The translations under genes were made by a program, and so were the position numbers. DNA of 51,454 nucleotides. Origin: a virus. Below, piece after piece: positions 1-51,454 of this stretch. Numbering within the stretch: the first letter of the stretch is position 1; each line of letters begins with the position of its first letter. The stretch covers positions 1 through 51,454 of IMG/VR virus record IMGVR_UViG_3300034788_000438; one strand, written 5' to 3'. The notes beneath the pieces are model-generated. The model was not told where the DNA came from. It ran no database searches and saw nothing but the letters and a program-made list of their open reading frames with translations.

Positions 1-41
1 GCGGCGATACGTGGACCGCTAACTTGGAGGTGACAAAATGA
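1..41 (+). CDS. 3' end of a gp13-like gene (partial, set A)
   Basis: Only the last 13 codons lie in the window, read from base 3 to a TGA at 39-41 that overlaps the next start codon as ATGA. The visible tail GDTWTANLEVTK has the same position and rough pattern as the end of the gp13-like gene of set B (DGSDYSIWVRCK at 41220-41256), which also directly precedes the gp14-like gene. The assignment rests on gene order and a short resemblance only. Confidence 0.4.
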   Translation, partial: GDTWTANLEVTK

Positions 42-598
42 CGGCGTTACTTGTTACAGCGGGTTCACTTCTTGGCATTGGCGGCGGCGCTGGTGCGGGC
101 GCAGCGGCGGCAGGCACAGCAACAACACTTCAAAACATCGGGCTTGGCTTAAGTGCTGGCGGTTCTGTTCTTGGCGGCGTGGGGGCTATCCGCGCGGGTC
201 AGCAGGCAAAGGCTGAAGCGGACGCAGCGGCAAACGTTGCGCTTGCGGAATCACAGCGAGAAGCAGAGCAGCGGCGCAAAGAAGGCGCACTGCTTGCATC
301 CCGTCAACGTGCACTTGCGGCGGCGCAGGGCGCGTCAACGGATGCATCTATCCTTAACATCTTTGCAGACACAGAAGCCGAAACAGAGCGCGCGGTTCAA
401 TCGGCGCTATACGGTGGCCAGACACAAGCGGCAGGGCTTCGCACACAAGGGCAGCGCGCGGCGCAGCAAGCTCGCATTACTGGCGGGGCAAACATCATTG
501 GAGGTCTTGGCTCCGCTGCTGGGCAGTATGCCTCAGCGCGTGAACGCTTTGGCGACGTGACACCCAAACGGCAACAGACTGGCTACAGGTACGGTTAA
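38..598 (+). CDS. gp14-like internal virion protein, set A
   Basis: This 186-residue protein begins with a small-residue, Gly/Ala-rich hydrophobic stretch (about residues 4-50). A charged, probably helical Ala/Glu/Gln/Arg segment follows, and the end is polar. Size, composition and place just before two very long virion genes match T7 gp14, an ejected internal core protein that forms the outer-membrane pore for DNA entry. The start follows GGAGG with ATGA overlap to the preceding partial gene. The functional counterpart in this window is at 41256-41720; the two share architecture but little sequence. The family call is from layout and composition, not from a sharp motif. Confidence 0.65.
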   Translation: MTALLVTAGSLLGIGGGAGAGAAAAGTATTLQNIGLGLSAGGSVLGGVGAIRAGQQAKAEADAAANVALAESQREAEQRRKEGALLASRQRALAAAQGASTDASILNIFADTEAETERAVQSALYGGQTQAAGLRTQGQRAAQQARITGGANIIGGLGSAAGQYASARERFGDVTPKRQQTGYRYG

Positions 599-600
599 GC

Positions 601-3462
601 ATGGCAAGAATTCCTACCGCAGTTGAGACCTTCCGAGCGCCCACCCCACGCGGTGGGGTTCGCCAGTTTAGCGCAGCACCTGTTGACTTTAGCCCGCTGG
701 GGGATGCAGCGCGCGCTGTAGGTCAGGCCGCAACGACCGTATCCCTCACTCAGCAGCAGAACCTTGCGCAAGACGAGAAGTTCAACGCCTCTGCTCGGTT
801 CCTTGAGTTCCAAACCCAGCAGCAACAAAAGCTGCGCGACATGGGGCGCGATGCGCAACCAGGTGCATTCGGCTTTACGCAGTCGGCACAAGAGGAATAC
901 AAGGATGCCGCAGATGAGTTTGCGCGTTCTCTGCCAAAAAACTTGCGCCGCGAATATGACGTGCGCTTGCAGAACCTTGAAGGCAAGTTGCTGCTAAATG
1001 CAGACAGCTTTGAAAGCCAAGCGCGGACGGGGTTCTATAACGACACCATCGAGAAAAGCTTTGAAGGCCTGCGCGCTGGCATTATTGACGGCGACATTGA
1101 CTATGACGCAGCCATTGCGCAAGGCGCGGAGATTGTTGCCAACTCAGGCTTGACGCCAACCGAAAAGCTGAAGTTTGCGGAAAGCTGGGAACGTGACGCG
1201 GCGGCGGCGTTGTGGCGCAAGGAGTTTAACGAAGACCCACAGCGCGCCCTTGTGGCGGCAGGTGGCGGCACTGAAGCGCAGCGCATGGATTATCAGCGCG
1301 GCAATCTCTTCTCTGCAATGATCAAGCAGGAGAGCGGCGGCAATCCGAATGCGGTTTCCCCTGTAGGTGCTACGGGCATAATGCAGGTTATGCCAGCAAC
1401 CGGCGAGCAAATTGCGCGCGAGATTGGCGACCCGAACTTTCCAACCGGCGGCACAGTTCAGGAGCAGCAGGACTACCTGAAAGACCCTGATATTAATAAA
1501 GCCTACGGCGAATACTACATGAACAAGCAGCTTGATCGGTTCGGCGGAGACGTTGAGGCGGCGCTGATTGCGTATAACGCTGGACCTGGTAACGCGCAGA
1601 AGTGGCTTGATGCTGGCCGTGATTATGACGCGCTTCCCAAGAAATCCGAGACGCAGCCATACGTGCGCAACATTCTGGGCGACTTGGGGCTTGCGCAGGG
1701 CTTGCCTGTTGAGGCTGTGACGCTGGCAGCGAATGGGCCTGCTGACCCGCGCTTTGAGGCGTTGGACATTGACACACGCTTAAAGCTTATCGGATCTGCC
1801 GCCAAGGCTGTTGACCAAATCGGCAAGGCAGAGCGCACCGCCGCAATTGACGGCTATAAGCTCGCGCTTGAGCAAGACCCGTTTGCTGTGCAGGAAGATG
1901 ACATTCTAAACGACTTGCGCCTGAATGACGGAGACCGCGCGTCACTTCTTAGCAAACGGGACGCAGAAGTTGGCACAGCACAGACAGACCGCGTGGGTGA
2001 GCTTGAGCTAGACATTGCCACCAACCCCGCCGCTGTTTCCCAGAAAGACATTCTGGAAGATGGTTTGCTTGACGATGGCCAAAAAGCTGGACTGGTCAAC
2101 AAACTTAAAGCCGCGCTAAAAGATTACGACGCGCAACAGGCGGACGTTGCCGCATACCGTGACGGAGTGCAGGGCAACCCCTACAGCACCGATGACCGCA
2201 AGAGTGTAGACAACGCATGGAAGTCTTTTGACGTGCAGCCAGAGAGCGAGAAATACGCACTTTCTGCATTGTCTGTTGTGCAACGTCGCGGCGTCATGCC
2301 AGGGCCGGTTGTAGAAAATATTCGCGGCACCATGCTGCGCGGCAATATCGAGCAAGCAGTCGCCATGCTTGAACTTGCTTCAAAAGCTGAAGACATTAGC
2401 ACAGGGTCAATGGCTGGTCGCAGCGGGTCCGACGATGTACGCAATGCAATTGCCGAATATAACTACTGGCGCAAGCTTGACTTCTCACCAGAAGAGGCGG
2501 CGACAAACGTTATTAATGCGCGTCAACCAGGTGCGGAGCAAGTGGCTGTGCCAAAGGACGTGCAGAAGAAAATCGAGAAGATTGACCTTGGCGACGTTGA
2601 AGGGCTGTATGATGAGACAATCAACCCATTCACGGCAGACCCAGAGGCCGCGCCAGGTGTTGCCGCGCAGACCATGGTTGCCGAATATCGGGACATTGTG
2701 CTTGAGCACTATCAGCAGACCGGCGACCTAGAGACCGCCAAGGCCCGCGCAGAGGCGCAGTTCAAGCGCACCTACAACGTATCAAACGCAACCGGCAAGC
2801 CGCAGATCATGCGCTACCCACCCGAAGCGTACTACCCTGCATTTGAGGGCAATCAAGATTACCTTGCAACGCAACTGCAAGAAAGCGTGACGCAGGCGTT
2901 TGGCGCAAACGTGAACGCAGACAGCGTGAGCCTTGTTGCCGTGCCTGGCGTCACTGACGTTGACGTGCGCCTTGGCCGTCCACCGCGTTACGGCGTTATT
3001 GCACAGCGCGAAGACGGCACCTTCGACGTGCTTCCTGAAAATGTATACATGCAGTTTGACCCAGCGACGGGCGAGCAGGAAACCACACAAAGCCGGATTG
3101 AGGAAACCCGCCAGCGCAGCGCAGAGTTTGAGGAAAGCGCTTTGCGTGACGAAGGGTTCTTGCAACCCGATGGCTCAATCCTTCTTCGCGTCAAGACTGC
3201 GGACAACCGCAAGGGCGGCGTGGTCGTGAATGTGGACACCAAAGAAATCTACGCCAAAGACCCAGACACAGGCGATTGGGAACCTACAGGCGGCATGTAC
3301 AAAACCAAAGGTATCTCCGAAGGGTTCCTGACCATCGACAACAAGCGCTGGACAAAGACAAGCCGCGCTGAGGCGATCAGACGCCAAGAGCGAAAAGATA
3401 AACGAGCGCAAGCGCGCCAAGAATTGCGGGATCAACTTGATGACCCGTTGTTTGAGGAGTAA
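601..3462 (+). CDS. gp15-like internal virion protein with lytic transglycosylase (SLT) domain, set A
   Basis: A 953-residue protein. Residues about 235-355 form a family 1 lytic transglycosylase: the catalytic glutamate is E244 in IKQESGGNP, followed by GIMQVMP (259-265) and AYNAGPGN (324-331). Such domains cut peptidoglycan so that ejected core proteins and DNA can cross the cell wall. The flanking sequence is polar and helical, as in T7 gp15, and the N-terminal 230 residues resemble those of the set B gp15-like protein (41720-43786) in style. In T7 the transglycosylase sits in gp16; here it is embedded in the gp15-position protein. It starts two bases after the gp14-like stop and is followed closely by the gp16-like gene. 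Confidence 0.85.
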   Translation: MARIPTAVETFRAPTPRGGVRQFSAAPVDFSPLGDAARAVGQAATTVSLTQQQNLAQDEKFNASARFLEFQTQQQQKLRDMGRDAQPGAFGFTQSAQEEYKDAADEFARSLPKNLRREYDVRLQNLEGKLLLNADSFESQARTGFYNDTIEKSFEGLRAGIIDGDIDYDAAIAQGAEIVANSGLTPTEKLKFAESWERDAAAALWRKEFNEDPQRALVAAGGGTEAQRMDYQRGNLFSAMIKQESGGNPNAVSPVGATGIMQVMPATGEQIAREIGDPNFPTGGTVQEQQDYLKDPDINKAYGEYYMNKQLDRFGGDVEAALIAYNAGPGNAQKWLDAGRDYDALPKKSETQPYVRNILGDLGLAQGLPVEAVTLAANGPADPRFEALDIDTRLKLIGSAAKAVDQIGKAERTAAIDGYKLALEQDPFAVQEDDILNDLRLNDGDRASLLSKRDAEVGTAQTDRVGELELDIATNPAAVSQKDILEDGLLDDGQKAGLVNKLKAALKDYDAQQADVAAYRDGVQGNPYSTDDRKSVDNAWKSFDVQPESEKYALSALSVVQRRGVMPGPVVENIRGTMLRGNIEQAVAMLELASKAEDISTGSMAGRSGSDDVRNAIAEYNYWRKLDFSPEEAATNVINARQPGAEQVAVPKDVQKKIEKIDLGDVEGLYDETINPFTADPEAAPGVAAQTMVAEYRDIVLEHYQQTGDLETAKARAEAQFKRTYNVSNATGKPQIMRYPPEAYYPAFEGNQDYLATQLQESVTQAFGANVNADSVSLVAVPGVTDVDVRLGRPPRYGVIAQREDGTFDVLPENVYMQFDPATGEQETTQSRIEETRQRSAEFEESALRDEGFLQPDGSILLRVKTADNRKGGVVVNVDTKEIYAKDPDTGDWEPTGGMYKTKGISEGFLTIDNKRWTKTSRAEAIRRQERKDKRAQARQELRDQLDDPLFEE

Positions 3463-3467
3463 CGCGC

Positions 3468-6400
3468 ATGTTTGTTGATCAGAACGGGCAACCAGTTTCC
3501 GGCGACATCTTCACTCAGCCACCTGCTGACAATGACCCTGCACAGCCTGCGCCTGATTTTCGTGAGACTACCGGCGCGGCGTTTCGTCAGGAAAACATTC
3601 TTGGCTCATACTTCAGCAGCCCGACAACAGGTGTAGAGCCTGGCGTTGTTGAAGAGGGTTATAATCCTTGGGCCGATATTGAAGGCACCCCATACGAACC
3701 ATATTGGGACCGCTTCACTGATGTTCACAATTCACGGTACGCCACGGCGCTAAAGTCGCGCATCGATCAGGAGATTGAAGACCGGCGCACACTTGGCGCG
3801 GCAGGTTGGAAAGGTCTCGTTGCTGGCATGGGCGCGGGGCTTCTTGACCTACCCACGCTTATTCCTGGAGGCGTTGTCGTTCAGGGCGGCAAGGGAACCA
3901 TTACGGTTTCTAAGCTTGCACTTCAGACAGCAGCGGCGGGCGCGCTTGACGGGACAATCTCAGAAATCGGCTTGCAGCAGTCGCAGGAAACGCGCGGATA
4001 CACCGAAAGCCTGATTAACATCGGCGCTTCTACAATCCTCTCCGGCCTTCTTGGCGCAGGCGCAGGCAAGTTCTTGCAGGCTGGCGAGTTCAAACGACTT
4101 GAGGGACAGCTAGGAAACGACCTGACAGACCGGACACACGCGGACGCAGGCGCTATGGAAGAAGCCTATGACGCGATGATAGAAGGTCAGCGCGCAGGCG
4201 TAGGTGCTGAGGCGGCGCAGGCGTTTAGCAAAGAGGATCTGGAAATTCGCGGCAAGGCGGCCAATGCGCTGGGCAGTGTTGCGCCATTCAATCCCATGAT
4301 CGGCCTGACGCGCAGCGAAAGCGCGGCGGCGCGCAGTGTTGCGGCTAACCTGCCTGAAATGGGATTTGCGCTTAAGATGACAGGGCGCGGGGCATCTCAG
4401 CCGCAGGCAGTTGAAACCTATGTGAAGCAATGGACACTTGGCGCGGTGGGTTCTGCACTGGATGAAACCAACAGAATTTTCACTGCATACCGCAAGGCAG
4501 GCGGCAAGCTGGGCCGTGCGGAGTTCCACGCGCGGGCGGGCGATGCTATGCGCAACCTTGATGAGGACACGCTAGGCGATGACTTTGTGAGCAAGGCTGC
4601 ACAGGTCTGGCGTCGGCGTGTGTTTGATCCGCTCAAGAAAGAAGCGATTGACGGAGGCTTGCTGCCGGAAGACATCGATGTGTCCACGGCTGACAGCTAC
4701 TTCACGCGCATTTGGAACAAGAACAAAATCATTGCGCAGCAGGATAAGTTTGCATCCACGCTCAACCGGTATTTTAAACGCATCGTTGACGACCTCGTTG
4801 CGAAGGGTGAGTCCGAGGCTCTTGACGGCTTTGATTTTAAAAGCAGTTCTGACGTTGACGCATACGTGCGCGAGGCCACGGAAGCAGTGATTGCCAAGCT
4901 GACAGGCCGCGACACGTCAGAATCCCCGATGCACATTGTTCCGCTGACCCGTGGTCCGTTGAAAGAGCGGACGCTGAACATTCCAGACGCTGAGGTTTTG
5001 GAGTTCTTGGAAAACGACATTGAACTTGTGGGGCGGCAATACGCGCGCATCATGGGTTCCGATGTTGAGCTACAGCGCAAATTTGGGCGTGCCGACATGC
5101 GCGATCAGATTCAGGCGGTTGCCCGCGACTATGAGGAATTGCGCAACAAGGCTCTGGCAAACAAAGACCTGAGCGAGACTGACCGCGCCAAGCTGTTGCA
5201 GAAACTTGATGCTGACGAGCGCAAGGACGTTGACCGGATTGAAGGCTTGCGTGATCGCCTGCGCGGCACCTATTTGCTAGATGCCAACACATCCACGCCC
5301 GCGCGCGTGTTTCAGGGGGCCATGACCTTCAACTATCTGCGCACCATGGGCGGTGTTACCCTGTCCAGCCTGTCAGACGTTGGACGCCATGCGATGATGC
5401 ACGGCTTTGGGGCTGTGATGCGCGACGGAATTGCACCCCTTGTCAGCAACCTTAAGGGAGTGAGGCTGTCACGCGCCGACGCAAAGCTTGGGGGCACCAT
5501 TGCGGAGACGTTGCATAACACCCGCATGGCCACCATGGCGGAGCTTACAGATCCTTACGCCTACGGCCACCCTGTAGAGCGCTGGCTGAACAACGCCGCA
5601 ACGGGATTTTCCAAGGTCACAGGCATGCCGTATTGGAACGAGTTTCAGAAGACATTCGCTGCGCAACTTTCCCAAGCTCGCATTCTTCGCGCATCCAAGC
5701 AGGCGGTTAACAAAGGCTTCGATAGCCTGCCTAAGCGTGAGCAGCGCTTCTTGTCTCAAATTGGCCTTGGCCGTGGCGACCTTGAAACCGTTGGTGACTT
5801 CTACATCAAAGAAGGCATTGAAGAAGGTGGTTTGCCGATTGCGCGCCTTGACCGCTGGGGCGACACGGGGCGCGGCTATGAGGCGCGGCGTTTGTATATG
5901 GCTGCGGTCAATAAGTCCGTTGACACAACGATTGTGACAAAGGGTATCGGTGACACCCCGCTTGCGCTCGATCATCCGGTTGGTCGTGCAATCTTGCAGT
6001 TCAAAAGCTTTGCCCTCGCCTCTCACCAGCGTGTGCTAATGCGCGCGGCGCAGGACGTGGCAGACGCTCCGGTCTCTGTGCTTGCTGGCATGACAAACAT
6101 GATTGCCGTGGGTTCGTTCCTGTATTGGCTGAAGTCAAAGGAAAGCGGGCGCGACATCAGCGACAACCCCGGCAAGTTCTTGGCTGAAGGCATTGACCGC
6201 TCTGGCTTGGCTGCTGTGTTTATGGAGTTCAACAACATTGCAGAGCGCATCGGCGCACCTGGCTTGTACTCTGTTTCACAAGCCGCATTCCCTGAGCGCG
6301 ACCAAGGCGCACCGGCATCGCGTTACGCTATCCGCTCAACTATCGGCTCCCTTCTTGGCCCTACCTTTGGCCTTGCAAGTGACGTGACGCAGCTAATGGG

Positions 6401-6575
6401 CGTTGCTGGCACCAATGCAAGCGCCGCCGTTGGTTTGCGCGAGGATGGCCAGCCAATCACAGAAGGCGACATAAACGCCGCGCGGCGATTGCTGCCAGGC
6501 TCAACACTTCCCATCATTCGGTCACTGCTAGAGTACCTAGCACTGCCAGCCCTCAAGGAGAACCTTGTTCAATGA
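3468..6575 (+). CDS. gp16-like large internal virion protein, set A
   Basis: A 1035-residue protein in the T7 gp16 position. A Gly/Ala-rich amphipathic or membrane-like stretch lies at about residues 115-205 (KGLVAGMGAGLLDLPTL onward). A long charged helical middle follows, then a C-terminal part containing ILQFKSFALAS (about 842-852), a motif shape shared with the set B protein ending at 48084 (FVGQFKSFGIT). In T7, gp16 is the largest ejected protein and spans the cell envelope during DNA entry. No transglycosylase domain is visible here; it is in the preceding gene. The start is ATG 5 bases after the previous stop. The stop overlaps the tail spike start as ATGA. Confidence 0.7.
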   Translation: MFVDQNGQPVSGDIFTQPPADNDPAQPAPDFRETTGAAFRQENILGSYFSSPTTGVEPGVVEEGYNPWADIEGTPYEPYWDRFTDVHNSRYATALKSRIDQEIEDRRTLGAAGWKGLVAGMGAGLLDLPTLIPGGVVVQGGKGTITVSKLALQTAAAGALDGTISEIGLQQSQETRGYTESLINIGASTILSGLLGAGAGKFLQAGEFKRLEGQLGNDLTDRTHADAGAMEEAYDAMIEGQRAGVGAEAAQAFSKEDLEIRGKAANALGSVAPFNPMIGLTRSESAAARSVAANLPEMGFALKMTGRGASQPQAVETYVKQWTLGAVGSALDETNRIFTAYRKAGGKLGRAEFHARAGDAMRNLDEDTLGDDFVSKAAQVWRRRVFDPLKKEAIDGGLLPEDIDVSTADSYFTRIWNKNKIIAQQDKFASTLNRYFKRIVDDLVAKGESEALDGFDFKSSSDVDAYVREATEAVIAKLTGRDTSESPMHIVPLTRGPLKERTLNIPDAEVLEFLENDIELVGRQYARIMGSDVELQRKFGRADMRDQIQAVARDYEELRNKALANKDLSETDRAKLLQKLDADERKDVDRIEGLRDRLRGTYLLDANTSTPARVFQGAMTFNYLRTMGGVTLSSLSDVGRHAMMHGFGAVMRDGIAPLVSNLKGVRLSRADAKLGGTIAETLHNTRMATMAELTDPYAYGHPVERWLNNAATGFSKVTGMPYWNEFQKTFAAQLSQARILRASKQAVNKGFDSLPKREQRFLSQIGLGRGDLETVGDFYIKEGIEEGGLPIARLDRWGDTGRGYEARRLYMAAVNKSVDTTIVTKGIGDTPLALDHPVGRAILQFKSFALASHQRVLMRAAQDVADAPVSVLAGMTNMIAVGSFLYWLKSKESGRDISDNPGKFLAEGIDRSGLAAVFMEFNNIAERIGAPGLYSVSQAAFPERDQGAPASRYAIRSTIGSLLGPTFGLASDVTQLMGVAGTNASAAVGLREDGQPITEGDINAARRLLPGSTLPIIRSLLEYLALPALKENLVQ

Positions 6576-9052
6576 CTGAAACAACCTTTGACAATGACAT
6601 TCACAACGCTCTCTTTTTTGAGGGAGCAAACGTCACGAATGGCAACTCCTTTTCTGAAAAGTGGTCAGACATCATTTTCTCTGCCCTTAAAGCAGGCGGG
6701 ATGCTTGATAATATTGTCATTTCAAACACGCCACCAACGCCCTCAATTCCGCCTGCGGACCCTACTCTTTGGCTGGATACGCGACCACACCCAGACCTTC
6801 CATCCGTTCTTAGACGCAGAAATCGGGTAACACTGGAATGGGACAAAGTTACGTATTCTGATTTTTTTGATAGTGAGACATCTTCTCTTACCGTTAAAAG
6901 CTTTGGTGTGGTTGCCAATGACCCCACGGCGGCGGTTGATAACGTTGCCGCCATCAATGCGGCAGAGTCTTGGTGTTCTGAAAACAATGTAGATTTGCTG
7001 TATGAGGGTTTGATTTACTGTGAAGGGCGCGTCATCTGGCAGTCTAATGTGCACCGTCGCGGCGTGGGCGTTGTGCCAAACCTGCGCCCTGCGCCTAGCA
7101 CCATCGGGGCAAGTACGCCAGAAGAGCTTTTGACAAACACGTCTGGCTGCGAGCTTCGATTTATTGGAACTGGCGTGAAAGACTTGGAATTTCCTTGGGT
7201 TACAAATGCTTCGCATTCAGGCTTTGGCCGCGCCAACCCGCGACGGCCCTACAGCAATGCGTATGACGCCCGGCTTGATTTGCGGGATTTCTCTAACCAA
7301 GATGCGGTGGGTGCGACACCTGCAACGCTGCGGCAAATGTCTGCGGCGGTTGTTATCAACAACAACACCTTGGATCGAATTTATTGCGAAGGCATCACTA
7401 TTAGGACGGCCTGCGATGGAACATCTTCTGACGGCGGGACTAGCCTTGAGGGTTACACGGTAACGGATCGCCTACCAGATTGGGCAGATTACGACATCGG
7501 TCTTCTTGTGGATAGTCCGTGGCAAGCAGAGTTTTATCGCTTGAATGTTATTGGGTATTGGAATGAGGCCGGTGTTTTGTGGTCTAGCTCTCGCAATGCT
7601 CCTGAGTTCAACGACCCAAGTGAGGCCTTTAGGGGGTACGCTGAAGGCAACCTTTGGCGTCATTGCCTTATTCAATCTGGCTGGGTGTATCGCACCGCAG
7701 ATAGCTGGCCTATTCTGGCTAAAGACGGGGCGGCAGATACGATTACAGTGCCTTGGACTGCATCGCATCAGTTTGAGCAGACAGGAACTATTCGCATTGG
7801 CGCTAGCTTTGTGAGCTTTGCCACTTACGACTACACATCTGTTACTTTTGACAACTCTGGTAGCGAACCCGTTCTTATCATTGCCTTAGATACAACAGAC
7901 ACAAGCGGTATTGAAGTTGGAGACAACGGGCATCACGTCTACTTTTCTGGCGGCGCGGGGCCTGCTGGCACAGCGGCGTATGACTGCGAGTTCTACGACC
8001 TCAGCCCTACATCGCTATTGCAGGAACCAGCCTATGATCGACCGTATCGGGCCGGTTGTGAAATTTCTGGCGGCGTAGCTAGGGCAATTAAGCTTTACAA
8101 CTGCATCCTAAACCCTCTGGGTTTTATGCCTATCGCTGTTGGATATGCGCCAGATCTTCAGCTATCCGATTGCTATTCAGAGCCGCGCAGGTTCCGTTTG
8201 AGCCATGGTGGGCCTCTGCAAGATCGTGGGGGCTTGTTTATTTGCGGGCCTGACAATGCCCACTTTGATTTGCTTGGCGATGATCACAACGGCAGCTTGT
8301 ACGCTCGCGGTTACTTCCAGTGGCCAGGGCTTAACATGGCCCCTCTTGTTCGCGTATCTTCAACTGGATGGTTTGGCAATCTGGATGGGGATTGGTTTAA
8401 CCCGCGTAGTTACACCCCGCCAATTGAAGGAAGTCTTCGCACAAGTCGTAATGTAGCCTATGAGGGCTTGCGCGGGTACGAGGTGTCTTTGGTTGCTCGC
8501 CTGACGGATGGGACTTTTTACCCCGTCGCTTCTGGCGATGGCGCTACTGGTGACACCAACTTTGGGCAAGTTGACATTGGCGGAAGTTTTGTAGACTTTT
8601 TGACCCTTGAGCAAGGCGGCACTGCGCGTTTGCGCGGGGATTTGGTTTTCACCACCACGGCTAGCCCTGATATTAAAAATATTCGCAACGACAATGACAA
8701 CATTGCAAGCCAAAGCGCTCCAACAGGAACGGGCGGCTTCCGGTGGGTCGAATCACTCATGCAGCTTAGGTTGTTTAGCACACTTGCTGCCGCGCTTCAG
8801 TTGCACCGTCTTGACTCTGGAAGGGTTGCAGAGTTCCGCCGCAATGGCGTCGTGTCTGGCCAAATTGAGGTATATACGGACCACACACGTTACACCGTGA
8901 ACAGTGACGGCGACTACCTAGGGCAAACGTTCACAACAGCGGGTCGCCCGACTGCGGTAAAGACGGGTTTTTATGGATATGACACCACTCTGGGCCAACC
9001 CGTTTGGAAAAGCGCGACTGGCTGGGTGGATGCTTCAGGGAATTCTGTGTAG
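6572..9052 (+). CDS. tail spike / tail fibre, probable beta-helix, set A
   Basis: An 826-residue protein starting with ATGA overlap to the gp16-like gene. The N-terminal ~60 residues (FDNDIHNALFFEGANVTNGN) are probably the tail attachment part. The middle is rich in Gly, Asn, Asp and Thr with turn-like repeats, and contains SFGVVANDPTAAVDN-type sequence typical of the entry to pectate-lyase-like right-handed beta-helix tail spikes. The C-terminal end (TTLGQPVWKSATGWVDASG) resembles common phage fibre ends. Such spikes bind and often cut surface polysaccharide. I see no catalytic motif that I can assign. Confidence 0.7.
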   Translation: MTETTFDNDIHNALFFEGANVTNGNSFSEKWSDIIFSALKAGGMLDNIVISNTPPTPSIPPADPTLWLDTRPHPDLPSVLRRRNRVTLEWDKVTYSDFFDSETSSLTVKSFGVVANDPTAAVDNVAAINAAESWCSENNVDLLYEGLIYCEGRVIWQSNVHRRGVGVVPNLRPAPSTIGASTPEELLTNTSGCELRFIGTGVKDLEFPWVTNASHSGFGRANPRRPYSNAYDARLDLRDFSNQDAVGATPATLRQMSAAVVINNNTLDRIYCEGITIRTACDGTSSDGGTSLEGYTVTDRLPDWADYDIGLLVDSPWQAEFYRLNVIGYWNEAGVLWSSSRNAPEFNDPSEAFRGYAEGNLWRHCLIQSGWVYRTADSWPILAKDGAADTITVPWTASHQFEQTGTIRIGASFVSFATYDYTSVTFDNSGSEPVLIIALDTTDTSGIEVGDNGHHVYFSGGAGPAGTAAYDCEFYDLSPTSLLQEPAYDRPYRAGCEISGGVARAIKLYNCILNPLGFMPIAVGYAPDLQLSDCYSEPRRFRLSHGGPLQDRGGLFICGPDNAHFDLLGDDHNGSLYARGYFQWPGLNMAPLVRVSSTGWFGNLDGDWFNPRSYTPPIEGSLRTSRNVAYEGLRGYEVSLVARLTDGTFYPVASGDGATGDTNFGQVDIGGSFVDFLTLEQGGTARLRGDLVFTTTASPDIKNIRNDNDNIASQSAPTGTGGFRWVESLMQLRLFSTLAAALQLHRLDSGRVAEFRRNGVVSGQIEVYTDHTRYTVNSDGDYLGQTFTTAGRPTAVKTGFYGYDTTLGQPVWKSATGWVDASGNSV

Positions 9053-9138
9053 TGGCCGTTTTGTCAGTCAAATGTTGTATGTGGCAAATTGTCGCATTTT
9101 GTGGTTTAAAGTACGCAAGGCACAAAGGAGTGTGACAG
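9053..9138 (+). promoter_or_regulatory. intergenic gap between two tail spikes, with a reverse TGCGACA box
   Basis: This 86-base AT-richer gap holds TTGTCGCA, the reverse complement of the TGCGACA box described elsewhere in this window (box at 9090-9096 on the minus strand). A ribosome site AAAGGAG lies before the ATG at 9139. No convincing sigma70 promoter or terminator is visible. A separate transcription start for the second spike is possible but unproven. Confidence 0.3.
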
Positions 9139-11517
9139 ATGGCGTATAATCCCGATGGATTGAGTCTAAACGTAGACGGATTGTCTAGCCAGAGTTCACA
9201 GACCTGGCTTCTCGATGGAACCGACAGCATTACGGCGGCGCTCGCTGACGGCTACATTGATGATGCTGCGAAGCGCGGTGTGCGCGTTGGCGATGTTGTC
9301 CGCCATCGGCAGTGGACGGAGTTTGTTGATCAATTTGATAAGACGCCTCCCATTTTATCCGACACGATCACCAGTGTTTCAGCTATCAACGAAAACGGCG
9401 CAGCCACACTTATTGAGGCGACATCAAGTCCAATTTCTTGGCCAAATCGCGGCGATCTTTCAGGAGATTTGCAAGCGGGTTTAGTCCTCCCTGATGGAGC
9501 GTTAATGTCGGACGGGACTGTCTTCTATATCTACGAGTCGGGCGCAACTGCTATTGCGGATATGCCTAACGCACTCCCATTTGGGGTGACAAAGCCAAAT
9601 CACTTTGCTGAGAATACGGCTCCTGGATCAACGCCAATGCTTGCAGCGTTTCAATCTGCGACCAATTACGAGATTGAGAAGGTTGGCGCTGCTGTTGGTT
9701 ACTTTGGCAGGCCATCCCCTGTAGTTGAGTTTATTGGAAGTCAATCGTATTATATTGAGGGGGCTTTTTCTGCTGAAAGAGACGCTAGAAGCCTTAAGCT
9801 TCGCGGCCATGGGTGCCGATTGGTTACTGACTTCAATGGGCCTCTACTCAGCTTTGGGGATGCTGATGTTTTTACGGCAGACGCTGCGGGAACAGTTGCA
9901 ACATATGGTATCCACGTTGTTGGGTTTAAGTTTGTAAACACAAACCTTACAGCGGCAAGCTCCATTGCGATCCGTCTGGGTCGGTGCTGGAACGCTGTCA
10001 TTGATGACAACGTGTTTTATGATTTTTGGCTAGATGTTGACTGCCATGGCGTGGGGCATTCTTGGATTGAGAGAAACCAAGGCTTTCTGCGTGACAGGAC
10101 GGCCACAAAGCAGGCGTTCGCTCGCTTCCAAGGTGTGTATGCTTCAGACAATGATAAAATTGATGGGACGGGCATTCACTTTAACCACAATGAAATATCG
10201 GGGCTTCCAGCGGATAGCACTGCGCAGGCAAACTTTATTGAGATTAAATCTGTGGACGGGTTCTACTTTGCCCAAAACCACGCACAGCACATCAATTGTT
10301 TCTTGCGAGTTGAGCCAGCTGGGTCTGCGGATAACTACAAAAACAACCGGACATTCGACATCATCTCAAATGGTGGCAACTATGCGGATAACCCAGGCGG
10401 GAATCAAGTCCGCATCATTGGTACGGTTGCATATACCGGAGGGGGCGGGCGTCAAAACGGCCTTTATAAAAACGTCAAGCTAGACAGAAGCGATTGGATT
10501 AGGGGGGCGGGTGTAGCGCAATCGGGGGCCACGGTTAACGTCACGGATGGGGGAGGTTATGCGGATCAATTTGGCGGTCTGACCGGAATTGAATTGCGCG
10601 GACACTTTGACCAGCACACCGGCACGCCTATCTCCGTTCTTGGAGCGAACAGTGGGCGGCTGGAGTGTATAGGCCTTGAGATTGAGGCCCGCTTCTCTTC
10701 TGCCCGCAGCGGAAGTGGTGGCGGCTCAGGATGCGCATTTGTAGAGGCAAATTCCGTGTTTATCCATGACTGCATTGTCGGGGCTGAGGACAACGCGCCA
10801 GACTATGTATTCACGCTGAACCTCAGCAGCACGGGCGCAGACGCAGCGGTGACAATCACGGGCAATGACTATTCAAAGTCCACTTATGCGATTGCGCCGC
10901 ATAACATTAGCGCCCCTCTTGAGACGAGCGTCAGCGTATATGGCAACATCTCAAAAGCGGGCGCTGGGCGAATTATCAAAGAAGAGTTCCGCATCCTTGC
11001 TGATCAAGGGGAGGTTGCTATTCCTTGGACTTACTCTTTCCCAGGCAACGAAACTGGGATTGATGTGAAGATCCGAGCCCTTGGCCAGTCCCACCCGACG
11101 CAAGGCTTACAAGACAGAACCACTGGCTCCGAGGCTGCGGGAACGTTTTATCGCAACGCTGCGGCGGCAACATCCAACATCGGGGGCTTTGGGTCTCAAA
11201 TTTACCTGAACACAAACATCGGCACCAATGACGCGCCCGTCTGGCCTGTTCTCATGACCGGAGATGCATGGCCAACAACAACCGCCGTTAACGCGGGGGA
11301 TGTGTACGTGGCAGGCGGCAATGTGTATCTTGTGATTGTGGGCGGCACCACTGGCGCAAGTCAACCTACCCACACCAACGGCTTCGCAAGCACAGGCACT
11401 GAAACATCTGCATATGTGGGGGCTGAAAGCGTGAACACGATTAGCGCGGTTCTAGGTGGCAACACCTCGACCCGCATGTATTGGACGGGCGAAGTTGAGA
11501 TTCTGCAAGCCCGATAA
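9139..11517 (+). CDS. second tail spike, probable beta-helix, set A
   Basis: A 792-residue virion adhesin-type protein. The N-terminal ~60 residues include DGYIDDAAKRGVRVGDVV, a short tail-binding style module; GAVVGYFGRPS-like and IEGAFSAERDARSL segments lead into a long Asn/Gly/Asp-rich region (about 200-600) consistent with a right-handed beta-helix. The C-terminal ~150 residues (GDVYVAGGNVYLVIVGGTTG) look like a carbohydrate-binding or trimerisation domain seen at fibre ends. Two spikes in tandem suggest a branched adsorption apparatus. It has its own ribosome site (AAAGGAG) and an 86-base leader, and is followed by the lysis genes. No enzyme active site can be assigned. Confidence 0.65.
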   Translation: MAYNPDGLSLNVDGLSSQSSQTWLLDGTDSITAALADGYIDDAAKRGVRVGDVVRHRQWTEFVDQFDKTPPILSDTITSVSAINENGAATLIEATSSPISWPNRGDLSGDLQAGLVLPDGALMSDGTVFYIYESGATAIADMPNALPFGVTKPNHFAENTAPGSTPMLAAFQSATNYEIEKVGAAVGYFGRPSPVVEFIGSQSYYIEGAFSAERDARSLKLRGHGCRLVTDFNGPLLSFGDADVFTADAAGTVATYGIHVVGFKFVNTNLTAASSIAIRLGRCWNAVIDDNVFYDFWLDVDCHGVGHSWIERNQGFLRDRTATKQAFARFQGVYASDNDKIDGTGIHFNHNEISGLPADSTAQANFIEIKSVDGFYFAQNHAQHINCFLRVEPAGSADNYKNNRTFDIISNGGNYADNPGGNQVRIIGTVAYTGGGGRQNGLYKNVKLDRSDWIRGAGVAQSGATVNVTDGGGYADQFGGLTGIELRGHFDQHTGTPISVLGANSGRLECIGLEIEARFSSARSGSGGGSGCAFVEANSVFIHDCIVGAEDNAPDYVFTLNLSSTGADAAVTITGNDYSKSTYAIAPHNISAPLETSVSVYGNISKAGAGRIIKEEFRILADQGEVAIPWTYSFPGNETGIDVKIRALGQSHPTQGLQDRTTGSEAAGTFYRNAAAATSNIGGFGSQIYLNTNIGTNDAPVWPVLMTGDAWPTTTAVNAGDVYVAGGNVYLVIVGGTTGASQPTHTNGFASTGTETSAYVGAESVNTISAVLGGNTSTRMYWTGEVEILQAR

Positions 11518-11549
11518 CGACAAAGCAACACATGGGAGAAAGGTAAACC

Positions 11550-11573
11550 ATGACTGCGCTAGGTGTGAAATGA
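11550..11573 (+). CDS. seven-codon leader MTALGVK coupled to the first lysis gene
   Basis: ATG at 11550 follows a good ribosome site (GGGAGAAAGG at about 11534-11543). It reads M-T-A-L-G-V-K and ends at a TGA that overlaps the ATG of the membrane-protein gene as ATGA. At the other end of the window the same junction is preceded by an open frame that also ends in LGVK (stop at 51296-51298), so the coupled end is conserved. It may be a translational leader or the remnant of a longer gene replaced by the set A spike. Confidence 0.35.
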   Translation: MTALGVK

Positions 11574-11992
11574 TAAGGCAAATTCTAAAAACTTTGACCA
11601 CACCTAGCAGTTATGATGGGGACTGGTTTGCATACGCTAAAAGCCAAATTTCACATACAAGCATCGGCGTCTTTCTTGTGGCTTTGATTAGCTATGGTGC
11701 CTTTATGGTTGACGGCGAAATCCCCTACAAGATGCACGTGTTTTTTGTCATTGCCTTTATTTATGCGTCAAAGGAGATATTCCTAGACAAGTGGAATGGC
11801 TTTGACACCGTGGAAGATTTTATGTTTGTGGTGGTCTACGGTACAGGTGGAACGCTTTACTCGTTTACAGAAAGACAAGCTGGCCTTTCAGAAGTGGTGT
11901 TTGACTTGGAGAAGTCAGCCCCGTTTTTTGCTGTGTGTTGTGTGCATTTGCTGGCAGGGGTTTTATACCGTTTGAAGGAATCGACAAAATGA
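11570..11992 (+). CDS. polytopic membrane protein of the lysis cassette
   Basis: A 140-residue protein with about four hydrophobic segments (roughly 31-48, 55-70, 83-98 and 115-134), so probably an inner-membrane protein. I do not recognise the family. Its place immediately before a small holin-like gene, with ATGA overlap on both sides (leader stop and next start), suggests a lysis function such as a holin, antiholin or pinholin partner. The start chosen is ATG 11570; longer readings upstream run inside the tail spike gene in another frame. A nearly identical 5' part of this gene reappears at 51295-51454. Confidence 0.6.
   Translation: MIRQILKTLTTPSSYDGDWFAYAKSQISHTSIGVFLVALISYGAFMVDGEIPYKMHVFFVIAFIYASKEIFLDKWNGFDTVEDFMFVVVYGTGGTLYSFTERQAGLSEVVFDLEKSAPFFAVCCVHLLAGVLYRLKESTK
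11603..11729 (+). repeat. internal copy of the 127-base terminal repeat
   Basis: These 127 bases are identical to the last 127 bases of the window (51328-51454). Immediately to the left the match breaks (A at 11602 against G at 51327), with several more differences back to about 11575. It lies inside the lysis membrane-protein gene. An exact repeat of this length at a contig end suggests a k-mer overlap from assembly rather than a biological repeat. Confidence 0.9.
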
Positions 11993-12216
11993 CAAACTCC
12001 TATGTTGAACCTGCAATAAAAGGCGCGGGCGTTACTAGCGCTTCAATGCTTGGGGCTGGTTGGGTTTGGTCGATTGACTGGATTGCGCTTATCGGCTGTG
12101 CAATCCTTGTGCTAACGTTTGTTATGAATTTCATTTTTCGGCGTCGTGACGACAAGCGGAAACAGGAAATCCATGACTTGGCTATGGCTAAGGCGCGAAA
12201 GGAGTTGGATTTATAA
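11989..12216 (+). CDS. small holin-like protein
   Basis: A 75-residue protein with a polar N terminus, one clear hydrophobic segment (about residues 30-50, IDWIALIGCAILVLTFVMNF) and a strongly charged tail (RRRDDKRKQEIHDLAMAKAR). Size and layout fit small phage holins such as T7 gp17.5, which form membrane lesions timed for lysis. It overlaps the previous stop (ATGA) and shares its stop base with the next start (TAATG). Its position before the amidase and spanin genes supports the call; no family-defining motif is visible. Confidence 0.65.
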   Translation: MTNSYVEPAIKGAGVTSASMLGAGWVWSIDWIALIGCAILVLTFVMNFIFRRRDDKRKQEIHDLAMAKARKELDL

Positions 12217-12380
12217 TGCAGTTTCAAAACAAGATTAAGGCGGCAATCAAAGAGCTTGAGACCGCGCACCCGCGCAGCTTTCAGCGCGAGCAAATCAAGG
12301 CTATGCTTGATCAGGCGGCGCAATGGGAGAAAGCCCTGCGCGACGGATTGCCGGTTGACGAAATCAAGGAGGTCGCATGA
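12216..12380 (+). CDS. 54-residue charged helical protein of the lysis operon
   Basis: This short frame starts at the TAATG junction with the holin-like gene and ends with ATGA overlap to the amidase, so it is translationally coupled on both sides. The product (MQFQNKIKAAIKELETAHPR...) is charged and helical with no membrane segment. I do not recognise it. Coupling to holin and amidase suggests a lysis accessory or an enzyme-control role, but that is inference from position only. Confidence 0.6.
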   Translation: MQFQNKIKAAIKELETAHPRSFQREQIKAMLDQAAQWEKALRDGLPVDEIKEVA

Positions 12381-13027
12381 GACACCTGACAGAAATTATT
12401 ATTCATTGCAGCGCCACCCGCGACGACTGGATGCAAGGCCAATCGACTGAGGCAAAGGTTGCGGAAATCAAGCGCTGGCACATGGATGACAACGGATGGT
12501 CTGACATTGGCTATCACTGGATCATTGACCGTGACGGCACTGTTGCCGCAGGCCGCACCATGGAGCGCGACGGGGCGCACGTCAAAGGCCACAACAAAGG
12601 CACGGTAGGCGTTTGCCTTCTGGGTGGCTTTGGGTCTTCTGAGAATGATAGCCCGTATGACCACTACACCGCCGAGCAAATGGCCTCTTTGCGCAAGCTA
12701 ATCGGCAAGCTGCAGTTTGAATACCAGAGCATCACCAAGGTGACGGGACACAACCAATATGCAGCCAAAGCCTGCCCTGGCTTTCAGGTCAAACCGTGGC
12801 TGAATGAAAGCAAACCCAAGACCGACAAGGTGCTTGAGAGCGGAACCAACAAGGCGGCAATCGGCGCGGCGGCAACAACCGTGTGCAGTCAAACCGTCCC
12901 TGCGCTGGTGACTGACAACGCATTTGCGCAGAACGTCATCACGGTTGGTTTGGTTGGCGCTGGCCTGATGTGCCTTGGCTACATTCTTTATAGCCGGATC
13001 AAAAAGCAAAAGCGGGGGATCTTGTAG
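12377..13027 (+). CDS. N-acetylmuramoyl-L-alanine amidase (T7-lysozyme type) with C-terminal membrane segment
   Basis: A 216-residue endolysin that should cleave the amide bond between MurNAc and the peptide stem. The amidase_2 domain (about residues 4-140) keeps the T7 lysozyme site: zinc ligands H10 (IIIHCSAT), H125 (VTGHNQY) and C133 (KACPGF), with Y46 (GYHWIID) and K131 matching catalytic Y46 and K128 of T7. The extra C-terminal ~70 residues hold a hydrophobic segment at about 185-205 (VGLVGAGLMCLGYILY) followed by a basic tail. T7 lysozyme lacks this, so a membrane-tethered endolysin is likely. T7 lysozyme also inhibits the phage RNA polymerase; no such polymerase is present here. Confidence 0.9.
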   Translation: MRHLTEIIIHCSATRDDWMQGQSTEAKVAEIKRWHMDDNGWSDIGYHWIIDRDGTVAAGRTMERDGAHVKGHNKGTVGVCLLGGFGSSENDSPYDHYTAEQMASLRKLIGKLQFEYQSITKVTGHNQYAAKACPGFQVKPWLNESKPKTDKVLESGTNKAAIGAAATTVCSQTVPALVTDNAFAQNVITVGLVGAGLMCLGYILYSRIKKQKRGIL

Positions 13028-13293
13028 TGGGCCTCTTTGCAATTCGATACATTCCCGCCGCTCTGCTGCTTGCTGGGGTCGCGTGGGTGTGCTTCTGGGT
13101 GTTCGGGCTGGTGAACGCTAACGCCGCCCTAGAGGCCCGCGTAGCGGCGCTGCACAACGACTTGATGACATGCGGTGCGCGCTTATCAAACATAACAGAG
13201 GACATGCAAAGCGATGCGACTGTTAATGACCCTAACGATTTTGACGTTCCCCCTCATTGGCTGCGGACAGAAGGAACCGACGCCGGTAATTGA
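13027..13293 (+). CDS. i-spanin-like (Rz) protein
   Basis: An 88-residue protein starting at GTG (overlapping the amidase TAG by one base). It has one N-terminal membrane segment (about residues 8-29) and then a short coiled-coil-like stretch (NANAALEARVAALHNDLMT). Inner-membrane spanins of this type join an outer-membrane lipoprotein to fuse the two membranes in the last lysis step. The lipoprotein gene overlaps its 3' third in another frame, a typical Rz/Rz1 arrangement. The periplasmic part is shorter than in lambda Rz. Confidence 0.7.
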   Translation: MGLFAIRYIPAALLLAGVAWVCFWVFGLVNANAALEARVAALHNDLMTCGARLSNITEDMQSDATVNDPNDFDVPPHWLRTEGTDAGN

Positions 13294-13456
13294 GGAGGCG
13301 CTATTTTGCGATGTTGAAGAGCCTCGCAAATTCTCCCAAGCTGAGATTGACTGGCGATCTGCTAACGCCCCATGGAACCTTGCGCGCGACTACCGCACCA
13401 ACCTGACATGGGATCGTGAATGCGCTGACAAGGTGCGTCAATCCGCCGCAGGGTAG
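13214..13456 (+). CDS. o-spanin-like (Rz1) lipoprotein
   Basis: An 80-residue protein with a signal peptide and lipobox LIGC, so that C17 would be the lipidated first residue of the mature protein (CGQKEPTPVIEEALFCDVEE). It is encoded in a different frame starting inside the i-spanin gene at 13214 and extends 163 bases past it. Two further cysteines (in ALFCDV and RECADK) could form a disulfide. The nested spanin architecture plus lipobox makes an outer-membrane spanin subunit likely. Confidence 0.75.
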   Translation: MRLLMTLTILTFPLIGCGQKEPTPVIEEALFCDVEEPRKFSQAEIDWRSANAPWNLARDYRTNLTWDRECADKVRQSAAG

Positions 13457-13458
13457 TG

Positions 13459-13487
13459 TTTACCCTACCTTCTCCTTTCTGTGTTAC
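13459..13487 (+). promoter_or_regulatory. possible promoter before the secreted-protein gene
   Basis: TTTACC (13459-13464), a 17-base spacer and TGTTAC (13482-13487) resemble a weak sigma70 promoter. It lies in the 60-base gap before 13517. The gap also contains two TGTTACA-type repeats, and a strong ribosome site (AAAGGAGG) precedes the start. Confidence 0.3.
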
Positions 13488-13516
13488 ACTGGTGTTACAT
13501 GAAAAGGAGGTAGACT

Positions 13517-13813
13517 ATGAAGGGACTGCTGCTTACTGCGATTATCACACTGACCGGAACGACTGCGCTTTCTCAGCAAATCAACTGCGCGCCAGCCTTC
13601 CACATTATGATTCAGCTAGACAGCCGTTATCAGGAAAGCGTGCGCGACACACAGGACCGTGACGGGGTTATTCTGGAGATGTGGGCAAACTCTGAAAATG
13701 GAACATGGACATTTACGGCGCGCGATGGCAGCGGCGCTATGTGCGTGTTAGGCCATGGCAAGGACTACCACGGCCAAACTGTTAGTGACATGATTTTAGG
13801 GGTGGAGGCTTAG
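13517..13813 (+). CDS. small secreted protein of unknown function
   Basis: A 98-residue protein with a clear signal peptide (about residues 1-19, cleavage likely after ALS). The mature part has two cysteines (NCAPAF and AMCVLGHG) that could pair in the periplasm, and a compact beta-like end. The ribosome site is AAAGGAGG, seven bases before ATG. The gene sits right after the spanins and is the last plus-strand gene before the convergent minus operon; the two stop codons overlap. I do not recognise it. Envelope modification or superinfection exclusion is possible but not shown. Confidence 0.6.
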   Translation: MKGLLLTAIITLTGTTALSQQINCAPAFHIMIQLDSRYQESVRDTQDRDGVILEMWANSENGTWTFTARDGSGAMCVLGHGKDYHGQTVSDMILGVEA

Positions 13814-13965
13814 GCCTCATTTTTCACCGGCTCACCCGTAAACGTCTGCTCCCCTACCCGAATGCGCACTTGGCCGTTGGGGTAGGTGTGTTCCACTGGA
13901 CCCTGTACGTGTGAGTATGGGGTGATTTGAATGGTTGCGATTTTCATGTCTGGTGTGTTTGTCAT
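13810..13965 (-). CDS. 51-residue unknown protein, end of the leftward early operon
   Basis: The start at 13965 is chosen because GGAAAGAGG lies just upstream; a longer TTG-started reading to 14061 lacks a ribosome site. The product (MTNTPDMKIATIQITPYSHV...) is beta-rich, ends in GEQTFTGEPVKNEA and has no membrane segment. Its stop overlaps the stop of the plus-strand gene at 13813. Unknown family. Confidence 0.5.
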   Translation of the reverse strand: MTNTPDMKIATIQITPYSHVQGPVEHTYPNGQVRIRVGEQTFTGEPVKNEA

Positions 13966-13979
13966 GCCTCTTTCCTTAT

Positions 13980-14129
13980 CTATGCGACCAGCACCGCGCA
14001 AAATTCCCGTGATGGTTGGTGCTGGCCGCTCCCGTGAGTGGGATAGGGTTTTAGAAAACAAGGGCGGTGTGACATTGCCATTTGGCGCGGCTCTGTCTGT
14101 TCCTGGGGGAAGCCCAACCAGAGCGACAT
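13980..14129 (-). CDS. possible 49-residue protein
   Basis: An ATG at 14129 follows a good ribosome site (AAAGGAGA, spacing about 6). The frame MSLWLGFPQEQTEPRQMAMS... runs to a TAG at 13980-13982, just before the next minus gene. The composition is unusual (Pro, Gln and His rich) and I do not recognise it. One arm of a 19-base inverted repeat lies upstream of the start and the other inside the frame, so the segment may instead be a structured regulatory RNA. Confidence 0.35.
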   Translation of the reverse strand: MSLWLGFPQEQTEPRQMAMSHRPCFLKPYPTHGSGQHQPSREFCAVLVA

Positions 14130-14176
14130 CCGGGGTCTCCTTTCGTTTGCGCTCATTCCCTTGTTTTCAAAAGCCC
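14046..14176. repeat. 19-base imperfect inverted repeat
   Basis: The arms are 14046-14064 (GGGTTTTAGAAAACAAGGG) and 14158-14176 (CCCTTGTTTTCAAAAGCCC). They match at 17 of 19 positions, including a perfect 11-base core (GAAAACAAGGG). They enclose 93 bases that contain the start of the 49-codon minus frame. The right arm overlaps the next hairpin by three bases, so the two structures would compete. Confidence 0.6.
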
Positions 14177-14211
14177 CGCGCCGCTGTGTGGGAGGAGAGT
14201 GCGGCGCGGGG
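14174..14211 (-). terminator. strong GC hairpin, possible leftward terminator or processing site
   Basis: CCCCGCGCCGC (14174-14184) pairs perfectly over 11 bases with GCGGCGCGGGG (14201-14211) around a 16-base loop. Read leftward it is followed by CTTTTG, a short T run, so it may end or stabilise the leftward early transcript after the hexamer-repeat gene. On the plus strand no T run follows. Confidence 0.5.
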
Positions 14212-14243
14212 TGGCGGCTAGTCTGATGTGCCGCCGGTGTTGC

Positions 14244-14429
14244 TTATGACCGCGACAGCGACCGCGACAGCGACCACGACCGCGACCACGACCACGACCG
14301 CGACAGCGACCACGACCGCGACAGCGACCACGACCGCGACCACGACAGCGACCACGACAGCGACCACGACCGCGACCGTGACCGCGACCACGACCGATTA
14401 TAACCCTCTGTCAGAATCGCCGCGTTCAT
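14244..14429 (-). CDS. X-Ser dipeptide repeat protein encoded by a hexamer repeat
   Basis: The ATG at 14429 overlaps the stop of the DUF gene (ATGA), so the frame is coupled to it. After an ordinary start (MNAAILTEGYN) the remaining 50 residues are 25 X-Ser dipeptides with X = Arg, Trp or Leu. They are encoded by repeated six-base units of the type [C/T][G/T]G-TCG. A plus-strand Thr/Ala-repeat reading over the same bases has no ribosome site or coupling. The plus-strand module at 25038-25674 has the same arrangement with a Gly-X repeat. Function unknown; the product would be strongly basic, aromatic and probably disordered. Confidence 0.5.
   Translation of the reverse strand: MNAAILTEGYNRSWSRSRSRSWSLSWSLSWSRSWSLSRSWSLSRSWSWSRSWSLSRSLSRS
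14247..14396. repeat. six-base tandem repeat (GACNNC type)
   Basis: About 25 tandem six-base units of GACCGC, GACAGC and GACCAC (plus-strand reading), with single-base variation at fixed positions. It is a microsatellite inside the X-Ser repeat gene and is expected to change length by slippage or recombination. Confidence 0.9.
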
Positions 14430-14767
14430 TTCTGCACCCGATATGTTTTGCCATGCTCAACAGCATCGATAATGGCACCGCGACCAATGATTACCCGACC
14501 CTCTGGAAATGGCTCAATCTCTTTGGGGTCAGCTTTTTCCGTTAGCATGTCGTGAAAACGGCCTGTGTCTGCAATCCATGCAGCGTCTTCCAAGACTATT
14601 TCTTGCGGGGTTACGGACACAACGCGGCCAACGTCAATCATGGTCACGGTGCGGATCAGGTAGATTTTTCCAATCTCCCAAGCGCTGTTGTCCTGCTTTG
14701 GCGCAGATCCAAACATTGCCGCTAGTTCCTTGGCTTCTCCGATAGTCATGCTGTCAAGTTTGCTCAT
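14426..14767 (-). CDS. DUF6948-like protein, copy 1
   Basis: A 113-residue protein whose layout matches the 124-residue protein at 25038-25412. Both begin with a short motif (GEAKELAAMFGSA here, GDLKKIAAMFSGS there). Both continue with a beta-rich part reading as 'I(V)L-R-(T/C)...AG/DVGRV' and a middle Trp/Arg region. I recall this family as DUF6948 in other phages, where it also precedes a Gly-X repeat gene. Function is unknown. The start follows AGGAGAGA. A TGCGACA box lies 66 bases upstream, and the stop overlaps the start of the repeat gene. Confidence 0.55.
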   Translation of the reverse strand: MSKLDSMTIGEAKELAAMFGSAPKQDNSAWEIGKIYLIRTVTMIDVGRVVSVTPQEIVLEDAAWIADTGRFHDMLTEKADPKEIEPFPEGRVIIGRGAIIDAVEHGKTYRVQK

Positions 14768-14826
14768 CTCATTCTCTCCTTGTTACTCTCTCACCCTAAC
14801 CCACACTGTAGGGGTGGGGGGATTGG

Positions 14827-15090
14827 TCATTTTGTCGCAGGTGCGTCGTCTTTATACATATACTCAACTAAAAACTGATCACCTCCGCATAGCATCACTT
14901 GCAAAACAACAATCTCCTGAGCATTCCAGTCAGAAGATATTTTCGGCTTAGTCGTCGAAAATATCCGTTCAGCCAGTTCGGAATTCATGTGAAAGCGAAC
15001 AAATCTGCTTTCCTCGCAACTTTTCACAATAGTTCCAGCAACTGAGTTAAACGAAATGCTTTGATTGTTCCTAACGTTGGCGTCAAACAT
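14827..15090 (-). CDS. 87-residue unknown protein
   Basis: The start at 15090 overlaps the end of the Ref-type nuclease gene. The sequence (MFDANVRNNQSISFNSVAGT...) is a mixed alpha/beta soluble protein with two cysteines (KSCEES, MLCGGD) and no membrane segment. Its last codons (GCG ACA AAA) form the TGCGACA box of the downstream module. I do not recognise the family. Confidence 0.55.
   Translation of the reverse strand: MFDANVRNNQSISFNSVAGTIVKSCEESRFVRFHMNSELAERIFSTTKPKISSDWNAQEIVVLQVMLCGGDQFLVEYMYKDDAPATK
14833..14839 (-). promoter_or_regulatory. TGCGACA box upstream of DUF copy 1
   Basis: The minus strand reads TGCGACA, then AAATGACC and a C-rich run (CCCCCCACCCC) before the start at 14767, 66 bases away. 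The same box and a C-rich run precede 17141 and 22055 in the direction of transcription. It probably marks an early promoter or regulator site. Confidence 0.45.
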
Positions 15091-15460
15091 CCCTCACTTC
15101 TCCTAATATCTGCAATTGCGTTTGATCGATGTATTCCCAGTCAGGCCCGTGCAGCGCAACCCAGCTTGCCTTTCCGTTATGTATGGCTTCCGGTCCATCC
15201 TGGTGGTGCTTCTTGCACAGAGGAATCGCATCCCAATCGCTTGACTTGCGCGCGCCAAACCTATCACAAATGACGTGGTGCGCGTCTGATGGCGGTGGAG
15301 CGCCACACACAGCGCAGGGAAGGTGTTTGACCGCCTGCAGGTATGCCGTGGCCGCCTTGCCTTCGTCACTGGCGCGGTATGCCTTGCGCTTGTCGCTGCG
15401 TTGCTTCATGCGAGTTTTGGCGCGCAGCGGCTTGCCTCGTTTTAGTGGGGTGCGTTTCAT
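15083..15460 (-). CDS. HNH nuclease of the Ref (RecA-dependent nuclease) type
   Basis: A 125-residue protein starting MKRTPLKRGKPLRAKTRM, the basic start common to the phage Ref family. CxxC (C49, C52), HH (61-62), and C82 with HH (85-86) in PLCKKHHQDGPEAIH form the zinc and HNH site. P1 Ref cuts DNA at RecA-formed displacement loops and raises recombination. The start at 15460 is coupled by ATGA to the gene before it; a longer reading adds ten residues and lacks a ribosome site. Together with NinB and an annealing protein it forms a recombination cassette. Confidence 0.7.
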   Translation of the reverse strand: MKRTPLKRGKPLRAKTRMKQRSDKRKAYRASDEGKAATAYLQAVKHLPCAVCGAPPPSDAHHVICDRFGARKSSDWDAIPLCKKHHQDGPEAIHNGKASWVALHGPDWEYIDQTQLQILGEVRDV

Positions 15461-15897
15461 GAGTTTGACCCGTCGCCGTCGCTGTCCCAATAGCTCATTT
15501 CTTGGTCTGCAATTTCATAGGCCGCATCCTTGTCCCATGAAAAATCTGAACATCCGAACGTGTCGCCTAATTCAGCTAAAGCTTTCAGCGCCTCAATAGC
15601 CATGTCAATGGCCTCTTGTTTCTCAAGCCTTCCGCGCCGCACAAAGCGTTCTGCAATGTATCCTATGAATTTTGAGAAAGTTACACCCTCTTTGGAAGTT
15701 GCTATATCAGCCTTCCAAGCAATTTGTTGCCTTGGCATTGGAGAAGTCCACGATTTATCTCCAATATTTGTGAATGTTTGCAAGGCCGACCCTTGAACCA
15801 TTCTGTATCGAATAGGCCTTTGTTCAAGCTTGGCAAAGCAATCCGCACAAAGCCAATACGTTGAAACGTAATCGCCTCTATCATGCTTGCACGTCAT
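15457..15897 (-). CDS. 146-residue unknown protein with N-terminal zinc motif
   Basis: The protein starts MTCKHDRGDYVSTYWLCADC, with C3/H5 and C17xxC20 spaced like a small zinc knuckle. A longer helical C-terminal part (RLEKQEAIDMAIEALKALAE) follows and the end is acidic (DSDGDGSNS). It overlaps its upstream and downstream neighbours by four bases (ATGA) within the recombination operon. I do not recognise the family. Confidence 0.6.
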   Translation of the reverse strand: MTCKHDRGDYVSTYWLCADCFAKLEQRPIRYRMVQGSALQTFTNIGDKSWTSPMPRQQIAWKADIATSKEGVTFSKFIGYIAERFVRRGRLEKQEAIDMAIEALKALAELGDTFGCSDFSWDKDAAYEIADQEMSYWDSDGDGSNS

Positions 15898-16340
15898 TGA
15901 TCGTAACCCCTCAACTCTGGATCTGTCAAAAAAATTCCCATTTCCCGATAGTCCCGCATCATCTGGTCCATGTATTCTTTTAGCTCAGGCACGCGCATTT
16001 TGCGGGTAAACGGTATGTCAAGAACTCGAATTGCTTTGAGCTTGGCGGCGTGTGATAGGCTATCGAAAAGGTAGCCAAATGTGCTGTCCCATTCTGGGTC
16101 TCGGCGCATGATGTCTAGGCCGTACATTAGATTGCAATCTGCCTTCACGTCTTTTTCCGTCCGGTCCCCCATGTGACTAGCTATCTCTGCAAACCACTTG
16201 TGAACCAAGTCGTTTTGCGGGTTGGTGCGCTTCACCCCATCCGCAATTGCAGCCGTGAAAGGAAGGCCGCGAAAGTTGATGTACTTTACCAGCCTCTCGC
16301 GGTCCTCTTCTGTCTTCACAATGCGCGTCTCAGTCGCCAT
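15894..16340 (-). CDS. ninB: NinB-family recombination protein (lambda Orf-like)
   Basis: A 148-residue protein. The region RTNPQNDLVHKWFAEIASHM followed by KADCNLMYGLDIMRRDPEWD and FTRKMRVPELKEYMDQM matches the NinB/Orf pattern of a conserved PQN-x-HKW start, a middle KAxCN-like helix and a C-terminal membrane-free helical end. NinB/Orf acts as a recombination mediator that replaces RecFOR functions and binds SSB and DNA. The start MATETRIVKT at 16340 is chosen because the upstream extension is Arg/Trp-rich shadow sequence. It lies between the annealing protein and the Ref-type nuclease. Confidence 0.6.
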   Translation of the reverse strand: MATETRIVKTEEDRERLVKYINFRGLPFTAAIADGVKRTNPQNDLVHKWFAEIASHMGDRTEKDVKADCNLMYGLDIMRRDPEWDSTFGYLFDSLSHAAKLKAIRVLDIPFTRKMRVPELKEYMDQMMRDYREMGIFLTDPELRGYDQ

Positions 16341-16503
16341 CCAACTCACCCCGCAAGTAAGAATCATACGCCGCCAGTAGTTCCCGCGCAGACACGCCGT
16401 ATTCCTGCGCGACCACCGCCGCGCACGCCTCAAGAGACTTTGGGTTGCCGCTATCGCGCTGGGCCTCTACGTCAAGCACAAGGGAGCTTACTGCGCCAAT
16501 CAT
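16330..16503 (-). CDS. 57-residue unknown protein
   Basis: It starts at ATG 16503 inside the stop of the annealing-protein gene (ATGA) and overlaps the NinB start by 11 bases. The product (MIGAVSSLVLDVEAQRDSGN...) is a small acidic helical protein ending ELDGD. Coupling to the recombination genes is the only clue to its role. Confidence 0.5.
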   Translation of the reverse strand: MIGAVSSLVLDVEAQRDSGNPKSLEACAAVVAQEYGVSARELLAAYDSYLRGELDGD

Positions 16504-17141
16504 GCGGCCTCCTTGAGGTCTGGGCAAATCTTCTCAGCCTCAGCCTTTAGCTCTAGCTGCATTGGCTGGGGAAGGCTGGCGAGTTTGGCCTTGAAGTTAT
16601 CATTGCTCAGCCATGCCTTGCGCACGTCTTCCGGCGTTGTCTTTGGTGCGTTCATCCACGCTTTCAGCATGTCGCGTAGCTCTGGGCGGGTTGGCTCTGG
16701 CGGTTTTTCTTTGGTTTCCTCAATGCGCTGCTGAACGTACTTGTTGTCATCCCACATTCCTAAGAAAATGTCGGCATTGAAACCAAGCTGAGAAAGAAGC
16801 TTTGTGATTGCGTCGGTGGTGGCTTTTTTGGGCGCGTCCGTGTCGGTGCGCTTTCCGAAAATCTCCGCACAACCTGGCATTGGCCCAAACACATTATCGC
16901 GCGATCCATGCCACAGCGTCACGCTGACAATGACCACCCCGTCATGCACAGAAAGGTTTTCCGTGGTGTATCCCCAGCCAACACCGATTGGCCCAAACTG
17001 GCGCGTTGCTTCCATAATCTGAGAATTGGCATTTACAGACGTAAACCCGCCACGCTGGTTGACGTGTTTTGTGTGCTTCGGATCTGTCTTGCCTACCGCA
17101 TCCCAAATCTTCATGTTGTCGGCTGTCATTTTTGTCTCCAT
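16500..17141 (-). CDS. single-strand annealing protein (Rad52/Sak3-like recombinase)
   Basis: A 213-residue protein. The N-terminal ~125 residues show KTDPKHTKHVNQRGGFTSVN, FGPIGVGWGYT, TDTDAPKKATTDAITKLLSQ and LGFNADIFLGMWDDNKYV. These resemble phage annealing proteins of the Rad52-like group (Sak/Sak3, DUF1071), including the conserved DAPKKA-xxDAxxKxLxxLGxxADIF block. The C-terminal part is variable and helical. Such proteins pair complementary single strands during phage recombination and replication. SSB, NinB and RusA in the same genome fit this. A TGCGACA box lies 52 bases upstream of the start. Confidence 0.65.
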   Translation of the reverse strand: METKMTADNMKIWDAVGKTDPKHTKHVNQRGGFTSVNANSQIMEATRQFGPIGVGWGYTTENLSVHDGVVIVSVTLWHGSRDNVFGPMPGCAEIFGKRTDTDAPKKATTDAITKLLSQLGFNADIFLGMWDDNKYVQQRIEETKEKPPEPTRPELRDMLKAWMNAPKTTPEDVRKAWLSNDNFKAKLASLPQPMQLELKAEAEKICPDLKEAA

Positions 17142-17192
17142 TCTGTCTTGGGCTACAATAGCATAATGGGGTGGGGGTGGGATGTGGTCAGT

Positions 17193-17199
17193 TGTCGCA
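17193..17199 (-). promoter_or_regulatory. TGCGACA box upstream of the annealing-protein gene
   Basis: Immediately after the stop of the preceding minus gene the strand reads CTGCGACAACTGACC and then a C-rich run ending CCCCATTATGCTATTGTAG. TATGCT or TATTGT could be a -10 element. The 59-base gap is unusually long for this otherwise overlapping operon, which supports an internal promoter. Confidence 0.45.
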
Positions 17200-17200
17200 G

Positions 17201-17380
17201 TTAGTCAGCAGGTGTTGTGCGCGTGTAGTCGGTCCACACGCAAGCAGGCGCAACGTCATTGATAAAATCAAGCTGGTCTTTTGTGATTTTCTGATTGCCT
17301 GAAAGAAATATTTCTCGGCCCGTCTCTTTGTCCTTAATCATCACATCAAAGTCACCGCTTTGAAATGTGCAAATTGCCAT
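17201..17380 (-). CDS. 59-residue unknown protein
   Basis: The start MAICTFQSGDFDVMIKDKET at 17380 is preferred over a TTG nine codons upstream. The product is a small soluble alpha/beta protein with two cysteines and ends YTRTTPAD. It begins eight bases after the previous stop. Not recognised. Confidence 0.45.
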   Translation of the reverse strand: MAICTFQSGDFDVMIKDKETGREIFLSGNQKITKDQLDFINDVAPACVWTDYTRTTPAD

Positions 17381-17388
17381 GGTTATTT

Positions 17389-17595
17389 TCACTTGATGGC
17401 CTCCCAATCCTTAAGGTTCATCCGGTCATAGCGAATGTCTTTGATGACCTTCTGCACAAGCATACGGCGGTACTGGCGCATTCCTGGCAGGTGCTCGTTG
17501 CGCCACTCTGGAATGAGCTTGACGCGCAGCAGGTGTTTGGCGCGGTCAATGTGGCCTTGGATCTTCTGGCGGGTTTCTTCTACGTAGTCGGTCAT
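17389..17595 (-). CDS. 68-residue basic helical protein
   Basis: MTDYVEETRQKIQGHIDRAK... is a strongly charged, helical and basic protein (predicted to bind nucleic acid only on composition). Its start overlaps the previous stop (ATGA), with AGGAGA just upstream. Not recognised. Confidence 0.5.
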   Translation of the reverse strand: MTDYVEETRQKIQGHIDRAKHLLRVKLIPEWRNEHLPGMRQYRRMLVQKVIKDIRYDRMNLKDWEAIK

Positions 17596-17762
17596 CCTAA
17601 AATCTCCTCTTCTGTAAAAAAGCTAAGGCAAGACATTTTGCCGCACTGATAGGTAACGCCTTCTTGGTCTTCGCGGCGCTCCAACTCATTGCCGCACTCT
17701 GGGCAAATAGGATCGTCAGGCCACTCACCAAACCATTCTATCATGTCTGCCATGTCGCCCAT
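17592..17762 (-). CDS. 56-residue zinc-ribbon protein
   Basis: The sequence has CPECGN (C20xxC23) and later QCGKMSC (C40, C45), the pattern of a small zinc ribbon. It is coupled by ATGA on both sides, and GGAGGAAG precedes the start. Such mini zinc ribbons are common in phage early operons; no specific function can be given. Confidence 0.6.
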   Translation of the reverse strand: MGDMADMIEWFGEWPDDPICPECGNELERREDQEGVTYQCGKMSCLSFFTEEEILG

Positions 17763-18031
17763 CAAACTTCCTCCGTTTCTTTCCCTGCATTATCCACCGA
17801 GCGCGGGGCTGATGCTATGCGGCGCAATGTCGCAAGCCCGCGCGGGTCAATCAGCTTGTACCGGATTACACGGGCGTATCCCTTGCGCCAGATCCATGAG
17901 CCTGCATGCCCTTTACCTATTCGGCATTGCGCAACCTCTGTTTCACCGCATGGGAAAAGCAGCGTCACCACAGCGTCACGCCCTGATAGGTGGGGGACTG
18001 GTTGGCCGTTGTGGCGATGCCAGCCGGTCAT
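17762..18031 (-). CDS. 89-residue unknown protein
   Basis: It starts at ATG 18031, overlapping the previous stop, and its own stop overlaps the zinc-ribbon start (ATGA). The product is basic with Trp-rich (GSWIWRKGYARVIRYKLIDP) and beta-rich segments, possibly a small nucleic-acid-binding or control protein. Not recognised. Confidence 0.5.
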   Translation of the reverse strand: MTGWHRHNGQPVPHLSGRDAVVTLLFPCGETEVAQCRIGKGHAGSWIWRKGYARVIRYKLIDPRGLATLRRIASAPRSVDNAGKETEEV

Positions 18032-18309
18032 GGGGCTTTTCTTGCTGGCGACACGGCAAGCGCTTCAATGAGCAGATCTATAGTTTTGGCCGATGGACTC
18101 ACATTAACGGATGGGGAGTGCGGCGTTCCTGCTGCGTAGGGATAATTCTCAACCCATACTAGACGACCACCAACCCGCGCCGTGCAATTGGTTTCATGGC
18201 AAACATCTCCCCTTGAAATTGCTCTCAAAACAAACGCATCCCAGCTTTTTGAATACCTGCCGTTCATTAGCCAAAATCTTGGTCGAAACAGTCTATAAAA
18301 ATCGATCAC
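18028..18309 (-). CDS. 93-residue unknown protein with GTG start
   Basis: The start is GTG at 18309, inside the previous stop (GTGA). The ribosome site AGGAGGTGGGG lies within the last codons of the upstream gene. The product (VIDFYRLFRPRFWLMNGRYS...) has a basic N-terminal part, two cysteines (DVCHETNC) and a Ser/Pro-rich end. A longer reading from 18471 would run inside the upstream gene without a ribosome site. Not recognised. Confidence 0.5.
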   Translation of the reverse strand: MIDFYRLFRPRFWLMNGRYSKSWDAFVLRAISRGDVCHETNCTARVGGRLVWVENYPYAAGTPHSPSVNVSPSAKTIDLLIEALAVSPARKAP

Positions 18310-18653
18310 TGCCCCACCTCCTGTGCAATAAGAGCTTTGAGGATAGCCAGCAGCCACGCGCGGGCGGGGCATTTTTGACCATCGCCCGACCTGTAAATTC
18401 CCACCCCTGGCCCAGCCACTAAATGAACAGCCACAGAATAACCCGTTGCCGTGGAATGTATTCCATACCATTGGCGCGGCAGCACAGCCTCATGCAGCGC
18501 CTTGGCGGCGTCTAGGGAGCCTTCCATAATACGCCCGACCCCCAACCAAACCGGAGGAAATGAAACGGCGCTATTGACGATTAATTCTCTGACAGCTTCA
18601 GCGTCTCCATCCTCCACCTTCTCCGCAAGTTCTCTCAGCGCCTCAACACTCAC
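18306..18653 (-). CDS. 115-residue protein of a phage family with ARAWLLAILKAL ending
   Basis: The start is GTG at 18653 (VSVEALRELAEKVEDGD...), inside the previous stop. LDAAKALHEAVLP (middle) and CPARAWLLAILKALIAQE (end) form a pattern I recall from small phage and prophage proteins of Rhodobacteraceae and Rhizobiales. Their function is unknown. It ends AQEVGQ-stop, the same end as its upstream neighbour, with an embedded ribosome site for the next gene. Confidence 0.6.
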   Translation of the reverse strand: MSVEALRELAEKVEDGDAEAVRELIVNSAVSFPPVWLGVGRIMEGSLDAAKALHEAVLPRQWYGIHSTATGYSVAVHLVAGPGVGIYRSGDGQKCPARAWLLAILKALIAQEVGQ

Positions 18654-18805
18654 TGCCCCACCTCCTGCGCCACACCCCAATCATGCGCGCTCTTCCGCGC
18701 TGTCTCGGTCACGTTGATTGCGTAGAGGAAGATCACAACAAGCGCTGCAATGCAGGACAGCCAGTTGATGATAAACATTGCGGATTTGTGTTGGTCGTCG
18801 GTCAT
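18650..18805 (-). CDS. 51-residue single-span membrane protein
   Basis: MTDDQHKSAMFIINWLSCIA... has one hydrophobic segment (about residues 10-31) and a polar tail ending AQEVGQ. The start at 18805 follows AGGAGAGA; longer readings upstream are basic shadow sequence. The last 18 bases repeat those of the next gene exactly. Function unknown. Confidence 0.55.
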   Translation of the reverse strand: MTDDQHKSAMFIINWLSCIAALVVIFLYAINVTETARKSAHDWGVAQEVGQ

Positions 18806-18815
18806 TGGTTCTCTC

Positions 18816-19109
18816 CTATGAAACGTCTTTGTCATTATACCACCACTCTTGTTGGCAGTTCCCGCAGTATGCGTTTTCTTGCGGGTCAACATATGCGGTG
18901 CATGTGGTTCCTGCGCACGGGGCTTTGCCTTCCGCCTGCGCCCGCTCTGCTGCGTTGCGCTCTGATGCAGCTATAAGCGCATCTGCTGAGAAGTGCGTTG
19001 CGTGCATGCTCTGCGCCCGATACCGGCGACCATAGCCGCATGTGCAAATCTGGTTTAGGCCGTCATCGTATCCGGTGCCGTAGCATTTATGGCAGTCGCT
19101 GGCTGGCAT
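18816..19109 (-). CDS. 97-residue cysteine-rich zinc protein, first gene of the leftward operon
   Basis: Two cysteine clusters are visible. The first is CHKCYGTGYDDGLNQICTCG near the N terminus, like one repeat of a DnaJ-type zinc centre (CxxCxGxG). The second is CAGTTCTAYVDPQENAYCGNC near the C terminus. The start follows AAGGAGAGA. It is the first gene after the leftward promoter (19132-19160). No enzymatic motif is present. Confidence 0.6.
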   Translation of the reverse strand: MPASDCHKCYGTGYDDGLNQICTCGYGRRYRAQSMHATHFSADALIAASERNAAERAQAEGKAPCAGTTCTAYVDPQENAYCGNCQQEWWYNDKDVS

Positions 19110-19131
19110 GTGTCTCTCCTTGCTTGGGTTG

Positions 19132-19160
19132 AATGTAAATTAGGCATTGCACAAAGTAAA
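19132..19160 (-). promoter_or_regulatory. leftward early promoter
   Basis: On the minus strand TTTACT (19160-19155) and TACATT (19137-19132) are separated by exactly 17 bases, a good sigma70 fit. It would drive the leftward operon starting at 19109. One arm of the inverted repeat (19146-19152) lies in its spacer. Confidence 0.55.
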
Positions 19161-19175
19161 CCCCTTGCGTGCAAT
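19146..19175. promoter_or_regulatory. inverted repeat, candidate operator of the divergent switch
   Basis: ATTGCAC (19146-19152) and GTGCAAT (19169-19175) form a perfect 7-base inverted repeat with a 16-base gap. One arm sits inside each of the two facing promoters. A small dimeric DNA-binding protein such as the RHH protein encoded at 19200 is the natural candidate to bind here. Confidence 0.5.
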
Positions 19176-19193
19176 TTATTTGCATGATATATA
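19165..19193 (+). promoter_or_regulatory. rightward early promoter
   Basis: TTGCGT (19165-19170), a 17-base spacer and TATATA (19188-19193) make a good sigma70 promoter. The expected start, about seven bases past the -10, falls on or next to the ATG at 19200, so the first transcript would be leaderless or nearly so. Confidence 0.6.
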
Positions 19194-19199
19194 TTGAGC

Positions 19200-19349
19200 A
19201 TGGACGATAAACGAACAGAGCAAATTCGCCTTATTCTTAGCGATAGCGAGAAACAGGTGATTGAACAGGCAGCAAAGAAAAGCGGCCTACGACCTGGAGC
19301 ATATGGACGCATGAAGCTTTTGGAAGCTGCGCGAAAGGATATGCAATGA
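19200..19349 (+). CDS. RHH-type small regulator (probable)
   Basis: A 49-residue protein reading MDDKRTEQIRLILSDSEKQV followed by IEQAAKKSGLRPGAYGRMKL. A short beta strand (TEQIRLIL) followed by two helices is the ribbon-helix-helix pattern of Arc/CopG/MobC-like proteins. It has no ribosome site, and its ATG coincides with the predicted transcript start, as in lambda cI made from PRM. It sits directly beside a divergent promoter pair and a candidate operator, so autoregulation and control of the leftward operon are likely. Its stop overlaps the next start (ATGCAATGA). Confidence 0.6.
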   Translation: MDDKRTEQIRLILSDSEKQVIEQAAKKSGLRPGAYGRMKLLEAARKDMQ

Positions 19350-19630
19350 TAGACCATCCAAAGTGCAAAGCGTGCGCCCATTTTTCGGCAAGTTCTGACG
19401 AATGGGATAGACCGCATGGTTTTGGCGTATGTAATCTTGTCGAAATGACGTGCGAAATGACTGCTTGGGATGAGGATTATGAAAATTTGACGCTAAAGCC
19501 GGAATATAAAAAGCACTTAGCTGGCGTCATGGATGGGTCATCTTACAGTGCGACTTTGCACCCGCACCCAGATTTCTATTGCCCAATGCATTCAGATTTG
19601 ATGCCAGAATTGGAGAGCACCAATGACTGA
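19346..19630 (+). CDS. 94-residue cysteine-rich unknown protein
   Basis: CKACAHF near the N terminus, then VCNLV, TCEMT and YCPMH, provide five cysteines with His (HPHPD) that could bind zinc. The middle is acidic. The start at 19346 overlaps the regulator stop (ATGA). Not recognised. Confidence 0.55.
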   Translation: MIDHPKCKACAHFSASSDEWDRPHGFGVCNLVEMTCEMTAWDEDYENLTLKPEYKKHLAGVMDGSSYSATLHPHPDFYCPMHSDLMPELESTND

Positions 19631-19745
19631 CCACATGGACAACGCAAGTGAGCTAGACACAGCCTTTCGCTGCGGCGTCGCTGTCGTGGCAATGCTGGTG
19701 GTTGCTGGCCTGGGGTTGGGGGTGATGCTATGCGCCGCCTTCTAA
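19623..19745 (+). CDS. 40-residue membrane peptide
   Basis: It starts eight bases before the previous stop and contains a hydrophobic span from about residue 18 to 40 (CGVAVVAMLVVAGLGLGVML). It overlaps the next gene by 16 bases. Probably a single-span inner-membrane miniprotein; function unknown. Confidence 0.5.
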   Translation: MTDHMDNASELDTAFRCGVAVVAMLVVAGLGLGVMLCAAF

Positions 19746-19975
19746 ACCTCTTCACCCGCAAACCCACCCCTCCCCCACAAGTGCTTGACGTAGCCGCAGC
19801 AAAGCGCCGCGCAGAGCAGCGAGAGGCGCGTTCCAAGATTGAAGCCATTGTGTTGCGCGAGATTTATTGGGCTGAATATATGGATGCCGTGGACCGAAAG
19901 CATACTCAGGACCAGCGCAAAGCCCTAAAGCGTGTTCGTCGGGCAACTGACCTATGCCTAGAGTTGGGGGTGTGA
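19730..19975 (+). CDS. 81-residue basic helical protein
   Basis: The product starts MRRLLNLFTRKPTPPPQVLD and continues with a long charged helix (AAAKRRAEQREARSKIEAIV). It has no membrane span and no known motif. The start overlaps the membrane peptide gene, and the stop lies one base before the next ATG. Confidence 0.5.
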   Translation: MRRLLNLFTRKPTPPPQVLDVAAAKRRAEQREARSKIEAIVLREIYWAEYMDAVDRKHTQDQRKALKRVRRATDLCLELGV

Positions 19976-19976
19976 G

Positions 19977-20306
19977 ATGGGGATTGTGACAACATACGTT
20001 TGCCCCCCGATCCCCGACAGAGGGCACGACTGGCACGCCCATTTTGATTGGCAGTGCGCAAGTGATTTGTCGTGCGAGGGATACGGAGAGACGGAAGAGA
20101 GTGCAGTTATCGACTTGTTGACCAATGCGCTTGAAGTGGACCTTGACGGCTCAGAGCAAGAGGAAGTCATTGAGCTAGCCATTCGTGGTTTTGCTGCAAT
20201 GAAAGATGAGGCCAAAACAAGACCGGCAACCACATTGCGAAACGAAAGTGGCCCGAAGCTAGACCGCCAGTGCCGCAGAGAGATAGAGGGAAGGCAAGAT
20301 GTCTGA
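19977..20306 (+). CDS. 109-residue phage accessory protein (VCPPIPDRGHDW type)
   Basis: The N-terminal part reads TTYVCPPIPDRGHDWHAHFD and then GYGETEESAVIDLL. This pattern, 'PPIP-R-xDW ... GxTExEAVxDLL', is common in small phage and bacterial proteins of unknown role. The C-terminal third is charged. It overlaps the following gene by eight bases. No function can be assigned. Confidence 0.55.
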   Translation: MGIVTTYVCPPIPDRGHDWHAHFDWQCASDLSCEGYGETEESAVIDLLTNALEVDLDGSEQEEVIELAIRGFAAMKDEAKTRPATTLRNESGPKLDRQCRREIEGRQDV

Positions 20307-20676
20307 GCCAATTGGCGTTTTCCAAATCGGGATATTCAACACACAGGTTGCGGTTTTTGATAGTTTGAAGAAACTACAGAAGCACCACACAAAAACGCTT
20401 GGATTTTCAGCAATTGAAGGCCTCAACCCTGCGTCCTACGGCATGTGCGTCAAGGAAACCGTAGATGACGGGACGGTTTATTTTTACTTGTATATTGGGG
20501 AAGATGCCAGCCAATACACCCGAATCCATGAATGCAGCCACTTGGTTGATTGGGTCATGGAAAATTGCGGTGTTCCGGTTGACGTGAACAACACAGAGAT
20601 CCGCGCCTACATGCTGGCGGAATGCTGTCAGCTTCTTGACGAAGTTTTGCAGGATCATTGGGGGTCGTCACAATGA
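20299..20676 (+). CDS. zincin-like protein with HExxH motif
   Basis: A 125-residue protein with H77-E78-C-S-H81 (RIHECSHLVDWV) followed by E100 in NNTEIRAYM. This is the arrangement of a small zinc metallopeptidase-like fold (HExxH plus a downstream Glu). Phages carry similar small proteins with unknown substrates. The stop overlaps the RusA start (ATGA). Whether it is an active protease cannot be judged from sequence. Confidence 0.55.
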   Translation: MSEPIGVFQIGIFNTQVAVFDSLKKLQKHHTKTLGFSAIEGLNPASYGMCVKETVDDGTVYFYLYIGEDASQYTRIHECSHLVDWVMENCGVPVDVNNTEIRAYMLAECCQLLDEVLQDHWGSSQ

Positions 20677-21056
20677 CACACACAGTCACGCTTCCATGGC
20701 CCAGCAAGCACCTAAGCCGCAACGCGCGGGTGCACTGGGCTGTCAGATCCAAAGCAACCAAGGCGGCGCGTACACTGGCGTTCTGGGAGGGCCGCATGGC
20801 AAAACTCCCACCGTCACCGGATGCGGTCATGACCTTCACCTTTCACCCGCCTGACAATCGCCGCAGAGACGCGCACAACATGCCTGACATGATGAAGGCA
20901 TACATTGACGGGCTGGCTGACGCGATGGGTGTGGATGACATAAATTTTCAATGCCGGTTTCCCAGCAAATTCGCAGAGGTCCGCAAGGGTGGCCAGGTTG
21001 TGGTTGAGATTACCGCGCCGAGCGTTCTTGTGGAGCACAGAGGGCAAATCACATGA
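20673..21056 (+). CDS. rusA: RusA-like Holliday junction resolvase
   Basis: A 127-residue protein (start ATG 20673, coupled by ATGA). It shows the RusA signature: FHPPDNRRRDAHNMPDMMKA followed by YIDGLADAMGVDD. D66, N69, K75 and D88/D89 match the conserved acidic metal site of the dimeric resolvase. It would cut four-way junctions during phage recombination or before packaging. The chosen start drops five codons of a longer GTG reading that lie inside the previous gene. Confidence 0.8.
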   Translation: MTHTVTLPWPSKHLSRNARVHWAVRSKATKAARTLAFWEGRMAKLPPSPDAVMTFTFHPPDNRRRDAHNMPDMMKAYIDGLADAMGVDDINFQCRFPSKFAEVRKGGQVVVEITAPSVLVEHRGQIT

Positions 21057-21238
21057 CTGACCCCGACGCACACGCCCACCTGATCGACGTCAAAACCATG
21101 TTCTGCAAGAAGTGCGGGCAGCACATGGAAGACCACGCAGCGCGCATCGATCCTTGTCCTGGCGGCGGTGTGGTTGTTGGCATATCCCACATTCTTCTGC
21201 GCAATAGGTTCAAGGAAGAAACGGGGGTTGCGTTGTAG
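21053..21238 (+). CDS. 61-residue protein with CxxC motif
   Basis: It starts at ATG 21053, overlapping the resolvase stop. It contains FCKKCGQHMEDH (CxxC with His nearby) and a further Cys (DPCPGG), so a small zinc site is likely. The C-terminal part is hydrophobic and basic (ISHILLRNRFKEE). Not recognised. Confidence 0.5.
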   Translation: MTDPDAHAHLIDVKTMFCKKCGQHMEDHAARIDPCPGGGVVVGISHILLRNRFKEETGVAL

Positions 21239-21820
21239 GGTGTGTGTCGCAGGGGTGGGTTTGCAGGTTAGCAGAATCCACTTTGCACAGTTTGCAAACT
21301 CTCTGTTGGATTTGCTGGGGAAATGGCTTACAAAAGAAAGCGGCGGCGCGAGACTGTGAATCTCAAGCGCCGCCTTGGAAGGTGTACCGTCTGGCAGGAT
21401 TTGCACACCTTCGACAGCAAATATACCCAAACACGGGGCGCGTTGCAACAATCCTGTCTGACTTTTGGCCCTTAGAAAGCAAAGGGTATGGCAGATGGCT
21501 CACTGTTCTAAGCAAATGAGCAAAAACAAATCGCGGGCAATGCTTCCCTTTGTACCCCGTGGCCGTGGAGTTGAACGAGCAACCCTCGGAAGGTAAAGCG
21601 CCAAATTTTGCGCCTGTGTTGGAATTTGACCCCCAATATGGCGTTTTTTGGTAAGGTCGCCTGGAAAAGACCTTGGCAGGTGTTGGGAAACCAGCAGGGC
21701 GAGAGCCAAAGGAAATGAGTACTGGGCGAAAGCTGGGCGTGGTCTGCCCCCGTGGTTAAGGTAGGTGGCTATCTCCACGGCAGGAAAAGGGGGAGCTGTA
21801 TCTAATGGAAGGAAAGACGG
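21239..21820 (+). other. 582-base region without a convincing gene; hairpin-rich
   Basis: No frame here has both a ribosome site and protein-like composition. One weak possibility is a 50-codon frame at 21323-21475 (MAYKRKRRRETVNLKRRLGR start). Visible structure includes a hairpin pairing GGCGGCGC (21342-21349) with GCGCCGCC (21367-21374), extended by GAGA/TCTC, and a GCGCCAAATTTTGCGC-type inverted repeat near 21600. The right half is purine-rich. A reverse TGCGACA box lies at 21245-21251. It could hold a regulatory RNA, a replication origin or a decayed gene. Confidence 0.5.
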
Positions 21821-21976
21821 ATGAAAGATGAAGATCTGCAAGTAGAGCGATGCAGGATTGCATTGTATGATCTGGGTTCAAGAGAGGGTGCTACAGTCCA
21901 TGGAGTGATCAAGCAATTAAAACGGGACGGCTTCACGGCTGATCAGATTTCAAAAGCTGCGGATAAGACGCTTTAA
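21821..21976 (+). CDS. 51-residue helical protein
   Basis: ATG 21821 follows GGAAGGAAAG with suitable spacing. The product (MKDEDLQVERCRIALYDLGS...) reads as a compact all-helical protein, possibly DNA binding (TADQISKAADKTL end). It ends just before the next TGCGACA-type box. Not recognised. Confidence 0.5.
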   Translation: MKDEDLQVERCRIALYDLGSREGATVHGVIKQLKRDGFTADQISKAADKTL

Positions 21977-21981
21977 CCCCC

Positions 21982-22014
21982 CGCGACATTTTGTCAACTT
22001 CCCCACCCTTCCGC
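21982..22014 (+). promoter_or_regulatory. CGCGACA box with possible promoter
   Basis: CGCGACA (21982-21988) is a one-base variant of the TGCGACA box. It is followed by TTGTCA (21991-21996, a good -35) and a C-rich spacer (CCCCACCC). A weak -10 (TCTAAG) lies 18 bases on. The box ends 67 bases before the GTG at 22055. Confidence 0.45.
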
Positions 22015-22054
22015 TCTAAGGCAGGATGGGGAGAGAGTAACAAGGAGAGAGATT

Positions 22055-22453
22055 GTGGAGATTGATATTTTCAATTACGTCAATGACGCAGAAATCAAAG
22101 AGGCTATTCTGGACGGCATCAAGAATTATGCGTCATCAAATGCAGAGCGTGTTATTGCGAATGCGGGGCATCATTTAGCCACGGACATCGTGAATGAAAA
22201 GCTTGGCGTAAATGCTGAGGTTGACATTGCTCTTAAGGCTAAGGAAGTGATCAGTAAGCTTTCTAGCTACACTCTTTTTGATGTCGGGGGTTATGGTCGG
22301 CCACCGTCAGATGCGCGAAAGCTTTTAGATCATTGCGTTCGGGAAAACAAAGACGATCTTTCCCAAGCGGTAAAGTCTGCCATGCACAACCTTTCAAAGC
22401 GTGACGTGATGGAAATCATTAAAGAGGGCAAGTTTAAAATGGTGGTTGAGTGA
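22055..22453 (+). CDS. 132-residue unknown helical protein
   Basis: It starts at GTG 22055 behind AAGGAGAGA. The acidic N terminus (MEIDIFNYVNDAEIKEAILD) leads into a helical body with NAGHHLATDIVNEKLGV and a charged end. No motif is recognised. It sits directly before a replication-type gene and behind a box-associated promoter, so it is probably an early protein. Confidence 0.55.
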   Translation: MEIDIFNYVNDAEIKEAILDGIKNYASSNAERVIANAGHHLATDIVNEKLGVNAEVDIALKAKEVISKLSSYTLFDVGGYGRPPSDARKLLDHCVRENKDDLSQAVKSAMHNLSKRDVMEIIKEGKFKMVVE

Positions 22454-22456
22454 GCC

Positions 22457-22939
22457 ATGAATGACCTCTTTCAATGCACTTGCCCCCACTGCGGCCAACC
22501 GCTTCCAGACCAAAGCGTCACTGAAACCACGAAAGACGGAAGCTTTGCAAAATTCTGGGCTAGCATCCCCAAGGGAACAACAAAGGGCAGCAAGAAAAAC
22601 GCAGAGAAGGCATGGCACAAGCTTACAGCGCAGGAGCAGGCCCTAGCCGCAGAGCGCGCCCCCGTGTTCTACACGCTAACGCCAGATGAGCGTTTCGGTG
22701 CGCTGGGTTTGCATGTGTCCACGTTTCTCAACGGCGGTCACTACGAAGAGGAAGTGATAGCTGAGAAGATGAAGCGCCGCCAGGAGAAGGCCGCATACGA
22801 TCCGCGCCAGATGGCAGCTAAAAACATCAAGTCGGGCAAGCGCTTTCTATGCACAAACATAACCCCCACCAAGGCCCGCACCCTCATTGCAGATGGCCTT
22901 GTGACAGAGGACGAATGTAGAAAGGTAGGAGTGTTGTAA
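22457..22939 (+). CDS. zinc-ribbon protein with a phage-replication-type C-terminal block
   Basis: A 160-residue protein. The N terminus CTCPHCGQPLPD is a short zinc ribbon half. The middle FAKFWASIPKGTTKGSKKNA then AEKAWHKL and, later, HVSTFLNGGHYEEE match the pattern 'FxxFWxxxPK...KxAxKAWxKL ... HxSTxLNGxxxEE'. That pattern ends many phage replication initiators and helicase loaders. The N-terminal replication domain of such proteins is absent, so it is a shortened or specialised relative. It is the best candidate for a replication protein in a genome that lacks polymerase and helicase. Confidence 0.5.
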   Translation: MNDLFQCTCPHCGQPLPDQSVTETTKDGSFAKFWASIPKGTTKGSKKNAEKAWHKLTAQEQALAAERAPVFYTLTPDERFGALGLHVSTFLNGGHYEEEVIAEKMKRRQEKAAYDPRQMAAKNIKSGKRFLCTNITPTKARTLIADGLVTEDECRKVGVL

Positions 22940-23301
22940 TGGCTAAAACATGGAGAGAACGCACAAAGGCGCAGAAGCTGGCAGCGGTGAAGCGTTTGGC
23001 AAAATCAGACTGCGGGAAAGTGGACGCTTCTAAAAAGCTGGGTATTCACCTGACCACGCTTTACAACTTTCTGCACAAGCATGACATTGAGTGGACGTTT
23101 AAGGCAAACCCAGGCCGCAAGGAACAGAATTTCCCAACAAGCCAAATCGCCGCGTTTTACGAAGACGGCAACACGATGAAACAGACTGCGGAGCATTTTG
23201 GCATTTGCGTTCACAGCGTCAGGAATCGCCTAGAGCGCGCAGGCGTCACCCCTCGCCCTAGCGCGGCGCAGATCAACGCCACACTGGCGCAACACACATA
23301 G
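22939..23301 (+). CDS. double helix-turn-helix DNA-binding protein
   Basis: A 120-residue basic protein with two apparent HTH segments. One is at about residues 24-50 (GKVDASKKLGIHLTTLYNFL). The second, at about 77-104, reads NTMKQTAEHFGICVHSVRNR, both in the style of Hin/transposase N-terminal domains. The start shares a base with the previous stop (TAATG). It may be an early regulator or a replication accessory factor; no catalytic domain follows. Confidence 0.6.
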   Translation: MAKTWRERTKAQKLAAVKRLAKSDCGKVDASKKLGIHLTTLYNFLHKHDIEWTFKANPGRKEQNFPTSQIAAFYEDGNTMKQTAEHFGICVHSVRNRLERAGVTPRPSAAQINATLAQHT

Positions 23302-23375
23302 GGCGCGACAACTCGCCGCATTCCTAGGCACCCAACAACAGGCCAGTATAGGGCCACACACAAAGGAGAGACACA

Positions 23376-23795
23376 ATGCAGAAACTGATTATTGCAGGGA
23401 CGGTTGGGCGCGACGCAGAATTGCGCCAAACAGGCCGGGGCGATCCGGTCCTAGGGTTCTCACTTGCCATCGACAACGGCAAAGACCAGCAGGACAACAA
23501 GCGTGACGCCACATGGTACGATTGTTCAATTTGGGGAAAGCGAGCAACAGCGCTGCAATCCTACATCACCAAGGGTTCTAAGCTGACTCTGATCGGGCGT
23601 CCAACTGCGCGCGAGCATCAAGGCAAGGTTTACATGGGCATTTCCGTGGATGACCTGACGTTCATGGGCGGCGGTCAACAAGGTGGCCAGCAGGGCGCCG
23701 GCTACGATCAAGGCGGGGGGTATGGGCAAGGTGGTCAGCCGAGCAGTCGCGACATGGATGATGAGATCCCGTTTGCTCCTGAGTGGCGCGCATGA
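23376..23795 (+). CDS. ssb: single-stranded DNA-binding protein
   Basis: A 139-residue SSB. The OB fold spans about residues 1-103 (MQKLIIAGTVGRDAELRQTG, then ATWYDCSIWGKRA and LIGRP). A Gly/Gln-rich linker follows, and the acidic tip DMDDEIPF is close to the canonical DDDIPF that recruits host replication proteins. Six more residues (APEWRA) follow the tip. The ribosome site is AAAGGAGAGA. The stop overlaps the methyltransferase start (ATGA). Confidence 0.9.
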   Translation: MQKLIIAGTVGRDAELRQTGRGDPVLGFSLAIDNGKDQQDNKRDATWYDCSIWGKRATALQSYITKGSKLTLIGRPTAREHQGKVYMGISVDDLTFMGGGQQGGQQGAGYDQGGGYGQGGQPSSRDMDDEIPFAPEWRA

Positions 23796-24472
23796 CCGCA
23801 ATCAAGCGAGAGGAGCGCATAGGCGATTGCCGACTCATTTTGGGTGATTGCCTTGAGGTTATGAAGGAGTTGGAGCCGGTTGAAGCGGTGGTTACAGACC
23901 CGCCTTATGGGATTGCCGATAAGTGGACGGGCGGCAGCGGGCATGGATGGGGCAAGGCGAAGGCGCAGACGGAGAAGCGGAACAAATGGGATTCGGAACC
24001 ACTTGGCTTGTCTGAGTGTGAGCAGATTATCGCAGCCGCAAGGAAGGTAATCATTTGGGGTGGAAACTACTTCCCGCTCCCTCCTTCGCGTTGTTGGCTG
24101 GTCTGGAACAAACCGGAACGCGGCTTCACGTTGGCGGAGGCCGAGCTGGCGTGGACAAATATCGACTCCGTTGTTCGGGTGATTGATGCACCACGCTCGG
24201 AACCTGATCGGATACACCCGACGCAAAAGCCTATTTCTGTAATGTCTTTCTCAATTGAGAAGTCAAAGGCCGAAACCATCCTTGACCCCTTCATGGGCAG
24301 CGGCACCACCCTAGTTGCCTGCGCCAAGCTGGGCCGCAAGGGCATCGGCATCGAGCTAGATCCTGACTATTTTGACATCGCCTGCAAGCGTGTTGAGGAG
24401 GCTTACGCGCAGCCGGACCTCTTTGTTGCGCCACCAAGCACACCGCCAGAACAAACCGGAATGGATTTTTAG
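23792..24472 (+). CDS. DNA methyltransferase (N4/N6, DPPY type)
   Basis: A 226-residue enzyme with motif IV DPPY (36-39) near the N terminus and motif I PFMGSGTT (167-173) near the C terminus. This is the beta-class order of amino-methyltransferases that act on adenine or cytosine N4. IHPTQKP (141-147) is also typical. It has no linked restriction gene, so it is an orphan enzyme, likely used to escape host restriction or to mark phage DNA. The ATG at 23792 overlaps the SSB stop. The target site cannot be read from the sequence. Confidence 0.85.
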   Translation: MTAIKREERIGDCRLILGDCLEVMKELEPVEAVVTDPPYGIADKWTGGSGHGWGKAKAQTEKRNKWDSEPLGLSECEQIIAAARKVIIWGGNYFPLPPSRCWLVWNKPERGFTLAEAELAWTNIDSVVRVIDAPRSEPDRIHPTQKPISVMSFSIEKSKAETILDPFMGSGTTLVACAKLGRKGIGIELDPDYFDIACKRVEEAYAQPDLFVAPPSTPPEQTGMDF

Positions 24473-24481
24473 GAGAGACCC

Positions 24482-24985
24482 ATGCTTCAATCTCAATTCA
24501 AAGCCAACGCCCAACACCCTGACAAATACGCAGGCCAGGAGTTTGAATCCCGCAAGGTCACGCACATGCCGCTTGACGGTAGCCCGCTGACACTTGAGGA
24601 AATCCGCTTTCTTGAGACGGTGGCTTTCCAATTCCCCCAGCTTGCGGAGAAGTATCGGGTGCATGAGGTGATGCACAAAGCGCCGGTCAAACAGTCTGAG
24701 GGAACCATGTGTGACAGCCGAATGGTGCCATCAAGTAAAGCGCTGGAAAAGACCAGCAAAAAGGAAGAGCGCCGCAAGGGGGTGCATGAGTTCCTGAAAG
24801 GCCGCGATTGGACAATGGTTAGCGAAGTTGCCGCGCAATTCACTGTCATCAAAAGCACTGCATCGGCTGACCTGAAGGCGCTTCTTGATGATGGCTTGCT
24901 AGAAACCAAGCTGGAACCAATGAGGGGTCAAGGCGGGATTTGCCGACTATACCGCCGCACAGACTGCGACACTTTGTCAAATTGA
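24482..24985 (+). CDS. winged-helix-type protein of unknown role
   Basis: A 167-residue protein with a polar N-terminal half. The C-terminal domain (about residues 98-155) reads KGVHEFLKGRDWTMVSEVAA followed by STASADLKALLDDGLLE, the pattern of a winged helix-turn-helix. AGGAGAGA precedes the start. Its last codons contain the TGCGACA box (24965-24971) and the -35 of the next promoter. It may be a regulator or a DNA-processing accessory. Confidence 0.5.
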   Translation: MLQSQFKANAQHPDKYAGQEFESRKVTHMPLDGSPLTLEEIRFLETVAFQFPQLAEKYRVHEVMHKAPVKQSEGTMCDSRMVPSSKALEKTSKKEERRKGVHEFLKGRDWTMVSEVAAQFTVIKSTASADLKALLDDGLLETKLEPMRGQGGICRLYRRTDCDTLSN

Positions 24986-25002
24986 TGCAAGCAGCCTATC
25001 GG
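24965..25002 (+). promoter_or_regulatory. TGCGACA box with promoter before DUF copy 2
   Basis: TGCGACA (24965-24971) is followed by TTGTCA (24974-24979), a 17-base spacer and TATCGG (24997-25002), a plausible sigma70 promoter that overlaps the end of the preceding gene. The box ends 67 bases before the start at 25038, as for the 22055 gene. Confidence 0.5.
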
Positions 25003-25037
25003 GCTAATCTAAACCCACAACACACAGGAGAGATAAA

Positions 25038-25412
25038 GTGGATATTGATGACATGAAATTGGGCGATCTGAAAAAGATTGCTGCGATGTTTAGCGGAAGT
25101 GGCGATGCGCCAACGTCAAGCGGGTTTGAAGGGCGTTATGTGATTGTTCGCTGCAAAGATGCTGGCGTTCATGCTGGGGTTTTGGTTGCGGATTCGGGGC
25201 GCACGGCAACGCTCAAGGAAAGTCGCCGCCTTTGGTACTGGAAGAGCAATAAAGGGTCATTCCTTAGCGGCGTTGCGCGTGATGGCCTAGACGAAGAAAG
25301 CAAAGTTGGTGGTGAGGTTGATATTCACCTGACCGAGACATGCGAAATCATCCCTTGCAGCGAGATTGCGGAGAAAAGCATTCGAGGAATCAAGGCTCAT
25401 GAGCGCGACTAA
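25038..25412 (+). CDS. DUF6948-like protein, copy 2
   Basis: A 124-residue protein (GTG start, AGGAGAGA upstream) with MKLGDLKKIAAMFSGSGDAP, YVIVRCKDAGVHAGVLVADS, SRRLWYWKSNKGSFLSGVA and LTETCEIIPCSEIAEKSI. I recall this pattern as DUF6948 in phages, where the gene precedes a Gly-X repeat gene. It is related in layout to the shorter protein at 14426-14767. Function is unknown; the beta-rich core suggests a small binding domain. The downstream repeat gene starts 14 bases before its stop. Confidence 0.65.
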   Translation: MDIDDMKLGDLKKIAAMFSGSGDAPTSSGFEGRYVIVRCKDAGVHAGVLVADSGRTATLKESRRLWYWKSNKGSFLSGVARDGLDEESKVGGEVDIHLTETCEIIPCSEIAEKSIRGIKAHERD

Positions 25413-25674
25413 CAAAGGCCACGGCTCCGGCGACGGCTCCGGCGACGGCTACGGCCACGGCCACGGCCACGGCTCCGGCTATGGCTCCGGCCACGGCTAC
25501 GGCTACGGCTACGGCTCCGGCAACGGCTCCGGCGACGGCAACGGCAACGGCCACGGCTACGGACACGGCAACGGCTACGGCTACGGCTCCGGCAACGGCT
25601 ACGGCAACGGCTCCGGCGACGGCGACGGCTACGGCAACGGCTCCGGCGACGGCGACGGCTACGGCTACGGCTAA
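25399..25674 (+). CDS. Gly-X dipeptide repeat protein
   Basis: A 91-residue protein: MSATNK followed by 42 Gly-X dipeptides and a final Gly. X is only Ser, Asp, Tyr, His or Asn. It is encoded by six-base units GGC-NAC or GGC-TCC with almost no synonymous variation. The start overlaps the end of the DUF gene in another frame. The product should be an extended, disordered chain that may bind RNA, DNA or membranes, or act as a sticky surface or phase-separating segment. Its function has not been shown, to my knowledge. Confidence 0.6.
   Translation: MSATNKGHGSGDGSGDGYGHGHGHGSGYGSGHGYGYGYGSGNGSGDGNGNGHGYGHGNGYGYGSGNGYGNGSGDGDGYGNGSGDGDGYGYG
25417..25671. repeat. six-base tandem repeat (GGC-NAC / GGC-TCC)
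   Basis: About 42 consecutive six-base units. Every second codon is Gly (GGC except one GGA). The alternate codon is AAC, GAC, CAC, TAC, TCC or, once, TAT. Length and order are expected to be unstable. Confidence 0.9.
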
Positions 25675-25685
25675 AGGAGGTGATC
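25673..25685 (+). promoter_or_regulatory. extended anti-Shine-Dalgarno match without a gene
   Basis: AAAGGAGGTGATC is complementary over 13 bases to the usual 3' end of 16S rRNA (GATCACCTCCTTT). It begins on the stop codon of the Gly-X gene. No ordinary start codon with an open frame follows; GTG at 25680 reads only V-I-S-I before a stop. A leader for a tiny peptide, ribosome docking or a decoy role is possible. Confidence 0.45.
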
Positions 25686-25700
25686 AGTATCTAAGCCAAA

Positions 25701-25883
25701 GTTACCGGCTGGCAAGCTGGCCGGTGACACCGCTTCTTTGCAGATAGCCCCAGCTTTTTTTTCATAAAGTCGAGTTGTTTGGGGAAACTGCCGGATGATC
25801 CGGTCGGGGCTATCTACATGGGCGCGGCCGCCTGTCCGCCAGAAGTGAGGGTGAATGATATGGTTCACCGACAGGACGCGCCC
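25701..25883 (+). ncRNA. candidate structured RNA of three consecutive hairpins
   Basis: Hairpin 1: GTTACCGGC (25701-25709) pairs with GCCGGTGAC (25720-25728), 9 pairs with one G-U. Hairpin 2: AGATAGCCCC (25742-25751) pairs with GGGGCTATCT (25806-25815), with an inner CCGGAT (25791-25796) / ATCCGG (25798-25803). Hairpin 3: GGGCGCG (25820-25826) / CGCGCCC (25877-25883), then CCTGTC (25831-25836) / GACAGG (25870-25875), then GGTGAA (25850-25855) / TTCACC (25864-25869). An eight-T run lies at 25755-25762. The region has no gene and lies between the Gly-X gene and a small membrane protein whose ribosome site follows it. It could be a regulatory leader or a free RNA. Confidence 0.65.
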
Positions 25884-25904
25884 AACCCATAAGGAGAAGT
25901 TAAC

Positions 25905-26090
25905 ATGAGAGGAAAAAGAGTTATGGCAGCATTGGTTTTTTGGGTGGCAGTTTTGGCAGGATGGTTGACGCACATTGTCGTTGCCATCCAAGCAAAAGCT
26001 TGGGTCTTTATGATTGTTGGAGCATTGCTATCACCAGTGGCTGTTGTTCACGGCTGGTCTGTGTGGCTTGGCTTTGATTGGCTGCATTGA
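25905..26090 (+). CDS. 61-residue two-span membrane protein
   Basis: MRGKRVMAALVFWVAVLAGW leads into two hydrophobic spans (about residues 7-28 and 32-52) with a short Trp-rich end. The ribosome site AAGGAGA follows the structured RNA directly. I recall similar small membrane proteins beside Gly-X repeat genes in other phages, which suggests a functional unit. Role unknown. Confidence 0.55.
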   Translation: MRGKRVMAALVFWVAVLAGWLTHIVVAIQAKAWVFMIVGALLSPVAVVHGWSVWLGFDWLH

Positions 26091-26184
26091 CCCCCCCTGC
26101 CCACATCATCCGCCGCCCCTACCGCTACGGCTGGGCGTGGTTCAACACACACAGCAACAGGTTTCTATTTGAGGAGAAGACACA

Positions 26185-26421
26185 ATGACAAACGGCGCAG
26201 AACTGACAGCAGCGATTGAGGCGATTGAAGGCCTTGAGGAAGAGCGCGCACAAACAGCCGAGCTTATCAAGGAACGGTTTGGTGAATTGAAGTTGCGCGG
26301 CTATGACGTAAAGGTCATTAAGGAAATCATCCGCGAGCGCAAAAAAGACCCCAACGACGTTGCCGAGCAAGAGGCGGTCAAAGACCTCTACAAAGCAGCT
26401 ATGGAGCGGGTAAGTGACTGA
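26185..26421 (+). CDS. gapR: GapR-like nucleoid protein (DUF2312)
   Basis: A 78-residue helical protein. The pattern IEAIEGLEEERAQTAELIKE followed by GYDVKVIKEIIRERKKDPND and EQEAVKDLYKAA is that of GapR (DUF2312), an alphaproteobacterial protein. GapR clamps overtwisted, AT-rich DNA ahead of replication and transcription and helps gyrase. A phage copy could manage supercoiling during replication or redirect host chromatin. GAGGAGAAG precedes the start. It is coupled to the MazG-like gene (8-base overlap). Confidence 0.8.
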   Translation: MTNGAELTAAIEAIEGLEEERAQTAELIKERFGELKLRGYDVKVIKEIIRERKKDPNDVAEQEAVKDLYKAAMERVSD

Positions 26422-26929
26422 TTGGAACGCACTAGCGCAAAGCATTCACCAAGCAAACGTTGATGCGGGATGGTGGGACGAATGGCCCAACCGCAAAGAC
26501 CGCTACAACACAGCCCGCATGTTGATTGTCACAGAGCTTGCAGAGGCCGCAGAGGGTGCGCGCAAGGATCTGATGGACGATCACCTACCACACCGCAAAA
26601 TGTTGGACGTTGAGCTTGCGGACTCGGCCATTCGCATTCTTGATCTAGCGGGGGCGTGTGGGGTTGACCTGTCTCGCGCAAACGACTTCGCTTGCCGTGT
26701 GTGGTTCAAGACGCTGGAAGGCTTGCGCAATGACCTTGAGGCGCTCGATTTGATTGTTGGTTCGGTGTATAAGAAGGGCATCGACGCCGCGCTTATCCGC
26801 ATCATCACTCTTTGCAAATACAAGCGCATTCCCTTGCTGGAAATCATCGAAGAAAAGCGGTTATATAACGCCCAGCGAGCAGACCACAAGCGCGAGAACC
26901 GCGCACAAGCAGGAGGGAAGAAGTGGTGA
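26414..26929 (+). CDS. MazG-like nucleotide pyrophosphohydrolase (probable)
   Basis: A 171-residue all-helical protein. E44xxE47 (ELAEAAEGARKD) followed by E67xxD70 (DVELADSAIRIL) is the ExxE...ExxD metal site of the MazG/all-alpha NTP pyrophosphatase family. Such enzymes hydrolyse nucleotides such as dUTP or ppGpp-related compounds and are common in phages. The C-terminal ~90 residues add a second helical part (RIITLCKYKRIPLLEIIEEK). The start is GTG at 26414, overlapping gapR. Confidence 0.6.
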   Translation: MTDWNALAQSIHQANVDAGWWDEWPNRKDRYNTARMLIVTELAEAAEGARKDLMDDHLPHRKMLDVELADSAIRILDLAGACGVDLSRANDFACRVWFKTLEGLRNDLEALDLIVGSVYKKGIDAALIRIITLCKYKRIPLLEIIEEKRLYNAQRADHKRENRAQAGGKKW

Positions 26930-27264
26930 GCAATGCGGATTTGATTAAGCGGCTGCGTGACCAGCCTGTCATGGCATGGTCGCCTCCTATTCTAAAGCAG
27001 GCCGCAGACGCTCTAGAGGCCCACGAATGGCGCACAGACATGGAGAACGCGCCGAGGGATGGGACTTGGATCAGGGCCTATTTTCCAGATTGGGCGGCAT
27101 GTGAGGAGCGCACAGGGCATCACGCACCAGGTCAAATCGATACGTATTGGGCTGGTTGCGATACGTACGGGCGCTGGCAAACACCTGGCCGAACCTCTAC
27201 GGACGAATACAAGCCAACCCACTGGAAGCCCCTCGACAACCCGCCAGACACACAGAACACTTGA
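26926..27264 (+). CDS. 112-residue unknown protein (DUF551-like C-terminal part)
   Basis: The start is taken as GTG 26926 (GTGA overlap with the MazG-like stop); GTG 26923 is equally possible. The N terminus is helical (NADLIKRLRDQPVMAW). The second half WRTDMENAPRDGTWIRAYFP and THWKPLDNPP resembles DUF551-type sequences (a W...aP.dG...y pattern, then HW.pLp.PP). Function unknown. It is the last gene before a strong terminator. Confidence 0.55.
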   Translation: MSNADLIKRLRDQPVMAWSPPILKQAADALEAHEWRTDMENAPRDGTWIRAYFPDWAACEERTGHHAPGQIDTYWAGCDTYGRWQTPGRTSTDEYKPTHWKPLDNPPDTQNT

Positions 27265-27346
27265 CGCCAACCCACTCACGGTTGATAATAACAACACTGC
27301 GTGACTAATCACTGCCTCACGCTTTCAACTTCCCTGTTGATTACTT

Positions 27347-27380
27347 GACCCCGCTGGCTCTCCTCGGCGGGGTCTTTTTT
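27347..27380 (+). terminator. rho-independent terminator
   Basis: GACCCCGC (27347-27354) pairs with GCGGGGTC (27367-27374) around a 12-base loop and is followed by six T. It ends the rightward early operon after 27264. Confidence 0.9.
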
Positions 27381-27413
27381 ATGGCTACCCCTTTTCTCAG
27401 CAAATCCCCCACC

Positions 27414-27420
27414 TGCGACA
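27414..27420 (+). promoter_or_regulatory. TGCGACA box before the small-gene cluster
   Basis: TGCGACA lies 59 bases before the ATG at 27479. A possible promoter follows (TTACCT, 16 bases, TAGTGT). A C-rich run (ATCCCCCACC) precedes rather than follows the box here. Confidence 0.4.
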
Positions 27421-27478
27421 ACACGCCACGTTACCTCGTCACCCTGACGTGATAGTGTAGAGCAAAAGGAGAGATGTT

Positions 27479-27820
27479 ATGAGATTTATCAGAAATAAGG
27501 TCCGCAATTGGTTAGGGATTGACGCCTTAGAGGTGCGCCTCACTGCCGCTTATTCTTGCATCGGACGCGCTGATGAGAAGTTAAAGCAACGCATGGATGA
27601 GCTTGACCGTCTAACCCACATGGATGCAGACGTTGGTTATCGTTCAGGGTGCACTATTATTATCTCTGGCATGTATCGCGGGCGCGCTTACGTTCAAGCC
27701 TATGACGTGGGCCATGAAGAGTTTCGGCATACGGTTGAGCGTTACAAGGGTATGAGAAAGCATGGGTTTATTCGAAATGTTGATTACCCGATAGGATTTA
27801 ACGGAAGCTTTGAGATTTAG
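27479..27820 (+). CDS. 113-residue unknown protein
   Basis: A basic N terminus (MRFIRNKVRNWLGIDALEVR) is followed by a helical part (RADEKLKQRMDELDRLTHM) and a beta-rich end (CTIIISGMYRGRAYVQAYDV). AAAGGAGAGA precedes the start. It is the first gene after the terminator, so it probably has its own promoter. Not recognised. Confidence 0.5.
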   Translation: MRFIRNKVRNWLGIDALEVRLTAAYSCIGRADEKLKQRMDELDRLTHMDADVGYRSGCTIIISGMYRGRAYVQAYDVGHEEFRHTVERYKGMRKHGFIRNVDYPIGFNGSFEI

Positions 27821-27832
27821 AGGAGAGAACAC

Positions 27833-28156
27833 ATGACAGACACAAACTACAATGACGGAAAGTGGCACGGGTGGAACGGCGGGGAATGTCCGGTGCATCC
27901 TAAGACTGAGGTCAGTATTTGTTTTTGCGATGGCGTTTCTGCCGTTCACGACCAATCTACCGCCGACCAATGGGAGTGGGAAAAAGCAGATGTAGTCGCC
28001 TTCCGCGTAACCAAGGAACACAAGGAGACGCGGGAGTTTTGGATTTCAAACAACGACGGATTTGCGCACGACAGTTTGGAGAGCGTCTTGCGTGATCCAC
28101 TTACGGAAAAGCACGGATACATCCACGTCCGCGAAGTCATCGGAGACGACACATGA
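27833..28156 (+). CDS. 107-residue unknown protein
   Basis: The sequence MTDTNYNDGKWHGWNGGECP then VHPKTEVSICFCDG is a Trp/Cys-containing, beta-rich fold of the kind seen in many phage early proteins ('GKWHGWNGGxCPVHP'). AGGAGAGA precedes the start, and the stop overlaps the next ATG (ATGA). No function known to me. Confidence 0.5.
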   Translation: MTDTNYNDGKWHGWNGGECPVHPKTEVSICFCDGVSAVHDQSTADQWEWEKADVVAFRVTKEHKETREFWISNNDGFAHDSLESVLRDPLTEKHGYIHVREVIGDDT

Positions 28157-28401
28157 CTGACGCACCAGAACGCATTTGGGCGGGATGGGTTGGTTCTCCA
28201 GATTGGGCAGAGCCTGTTTGGGAAGATGAGCCAGACGAAGGCCTAACGCCCTACATCCGCGAAGACCTCGCCCGCGCCGCACCTACTGTAAAGCCGCTGC
28301 CTGATGTTGATACGCTTGCAAACATCATTCGCACAGTTGATGGAAGCCACAGCCTTGGTGCCGGTGAGCTTGCAGAGCGCATTCTCAGCGCATTGAAATA
28401 G
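28153..28401 (+). CDS. 82-residue unknown protein
   Basis: MTDAPERIWAGWVGSPDWAE and YIREDLARAAP match a small protein type frequent in phages and prophages ('ERIWA ... YIRADLA'). It may be a regulator or modifier; no activity is known. The C-terminal helical part ends AERILSALK. Coupled to the previous gene by ATGA. Confidence 0.55.
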   Translation: MTDAPERIWAGWVGSPDWAEPVWEDEPDEGLTPYIREDLARAAPTVKPLPDVDTLANIIRTVDGSHSLGAGELAERILSALK

Positions 28402-28411
28402 GAGAGATGAG

Positions 28412-28609
28412 ATGACTACACAAAACGACAAAGACCGCCTAGAGCGAATTGCTACTGCTGCGATGCAGGGGTTGCTTGCACGCCCCGACGTCAAGCCACG
28501 GGACCCGTGGCTAAAGCCACGGGACGATTATATGAATAACTGGCGATATGGAGTTGCAAAGGAATCCGCTCGACTGGCCCGCGCTCTTATCGCTGAACTG
28601 GACAAGTAA
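28412..28609 (+). CDS. 65-residue unknown protein containing a DNA palindrome
   Basis: The helical product MTTQNDKDRLERIATAAMQG... carries a direct repeat (VKPRDPWLKPRDD). It results from the 19-base palindrome at 28494-28512 plus a third copy of the arm. GGAGAGATGAG precedes the start. It is the last gene of the small cluster before the late region. Confidence 0.5.
   Translation: MTTQNDKDRLERIATAAMQGLLARPDVKPRDPWLKPRDDYMNNWRYGVAKESARLARALIAELDK
28494..28512. repeat. 19-base palindrome with a 12-base direct repeat
   Basis: AGCCACGGG-A-CCCGTGGCT is a perfect inverted repeat (9-base arms). AAGCCACGGGAC occurs at 28493-28504 and again at 28514-28525. It lies inside the coding sequence of the 65-residue protein. 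Confidence 0.8.
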
Positions 28610-28610
28610 A

Positions 28611-28650
28611 CCCCAAGCCAGCACTGGGAGGGCTATAAGCCAGCTTGGGG
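28611..28650 (+). promoter_or_regulatory. hairpin at the early/late junction
   Basis: CCCCAAGC (28611-28618) pairs with GCTTGGGG (28643-28650), directly after the stop of the preceding gene. No T run follows, so it is more likely a transcript end stabiliser than a classic terminator. A TATGGTATGGTAT stretch (about 28675-28690) ahead of 28711 could include a late promoter -10. Confidence 0.35.
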
Positions 28651-28710
28651 CAGGCATTGCTAGCGCTTTGCCCGTATGGTATGGTATCCCTAAACGCATA
28701 GGGTGTGCCA

Positions 28711-29010
28711 ATGGCTAGAAATCAAGAAACTATAGTTTGCGAAAACGGTGCCTGGACACAGTTGACCAATGCAGACGTGACTTCCATTACATTTCAAGTG
28801 TTACTTGGGGATGTTTATTTGCGGTTTACCACAGATCAAACACAGCCCTCAGAGGCTCAAGGCATGTTGTTTTCTCAGTGGTCAGGCGTGACCAAAAAAC
28901 CTCTATCTGAGCTTACGTCTTTATCCGGCGCTGCAAGGGTTTGGGCAAAGCCCGTTTCTGGAAATGGGGCAGTTGTAGATACTGCCGCAGTTTACGTAGA
29001 CCACGGATAA
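28711..29010 (+). CDS. 99-residue small virion-type beta protein
   Basis: MARNQETIVCENGAWTQLTN and later GDVYLRFTTDQTQPSEAQG look like a compact beta domain of the type found in phage head decoration or fibre-base proteins. The ATG at 28711 has AGGGTG upstream; GTG 28705 is also possible. It heads a block of three adhesin-like genes before the terminases, so it is probably late and structural. Not recognised as a named family. Confidence 0.5.
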   Translation: MARNQETIVCENGAWTQLTNADVTSITFQVLLGDVYLRFTTDQTQPSEAQGMLFSQWSGVTKKPLSELTSLSGAARVWAKPVSGNGAVVDTAAVYVDHG

Positions 29011-29025
29011 AAGGGGGAATGTGTT

Positions 29026-29574
29026 GTGAGACGCCCAGAAACACGTTTCTTACAAGCAGACAACGCGGGAATTGACAGGATTGGCGCTTTAGACAGTCAT
29101 TTGGGCCTTGCAGACTACAACGACACGTCAACCGCCACAACGCCCCTAGCTCTGGTTGCCGACACATGGACCACACTGCCAAATGACGGGCTTGGCACGT
29201 TTTCGCAAGAGAACCTGCCCAACGGCGTGACAACGCTTTTGGATGACACTACCGGCGCGCTCGACATCTCCGAACTGACGCAATATTCGGATATTTTCAT
29301 CCGCCCAGACTTTACGGTCACGCCTAACAGCAACAACGCAGATCTTGAATTTCGCTTCCTTCTTGGCGCTGGTCCAAGCCAATATACGTTGCCCACGTCT
29401 TTTGGGCGCTTGGACTTGGGCGCGGGGATTGAATATCGGCGCGGAACTAATGCGCTTTACATCTACGCGGGCGACAGTAACACAATCGACAACCCCATTT
29501 TTCTGCAAGTCAAACTGAGCGCTAATGGCTCCGTTGTAAATGCGGGCATGGCTGTAAAGGTTTATAAGCGATGA
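29026..29574 (+). CDS. 182-residue virion-type beta protein
   Basis: A Thr/Leu/Asp-rich, probably all-beta protein starting at GTG 29026. It includes TPLALVADTWTTLPNDGLGT and SELTQYSDIFIRPDFTVTP, a pattern I associate with phage surface or fibre domains. It overlaps the next gene by four bases (ATGA). Likely a structural or adhesin component. Confidence 0.5.
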   Translation: MRRPETRFLQADNAGIDRIGALDSHLGLADYNDTSTATTPLALVADTWTTLPNDGLGTFSQENLPNGVTTLLDDTTGALDISELTQYSDIFIRPDFTVTPNSNNADLEFRFLLGAGPSQYTLPTSFGRLDLGAGIEYRRGTNALYIYAGDSNTIDNPIFLQVKLSANGSVVNAGMAVKVYKR

Positions 29575-30857
29575 CGGTCAAGATTTATCGGGATGACGCG
29601 GCAAATGCCATCTTTGTTGAGGACAACAACGGGGCGCAGTTTCTCAACAACCTGCAAGCGGTCACAGACAGCCCGTCAGAAACAGTGTTTCGCATCCGCG
29701 ATAAGTCGCGCGACAACCTGCTTTTGTCCAATCTGGAAGCGGCTGACGTGGTGGATGACAATGACCAAGTTTATGGCGCTGACGTTTCATCTGTGGTTAA
29801 TGCGCTGAACGCTCTTTTCTCTGCGTCTGGAACGCCTGACGGTGTTGCCCCCGTCATCACGTCGGCAACAACGGTGAATTTGACAGAAGGCGACACGCTA
29901 AACTATGAGCTAACCGCTACAGGCGGTGTGGGCTATGAATGGAACAGCCTTCCAATCGGCGTCACAACGGTTGAGGGCAACTCGCGCAAGCTGATCGGCG
30001 GATCTGGCTTGTCTCCTGCGACTTACAACATCACGGCGACGGCCATCAACTACTTTGGGCAGGACAGTGAGACTATTGCTCTTGTCGTTTCTGCGCCGCC
30101 GTTCTCCAACACAAAGAGCATTAACTTCTCCAATCAAGACTATCTCGGCGCAAATGCGGCGCTCCTTGATGCGGAGTTGGGGCGCTCTGGCAATGGTTCT
30201 GGCAGCGGCGATGCGTGGACGATTAGTCTTTGGTATAAGGCCAGCACAGACAACCAAGGCCAAACGATTTTGTATTTTGGCAACAACGATATTGCCAACA
30301 ACGGCTATCTTGAGTTGCGGCAGGTAAACGCCAGCGGCGGTAAAAGGCTTCGCTTGCGCTACGGCTCAAACAACAACTATTTGCAGCTTGCAACACCCGC
30401 TGGCAGCTTAACCACTGGAACGTGGCAGCACATCCTTGTCACCTATGATGGCGGCACCACTGGCTCATCATCGGCTGATTTGTCCGATTATTACAGTCGC
30501 TTCACGATCAGGATAAACGACACTGTGCAAAGCACATCAAACACGCACTCAAATTATGGATATACCGGTTCCATCGTTGGGCAAAACTTCCGGCTGGGGC
30601 GTCTTGTTAGTGGCAACTCAATGCGTCAGGCGCGAGTTGATGAACTTGCGATTTGGGGTTCTGATCAAGACAGCAATCATTCTGACATTTACAACAGCGG
30701 CACGCCGTTTGATTTGGACACGCTGACGACTTCGCCGGATCACTGGTGGCGCATGGGCGACGGCGACACATACCCAAACATCCAAGACAATGTGGGAACT
30801 GCCACCTTTGTGATGTATAACATGACAGCAGCAGACATTGTGACCGACGCGCCATAA
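29571..30857 (+). CDS. LamG/concanavalin-like adhesin, probable head fibre or surface protein
   Basis: A 428-residue protein. Residues 1-90 form an attachment-like domain. Residues about 95-175 look like an Ig/cadherin-like domain (PVITSATTVNLTEGDTLNYE, then PATYNITATAINYFGQDSE). Residues about 205-400 form a laminin-G-type jelly roll (WTISLWYKAS, GTWQHILVTYDGG, ARVDELAIWG). Such domains bind sugars. Encoded upstream of the terminases, away from the tail fibre genes, it may decorate the capsid and help the phage stick to cell surfaces or mucus. Confidence 0.65.
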   Translation: MTVKIYRDDAANAIFVEDNNGAQFLNNLQAVTDSPSETVFRIRDKSRDNLLLSNLEAADVVDDNDQVYGADVSSVVNALNALFSASGTPDGVAPVITSATTVNLTEGDTLNYELTATGGVGYEWNSLPIGVTTVEGNSRKLIGGSGLSPATYNITATAINYFGQDSETIALVVSAPPFSNTKSINFSNQDYLGANAALLDAELGRSGNGSGSGDAWTISLWYKASTDNQGQTILYFGNNDIANNGYLELRQVNASGGKRLRLRYGSNNNYLQLATPAGSLTTGTWQHILVTYDGGTTGSSSADLSDYYSRFTIRINDTVQSTSNTHSNYGYTGSIVGQNFRLGRLVSGNSMRQARVDELAIWGSDQDSNHSDIYNSGTPFDLDTLTTSPDHWWRMGDGDTYPNIQDNVGTATFVMYNMTAADIVTDAP

Positions 30858-30883
30858 CCAACCAGCAGAAAGGAGCCCGGCAT

Positions 30884-31279
30884 ATGGCCGACAAGCTTAC
30901 CCCAAAGCAGGAACAGTTTGCCCGAAAATTTGTTGAGTGCGGAATAGCAGCCGAGGCATATCGGTATGCCTACAATGTAGGCGAGAACACTACCCCAGAA
31001 AGCGTTTGGGTTAATGCGTGCAAGACACTTGGCAACGATAAGGTTGCACAAAGGGTTGCTGAACTGCAGGAAGCTGCGCAAAAACGCACACTTGTGACAG
31101 TCGAAAGCATCACCGCAGAGCTTAACGAAAGCCGCTCACTTGCAATAGAGCAGGACAACCCTGCGGAGATGACAAAGGCCACAATGGCCAAGGCAAAGAT
31201 CCATGGTCTTGATGTGCACAAGATTGATGCAAGCGTTGGCTTCAAGGTGACAATCAAAGACGACGACGCGGAGTTGTAA
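30884..31279 (+). CDS. terS: terminase small subunit
   Basis: A 131-residue protein starting MADKLTPKQEQFARKFVECG, then AAEAYRYAYN, the N-terminal helix-turn-helix of the terminase_2 family that recognises the packaging site. A helical oligomerisation part (VAELQEAAQKRTLVTVESIT) and a charged tail that contacts the large subunit follow. It shares a base with the next gene (TAATG). Confidence 0.85.
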   Translation: MADKLTPKQEQFARKFVECGIAAEAYRYAYNVGENTTPESVWVNACKTLGNDKVAQRVAELQEAAQKRTLVTVESITAELNESRSLAIEQDNPAEMTKATMAKAKIHGLDVHKIDASVGFKVTIKDDDAEL

Positions 31280-32604
31280 TGCCGCTGGACACCACAGGGT
31301 TTGAACTCACAGACAAGCAAAAGGAAGTGCGCGCGGTATTCACATGTGCTGCGCGCTATTTCCTTGTCTATGGGGGCAGTCGATCTGGCAAGACGTTCTT
31401 TATTTGCTACGCCATTGTTACCCGCGCGCTCATGGCCCCAGGTTCACGGCACATCATCTTTCGCAATGATGGCGTTGATGCCAAGCAGTCAGTTGGCAAC
31501 GAGACAATCCCCAAGGTGGTTGAGCTTGCCTATCCTGGTTTGCAACTCAAGTGGAACGACAAAGACGGCTATTACGAACTGCCCAACGGCGCGCAGGTTT
31601 GGCTTGCAGGCCTAAAGGATAAGGCGCGACTTGATAAGGCGCTTGGCAAAGAATACGCCACCATCTACCTGAACGAGGCCAGCCAGATCACGCTTGAGGC
31701 GTTTGAATTGGTCAAGTCACGTCTGGCGCAGGTGGTTATGCGTGAGGACGGCAAGCAGCTATCGCAAAAGCTCTACGTTGACCTGAACCCTACGACCTCG
31801 GCGCACTGGACCTATCAAATATTTGTTCTAGGCAAAGACCCAAGCGACAAGAGGCCCATTCCTGACCACGACAAGGACTATCGCTATGTGATGGTCAATC
31901 CCGTGGATAACATGGCCAACCTGTCACAGGACTACATTCGCAGCCTCGACAACATGCCAGAGCGCCAGCGCCGCCGCTTCTTTGAGGGCATGTATAACGC
32001 AGATGATGACAACGCACTGTGGAACCGTGGTGTGATTATCCACGAGGAACCGCCAGAGCTTGAGCGCATTGTTGTTGCAGTCGACCCCGCAACCACCACA
32101 AACGTAGGGTCAGACGAGACCGGCATTGTTGTGGCTGGGCAGGATGCGGCGCGGCGCGGGTATGTGCTGGATGATGATAGCGACCGGTTTAAGCCGGAGG
32201 AGTGGGCGCGCAGGGCTATCAGTTTGTACGACACATACGACGCGGATTGCATTGTTGCTGAGGCCAACCAGGGCGGCGAGATGGTAGCCAGCACGATCAA
32301 GGCTGCAGCGCGAGGCAGAACCATTCCGGTGAAGCTGGTACACGCATCACGGGGTAAGCATATCAGGGCCGAGCCTATTGCCGCTCTCTATGCGCAGGGC
32401 AAGGTGCGCCACGCAAAGCCCCTGTCAGATCTTGAAGACCAGATGTGCGCATTCAAGATTGACTTTGATCGCAAGGAAGAGGGTTACTCACCAGACCGCG
32501 TGGATGCGTTGGTGTGGGCGCTGACTGAGTTATTCCCGCGCCTGGTGAAGAAGACGCAGCGCAGATCATCTGGTCAATCCAAAGCTAAGGCGAGGTTCTT
32601 CTGA
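31279..32604 (+). CDS. terL: terminase large subunit
   Basis: A 441-residue packaging motor of the PBSX/Terminase_3 type. Walker A is GGSRSGKT (32-39) and Walker B is ATIYLNEAS with E133. The C-terminal RNase-H-like nuclease carries D268 (VAVDPATT), E327 (IVAEANQGGE) and D408 (SPDRVDALVWAL). It pumps DNA into the prohead and cuts the concatemer. Its length is normal for the family. Confidence 0.95.
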   Translation: MPLDTTGFELTDKQKEVRAVFTCAARYFLVYGGSRSGKTFFICYAIVTRALMAPGSRHIIFRNDGVDAKQSVGNETIPKVVELAYPGLQLKWNDKDGYYELPNGAQVWLAGLKDKARLDKALGKEYATIYLNEASQITLEAFELVKSRLAQVVMREDGKQLSQKLYVDLNPTTSAHWTYQIFVLGKDPSDKRPIPDHDKDYRYVMVNPVDNMANLSQDYIRSLDNMPERQRRRFFEGMYNADDDNALWNRGVIIHEEPPELERIVVAVDPATTTNVGSDETGIVVAGQDAARRGYVLDDDSDRFKPEEWARRAISLYDTYDADCIVAEANQGGEMVASTIKAAARGRTIPVKLVHASRGKHIRAEPIAALYAQGKVRHAKPLSDLEDQMCAFKIDFDRKEEGYSPDRVDALVWALTELFPRLVKKTQRRSSGQSKAKARFF

Positions 32605-32807
32605 TGGCTGATAAAACCATTCACTTTGACCACAAGACAGACCTCGACAGTGAGGAGGTGCGCGGTCACATCCGCATGCAAGCTCACATTACAGGCTATG
32701 AGTTGGTGGACTTCGGGTATAATGGACATGAGGGGCGACCCTATGTTACCTTGCGGAAAAGGAAGGTGCGACAAACCGCCGCGCCCAAAGCGAGGTTTTT
32801 CACATGA
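32604..32807 (+). CDS. 67-residue unknown protein between terminase and portal
   Basis: MADKTIHFDHKTDLDSEEVR... is a small basic protein with an alpha/beta pattern, ending KVRQTAAPKARFFT. The terminase gene also ends KAKARFF, a coincidence of similar DNA (AAAGC-AGGTTTTTC-type) at both ends. It overlaps both neighbours by one to four bases. Not recognised. Confidence 0.55.
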   Translation: MADKTIHFDHKTDLDSEEVRGHIRMQAHITGYELVDFGYNGHEGRPYVTLRKRKVRQTAAPKARFFT

Positions 32808-32977
32808 ACCTATTCAGCAAGCCAAAGGCCCAAGCCCCAGCAACGCCGCCATCTATTGATGAGGCGCAGCAGCGTGTTGAAACTCAGCGTCGCGGACGTG
32901 GCATGCGTGGACGTGCAGCAACCATGCTGACCAACGGCGCAGCCCAGGCAGGCGCACGTCAAACCACGGGTAACTGA
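32804..32977 (+). CDS. 57-residue basic protein before the portal
   Basis: MNLFSKPKAQAPATPPSIDE... has a Pro/Ala-rich start and an Arg/Gly-rich middle (RRGRGMRGRAATML). It is coupled to the previous gene (ATGA). Phages of this architecture usually carry a small protein of this kind directly upstream of the portal gene, where a structural role is suspected. Confidence 0.55.
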   Translation: MNLFSKPKAQAPATPPSIDEAQQRVETQRRGRGMRGRAATMLTNGAAQAGARQTTGN

Positions 32978-32978
32978 T

Positions 32979-34622
32979 ATGCCTAGCGTCTCGGAGATTA
33001 TGATTAAGCAGAGCGAGATGGAGGCTCTGCGAGGGAATTGGGAAAGCCTGTGGGAAGGTGTTGCACAGCTTGTGCTACCCCGCTCCGATGACTTCCGCAA
33101 GAAGCACTCCCCAGGCACGCAGCGAAACCAGCAGCAATACGATGCGTTTCCTATGCAGGCGCTCGACAAGTTCGCAGCAGCTATTGAAGCGGGGCTTATG
33201 CCGCGTAACGCGCTGTGGCACAGCCTGAGTACAGGCGACGATGAGCTTGACGAAAACCACGAAGTGAAGATCTATCTTGAGGAATTGAACCAGCTTCTGT
33301 GGGATACGCGTTACAGTCCGCGCGCCAACTTTGCCAGTCAAGCGCATGAAAACCGCATTAACATCGGAGCATTTGGCACCGGTGCATTTCTGATTGAGTC
33401 ACAGGAAGATGGCAACGGCGTTCAGTACAAGGCAATTCACCTCAGCGAGCTATTCATTGCATCCAACTGGATGGGATTGATTGACGTGGTGCACCGCAAG
33501 TTTGACCTTACAGCGCGTCAGGCCATGCAGTTGTTTGGCAAGGACACGCCGGAAAAAATCCGCCACAAGTTTGAAACCGGTGGTGTGCATGAAAAGTTTG
33601 AGTTTTTGCACGCGGTAATGCCGCGCGAGGACTACGACAAAGAAGCCGTTGATGACCGTGGCAAGCGGTTTGTTGGCGTCTATATCTTCGTTGAGGGCCA
33701 GCAGAAGGTGCGCGAGGAGGGCTATTACGAAATGCCCTACACCGTGTCTCGATACTCTGTGTCGATCCGCGAGAACTATGGCCGCTCCCCAGCAATTCAG
33801 CTTTTGCCTGACATCTCCATGCTTAACGAGATGCGCCGCACCACGATTGAGGCGGCGAACATGGCGGTTGATCCGCCGACGCTGCTTTACGATGACGGGA
33901 TTAGCGAGTTTGACCTAACACCAGGTGCGCGGAACTACGGCGCGCTTGATGAGCAAGGTCGCCCACTGGCTGCGCCGTGGAACCCAGGTGTGAACGTTGG
34001 GCTTGGCCTTGAGATGATCAGCGACACACGCAACCAGATTGATGATGGGTTCATGGGGATTTACTTCCGCGTCCTGATCGAGAACCCGCAAATGACAGCC
34101 ACGCAGGCGCTTCTTATTGCACAGCAGCAGGGGCAAATGTCAGCTCCGGTAATTGGTCGCTTGCAGACAGAGTGGCTTGGGCCAATGATCCGGCGCGAAA
34201 GTGCAATCCTCTATCGTCAGGGCAAACACCCGCAAATGCCGGAAATCCTTCGTGAGCGCATTGCATCGACTGGCAAGGGCGTAAACATTGAATACGTGTC
34301 GCCACTGACCCGCGCTGCGCGTTCGGAAGAGGCTGTGGCTATTCTTCGCACATTCGAAACGCTGGCCCCAATCGCACAGATTGACCCGACTGTGTATGAT
34401 CAGTTTGACACTAAAGAGGTGGCGCGTATTGTTTCTGAGGTTAATGGCGTTCCAGCTAAGGCACTGAAAGACCCGTCGCAAGTTGAGGCAGAGGAAGACC
34501 AGCAGGCAGCACAAGCGGCCATGGGCGCAATACTTGATGCCGCACCAGTTGCAGCCGACACAGCCAAAACGCTGGCGGAAGCGCAGGCAGCATCACAACA
34601 ACCAGCACCGGTGGCTAGCTAA
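32979..34622 (+). CDS. portal (head-tail connector), T7 gp8-like
   Basis: A 547-residue protein. Its opening MPSVSEIMIKQSEMEALRGN, then WESLWEGVAQLVLPRSDDF, ANFASQAHENRINIGAFGTG and a C-terminal Gln/Ala-rich helix fit the T7-type head-tail connector (T7 gp8 has 536 residues). The dodecameric portal sits at one capsid vertex, docks the terminase and later the tail. It follows the 57-residue gene by one base and overlaps the next start by one base (TAATG). Confidence 0.85.
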   Translation: MPSVSEIMIKQSEMEALRGNWESLWEGVAQLVLPRSDDFRKKHSPGTQRNQQQYDAFPMQALDKFAAAIEAGLMPRNALWHSLSTGDDELDENHEVKIYLEELNQLLWDTRYSPRANFASQAHENRINIGAFGTGAFLIESQEDGNGVQYKAIHLSELFIASNWMGLIDVVHRKFDLTARQAMQLFGKDTPEKIRHKFETGGVHEKFEFLHAVMPREDYDKEAVDDRGKRFVGVYIFVEGQQKVREEGYYEMPYTVSRYSVSIRENYGRSPAIQLLPDISMLNEMRRTTIEAANMAVDPPTLLYDDGISEFDLTPGARNYGALDEQGRPLAAPWNPGVNVGLGLEMISDTRNQIDDGFMGIYFRVLIENPQMTATQALLIAQQQGQMSAPVIGRLQTEWLGPMIRRESAILYRQGKHPQMPEILRERIASTGKGVNIEYVSPLTRAARSEEAVAILRTFETLAPIAQIDPTVYDQFDTKEVARIVSEVNGVPAKALKDPSQVEAEEDQQAAQAAMGAILDAAPVAADTAKTLAEAQAASQQPAPVAS

Positions 34623-34909
34623 TGAGCAATCAAAGCGCACGGGCGCAGCAGAAGCTTGACCTGATCCGGTCCTATCGTTCCATCTTCTGCAATGAGAAGG
34701 GCGAGCTAACGCCAGATGCGGAAGCGGTGTTGCGTGACCTTGAGAAGGAGTGCGGGTGGATGCCCAAAGCGCTTCCAACCATTTCCACCGGCGCTATTGA
34801 CCCAATCCGCATTGCTGCAGACACAGAAAAGCGCCGCGTATATGCCCACATTCGAGCCATGCTATTTGGCGACGTTATGCACCTTCGTCGCACAACTGAG
34901 GGCGAGTAG
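34622..34909 (+). CDS. Bbp19-like small structural-region protein
   Basis: A 95-residue protein with LIRSYRSIFCNEKGELTPDA, VLRDLEKECGWM and EKRRVYAHIRAMLF. The pattern 'YRxxF..xxG..VLxDLxxxCG ... Gxxxx(R)xxI' is that of Bbp19 of Bordetella phage BPP-1, located between portal and scaffold. Its role is unknown. Confidence 0.65.
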   Translation: MSNQSARAQQKLDLIRSYRSIFCNEKGELTPDAEAVLRDLEKECGWMPKALPTISTGAIDPIRIAADTEKRRVYAHIRAMLFGDVMHLRRTTEGE

Positions 34910-34951
34910 CTTTCAGCTTTTTAGGTGCCTCAACTGAAAGGACAAGACCAA

Positions 34952-35797
34952 ATGTCAGATGACGTAAACGCGGCCCCCGATGTGGGCCAAGCCGCACCAG
35001 CCCCAGAGGCTGCGCCCGTTCCGGCGGCTGCACCTGTGGCAGAAGGCGCGGCACCTGCGAATTGGTTTGATGGCTTCGAGAACTCGGAGCTTAAGGGCTA
35101 TGTTGAAACCAAGGGGTTTTCTAACCCAGAAGCATTGGCAAGCAGCTACCAAAACCTTGAGAAGCTGCGTGGCGTACCGGCGGAGCAGTTACTGCAACTG
35201 CCTTCCGACTTGACGGACGCTAACGCAATGGCCCCCGTCTATGAGCGCTTGGGTCGCCCAGAGACAGCCGAGAGTTACACCAACGTGCTTGGTGACAGCT
35301 TTGATGATGGCGTGTTTAAGAATGTTGCGGCGCAGGCTCACCAGCTTGGCCTTGGCGATGCACAGTTTCAGGGCCTGCAAAAAATCATGGCAGAGCAATC
35401 CGCCGCCGTGCTTGAAGCGCAGGAGGTCGAGACAGCTGAGGCATTTGACAAGTGGAAGTCCGAGAACGAACAGGGCTTTCAGAATGCCGCAAAGGTTATG
35501 TCCGATGTTGGCATGAGCGAAGAGAACCTTGAGCTTCTACTCTCTGGCGACAAGACAGCGCTGTATGGCTTCCTTGCGCAGATTGGCGAGCGCTCCGGTG
35601 AACCCAACGTGATCCAGGGTGAAAGTCCGCGCGGTGAAGGGTTTGGCATGACACCCACAGCAGCCAAGCAAAAGATCAACGAGTTGATGGCTGACAAGAC
35701 ATTCCAGGAGCAATACTACTCGGACAACAAGAAGGTTCGCGCCGAGGCAATTTCCCGCATGACCGCGCTGCATGAAGCAGCAGCGAAGCAAGGTTAA
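34952..35797 (+). CDS. scaffold (capsid assembly) protein
   Basis: A 281-residue protein with an acidic, Ala/Pro-rich N-terminal half and a helical C terminus. The pattern FSNPEALASSYQNLEKLRGV and RPETAESYTNVLG is typical of T7 gp9-type scaffolds. It directs capsid shell assembly and leaves the prohead. The ATG at 34952 has AAAGGAC upstream; the longer reading from 34925 lies in the gap. It sits between the portal and the major capsid gene. Confidence 0.75.
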   Translation: MSDDVNAAPDVGQAAPAPEAAPVPAAAPVAEGAAPANWFDGFENSELKGYVETKGFSNPEALASSYQNLEKLRGVPAEQLLQLPSDLTDANAMAPVYERLGRPETAESYTNVLGDSFDDGVFKNVAAQAHQLGLGDAQFQGLQKIMAEQSAAVLEAQEVETAEAFDKWKSENEQGFQNAAKVMSDVGMSEENLELLLSGDKTALYGFLAQIGERSGEPNVIQGESPRGEGFGMTPTAAKQKINELMADKTFQEQYYSDNKKVRAEAISRMTALHEAAAKQG

Positions 35798-35811
35798 GGA
35801 GACTATTGAAA

Positions 35812-35991
35812 ATGACAGGTAGAGAAGTTAGAATGCGTTGCATCGAAGCTCTGTGTGATGGCGGTATGCATGACCCGCAACGGCTCATCAAAGGCGCAGA
35901 GCAACTCGAAGCCTGGGTTTTAAGTGCTGAAGAGGACAAGGAGCAAACCCCCTCTAAGCGTGGACGCCCAAAGAACGCGGACAAGGTCTAA
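35812..35991 (+). CDS. 59-residue small protein with AT-hook-like end
   Basis: It starts at ATG 35812 behind AAGGAGAC. The product MTGREVRMRCIEALCDGGMH... has an internal helical part and ends SKRGRPKNADKV; KRGRPK resembles an AT-hook core (RGRP). It may bind DNA or RNA. Not recognised. Confidence 0.5.
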   Translation: MTGREVRMRCIEALCDGGMHDPQRLIKGAEQLEAWVLSAEEDKEQTPSKRGRPKNADKV

Positions 35992-36019
35992 CGCCCCCGC
36001 TTAACGCCGTGACAAAGAA

Positions 36020-36057
36020 CGGGGCTAACAGAGCCTAAAACTGCAGAGTTGGCCCCG
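36020..36057 (+). promoter_or_regulatory. hairpin before the major capsid gene
   Basis: CGGGGCTAAC (36020-36029) pairs with GTTGGCCCCG (36048-36057), ten pairs with one G-U, around an 18-base loop. No T run follows. It may protect or process the capsid mRNA. Confidence 0.45.
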
Positions 36058-36108
36058 ATCTGGACAAGCCGCGTCTCGTTTGAGTGAAACCAAACAGGAG
36101 ATACGGCA

Positions 36109-37011
36109 ATGACCGTGAATATTCCTACCCATTTTGTGGAGCAGTACACCACCAACGTGGCTCACCTGCTCCAGATCCAAGGCGGCAAGCTGCGCGCTTC
36201 CGTCTCCGAAGACAGCCACATTGGTGATGCTGCAGTGCCAGTTGACCAGTATGGTGCGGTTGAGATGCAAGAGGTCACAGGGCGCTTTCAGCCTATGGGC
36301 CGTGTTGATGCCAGCCTCGATCGTCGCTGGGTGTATCCAGTGGACTACGATTTGCCTCAGATGGTTGACAGCTTCGACAAGCTGCGTCTGATGGTGGACC
36401 CGCAGGGCCCGCTGGCACAAGCCGCTGTGAAAGGCGCTGCACGTCAGATTGACCGCATCATCTTTGATGCTTTCTTTGCTGATGCACGCACTGGCCGCTC
36501 TGGTGGAACCACTGAAGCCTTTGACACTGCCAACTTCCAAGTTGCAGCGGACACTGGCGCAGCGGCTGACACTGGCCTGAACGTTGACAAGATCATCGAA
36601 GCCAAGCGCATCATGGAAGATGCCAACGTTGACTTTGAGCTTGAGGGCGATCCTTACATGGCGATTACCCCAACTCAGCACGCTGACTTGCTGCGCCAAA
36701 CTCAGGTGATCAATACGGACTATTTTACCAAGATGGGCAGTCAGCCTGTTTTGGTTGATGGTCGTGTAACCAGCTTCTGTGGTGTTAACATCATCGTGTC
36801 CAACCTTGTTGAGGCTGATGCAACTTACCGCCGCGTCCCTATGTGGGTGAAGTCCGGTATGCACCTCGGCACCTGGAAAGATGTAACCGCGCGCGTTGAT
36901 GATCGCCCAGACATCAAGGGCGTTCCTTACCAACTCTACACATGCTTGACTATGGGTGCTACGCGCCTTGAGCAAGGTCGTGTTGTAGAAATTCAGTGCT
37001 TGGAGGCATAA
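36109..37011 (+). CDS. major capsid protein
   Basis: A 300-residue protein. VDASLDRRWVYPVDYDLPQM, LMVDPQGPLAQAAVKGAARQ, DRIIFDAFF, then YMAITPTQHADLLRQTQ and GVNIIVSN fit the Phage_capsid_2-like major capsid fold. Length and position (after the scaffold, before the small head protein) agree. AGGAGATA precedes the start, and the codons are strongly biased, as expected of a highly expressed gene. Confidence 0.85.
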   Translation: MTVNIPTHFVEQYTTNVAHLLQIQGGKLRASVSEDSHIGDAAVPVDQYGAVEMQEVTGRFQPMGRVDASLDRRWVYPVDYDLPQMVDSFDKLRLMVDPQGPLAQAAVKGAARQIDRIIFDAFFADARTGRSGGTTEAFDTANFQVAADTGAAADTGLNVDKIIEAKRIMEDANVDFELEGDPYMAITPTQHADLLRQTQVINTDYFTKMGSQPVLVDGRVTSFCGVNIIVSNLVEADATYRRVPMWVKSGMHLGTWKDVTARVDDRPDIKGVPYQLYTCLTMGATRLEQGRVVEIQCLEA

Positions 37012-37013
37012 TC

Positions 37014-37517
37014 ATGGCTGACCTGAATTCCACCCTGATTTCGAACCGCGCGGCCACCCCGCGCGTTGCGAATGAACCATGGACCAACGCCAAGGTGAAA
37101 ACCACTGGCCCTGGCCAGCTAGAAGTTTCGACTGCAGAAGACGCGGGCGACATTTTGACCTTCTTCGAGATTCAATCGAATGCGGTTGTGAATGGCGTGT
37201 TTGTGTCTTCGGATGCAGCGATCACTTCTGGCGCAATGGATGTTGGCATCTACCAGACCGCAGACAATGGCGGCGCGGTGGTTGACGCGGATTTCTTTGC
37301 ATCTGCATTGGCAGTAGGCGCGGGCCTCACCAAGCAGGACGTAACTCACGAGAGTGGCGTTTACGGCATCGAAGACCGCGATAAGCCGCTGTGGGAAGCT
37401 CTGGGCCTGACTGAAGACCCGCAGGTTTCCTACGTTGTTGCTGGCACAGTGACCACTGACATGGGCGCAACTGGCACCATCGTGTGCGAAGCGCTCTATG
37501 TGGATGGCGGTGCGTAA
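37014..37517 (+). CDS. 167-residue capsid-associated protein
   Basis: Starting MADLNSTLISNRAATPRVAN, the middle reads DILTFFEIQSNAVVNGVFVS and it ends GTIVCEALYVDGGA. It is an all-beta-type small protein directly after the capsid gene and is probably a head decoration or minor capsid protein. The ATG at 37014 follows the capsid stop by two bases. No family name is certain. Confidence 0.6.
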   Translation: MADLNSTLISNRAATPRVANEPWTNAKVKTTGPGQLEVSTAEDAGDILTFFEIQSNAVVNGVFVSSDAAITSGAMDVGIYQTADNGGAVVDADFFASALAVGAGLTKQDVTHESGVYGIEDRDKPLWEALGLTEDPQVSYVVAGTVTTDMGATGTIVCEALYVDGGA

Positions 37518-37717
37518 TGGCGGTTCGCTACTACGGCGTGGCTGTTGGGGGGCAGAATCCTCCCAACGTCACCATCTCTGCAAGTACCACAGGCGAAGAC
37601 ATTGAGCTTGCGGTAGATGACACCAACCTTGCAGCCGGTAGCATCGACAAACGTCTCTTTGTGGAAATCGCCATTCAGGCTATTCTACAGGCGGTAAACG
37701 AAGACACCGGACTTTGA
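37517..37717 (+). CDS. 66-residue small head-region protein
   Basis: Starting MAVRYYGVAVGGQNPPNVTI, this short beta-type protein shares a base with the previous stop (TAATG) and ends before a terminator. It may be a minor structural or assembly protein. Not recognised. Confidence 0.55.
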   Translation: MAVRYYGVAVGGQNPPNVTISASTTGEDIELAVDDTNLAAGSIDKRLFVEIAIQAILQAVNEDTGL

Positions 37718-37724
37718 CGCTAGG

Positions 37725-37746
37725 CCGTCCCTTCGGGGGCGGTTTC
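37725..37746 (+). terminator. terminator after the capsid genes
   Basis: CCGTCCC (37725-37731) pairs with GGGGCGG (37736-37742) across a TTCG tetraloop and is followed by TTTCC. T7 also has a terminator just after its capsid gene (T-phi), so this may set the ratio of capsid to tail protein. Confidence 0.75.
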
Positions 37747-37764
37747 CTCTATTAGGTGAATTAG

Positions 37765-38388
37765 ATGGCCTCTGAAGTAGACATTGCAAACCGTGCGCTC
37801 TCCATGCTTGGGGATGACCGGATCACATCACTTAACGACAACAACAAGCCCGCTCGCGCTATGAAGGCGCGCTTTGATCTTTTGCGCGATGCTGAATTGT
37901 CAGCATATCCTTGGCGCTTTGCGGTCAAGCGAGTGCAGTTGCCAGCCACTACGGAAACGCCTGAGTGGGGCTATAGCTTCATTTACGAGCGTCCAGTTGA
38001 TGACGTGCGGCCAATCGCAGTTGACAGCCAGCCAATCAACTCACAGACAATCGGGATTTACTATACAGACAGCGGCTATTCGCGGGGGCAATCTCAATAT
38101 GAAATCATTGAAGGGCGGATTGAGAGCGACATACCGGCACCGTTGGATTATGAGTATATCGCTAGGATCACGGACACGGGACAGTTTGATCCGCTCTTTG
38201 TTGAAGCGCTCGCCGCGCGTCTAGCTGAAGATGCAGCCGAAGAGTTGACGCAGAGCAACAGCAAAAAAGAATACGCGGCCAAGAAATACGAAATGGCGCT
38301 CTCGCAAGCCCGCCGCGTTAATTCGCTATATCGACCACCACGCCTTAAGGTCGATGGCGCATGGATGCAGTCGCGCGTGAGGTACTAA
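37765..38388 (+). CDS. tail tubular protein A (T7 gp11-like)
   Basis: A 207-residue protein. MASEVDIANRALSMLGDDRI, AMKARFDLLRDAELSAYPWR and FAVKRVQLPATTE match the gp11-type gatekeeper that seals the portal and joins the nozzle (T7 gp11 has 196 residues). It follows the terminator by about 20 bases and has its own weak ribosome site. Confidence 0.85.
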   Translation: MASEVDIANRALSMLGDDRITSLNDNNKPARAMKARFDLLRDAELSAYPWRFAVKRVQLPATTETPEWGYSFIYERPVDDVRPIAVDSQPINSQTIGIYYTDSGYSRGQSQYEIIEGRIESDIPAPLDYEYIARITDTGQFDPLFVEALAARLAEDAAEELTQSNSKKEYAAKKYEMALSQARRVNSLYRPPRLKVDGAWMQSRVRY

Positions 38389-38392
38389 CGGA

Positions 38393-40837
38393 ATGGCTAA
38401 AGCAAGCCCGATAATCAGCGCGCTAAACGCGGGCGAATGGACAAAGCTTTTAGATGGGCGCACGGATATTCAGGGTTATCCGGCGTCTTCAAGCGTTCTT
38501 GAAAACTTTATTCCAAGCATCCAGGGGCCAATCATTCGCCGCGCAGGGTCTCGGTTCGTGCGCACCACTAAGCTTGGCGGCGCGTCAAAGGTAAGGCTTA
38601 TTCCGTTTGTTAAGTCGCGCAATGATGCGTTGCAGTTGGAATTTGGGGACGGTTATGTGCGCTTTTATCAGGGTACGTTCCCTGTGGTATCAGGGACAGC
38701 GCAGACAATCACAGGCGTGACGCTGGCAGACCCTGTGGTCATTACGTCCGTAGGGCATGGATACTCCAACGGTGACGAGGTGTTGGTTCGGAATGTGACG
38801 GGGACATTTCAGCTAAATAACCGATGGTTCATTGTCTCCAATGCAACGGCGAACACCTATGAGCTTACAACCATCCACGGGGAGGATGTGGATGGCACCG
38901 ACTACACCGCCTATGTATCGGGTGGCGAGACAGACACCCCTTATGAGATTTCTTCGCCATACACAGCAGCGCAGCTTGAGGATAGCTTCGGGCTTGATTT
39001 TGTGCAGTCTGGCGATGTGTTGTTTATTACTGATCGTGCAGGCGCTCTTGAGCCGCGCACTTTGTCGCGCTTCGGCACTGTGAATTGGCAGTTTGACACC
39101 TTTGATCCTGATGGCGGCCCTTGGCTCCCAATCAACGCAACGAGCACTGATATTTACTCCAGCGCCGCGACAGGCACCGTAACGCTAACCGCAAGCTCAT
39201 CCATTTTCTCTGCTGGGGATGTGGGTAGCCTAATTCGCCTGGACCAGGAAAACATCACCGCAACAAACGTTTGGGAGACAGGCACCGCCTACACGGCTGG
39301 GGATTACGTGCGATCTGAGGGCAAGGAATACGTTGCCGCGACATCTGGCACTTCAGGGACGTCAATTCCCGCCCACACCACCGGCACAGTGACAGATGGC
39401 GGCGTTGAGTGGACCTACACAAGCTCTGGCTACGGGATTGCACGCATTACGGCGCAGGGTGGGACGACAGCGACAGCAACGGTACTGACGCGATTCCCGC
39501 AAACGGTCATTGGGTCAGGAAATGCAACGACACTTTGGCGCAAGGGGGCGTGGTCTGACGCTAACGGCTACCCCACAAATGTTACGTTCTTCCGAGAGCG
39601 TTTGTGTTTCGGCGGCGGTCAAACTGTTTGGATGAGTGTTGTCGGGGACTTCTACAACTTTGCCATTGATGATTTTGGCGAAGTCCTTACGGAGAGTGCA
39701 ATCACCGTTGATGTTCAATCCTCAGAGGCCAATAAGATTGTTGGCTTGACTGAGGGTTCGGCCCTGATTGTCAATACTATCGGCACTGAGTTTACGATTG
39801 ACGCACAGACCACTACCACACCACTTGGCCCGAATAACCTGCGCGTGATTAAACAAACCAGCTATGGCGCGGCACCGATTCGACCTATTCGGGTTGGGGA
39901 AAGCGTCCTGTTCCTGCAGGCATCTCAGCGCAAAATGCGCTCCATGCAATTCGAGTTTCAGGTTGACAACTACGTTGCGCCAGATGTGACGGTGCGTGCC
40001 GCAGAAATTCTAGGGCGCGGCATCGTTCAAATGACAAGGCAGGAGGAACCGTACCAAACCATTTGGGGTGCCCGTGAAGATGGGCAATTGCTTTCCTTTG
40101 CTTTTGACCAAAATCAGCAGGTGCGTGCCTGGGCGCGGCATTTGCTTGGTGGAAATGGGGTGGTCGAAAGCGTTTCTTCCATTCCGTCAGATGACGGGGC
40201 AAGGGATCAGGTGTGGGTTGTCGTGAAGCGGACCATCAATGGTGGTACGCGTCGATATATTGAGTACCTACAGGCGGAGCTTGGGGCGCTTGATGAGCAA
40301 GAGGATGCGATGTACGCGGACAGCATGCGGACTTATGATAGCGTGCCAACAACTACTTTCTATGGGTTTGATCACCTTGAAGGCGAGACTGTGGGTGTCC
40401 TTGCTGATGGGGCCTCAATCGCTGACAAAGTTGTCTCAAATGGCCGCGTAATAATTACGGAGGGGGCTGCCAGTGTCGCGCAGATTGGCTACCGGTATAA
40501 GTCCATCTATCAAAGCAACCGTATTGATGCGGGTGCGCAGGACGGAACGTCTCAGGCAAAAACGAAGCGAATTACAGATTGCGCTTGGCGGGTAATTAAC
40601 TCTCTTGGCGGTGAGGCCGGACCGTCCTCTGATAAGCTTGATGAAATTCGAGATTTGAACTACCGACAGCCAGCCACGCCGATGGGGTCACCACCGCCTT
40701 TATTTACTGGTGATGCTCTTTTGCCGTGGCCTGGAGGTTATGAAACTGACGGTTATCTTCGCTTTGAGACAGATGCGATGTATCCTGTTATCATTGCTGC
40801 GGTTCTTCCGCAGGTGGTTACTCAGGAGGCACGATGA
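38393..40837 (+). CDS. tail tubular protein B (T7 gp12-like nozzle)
   Basis: An 814-residue protein. The start ISALNAGEWTKLLDGRTDIQ, then RRAGSRFVRTTKLGGASKVR, the middle LCFGGGQTVWMSVVGDFYNF and GTEFTIDAQTTTTPLGPNNL are characteristic of the gp12-type nozzle (T7 gp12 has 794 residues). Six copies build the tail tip. It follows tubular protein A by four bases. Residues about 320-350 hold a Thr/Ser/Gly-rich insertion (GKEYVAATSGTSGTS) of carbohydrate-binding type. Confidence 0.9.
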   Translation: MAKASPIISALNAGEWTKLLDGRTDIQGYPASSSVLENFIPSIQGPIIRRAGSRFVRTTKLGGASKVRLIPFVKSRNDALQLEFGDGYVRFYQGTFPVVSGTAQTITGVTLADPVVITSVGHGYSNGDEVLVRNVTGTFQLNNRWFIVSNATANTYELTTIHGEDVDGTDYTAYVSGGETDTPYEISSPYTAAQLEDSFGLDFVQSGDVLFITDRAGALEPRTLSRFGTVNWQFDTFDPDGGPWLPINATSTDIYSSAATGTVTLTASSSIFSAGDVGSLIRLDQENITATNVWETGTAYTAGDYVRSEGKEYVAATSGTSGTSIPAHTTGTVTDGGVEWTYTSSGYGIARITAQGGTTATATVLTRFPQTVIGSGNATTLWRKGAWSDANGYPTNVTFFRERLCFGGGQTVWMSVVGDFYNFAIDDFGEVLTESAITVDVQSSEANKIVGLTEGSALIVNTIGTEFTIDAQTTTTPLGPNNLRVIKQTSYGAAPIRPIRVGESVLFLQASQRKMRSMQFEFQVDNYVAPDVTVRAAEILGRGIVQMTRQEEPYQTIWGAREDGQLLSFAFDQNQQVRAWARHLLGGNGVVESVSSIPSDDGARDQVWVVVKRTINGGTRRYIEYLQAELGALDEQEDAMYADSMRTYDSVPTTTFYGFDHLEGETVGVLADGASIADKVVSNGRVIITEGAASVAQIGYRYKSIYQSNRIDAGAQDGTSQAKTKRITDCAWRVINSLGGEAGPSSDKLDEIRDLNYRQPATPMGSPPPLFTGDALLPWPGGYETDGYLRFETDAMYPVIIAAVLPQVVTQEAR

Positions 40838-41256
40838 ACTTTATTCCGCTCAAAGCAGAACATGTTGCAAAACTTGGCCCTCTTGAGCCAATTCATGGGG
40901 GCTATGAGGTTACACCAGAAATGGCTGTTACTCTTGAGGAATTGGGCGGAACGGCTGCAGTTGACGATGATGGATCTGTAGTGGGTATTGCTGGGATATT
41001 GCCGCGATGGGATGGCGTCGGCCTAGCTTGGGTCTGGCTGTCTCGAAGTTGGCGGAAGCATGCGCGGGCGATTACTGATGAAGTAAAGCGCACAGTTGAG
41101 GGAGCGCCTTATCATAGAATTGAGATGGGCGTAAAACTTGGTTATGATCGAGGAGAGGCTTGGGCGCGGCGCTTGGGGTTCTGCCTTGAAACGCCACTGG
41201 CTAGAAAATGGGGGCCTGATGGGAGTGATTACTCCATCTGGGTACGGTGTAAATAA
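40834..41256 (+). CDS. gp13-like / GNAT-type internal protein, set B
   Basis: A 140-residue protein. DGSVVGIAGILPRWDGVGLA, then VWLSRSWRKHARAITDEVKR and RIEMGVKLGYDRGEAWARRL has the shape of a GNAT acetyltransferase fold and ends GPDGSDYSIWVRCK. In T7-like phages this slot is gp13, needed for virion core assembly. No proof of enzymatic activity is visible. It overlaps the nozzle gene by four bases and the next gene by one (TAATG). Confidence 0.7.
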   Translation: MNFIPLKAEHVAKLGPLEPIHGGYEVTPEMAVTLEELGGTAAVDDDGSVVGIAGILPRWDGVGLAWVWLSRSWRKHARAITDEVKRTVEGAPYHRIEMGVKLGYDRGEAWARRLGFCLETPLARKWGPDGSDYSIWVRCK

Positions 41257-41720
41257 TGGCTGAATTATTGCTCGCAGTAGGCGCAGGCGCCAAGACCGTT
41301 TCAACGATTGCCACAATTGCTGAAATTGCAGCCCCAGTTCTTGCGGTTGGGGGTGCCGTTCAGGGCATTCAGGAAGCCAAGGCGCAGGAGGCAGAGTTTG
41401 AGCGTGAGGCCACGGAAAGCCGCCTTATGGCTGGTATTGAGGCCGAGCGTATGCGGCGAGATGCGCGGCAAAGGCAATCAGCAGAGCGCGCGGCGTTTAT
41501 TGAGGGTGGCGCATACTCAGGCACGGCGCAGGGGGTTCTTCAGCAAAATGAAGTTGCGCAAGAGCTTGATGCGCTGACAGTTGAGTTTCAGGGCGAGCAA
41601 CGTGGGCGTGGTGCAGAATTTGCGGCAAGTCAGGCGGCGCGCGCGGCTTCTCCGCTGAATGTATTCAGTGCGGCGGTTGGTGGCTTTAATGATTTTGATC
41701 CTTTGAACGTGGGGAACTGA
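41256..41720 (+). CDS. gp14-like internal virion protein, set B
   Basis: A 154-residue protein with a Gly/Ala-rich hydrophobic N terminus (LLAVGAGAKTVSTIATIAEI) and a charged helical region (AKAQEAEFEREATESRLMAG). The overall shape equals the 186-residue set A gp14-like protein. It would form the outer-membrane part of the DNA ejection channel. Coupled to the next gene by TGATG. Confidence 0.65.
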   Translation: MAELLLAVGAGAKTVSTIATIAEIAAPVLAVGGAVQGIQEAKAQEAEFEREATESRLMAGIEAERMRRDARQRQSAERAAFIEGGAYSGTAQGVLQQNEVAQELDALTVEFQGEQRGRGAEFAASQAARAASPLNVFSAAVGGFNDFDPLNVGN

Positions 41721-43786
41721 TGGTTGATATTCGCACACCAAGGATTACGCCCAGCGCACGAGCGGCGGGGCGCGTTTCCTCCGCAGGATCGCAGGCCACC
41801 AAGAACCTAGCCAACGCGGCGGCTGGCGCGGCTGACACGTTCACGGAGTTTTACGAAAAGGAAGCTGCCATCCAGGGCGACCTGCTCCTTGCTGAAGTGC
41901 AGGAGGAGTGGAACCGAACATACAATGATCGCGCCAAGCAGGCAGGTGCAGGGTTTGCAAAGAGCATTCTTGGCGACTTTGATAAGTTTCGTCAGGAAAA
42001 GATTGCGGCATATCAGGCAGAGGCTGCAGAGCGTGGTCAAGCCAATGTGCCCAAGCGCGCAGAGCAAGAGGTTAATGCTGCGCTCGACAAGTACCGCATG
42101 CGGCTTGAGACAAAATCTATAGCGCGCGAGGCGGCAGCACGGGCAGCAGCAAAGAGAGCAGCAGCATCTAAAGCGCGACGTCTAAAGCTGAACGCGCTTA
42201 TCTCTGACCCCTCTATGCTTCCTGAGTACCTAGAGGGCGCAAAGACTGCAGGCGAGCGCAACGACTACATCACCACGGCCATGGGGATGGTCGTGCGCGA
42301 TGATCCGCAGCGGGTGCTTGATGAGGTCATGTCTGGGAAGTGGGACGCGGATATTTCACCCTCTCAGAAAAAGAGTTTTATCAAGCTGGCAGATAGCGGC
42401 ATTGCACGGATTGAGCGTGAGAATGAGGCTATTGCCAAGAACATGCAGAACGCCTTTGAGGGGGAATTAGAGGAAGAGCTTGCGTTTGCTCAGGCTAATG
42501 GCGCTCTACCAGTTGATAGTTCTTTTGACGAGGAGCGGATTGACGATCTCTACAGCATGAACCCAGAGCGCGGCGCAGAAGTTAAGGCACGGTTTAAGGA
42601 AGGGGTAGAGTTTGCAGAAACTATGCACACTGTTTCTACGGCTACGCCTGAGCAGCTTGAAATGGAGGCAATCAAGCTTCAGGAAAAGGTTGCAACTCCG
42701 GGCAACACCAAGACGGATGTAAAGCGGCAGCAGCAATTTGTTTCGGCAGTTCAAGAGCGCAACACTGCCATTCAGAATGATGCCGCCTCTTATGTAGGGG
42801 GCAATGTTGATGTTGTTGGTGAGATGTTTGGAATTGTAGAGAGTGCTCCACCAGAAACGCAGGCGCTAGCAGCGCGAAACTACGCGCGCAATCTTGAGTT
42901 CCAATACGATCGGCTTGGTGTTCCTGATGAGTTTCGGAACGTCTTGCCGAATGATGCGGCGGCAAACACTGTTGCGCAGTTTAATGAGATGGGGTCAGAC
43001 GTGGCTGCGCAGGCGCTATCGGATTACGTCAACACATGGGGTGATGCCGCGCCGCGCGTGATCGAGCAACTAGATAAGGCTGGCTTGGCGAAAGAATACA
43101 CAGTTGCAATGCGTCACACGGACAACCCTGGCCTTTCGCAGGCGCTGGTCAATTTGGCTGCGGTAGACACAACCGAGCTAACGCAGGGCTTGCCCACAGC
43201 CATGGTCACAGATACGCGCAACGAACTTGCGGAAACGATGGTTGAATATCGTCAGGCGTTTGAGTTTGCCGGTGGCGGTGGCGCGCAGGAAACCATGAAC
43301 AAGCACTATGAGGTTTCGGAGAAGTTTGCGCTTGATCTGGTGCGTCGTGGGGTTGACCCAAGTGATGCGGTTGAGCGCGCGACGACGCAAATGTTCCCTG
43401 AAACCGTGGTGCAGGAAAATAACGGACAATACATCTTGCCTGTGGGGCTAGATGAGAGCGCTGTGCGTAACGGTGCCGATGAGCTTATGGATCGTGAAGT
43501 TTTGACCGGCGCAATCGCAGCCGTGAATGACCCGCGCTTCCCTGACTTTGCTGATATGGATGTGACGCTTTCTTCAGCCTCCCGTGCGGGTATCTGGGTA
43601 AATAACAGCACCGGTGACGGGCTGCAGTTGATGCTTTCCTTGAACGGCTACCTTCTGCCAGTGCAAACGCCAGAGGGCGAGCCTTACGGGTTTACCTTCA
43701 GCGAATTGACTGCGGCAGGCAGCGGCACAAACACGGTCATTGATCAGAACTTTGACCTGCCTGGGCCATTTGGGAGGAGCCAATGA
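41720..43786 (+). CDS. gp15-like internal virion protein, set B
   Basis: A 688-residue protein (T7 gp15 has 747). It begins MVDIRTPRITPSARAAGRVS and is largely polar and helical, with Ala/Glu-rich stretches at residues 100-160. The C-terminal part has beta segments (TGDGLQLMLSLNGYLLPVQT). No transglycosylase motif is visible, unlike the set A counterpart. It overlaps the next gene by four bases. Confidence 0.65.
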   Translation: MVDIRTPRITPSARAAGRVSSAGSQATKNLANAAAGAADTFTEFYEKEAAIQGDLLLAEVQEEWNRTYNDRAKQAGAGFAKSILGDFDKFRQEKIAAYQAEAAERGQANVPKRAEQEVNAALDKYRMRLETKSIAREAAARAAAKRAAASKARRLKLNALISDPSMLPEYLEGAKTAGERNDYITTAMGMVVRDDPQRVLDEVMSGKWDADISPSQKKSFIKLADSGIARIERENEAIAKNMQNAFEGELEEELAFAQANGALPVDSSFDEERIDDLYSMNPERGAEVKARFKEGVEFAETMHTVSTATPEQLEMEAIKLQEKVATPGNTKTDVKRQQQFVSAVQERNTAIQNDAASYVGGNVDVVGEMFGIVESAPPETQALAARNYARNLEFQYDRLGVPDEFRNVLPNDAAANTVAQFNEMGSDVAAQALSDYVNTWGDAAPRVIEQLDKAGLAKEYTVAMRHTDNPGLSQALVNLAAVDTTELTQGLPTAMVTDTRNELAETMVEYRQAFEFAGGGGAQETMNKHYEVSEKFALDLVRRGVDPSDAVERATTQMFPETVVQENNGQYILPVGLDESAVRNGADELMDREVLTGAIAAVNDPRFPDFADMDVTLSSASRAGIWVNNSTGDGLQLMLSLNGYLLPVQTPEGEPYGFTFSELTAAGSGTNTVIDQNFDLPGPFGRSQ

Positions 43787-45561
43787 CAACCATGCTCACC
43801 CGTGACGTGATTGACAACCGCATTTTGCGCGAGACCGGCCAACTTGACACCACGCTGGGCGCGGGCATGCGGGCTACATTTGAAATGCCAACGCTCACAG
43901 AATTGGTGGGGGAGCAGTTCGATGGTTTCAATGCCTTCTCCGGACTGACGCCAGAAGAGCGCATTGCGGCACAGACAGCGGAGGCGCAGCGTAAGCAGGA
44001 CATTGTTTCTCTGCAGGATGATTTACTTTCAGAGACTGATGCAGCCCGCAAGGAAGAAATTGTTTCCCGTCTTGAGGAATTGCAACGCGGCCCGCAAGAC
44101 ACAATGGATACGCTCTCTCAGCAAGCCGTTGCAGATGGTCGCATGCGCTCACAGGAGGATCTGCAGCAGCAATATGGCGACTTGGGGTTAACGTTTGATC
44201 GCGCCATGACCGATGAGGAGGCCAATCACATCGCGGCCCGTAAGCGTGAGGAAATCACGCGTCAGGCAATAATTGAGGCTGGCCCCAAAGGTGTACTTCC
44301 AGGCGCGGCACGTTTCGGTGCTGGACTTGCAGCAATGGCAGTTGACCCACTAGAGATTGCCACGGCGTTTATTCCTGTTGTGGGTCCAGCAGGCCGCGCG
44401 GCAGCAGTTGGGCGCTTTGGTCGTGTGGGAGGTCGCGCTGCAGTTGGCGTGACTGAGGGCTTTGTAGGCAACCTGATCACTGAGCCGCTTTATTACGGCC
44501 TGTCTCGCTCACAGCAGCTTGACTATGACATGAACGATGCGCTGATGAATGTTGGCCTTGGGGCAGTGTTTGGTGGTGCGCTGGGCGCTGGCGCTGGGGT
44601 GCTGTCACGATCTGTCATAGACGTGCCAGTTGACACGCAAGCCCGCAGGCTTGATGCGAGCCTTGAGCGCGAGAGTGCAGAGATTGCCTTGCGGCAGTTC
44701 GCAACGGATCAGAGCGTAAACATCTCTCGCTTCCTGGACGGCACAGATCTTCGCAGTACAACGAGTCTTTCCCGCGTGGGGGGCATTGAGTTTCAAGCAG
44801 ACTTGGTGACGGAAATCCCGGTAGGTAATGCCGCGATTGATTTGCGGCCAACTGTTATTGCGCAAAGCCCTGATGGGACGGCTAAGGTATTCACGACTGT
44901 TGGCAAAGCTGATGTGTTTGCGGAAAAGGTTGACGGCTCAGTTATCCAGCACGGTGACGGATTTGCAGTGCGACGGCCTATCAGCGGAGGCATCGTGCGT
45001 GACCCATATGGGAAGCCGACCACATTCAAGACGGAGCGAGCGGCGCAAAAGTTTATTGATCGCGCCCGCGAAATTCCCGACGCCGCCAAACCGGTTCGCA
45101 TCAATGTAAATGGCAAGCCCACTTATGCGGTTGCCCGCGACATGTCGGAAGCTGACCGCGTGGCACTTGAGCGTGGCGCGGAGACAGCAGAAATTCCAGA
45201 CGGCGTGAACACGCGCGAGGTTGCGGAATTGCCAGACGCTGCGGCGCGGATGGATGAGGCGGTGCGCAAGGTGTTTGCAGAAACTCAAGCGGCCAAACAG
45301 TACGCGGCGGAAGCAACCAGCATTGAGGCTGACCCGCTTGTTAACGTTGAAGCTAGCCAGCGCGCGGATATTCCAGCGCCTGAAACATTTGCGCAAGATA
45401 CGCTTGACGATATGGAAGCTATCGTGCGCGACCTAGAGAAAGCTGATACCTTGACCCCAGCAGCCAAGGCCGAATTGGCCGAGGTCAAGGATATTGAAAT
45501 CAAAGCGCGGTCTTACCGTGCAGCAAGCGAGGCGGCGACAACCTGCCTCTTGGGGGCGTAA
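43783..45561 (+). CDS. gp16-like internal virion protein, N-terminal part, set B
   Basis: A 592-residue protein. It has an acidic helical N-terminal part (residues 1-165). A Gly/Ala-rich membrane-like stretch follows at about 170-290 (GLAAMAVDPLEIATAFIPVV, then NVGLGAVFGGALGAGAGVLS), and a charged C-terminal part ends TCLLGA. It is followed without gap (TAA then ATG) by an 840-residue gene, so T7-like gp16 (about 1300 residues) appears to be split in two. No SLT motif is seen. Confidence 0.6.
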   Translation: MTTMLTRDVIDNRILRETGQLDTTLGAGMRATFEMPTLTELVGEQFDGFNAFSGLTPEERIAAQTAEAQRKQDIVSLQDDLLSETDAARKEEIVSRLEELQRGPQDTMDTLSQQAVADGRMRSQEDLQQQYGDLGLTFDRAMTDEEANHIAARKREEITRQAIIEAGPKGVLPGAARFGAGLAAMAVDPLEIATAFIPVVGPAGRAAAVGRFGRVGGRAAVGVTEGFVGNLITEPLYYGLSRSQQLDYDMNDALMNVGLGAVFGGALGAGAGVLSRSVIDVPVDTQARRLDASLERESAEIALRQFATDQSVNISRFLDGTDLRSTTSLSRVGGIEFQADLVTEIPVGNAAIDLRPTVIAQSPDGTAKVFTTVGKADVFAEKVDGSVIQHGDGFAVRRPISGGIVRDPYGKPTTFKTERAAQKFIDRAREIPDAAKPVRINVNGKPTYAVARDMSEADRVALERGAETAEIPDGVNTREVAELPDAAARMDEAVRKVFAETQAAKQYAAEATSIEADPLVNVEASQRADIPAPETFAQDTLDDMEAIVRDLEKADTLTPAAKAELAEVKDIEIKARSYRAASEAATTCLLGA

Positions 45562-48084
45562 ATGGCTGATTGCTTTGCCAAGGTTAAGGATGCGTTTGGA
45601 GAGCGCCTGTCTGACGAAGAAATTCAGGGCATGATTGACGAGCTTCAAGATGTGCAGAAGTCACGCGCGGTTAATGAGGGGCTACAAAGCGTTGAGGCTG
45701 CGATAATGGATCGCGGCAAGGTCATTGCGGAAGAGGCCGAGATTGCCGCGATGATCGAAAAGCGCAACCGATACAAGAACATTCTTGTGGAGCAAAACCT
45801 GTTAAAAATGATAGGTGACGCGGACGCTTTGACGGGGAACCCGGCGCTGGGCCTTGAGGCTGCGCTTGTGGGTGTGAATGCTCCGTTTGATGGTGCGCTG
45901 CGGTCTGTGGACAGCCTGACTAACGGGCTGATGAATGAATACGCTGGCGGCATGATTGCGGACCTTCGCCGCGCCAATCTGCTTTCTCAGTTTAACAACA
46001 TGAAGGGTGATTTTGAACGCGAGGTTGCCAACGTCATTCAGGCGCTGAATACACCAGACGGACAAATGCCAAAGGTCTCGCGTGAGGCGCAGGAAATCGG
46101 CAGAGCAATGCACAAGTACCAGCGGGCCTCAGTTGAGCGCATGAATCAGGAGGGCGGCTATGTGCGCCGCAAGTCTGGATATGTTGTGCGTCAATCTCAC
46201 AAGCCAGAGCGCATGGCCAAAGCTGGACCGGATGTGTGGAAGCAAACCATTCGCCCGCTTCTTGATTTCGAAAAAATGGGCATCCCTGCGGATAAGATTG
46301 ATGCGTTTCTTGACAGTGCGTATTTGGCAATCGAAAGCGGTGTACGTCTCAACCGTGAAATCAACGACATTGAGCGTGCGTTTAAGGGGGCCGGCAACAT
46401 CGCCAAGAAAGACGCGGCGTCACGAGTGCTTGAGTTTAAGAATGCTGATGCGTGGCTTGAGTATGACAAGCAGTTCGGCAGCGGTTCTTTGCGTGAGGGA
46501 TTTTTGCAGGACTTGACGCGGGCCAGCCGCAACACGGCGCTGATGATGAACCTCGGCACCAACCCGCGTGCGATGGTTGAACGGGTTGCGGCGCAGGCGG
46601 CGGAGACGTTTCGTGCCGACAAGGACAAGCGTGACGCTTTCGTGAATGTCGATGCGCAAAGTGGGCGCTTTTCCAACATGCTGGATGAGGTGACGGGAGA
46701 TATTAACCTGACCTCAAACCACACCGTGGCTAACGTCATGTCAGGGTATCGCGCATTGCAGACGGTTGCCAAGCTGGGTGGCGCATGGGTTTCTGCGCTT
46801 TCTGACGTTGCCTTTATGGCATCCAATCGCATCTATCAGGGCCGCTCTATGGCGGACGCGTGGAGTGATGCGTTTCGCGCGCCGTTCGAGGGCTTGAGTG
46901 GTGGCGAAAAGCGCATCATGGCGGACTACATGGGCGCGGGGCTTGAGGGGCAGCTAGGAGACTTTATGAGTCGGTTTAATGCGGCGGATAATGTGAGTGG
47001 GAAAACCTCAAAGCTGATGGCGTCTTTTTTCAAGCTGAATCTTCTCGGCCCATGGACTGACGCGAATAAGCGTGGCGTCACAATGGTGATCAGCCGCGAT
47101 TTGGCCATGAACGCCACAAGTTCATTTGACGCCCTCCCTGCGGATATGCAGAGGATGTTGCGCACCTACGGCATGGATGAAAAACAATGGGAAGTGGCTC
47201 GCGCCGCAGTAAAGGATGCGCCAGACGGTCGCCAATATATCATGCCGGGGGACATTAACGGTGTACGCGGCGCGATGTTCACCGGTCTGTCGTCTGCGCA
47301 GCAAGACAAGCTGCGCGACGAGGTGAAAAGCAATCTGTTTGCGCTTCTGGCATCTGAGGCGGATTTTGCCGTGCCATCTTCTGGAGCGCGAGAGAGGGCC
47401 ATCATGCGGCGCGGTTATCGCCCCGGCACGGCGGCGGGTGAGGCCATCCGGTTTGTTGGCCAGTTCAAGAGCTTTGGTATCACAGCTCTGACCAAAGTTA
47501 TGGGCCGTCACGTCTACGGGCATGGAGCCAAGAGCATTTCTGAGCAGTTGTCGCGCGGCATCGGCGCAAACATGGGTATCGTCAACACAATGGTGATGGG
47601 AACCGTGATGGGCTATTTCGTCATGCAGGCCAAAGAGATGATGAAAGGGCGAGAGCCACGGCCAGCGGACGCCAAGGCAGTTGTTGCCGCAATGCTTCAG
47701 GGTGGCGGCTTGGGGATTTATGGTGACTTCCTGTTTGGCGAGGCCAACCGGTTTGGCGGCGGCACGTTGGAGACATTGGCCGGTCCTGGCATTGGCACAG
47801 CGTCGCAGGTGATCGACACACTGCAGCGGGCGCGGACAAAGGCCACGGCGGGAGAGCCGGTGGATATGGGTGGAGACCTTGTGCGGTTGGCAAAAGGCAA
47901 CATCCCGTTCGCCAACCTCTTCTATGTAAAAGGTGCTATGGACTATTTAGTGTGGTATCAATTGCAAGAGGCACTAAATCCCGGATATTTGCGCCGCATG
48001 GAGCGCCGCGTGAAGCGGGAGAACAATCAGAAATATTGGTTGCCGCCGTCAAAAGTGGTAGCATCCGGTGGGGGCTTTAGGTGA
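45562..48084 (+). CDS. gp16-like internal virion protein, C-terminal part, set B
   Basis: An 840-residue helical protein starting MADCFAKVKDAFGERLSDEE. Near the C terminus FVGQFKSFGITALTK (about 632-646) matches the ILQFKSFALAS element of the set A gp16-like protein. The end LWYQLQEALNPGYLRRMERR-type sequence (YLVWYQLQEALNPGYL) is common to gp16-like proteins of marine phages. Probably an ejected channel protein. It begins directly at the stop of the previous gene. Confidence 0.65.
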   Translation: MADCFAKVKDAFGERLSDEEIQGMIDELQDVQKSRAVNEGLQSVEAAIMDRGKVIAEEAEIAAMIEKRNRYKNILVEQNLLKMIGDADALTGNPALGLEAALVGVNAPFDGALRSVDSLTNGLMNEYAGGMIADLRRANLLSQFNNMKGDFEREVANVIQALNTPDGQMPKVSREAQEIGRAMHKYQRASVERMNQEGGYVRRKSGYVVRQSHKPERMAKAGPDVWKQTIRPLLDFEKMGIPADKIDAFLDSAYLAIESGVRLNREINDIERAFKGAGNIAKKDAASRVLEFKNADAWLEYDKQFGSGSLREGFLQDLTRASRNTALMMNLGTNPRAMVERVAAQAAETFRADKDKRDAFVNVDAQSGRFSNMLDEVTGDINLTSNHTVANVMSGYRALQTVAKLGGAWVSALSDVAFMASNRIYQGRSMADAWSDAFRAPFEGLSGGEKRIMADYMGAGLEGQLGDFMSRFNAADNVSGKTSKLMASFFKLNLLGPWTDANKRGVTMVISRDLAMNATSSFDALPADMQRMLRTYGMDEKQWEVARAAVKDAPDGRQYIMPGDINGVRGAMFTGLSSAQQDKLRDEVKSNLFALLASEADFAVPSSGARERAIMRRGYRPGTAAGEAIRFVGQFKSFGITALTKVMGRHVYGHGAKSISEQLSRGIGANMGIVNTMVMGTVMGYFVMQAKEMMKGREPRPADAKAVVAAMLQGGGLGIYGDFLFGEANRFGGGTLETLAGPGIGTASQVIDTLQRARTKATAGEPVDMGGDLVRLAKGNIPFANLFYVKGAMDYLVWYQLQEALNPGYLRRMERRVKRENNQKYWLPPSKVVASGGGFR

Positions 48085-48095
48085 AGGAATGAACA

Positions 48096-48362
48096 ATGGC
48101 CGACAAGTTTGAAAATTATCGCGCGGAATTGAACAGTCCATACGCCGAGGCGGCGGACATTGCGCCAAGTGACAGCACGGATTTATCGACAACGACCCGC
48201 GCCATTTACATCGGCGGCGGGAGCGGCGTTCTGGTTGCCACTATGAAAAGCGGGGCAACTGTAACCTTTAGTGGACTGGTGACAGGATCAGTTTTGCCAA
48301 TCCGTGCGAGGCGCGTGCTGGCGACAGGAACAACCGCAACCGATTTGGTTGCTCTTTGGTAA
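48096..48362 (+). CDS. 88-residue fibre-associated protein
   Basis: MADKFENYRAELNSPYAEAA leads to a beta-rich end IYIGGGSGVLVATMKSGATV and VLPIRARRVLATGTTATDL. Small proteins of this pattern often lie between the internal virion genes and the tail fibre in phages and are thought to be structural. The start is close to AAGGAATG. Confidence 0.6.
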   Translation: MADKFENYRAELNSPYAEAADIAPSDSTDLSTTTRAIYIGGGSGVLVATMKSGATVTFSGLVTGSVLPIRARRVLATGTTATDLVALW

Positions 48363-48371
48363 GGTGAAGAA

Positions 48372-51071
48372 ATGACCATTGCAAAAACAGGCTCTTCGGC
48401 ATCGTATGCGGGCGATGGCACAACGGTAAACTTCGCATTCCCATACCGGTTCTTTGATGACACGGACCTTCTGGTGTACCGAGTTGATGCGGACGGAACG
48501 TCACACCTGCAAACGGTGACAACGGACTACACTGTCAGCAACACGGGCACCGAAGGTGGTGGCACTGTGACTATGGTTGTCTCCCCAGCCACCGGAACCA
48601 CACTGTTGATTGAGCGTGAAATTCCCGCCACTCAGGATGTTGATTATCAAAACAATGACGCGTTTCCTGCTGAAACGCATGAAGAGGCGCTTGACCGCTT
48701 AACACTGATTGACCAGCAGATTGCTCGATCTGACGGGCTTCACATCACCTTCCCCACTGGCGATACGGCCAGCCCTGTTTTGCCGATTGTTTCTGATCGA
48801 GCGAATAAACTTTTCGGGTTTGGGACTGATGGCGAAATACAGATGGTTGAGGGGGCCGGAGGTTCCGAAAGTGGCGCTTTATTTGATAGTGTCGATGACC
48901 TGTTGGCAAGCACCTCGGCTTTTGCGCCTGGAAGCATTCTGTTTGCAAAAAAAGAGGGGCAGTCCTTCCAGGTTGCCGCGTCTTCCGCAGTAGATAACCA
49001 CCTTGTCACAGCGGGCGGCGTGAAGCTTTACGACCTGACACCTGCCTCCATTGCCTCCAAGCTTCGCCAGCGCAAATCGTTTGAGCCGTTCGCTGGCTTT
49101 GATGATGGTACTACCGACACGCAGATTTTCCCTGGCTCCCGACTGCCTCCGCAGGGTATGGCATGGGCTGAGGTTTCTGGCGTTGAAAAGGTGTTTGTCT
49201 CCCTACGCGATGACAGCGGGGGCACCACGCCTGAGCGCTATCGGATCACTGAATATAACGTGGGTGATCCTAACAACGTTGCCTTCTCTGGAATCCTGAA
49301 TATCGCGCACTCGCAAGACCTTTCCGCCACAGTGGACGGTGCCAACGTGACCCTCTACGCGCAGGCAGAGGGTTCCGAGCCTGATGTCGGCAAGGGTCTG
49401 TCTGTGATTGATTGGCAGGGCGCGGCGACCACGCAAGCCAATGTCACCGCTTACCAACTATTCGGGGACACCGGATCTGGTCAGCGTTATGAGCGCTACC
49501 GCTCCGCTACAACCGGCGTCTACGGTGACAAGGTTGTTCTTCTGGCAAACGACACGAAGGAAAAAGTAGATGACACGGGTCATTACCTGTTCGTTTACTC
49601 TCTTGAGGAAATTGTTGCGGCTGGCCCTGGTGGGTCTCTGGACGTTGAGCCGAAAATCGGGCCTGTGCCTATTCTTATCGGCCCTGAGAGCGGGCAAGCT
49701 ACGCTTCAAGGCTGTGCACCTGGTGAGAATGACATTGCGGTGCTACGCGGCTTTGTGAACCCATTTCAGCGCAAGCTTGTCCAATTCATCGACTATGAGG
49801 GGAACCTCATTCGGGGCGTTGAATACGCTGGCTCCCTGAATGACTACACGCAAGCGCAGCTTGGCAATGACCCAACTCTTGGCACCTTTATCACGCAGGA
49901 GCCAGAGGGCATTACCCGCGACAACCTTGACCGCGTTCTCATTATCAACCAAGAGGAATGGCGCGCCAACGGTGATGTTGTGTCGTGGGAGGGTCTGAAT
50001 ATGACGCCCCGCCGCAACAACGTGACGGAAGAGCCTGGAAGCCCCGACAATTGGGTCACAACGTCCCTGACGCCTTCCGGCCCATGGGCTCCAGGAACCT
50101 ATAGCTATGGCCCCAACTACACCCGCCGCGCCAAGGTGATCCACATTATCGACAAGCCGCTGGCAAGTGGCGCTGATGACCCCATGGGGAATGCCAAGCA
50201 GTTTGTTGCACCTGTTGCCACAATCAAGCCGGGGGATAATGCGGTTGATGTGAGCATCCCGTATCCACGTGACTATTTGGTCGGCACTGACTTAGGTGCG
50301 CCTGGAAAAATTCGACGCCTTGAGGGCTATTACAACCAGCACAGCCACCGCCTTTTTGATGCGCGTGAAGGGGCGGATAACGATGCATACTCCACCGTTT
50401 CCGTTGATTTTACCGATGGTCGTCAGATCATGGAGCTTCGCGGGGCGTCAAGCCTTGCGCTGGGCGCTGGCCTGAACATATACGGCAAGGATGACCCCGA
50501 CTTCCCTGGGCAATTCCGCGCATGGGGGACAGACACGGCAGGCACCAGTATTGAGGCTATCAACTACAACCCCAACGCTGACCGGTGGGACCGACTGCGC
50601 AAAATTCCTCAGTTTGTTGCGTCTACAGGTGAGCGGAGCGCCCACACTGGCGACACCAACGAAACGACACTGGCAACCGTTGAAATCCCAGGCGGATTGA
50701 TGGGCGGCAACGGACTTCTGCGCATCCGTACCCAGACCGGCCAAACCAACAACGCCAACAACAAGACGTTCAGGATCAAGCTGAACGGCAACGAGATTGT
50801 GGACACCACCGCTTCGGTTACGGGATCGGCTGGCACATCGCGCGTTACGCAGGTGCAAAACCGTGGGGCCGTTGATAGTCAAGTTGTTCAGGGGGCGACC
50901 TCTGCGTCGGACCCAGGCGAGACCACCGTTGCGCCAACCACGCTTGCGGTTGATACCGACGCAAACATGACGCTAACCATCACCGGCCAGCTTACTAACG
51001 CGGCGGATGAAATTGCGCTCGAAAGCTATAGCGTTGAGGCGGTGTATTTCCCTAGCGTTGCTGGCGAATAA
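48372..51071 (+). CDS. tail fibre with T7 gp17-type N-terminal domain, set B
   Basis: An 899-residue protein. The N-terminal ~120 residues show YAGDGTTVNFAFPYRFFDDT, then PATQDVDYQNNDAFPAETHE and EALDRLTLIDQQIARS, the T7 gp17 tail-binding domain. The middle (about 170-650) is a separate receptor-binding part with beta-propeller-like or jelly-roll sequence. The end (about 780-895) resembles other fibre tips (TLATVEIPGGLMGGNGLLRI). It attaches at the tail collar and binds the host surface. Confidence 0.9.
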   Translation: MTIAKTGSSASYAGDGTTVNFAFPYRFFDDTDLLVYRVDADGTSHLQTVTTDYTVSNTGTEGGGTVTMVVSPATGTTLLIEREIPATQDVDYQNNDAFPAETHEEALDRLTLIDQQIARSDGLHITFPTGDTASPVLPIVSDRANKLFGFGTDGEIQMVEGAGGSESGALFDSVDDLLASTSAFAPGSILFAKKEGQSFQVAASSAVDNHLVTAGGVKLYDLTPASIASKLRQRKSFEPFAGFDDGTTDTQIFPGSRLPPQGMAWAEVSGVEKVFVSLRDDSGGTTPERYRITEYNVGDPNNVAFSGILNIAHSQDLSATVDGANVTLYAQAEGSEPDVGKGLSVIDWQGAATTQANVTAYQLFGDTGSGQRYERYRSATTGVYGDKVVLLANDTKEKVDDTGHYLFVYSLEEIVAAGPGGSLDVEPKIGPVPILIGPESGQATLQGCAPGENDIAVLRGFVNPFQRKLVQFIDYEGNLIRGVEYAGSLNDYTQAQLGNDPTLGTFITQEPEGITRDNLDRVLIINQEEWRANGDVVSWEGLNMTPRRNNVTEEPGSPDNWVTTSLTPSGPWAPGTYSYGPNYTRRAKVIHIIDKPLASGADDPMGNAKQFVAPVATIKPGDNAVDVSIPYPRDYLVGTDLGAPGKIRRLEGYYNQHSHRLFDAREGADNDAYSTVSVDFTDGRQIMELRGASSLALGAGLNIYGKDDPDFPGQFRAWGTDTAGTSIEAINYNPNADRWDRLRKIPQFVASTGERSAHTGDTNETTLATVEIPGGLMGGNGLLRIRTQTGQTNNANNKTFRIKLNGNEIVDTTASVTGSAGTSRVTQVQNRGAVDSQVVQGATSASDPGETTVAPTTLAVDTDANMTLTITGQLTNAADEIALESYSVEAVYFPSVAGE

Positions 51072-51081
51072 GGAATTCGAC

Positions 51082-51282
51082 ATGGACGGCACAGGCGGCG
51101 TGGTTTGCTCATCCTGTAACTTCATCTGTAACGAGACGGAGGCGGGTTCTGCCATCTTCCGCCCGCGCAGAAATGGTCCATTATGCCGATGCAACCGCAA
51201 CAACCTTCTACTCCACCCCAATGGGGGTGGCTCAAACTTCGTGCCCGTTCTTTCCACTGGATCAGGATGGGTCATTGCTTAA
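51082..51282 (+). CDS. possible 66-residue Cys-rich protein
   Basis: ATG 51082 follows AAGGAATTCG. The frame (MDGTGGVVCSSCNFICNETE...) has clustered cysteines in its first half but less protein-like sequence in its second half. A different frame over the second half (51173-51298) looks more natural and ends at the conserved LGVK junction. A frameshift, in the sequence or by recombination, is possible. Low confidence. Confidence 0.3.
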   Translation: MDGTGGVVCSSCNFICNETEAGSAIFRPRRNGPLCRCNRNNLLLHPNGGGSNFVPVLSTGSGWVIA

Positions 51283-51298
51283 GCTGGGCGTGAAATGA
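51173..51298 (+). CDS. possible 41-residue reading frame ending in LGVK
   Basis: MVHYADATATTFYSTPMGVA... ends SLLKLGVK with a TGA overlapping the lysis gene start (ATGA), exactly as the MTALGVK leader does at 11550-11573. It has no ribosome site of its own. It may be the end of a gene whose start lies in the adjoining frame. Confidence 0.3.
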   Translation: MVHYADATATTFYSTPMGVAQTSCPFFPLDQDGSLLKLGVK

Positions 51299-51454
51299 TT
51301 AAGAGCATACTAAAAACTTTGACCACGCCTAGCAGTTATGATGGGGACTGGTTTGCATACGCTAAAAGCCAAATTTCACATACAAGCATCGGCGTCTTTC
51401 TTGTGGCTTTGATTAGCTATGGTGCCTTTATGGTTGACGGCGAAATCCCCTACA
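51295..51454 (+). CDS. 5' end of the lysis membrane protein (partial, second copy)
   Basis: ATG 51295 reads MIKSILKTLTTPSSYDGDWF and continues as the gene at 11570 until the window ends. Compared with the first copy it differs at codons 3 and 4 (RQ replaced by KS) and at silent positions up to 51327, and is then identical for 127 bases. Confidence 0.85.
   Translation, partial: MIKSILKTLTTPSSYDGDWFAYAKSQISHTSIGVFLVALISYGAFMVDGEIPY
51328..51454 (+). repeat. terminal 127-base exact repeat of 11603-11729
   Basis: All 127 bases to the end of the window equal 11603-11729 (offset 39725). The flanking base differs (G at 51327, A at 11602). A repeat of exactly 127 bases at a contig end is what a k = 127 de Bruijn graph assembly leaves where two paths enter one node. 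Confidence 0.95.

Follow-up and report, generated by a model that had tools for sequence, protein, structure and literature searches.

Two hexamer arrays stand out in the phage genome analyzed here, and the question is whether each of them forms a functional unit with the small gene in front of it. The window, that is the whole stretch of 51,454 nucleotides (IMG/VR record IMGVR_UViG_3300034788_000438), is a tailed-phage genome that carries genes for terminase, head, tail and lysis. No other tandem repeat in these 51 kb comes close to the two arrays (TRF scores 196 and 290; next 41). The preliminary description had reported a small gene followed by an overlapping repeat gene on the minus strand, and the same order with a different hexamer repeat on the plus strand. 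Both arrangements were confirmed, and the following features were assigned:

14426..14767, minus strand: P0001, 113 aa, predicted type A Sm-like protein of the DUF6948 superfamily (AlphaFold pLDDT 94.0, Foldseek)
14244..14429, minus strand: P0002, 61 aa, X-Ser dipeptide-repeat gene with an ATGA overlap with P0001 (translation)
14248..14396, minus strand: hexamer array encoding the X-Ser repeats (TRF score 196)
14174..14211, minus strand: GC-rich hairpin with a trailing CUUUU, probably the operon's intrinsic terminator (folding energy, array survey)
25038..25412, plus strand: P0003, 124 aa, predicted type B Sm-like protein, Pfam DUF6948 (Pfam, pLDDT 94.5, Foldseek)
25399..25674, plus strand: (Gly-X)n gene, 91 aa, X = Y, S, D, H, N, overlapping P0003 (translation)
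25417..25673, plus strand: hexamer array encoding the Gly-X repeats (TRF score 290)

P0002 consists of the leader MNAAILTEGYN and 25 X-Ser units, in which X is R (10), W (9) or L (6). The gene ahead of the minus-strand repeats had been taken for a DUF6948-like gene and the one on the plus strand for a relative of it. Membership of DUF6948 holds for P0003, which scores 91.8 bits against PF22253 (E = 3e-26) and is a member at the curated cut-off of 27 bits, but not for P0001, which has no Pfam match and is kin by fold. Structures were predicted as single chains with AlphaFold2 using 98 (P0001) and 79 (P0003) aligned relatives, the rows of named phages being left out. Both models (pLDDT 94.0 and 94.5) show an N-terminal helix followed by a small, strongly bent five-stranded barrel, as in the Sm fold. 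In a Foldseek comparison with the PDB the top matches of P0001 were almost all Sm/LSm chains (best E 1.6e-3, TM by target up to 0.83), and the top 50 matches of P0003 were Sm/LSm-type chains (best E 1.5e-2); E-values for types A and B never fell below 1e-3. The best viral structure match of P0001 was a DUF6948 protein, and a phage protein labelled 'Sm-like domain' was also among the matches. Because both predicted folds and nearly all PDB fold matches point to Sm/LSm, DUF6948 looks like a phage Sm-like family. Searches at the level of sequence found no Sm/LSm family of Pfam at E<=1 for P0001 and P0003 or at E<=10 for nine relatives, and no match to PDB sequence profiles. In view of this result and of the modest E-values, the claim is a predicted Sm-like fold and not proven membership.

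A third family, type C, is homologous to type A (hhalign 97%), and types A and B are connected by fold and weak profile similarity only. Most type B proteins belong to PF22253; types A and C lie outside the Pfam model. P0001 contains an Arg-Gly at the turn between strands 4 and 5 (residues 96-97), the position of the Arg-Gly in Sm2, which together with Sm1 forms the RNA-binding loops of Sm proteins; types B and C have no Arg-Gly at this turn. In the sampled cellular genomes Pfam DUF6948 is rare (1/392 and 1/132), so it is mostly a viral gene.

Searching IMG/VR with the two window proteins yielded 80 and 26 loci. A gene was scored as linked when an array of period 6 lay at most 420 nt downstream, and assessable genes were counted. 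Among these relatives from the protein searches an array was located downstream of 64/69 type A and 27/31 type B genes; in the control, 78/1558 (5%) of the other ORFs of at least 100 aa at the same loci were followed by one. Independent scans with a single type C protein and a single distant type B protein as queries gave arrays after 13/16 type C and 44/46 distant type B genes. Several exceptions could be traced: L028 and L026 retain a degenerate Ser-X peptide, L070 and L073 have the array upstream instead, both distant type B genes that lack an array are truncated, and in two of the three exceptional type C cases the SX frame is short or broken. The reverse search, which used scans for the array pattern and counted only loci with enough flank, showed that 75/90 SX and 70/86 GX arrays have an Sm-like gene no more than 1.5 kb away, and revealed type C. 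Among the named records of phages and other elements with the module are those of Pectobacterium, Iodobacter, Vibrio, Chlorobiaceae, Neisseria and Monoglobus. The record of Iodobacter phage phiPLPE lacks an annotation for the Gly-X gene (L109:1173-1410) behind the DUF6948 gene phiPLPE_84.

The arrays are read as protein in a fixed frame. Translation from the start codon closest to where gene 1 ends proceeds in the Ser frame at 86/92 type A and 31/31 type C loci; at type B loci it enters the Gly frame in 74/84 cases. Against a chance of 1/3, p ranges from 6e-34 to 2e-15. A stop in this frame lies near the end of the array in 82/91 (type A), 62/84 (type B) and 30/30 (type C). In the resulting protein Ser alternates with Arg, Trp or Gly where the gene in front is of type A or C, and Gly alternates with Tyr, Ser or Asp where it is of type B. 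In type A the leader MNAAxLRTGFD is conserved, and the X residues R, W and G account for 38%, 32% and 30% of these three; in type B the X residues are Y, S and D, then N. Other frames which resemble known low-complexity proteins (RG, AT/AP, V-X) were rejected, as none is the frame of the coupled start.

The arrays could also work as DNA or RNA, for example as a binding platform, a recombination hotspot or a regulatory repeat, with the frame being incidental. Such a role would fit the observation that within one array the synonymous positions are near-uniform and the variation falls mostly on the first base of the X codon, a uniformity which we attribute to recent copying of the units. It does not fit the coupled start with its frame, nor the stop which follows right after the array in that frame. 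Serine is encoded by TCN in 79 type A arrays and by AGC/AGT in 12 with the same leader, and this switch requires two base changes in every unit and leaves the peptide unchanged. The serine-codon class changed at least 10 times on the tree of 118 Sm-like proteins, compared with 11.6 changes if randomly scattered, and this near-random scatter indicates that the arrays have often been rebuilt or replaced, to the same dipeptide. In the degenerate arrays L028, L026 and L371 only the peptide is preserved: the dipeptide was kept and the periodicity of the DNA was lost, and in L371, from the AT-rich Monoglobus, the Gly codons are free to vary while Gly-X remains constant. Owing to the TCN/AGY switch, the frame and the degenerate arrays the reading as a DNA motif was rejected, and a function of the array as nucleic acid is strongly disfavoured and very improbable. 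We have little doubt that a conserved two-gene module with a predicted Sm-like fold exists at the level of protein.

Further architectures were found among the loci. At L118:5864-9011, L161:1629-4084 and L131 many separate tandem Ser-X ORFs with a repeated leader (e.g. MITKRSRWRR) adjoin the Sm-like gene. In one group of distant type B loci (L433, L438, L407 and L420) the Gly-X gene opens with a small conserved folded-looking part, e.g. VTVCDVLDAGACLEGVKKFI, which has no Pfam match, and on the Monoglobus plasmid (L371:3276-4037) Gly-X runs into a C-terminal part of about 160 residues, also with no Pfam match.

How fast the arrays change became visible in close relatives. Ymer and Amona, two Pectobacterium phages, agree at 1000/1000 positions upstream, 399/399 in gene 1 and 900/900 downstream, and yet the array has 222 nt in Ymer and 204 nt in Amona, with a different order of units. 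In eight related Pectobacterium phages the arrays range from 162 to 270 nt, all of them in frame and with few synonymous changes. These genomes were obtained from 300-cycle Illumina runs (PMC11445585), so the inner order of units may suffer from assembly; the differences start at the first units, beside unique sequence. One chromosome of Neisseria gonorrhoeae contains three prophage copies with identity at 479-480/480 positions upstream and 700/700 downstream, and the array of the first copy shows in-frame differences from that of the other two. Two N. gonorrhoeae records of 2.17 Mb, NZ_CP119142.1 and NZ_CP119140.1, are chromosome-sized and filed as plasmids, with three matches to the DUF6948 module each. 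The preliminary description had suggested a conserved small domain that works with an unstable low-complexity partner. Its two expectations, that repeat frames follow most of the DUF6948 and related genes elsewhere and that they stay unbroken in close relatives, were both borne out by the surveys and by the Pectobacterium and Neisseria arrays; that the two products work together is what we infer.

Arrays that differ wholly between Ymer and Amona despite 100% identical flanks are what an arms race predicts. The repeat gene might accordingly encode an independent, fast-evolving product, for example a decoy or a variable antigen directed against host defence, which merely shares the operon. The unrelated folded-looking parts on some array proteins would also agree with this explanation. 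We consider it unlikely, given that the linkage extends over three families, many phage lineages and both directions of the search, that the type of dipeptide tracks the Sm-like family, and that composition is conserved rather than sequence, unlike in an epitope. One fusion of an Sm-like domain with Gly-X speaks against it as well: at L256 a single ORF joins a type B domain to a C-terminal Gly-X tail, and an unfused second copy adjoins. With one fusion among about 250 genes this case may be accidental, because it is single and the stretch is duplicated, with a second, unfused array next to the fusion.

Not all elements of the proposed unit were retained. The TGCGACA box occurs 9 times in the window, compared with 11.35 occurrences expected by chance, and was rejected as a regulatory box because its frequency is at chance level. 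The strong hairpin after the minus-strand array is present (-29.2 kcal/mol, z -3.1, followed by CUUUU), but as a conserved part of the module it had to be dismissed, since terminator-like hairpins follow only 8/203 arrays compared with 2/406 random stretches; in view of this rarity the hairpin at 14174 is most likely simply the terminator of the operon. The two modules had also been regarded as mirror-image duplicates of one unit. They are independent occurrences of one architecture, because only 6/47 phage records with type A also hold a type B gene. An obligate pairing of A and B, including a coacervate of both repeat types, was rejected on account of the same co-occurrence. The roughly 220 nt after the plus-strand array (25672-25890) fold unusually well (z -3.8) and are a possible structured RNA; no Rfam family was matched in the window, this region included. 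Directly after the plus-strand module, at 25905-26090, a small membrane-like protein is encoded (PHROG 7319, E 6e-17).

Both modules of the window are located in early operons for replication and recombination, on the minus strand with an exonuclease, NinB/Orf and HNH and on the plus strand with replication initiation, SSB and methyltransferase genes. In the named records the module is found near RecE/Bet, Erf/SSB, RusA, XerD or a helicase. The charges of the two products are opposite: the median net charge is -2 for type A and -3 for type C Sm-like domains with partners at +11, and +1 for type B domains with partners at -10, although this complementarity amounts to only two independent contrasts (A/C versus B).

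We propose that the module is a two-gene unit for nucleic-acid handling. Gene 1 would encode a phage protein of the Sm/LSm fold (DUF6948 superfamily; families A, B and C) and gene 2 an intrinsically disordered polymer of alternating residues. As the start of gene 2 overlaps the end of gene 1, gene 2 is probably made in step with gene 1. Its product would provide in trans the low-complexity tail which Sm and Hfq proteins carry in cis, and would attach by many weak contacts to the Sm-like core of opposite charge, to nucleic acid, or to both. The pair may thereby gather or gate RNA or ssDNA at early sites of replication or recombination. The arrays would turn over rapidly through slippage of units and recombination, and this would be tolerated because only their composition matters. 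The formation of hexa- or heptameric rings as in Sm/LSm proteins, the binding of nucleic acid, the contact of the two products and a behavior as condensate or gate are all inferred. This mechanism of an Sm-like nucleic-acid-binding core with a disordered, oppositely charged trans partner has in our estimate nearly an even chance of being correct. The folded-looking extras in some array genes (L433, L371) suggest that the repeat protein may have other partners.

The strongly cationic repeat proteins of types A and C would also be compatible with a toxin-antitoxin-like or host-takeover pair, in which an Arg-rich peptide acts as a poison of ribosomes or of RNA metabolism and is held back or delivered by the Sm-like protein. 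Toxicity of Arg-rich dipeptide repeats is known from the C9orf72 setting, and the genes are small and overlapping. The same architecture is found with the type B repeats, which are acidic and rich in Gly, Tyr, Ser and Asp. PADLOC reported no known defence system and a toxin family was not found, and we regard a toxin pair as quite improbable.

If the proposed Sm-like core with its trans partner is true, the pair would be a viral unit of a new kind for handling RNA or DNA. The analysis suggests which fold DUF6948, a domain of unknown function, adopts, and it presents a low-complexity protein that had been regarded as junk-like as a near-obligate partner whose composition, not sequence, is conserved across phages and elements of very different hosts. 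Arrays rebuilt many times from different serine codons provide a natural experiment on selection for composition over sequence. The system is compact and genetically tractable, and lends itself to the question if phages organise nucleic acid with Sm-like proteins and disordered polymers. Array genes are at risk of being scrambled or missed in short-read assemblies and by gene callers, as the unannotated Gly-X gene of phiPLPE illustrates. As a tentative generalization, a viral two-gene class may exist which combines an Sm-fold protein with a separately encoded, constantly turning-over low-complexity partner of complementary charge, and which possibly forms condensates made by the phage where replication or recombination takes place, or RNP particles that have no counterpart in cells; we rate this broader idea as possible, somewhat below the mechanism itself.

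A coupled pair of this kind appears to be undescribed: a literature search for DUF6948 or for an Sm-like/dipeptide-repeat pair found no description. Eukaryotic Sm and LSm proteins carry low-complexity Arg/Gly tails in cis. The phage proteins share with them the predicted fold and a low-complexity tail or partner, but the repeat is Ser-[Arg/Trp/Gly] in place of Arg-Gly in cis, and membership of the phage proteins is without support at the level of sequence. No sequence similarity to Hfq was found. The tail of Hfq is disordered, acidic and C-terminal and binds to the basic rim of the Sm core (PMC5606850). The acidic Gly-X partner of type B may plausibly be modelled on this tail. Hfq differs in that the Hfq tail is in cis and non-repetitive, and phage types A and C have a cationic partner. 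In the Sm proteins of Borgs the repeat is fused to the N-terminus, with units of 4-17 residues, and is present in only 5/19 proteins (PMC9879509). No such N-terminal cis fusion was found in the phages, where the repeat is a separate gene at all loci except L256 with its C-terminal fusion. Both systems combine the Sm fold of a mobile element with a fast-evolving, in-frame disordered repeat under constraint at the protein level; in contrast to the Borg proteins, the repeat of the tailed phages has an overlapping gene of its own, is strictly a dipeptide and is near-universal.

Follow-up and report, generated by a model that had tools for sequence, protein, structure and literature searches.

The window analysed here, i. 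e. the whole stretch of DNA at its full length, is a virus record of 51,454 bases. On its plus strand a gap of 230 bases (25675-25904) lies between the stop codon of the Gly-X gene and a gene for a small membrane protein. The gap contains no convincing gene, in line with the initial annotation; reading frames that overlap it are shadows of the neighbouring genes or short. It very probably encodes a folded RNA of about 210 nt on the plus strand, referred to as the element in the following, and the conserved block begins at the stop codon upstream and ends at the ribosome-binding site of the gene downstream (Table 1). The element sits in a cluster of plus-strand genes that includes GapR-like and MazG-like genes and in which, by eye, genes for a single-strand-binding protein and a DNA methyltransferase can also be recognised. 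The gene at 24482 is weakly MarR-like.

Table 1. Features of the three-hairpin element and its surroundings (positions in the window; L002 is the homologous phage record described in the text)
Feature	Position	Strand	Remarks
Gly-X gene (upstream)	25399-25674	+	Last base of its stop codon opens the element; absent beside the L002 copy
AAGGAGGTGATC, extended Shine-Dalgarno-like stretch	25674-25685	+	Read from the sequence; kept in L002
Hairpin 1 region	25674-25739	+	Robust inner stem and possible outer stem
Hairpin 1, possible outer stem	AAGGAGGTG 25674-25682 / CGCTTCTTT 25731-25739	+	Context-dependent
Hairpin 1, inner stem	25701-25712/25717-25728	+	12 pairs including G-U; probability at least 0.96 in three contexts
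Hairpin 2	25742-25815	+	10-pair stem AGATAGCCCC/GGGGCTATCT (25742-25751 with 25806-25815); outer pair probability at least 0.91
Run of eight T	25755-25762	+	Within hairpin 2; not a terminator tail
Hairpin 2, inner stem	25790-25795 with 25799-25804	+	
Hairpin 3, branched	25819-25884	+	8 pairs; 6 pairs; 7-pair arm and weak 3-pair arm
Hairpin 3, stems	25819-25826/25877-25884; 25831-25836/25870-25875; 25850-25856/25863-25869	+	
AAGGAG, ribosome-binding site of the next gene	25891-25896	+	End of the conserved block
Small membrane protein gene (downstream)	25905-26090	+	61 residues; PHROG 7319, unknown function; membrane character by eye; replaced in L002

All stems that had been proposed for the gap were found at the places given for them, and the eight T behind the 5' strand of hairpin 2 are present as well. 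Hairpin 1 had been located correctly, but its stem has 12 pairs including G-U and not nine. The possible outer stem of hairpin 1 forms with a probability of 0.03-0.81 in the window, depending on the context, and of 0.01 in L002. As an explanation for the sharp 5' border of the conserved block it was dropped; since its probability varies with the context, we no longer claim this stem. The 12-mer AAGGAGGTGATC at the 5' end, which would be complementary to the 16S rRNA 3' end over a long stretch, is followed by no ATG, GTG or TTG at the usual spacing and occurs once in the other loci examined, carriers of the element excluded. Depending on the context, it may form pairs within hairpin 1, or it may make contact with ribosomes.

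The predicted fold is more stable than expected from composition. Among 1000 dinucleotide shuffles each, nine were as stable as hairpin 1 (z -2.7), two as stable as hairpin 2 (z -3.1) and one as stable as hairpin 3 (z -3.9). None of 400 shuffles reached the whole element at the limits set for the fold tests (25674-25885; z -3.8). Folded separately together with their flanks, the element of the window (z -3.1; 2 of 200 shuffles) and that of L002 (z -3.6; 0 of 200) gave the same picture. The plus strand folds with -95.9 kcal/mol compared to -84.9 kcal/mol for the minus strand, which likewise beats its own shuffles (z -2.6; 3 of 200). The minus strand also carries a promoter-like site inside the element, TTGCCA-18-GATACT, with 9 of 12 matches (window 25715-25686, minus strand; 6682-6711, plus strand, in L109, which is the L002 record). 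It may be incidental, because the whole stretch is conserved.

A single homologue of the element was found, in the 36.6 kb record IMGVR_UViG_3300037963_003409 (L002, positions 2369-2594). This record was obtained when IMG/VR was scanned for relatives of the MazG-like protein encoded nearby (26414-26929); the scan yielded 80 loci, the best 80 of 108. Over 25674-25885, 199 of 211 aligned bases are identical (94.3%), with four gap positions, one of which is owed to the chosen cut of the L002 copy; in the model alignment the two copies differ by 12 substitutions and three indels. The 68 leading bases are identical, including the 27 that precede the robust stem of hairpin 1. Identity extends from AAGGAGG (25674) through CCCATAAGGAGA and ends there.

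The element is among the best-kept parts common to both phages; the GapR-like gene comes close to it. The shared genes have identities of 92.4% (GapR-like), 89.8% (22457 gene), 81.7% (MazG-like) and 64.2% (24482 gene), and the stretch 21494-21824, which has no convincing gene, is 99% identical in the L002 phage and thereby exceeds the element. In view of the values for the GapR-like gene and for 21494-21824, the high identity of the element may be due to recent exchange. The two phages seem to differ in their structural genes: the L002 record was not among the matches listed (12 loci) for the terminase of the window, and a terminase-like frame in L002 was recognised by eye.

The differences that fall within the stems keep the pairing. 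All 51 pairs named for model R1 form in both phages. One of them, in the 7-pair arm of hairpin 3, is changed on both sides (U-A to C-G), and one, the first pair of hairpin 2, is changed on one side in L002 (A-U to G-U). In the 6-pair stem of hairpin 3, which lies outside the 51 pairs, the 5' strand is rewritten in L002 (CCGCCUGUC versus AUCUUGCACC), and a pairing of six bases with its partner is retained. This strand pairs over a greater length than 19,801 of 20,000 random strands; the other 199 equal it. The L002 copy folds with -92.8 kcal/mol. When the copy of the window was mutated at random with the same kinds of change, 25 of 1000 mutants reached this value, and in the reverse direction 49 of 1000 reach the energy of the window; the mutants have their changes spread singly, whereas the real substitutions are clustered, seven of the 12 in one short block. 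A column-shuffle control on pairing was equalled in 265 of 500 cases, and with two rows it has no discriminating power. Coming from two sequences, the pairing-compatible changes are suggestive, i. e. moderate support for the structure and no proof of it. Together with the stability above shuffles, they bear out the initial annotation in its view of a structured non-coding element. We conclude that the element very probably is a real structured RNA, known from two phages.

Inverted repeats exist in the DNA as well, and a hairpin serving replication, recombination or packaging at the DNA level would be in line with the minus strand also folding above chance. The element lies at a mosaic border and could be a shared sequence used for gene exchange. 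Several plus-strand pairs are G-U, however, which become A-C on the other strand; the A-U to G-U change keeps the pair only in RNA; and the plus strand folds better than the minus strand. Each of these is a weak argument. We regard a DNA-level feature as very improbable.

Possibly, the gap could hold a protein gene that has decayed or is very small. One such frame reads LGKLPDDPVGAIYMGA, and about 15 of its residues are kept in both phages. This frame has 37 codons in the window and is shifted and meets an earlier stop in L002, and by eye no ribosome-binding site precedes its TTG. None of the frames extends across the element in both phages, and because three indels separate the copies, a protein product is argued against. 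We regard this possibility as extremely improbable.

Known RNA classes did not account for the element either, in agreement with the initial annotation, which had recognised none. With Rfam release 15 no family reached its gathering score, neither over the whole window nor in a permissive search of 25600-25960; the latter returned three sub-threshold matches with 13.8-15.9 bits, compared to gathering scores of 48-75. ARAGORN found no tRNA or tmRNA gene in the window. No description of this RNA was found in the literature searched, which lay mostly outside subscription journals and included PMC9378689, PMC8040213 and PMC10386132.

The run of eight T had suggested a terminator-like stem that competes with hairpins 1 and 2. 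On paper such a stem exists (AAGCTGG 25714-25720 with CCAGCTT 25750-25756), but the competition does not take place in the predicted ensemble: the forced stem is worse by 13.6 kcal/mol in 25674-25764 and by 17.5 kcal/mol in the full element, and its ensemble probability is 0.00. A terminator scan scored none at this T run. In L002 the run reads TTCTTTTTT and is interrupted by a C. On the energies and the interrupted T run, a terminator/antiterminator switch was rejected.

In the initial annotation the element was tied to the Gly-X gene upstream. The window (25038-25674) and the loci L082-L107 show a DUF6948 gene followed by a Gly-X (Gly-Ser/Tyr/Asp) gene as a recurrent two-gene cassette; relatives of DUF6948 occur in 26 other viral loci, and a Gly-rich frame follows within about 100 bases in 21 of these 26 and in the window. 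A second, diverged pair is found at 14244-14767 on the minus strand of the window, where a weakly DUF6948-like protein (29% over 68 residues; no Pfam match) is followed by a low-complexity repeat frame. The term DUF6948 was not found in the literature searched. Model R1 detected the RNA in none of the 26 other DUF6948 contigs, all of which were searched whole (23 whole records, 11 plus 12, and the loci L090, L092 and L101, which are whole contigs). In L002 a relative of the 24482 gene directly precedes the RNA, and neither a DUF6948 nor a Gly-X gene lies between them. Thus the RNA is not part of the Gly-X module, and the proposed tie fails. The covariation that was to be sought in gaps linked to Gly-X genes could not be found there, as none of the 26 holds the RNA; in L002 the stems are kept, with the one pair changed on both sides.

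The gene downstream is exchanged as well. In L002 the RNA is followed by a gene of 60 residues without detectable similarity to that of the window, directly behind the shared ribosome-binding site. With this dissimilar gene in its place, a leader of the membrane protein gene in particular is not supported. A riboswitch or gene-specific leader goes with a constant downstream gene or pathway, and in the sole two copies the genes differ. That the conserved block ends at the downstream ribosome-binding site would suit a regulatory leader, i. e. a riboswitch or a translational switch, in which CTTCTTT (25733-25739) might pair with AAGGAGG or with the downstream AAGGAG. The downstream pairing reaches a probability of 0.54 in one of three window contexts. 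Yet it is lost in the longer contexts and in L002: its probability does not exceed 0.04 in the two remaining window contexts or 0.20 in L002. The terminator alternative is unstable. The ribosome-binding-site switch was rejected on these grounds, and a regulatory leader of the downstream gene appears improbable. The element may, on the other hand, be a general leader for any following gene as opposed to one particular gene.

Further copies were sought by several routes. With the element as the query, no phage match in blastn exceeded 31 bases, a wider query gave none, and no plasmid match exceeded about 37 bases. Among the loci L002-L122, blastn and nhmmer found only L002/L109 beyond chance level. 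The first of three viral pattern scans was empty; the other two led to L109 and to L108, L110 and L133, which are taken as unrelated and in which model R1 found nothing. L108 (2514-2590, plus strand) has the exact 19-mer AAGGAGGTGATCAGTATCT in common with the element. It was rejected as a homologue: the match lies between genes that look tRNA-like by eye, behind a stop codon, and folds differently. By a rough estimate for a large collection it is probably due to chance.

Five viral protein scans gave the best 80 of 108 loci, 26 loci and 12 loci, no relative in the fourth (which missed even L002) and again the L002 record in the fifth. R1 was run on the window, on 79 of the 98 loci L002-L099 (the other 19 were covered by blastn and nhmmer), on 23 further loci and on two more. 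On whole viral records it found 1 of 23, the L002 record, and 0 of 50. A search of eight records, among them the genomes of seven relatives of the MazG-like protein from a genome contig scan, gave one partial match (model positions 6-61, E 0.015), which is taken as chance. Phages phiGT1, pCB2047-A, pCB2047-C, RDJL Phi 1 and SIO1 were negative (0 of 5), with the L002 record recovered as a control. No copy was found in 385 genomes of the class of a Sphingopyxis genome, a set without a known positive that was searched with stricter filters.

A second structured RNA lies in the same region, at 21325-21430 on the plus strand, and occurs in three phages (also L131:8002-8110, plus strand, and L145:158-261, minus strand). 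It is better supported than the three-hairpin element. Model R2 was built from the window and Sulfitobacter phage phiGT1 (unannotated gap 34364-35004) and finds the L002 phage independently with an E value of 1.8e-18. Across the three phages 9 of 27 pairs are changed on both sides, and all 77 lettered cells form standard pairs (four more are gapped); neither value was reached in 500 shuffles, the alignment being one fitted to the model. Over 37 records R2 gave two strong matches (phiGT1, by construction, and the L002 phage), a weak one in SIO1 (E 0.038) and none in the other 34. Rfam had no match near threshold for this RNA. It is embedded in about 580 nt (21239-21820) that hold no convincing gene. 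The L002 phage has almost the same sequence there, apart from the surroundings of the hairpins, in which many changes are compensated. The whole stretch may form a single long RNA or serve as a regulatory region; on neither strand does 21490-21830 fold better than expected by chance.

Two smaller marks were observed in the region. At 27261-27374 (plus strand) a promoter-like TTGACG-17-GATAAT is placed shortly before the terminator 27347-27374, and both are kept in the L002 record; together they could specify a short RNA (about 80 nt) or act as an attenuator within the cluster. A short hairpin motif, AGCCnnnnGGGCTAA, is found at 24993 (plus strand) in the window and at positions 3342 and 3952 of the reverse complement of L109. 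Both phages have it behind the 24482 gene, and the L002 phage has one further copy; it is perhaps a promoter or operator mark.

With regard to function, the phage messenger RNA probably carries the element as an inbuilt means of control or processing. A cis-acting role fits best, because the element fills the space from stop codon to ribosome-binding site, lies on the coding strand within a same-strand cluster, and has two exchangeable neighbours. We tentatively favour a structured intercistronic RNA of about 210 nt which serves the processing, protection or insulation of the downstream message; among the roles considered, this is the likeliest. The RNA would be read on the plus strand with the transcript of a same-strand cluster of early type and would act in cis on its own transcript, whichever genes flank it. 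A host ribonuclease might cleave at or beside the stems, or the stems might block exonucleases and the run-through of ribosomes. By such processing or insulation the downstream gene would gain its own insulated 5' end together with its ribosome-binding site.

Alternatively, the nascent RNA could fold, bind the host RNA polymerase and cause it to read through terminators further down the cluster, similar to the put RNAs of phage HK022. The tandem stem-loops within a phage gene cluster and the indifference to the neighbouring genes would fit such an antitermination. A strong intrinsic terminator (27347-27374), also present in the L002 record, follows 1.46 kb further down on the same strand, and same-strand reading frames continue behind it. 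However, the element is about three times as long as put and has three hairpins instead of two, and no plus-strand promoter was scored upstream in 22000-25673 by what is a weak scan. The same scan scored no plus-strand sigma-70-like promoter in the whole of 22000-27260; it is not made for this host group, and as it gave three promoter-like sites where shuffles gave 5.4, it says little. We consider put-like antitermination unlikely and, among the cis-acting roles, rank processing or insulation above it.

A small RNA, free-standing or derived from the messenger, might instead act in trans on host or phage messages. The 68 identical leading bases, of which 27 precede the robust stem of hairpin 1, are consistent with this, as are the independence of the neighbours and the U-rich stretch. 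Its borders on the plus strand have no promoter-like or terminator-like site in the weak scan, though, and the conserved block includes the ribosome-binding site of the next gene, which is needless for action in trans. A role in trans is likewise unlikely.

The widest interpretation is that of a new class of phage RNA, a portable cis-acting module shuffled among phages of alphaproteobacteria (roseobacter type). It would act directly on the transcription or translation machinery of the host, for example by put-like protein-free antitermination or by capture of the 30S subunit via AAGGAGGTGATC. We regard this as quite unlikely. Hosts of the roseobacter group are inferred because another stretch of the same region matches Sulfitobacter phage phiGT1. 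Phage genomes are mostly read for their proteins, and an RNA kept at 94% amid the exchange of both its neighbours is a candidate functional module of phage operons. As the same region contains a second, better-supported RNA, roseobacter-type phages look promising for the discovery of unknown RNAs.

Comparison with known systems gives both likenesses and differences. With intrinsic terminators and attenuators the element shares a GC-rich stem arm beside a T run, but the stem before the T run is unstable and the run is interrupted in the homologue. Phages also use intercistronic hairpins that process or stabilise their mRNA, for example the RNase III sites of T7. Like these, the element has long stems on the coding strand between genes of one transcript and is indifferent to gene content; it differs in that it has three hairpins in tandem and a 5' segment of high conservation, and cleavage is putative here.

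In PMC9378689, put of HK022 is described as an RNA of about 70 nt with two stem-loops, which acts on terminators at least 10 kb away without a dedicated protein factor; putL follows its promoter closely, putR at a distance of about 270 nt. As in put, the element is an RNA with tandem stem-loops in an early region of a phage and would be able to serve any downstream gene (PMC9378689). In contrast, it is about 210 nt long, has three hairpins and lies in the middle of a cluster; put was compared by its description. Two stem-loops in about 70 nt, as in put, are not what is found here. A further property of put is binding to the zinc-binding domain of beta' with suppression of termination. By size and shape it is thus not a member of the put group, whereas a similar action could still be exerted by a different structure. 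Should the element in fact act on the polymerase or the ribosome and need no phage protein for this, it would join put as an example of a rare kind of control.
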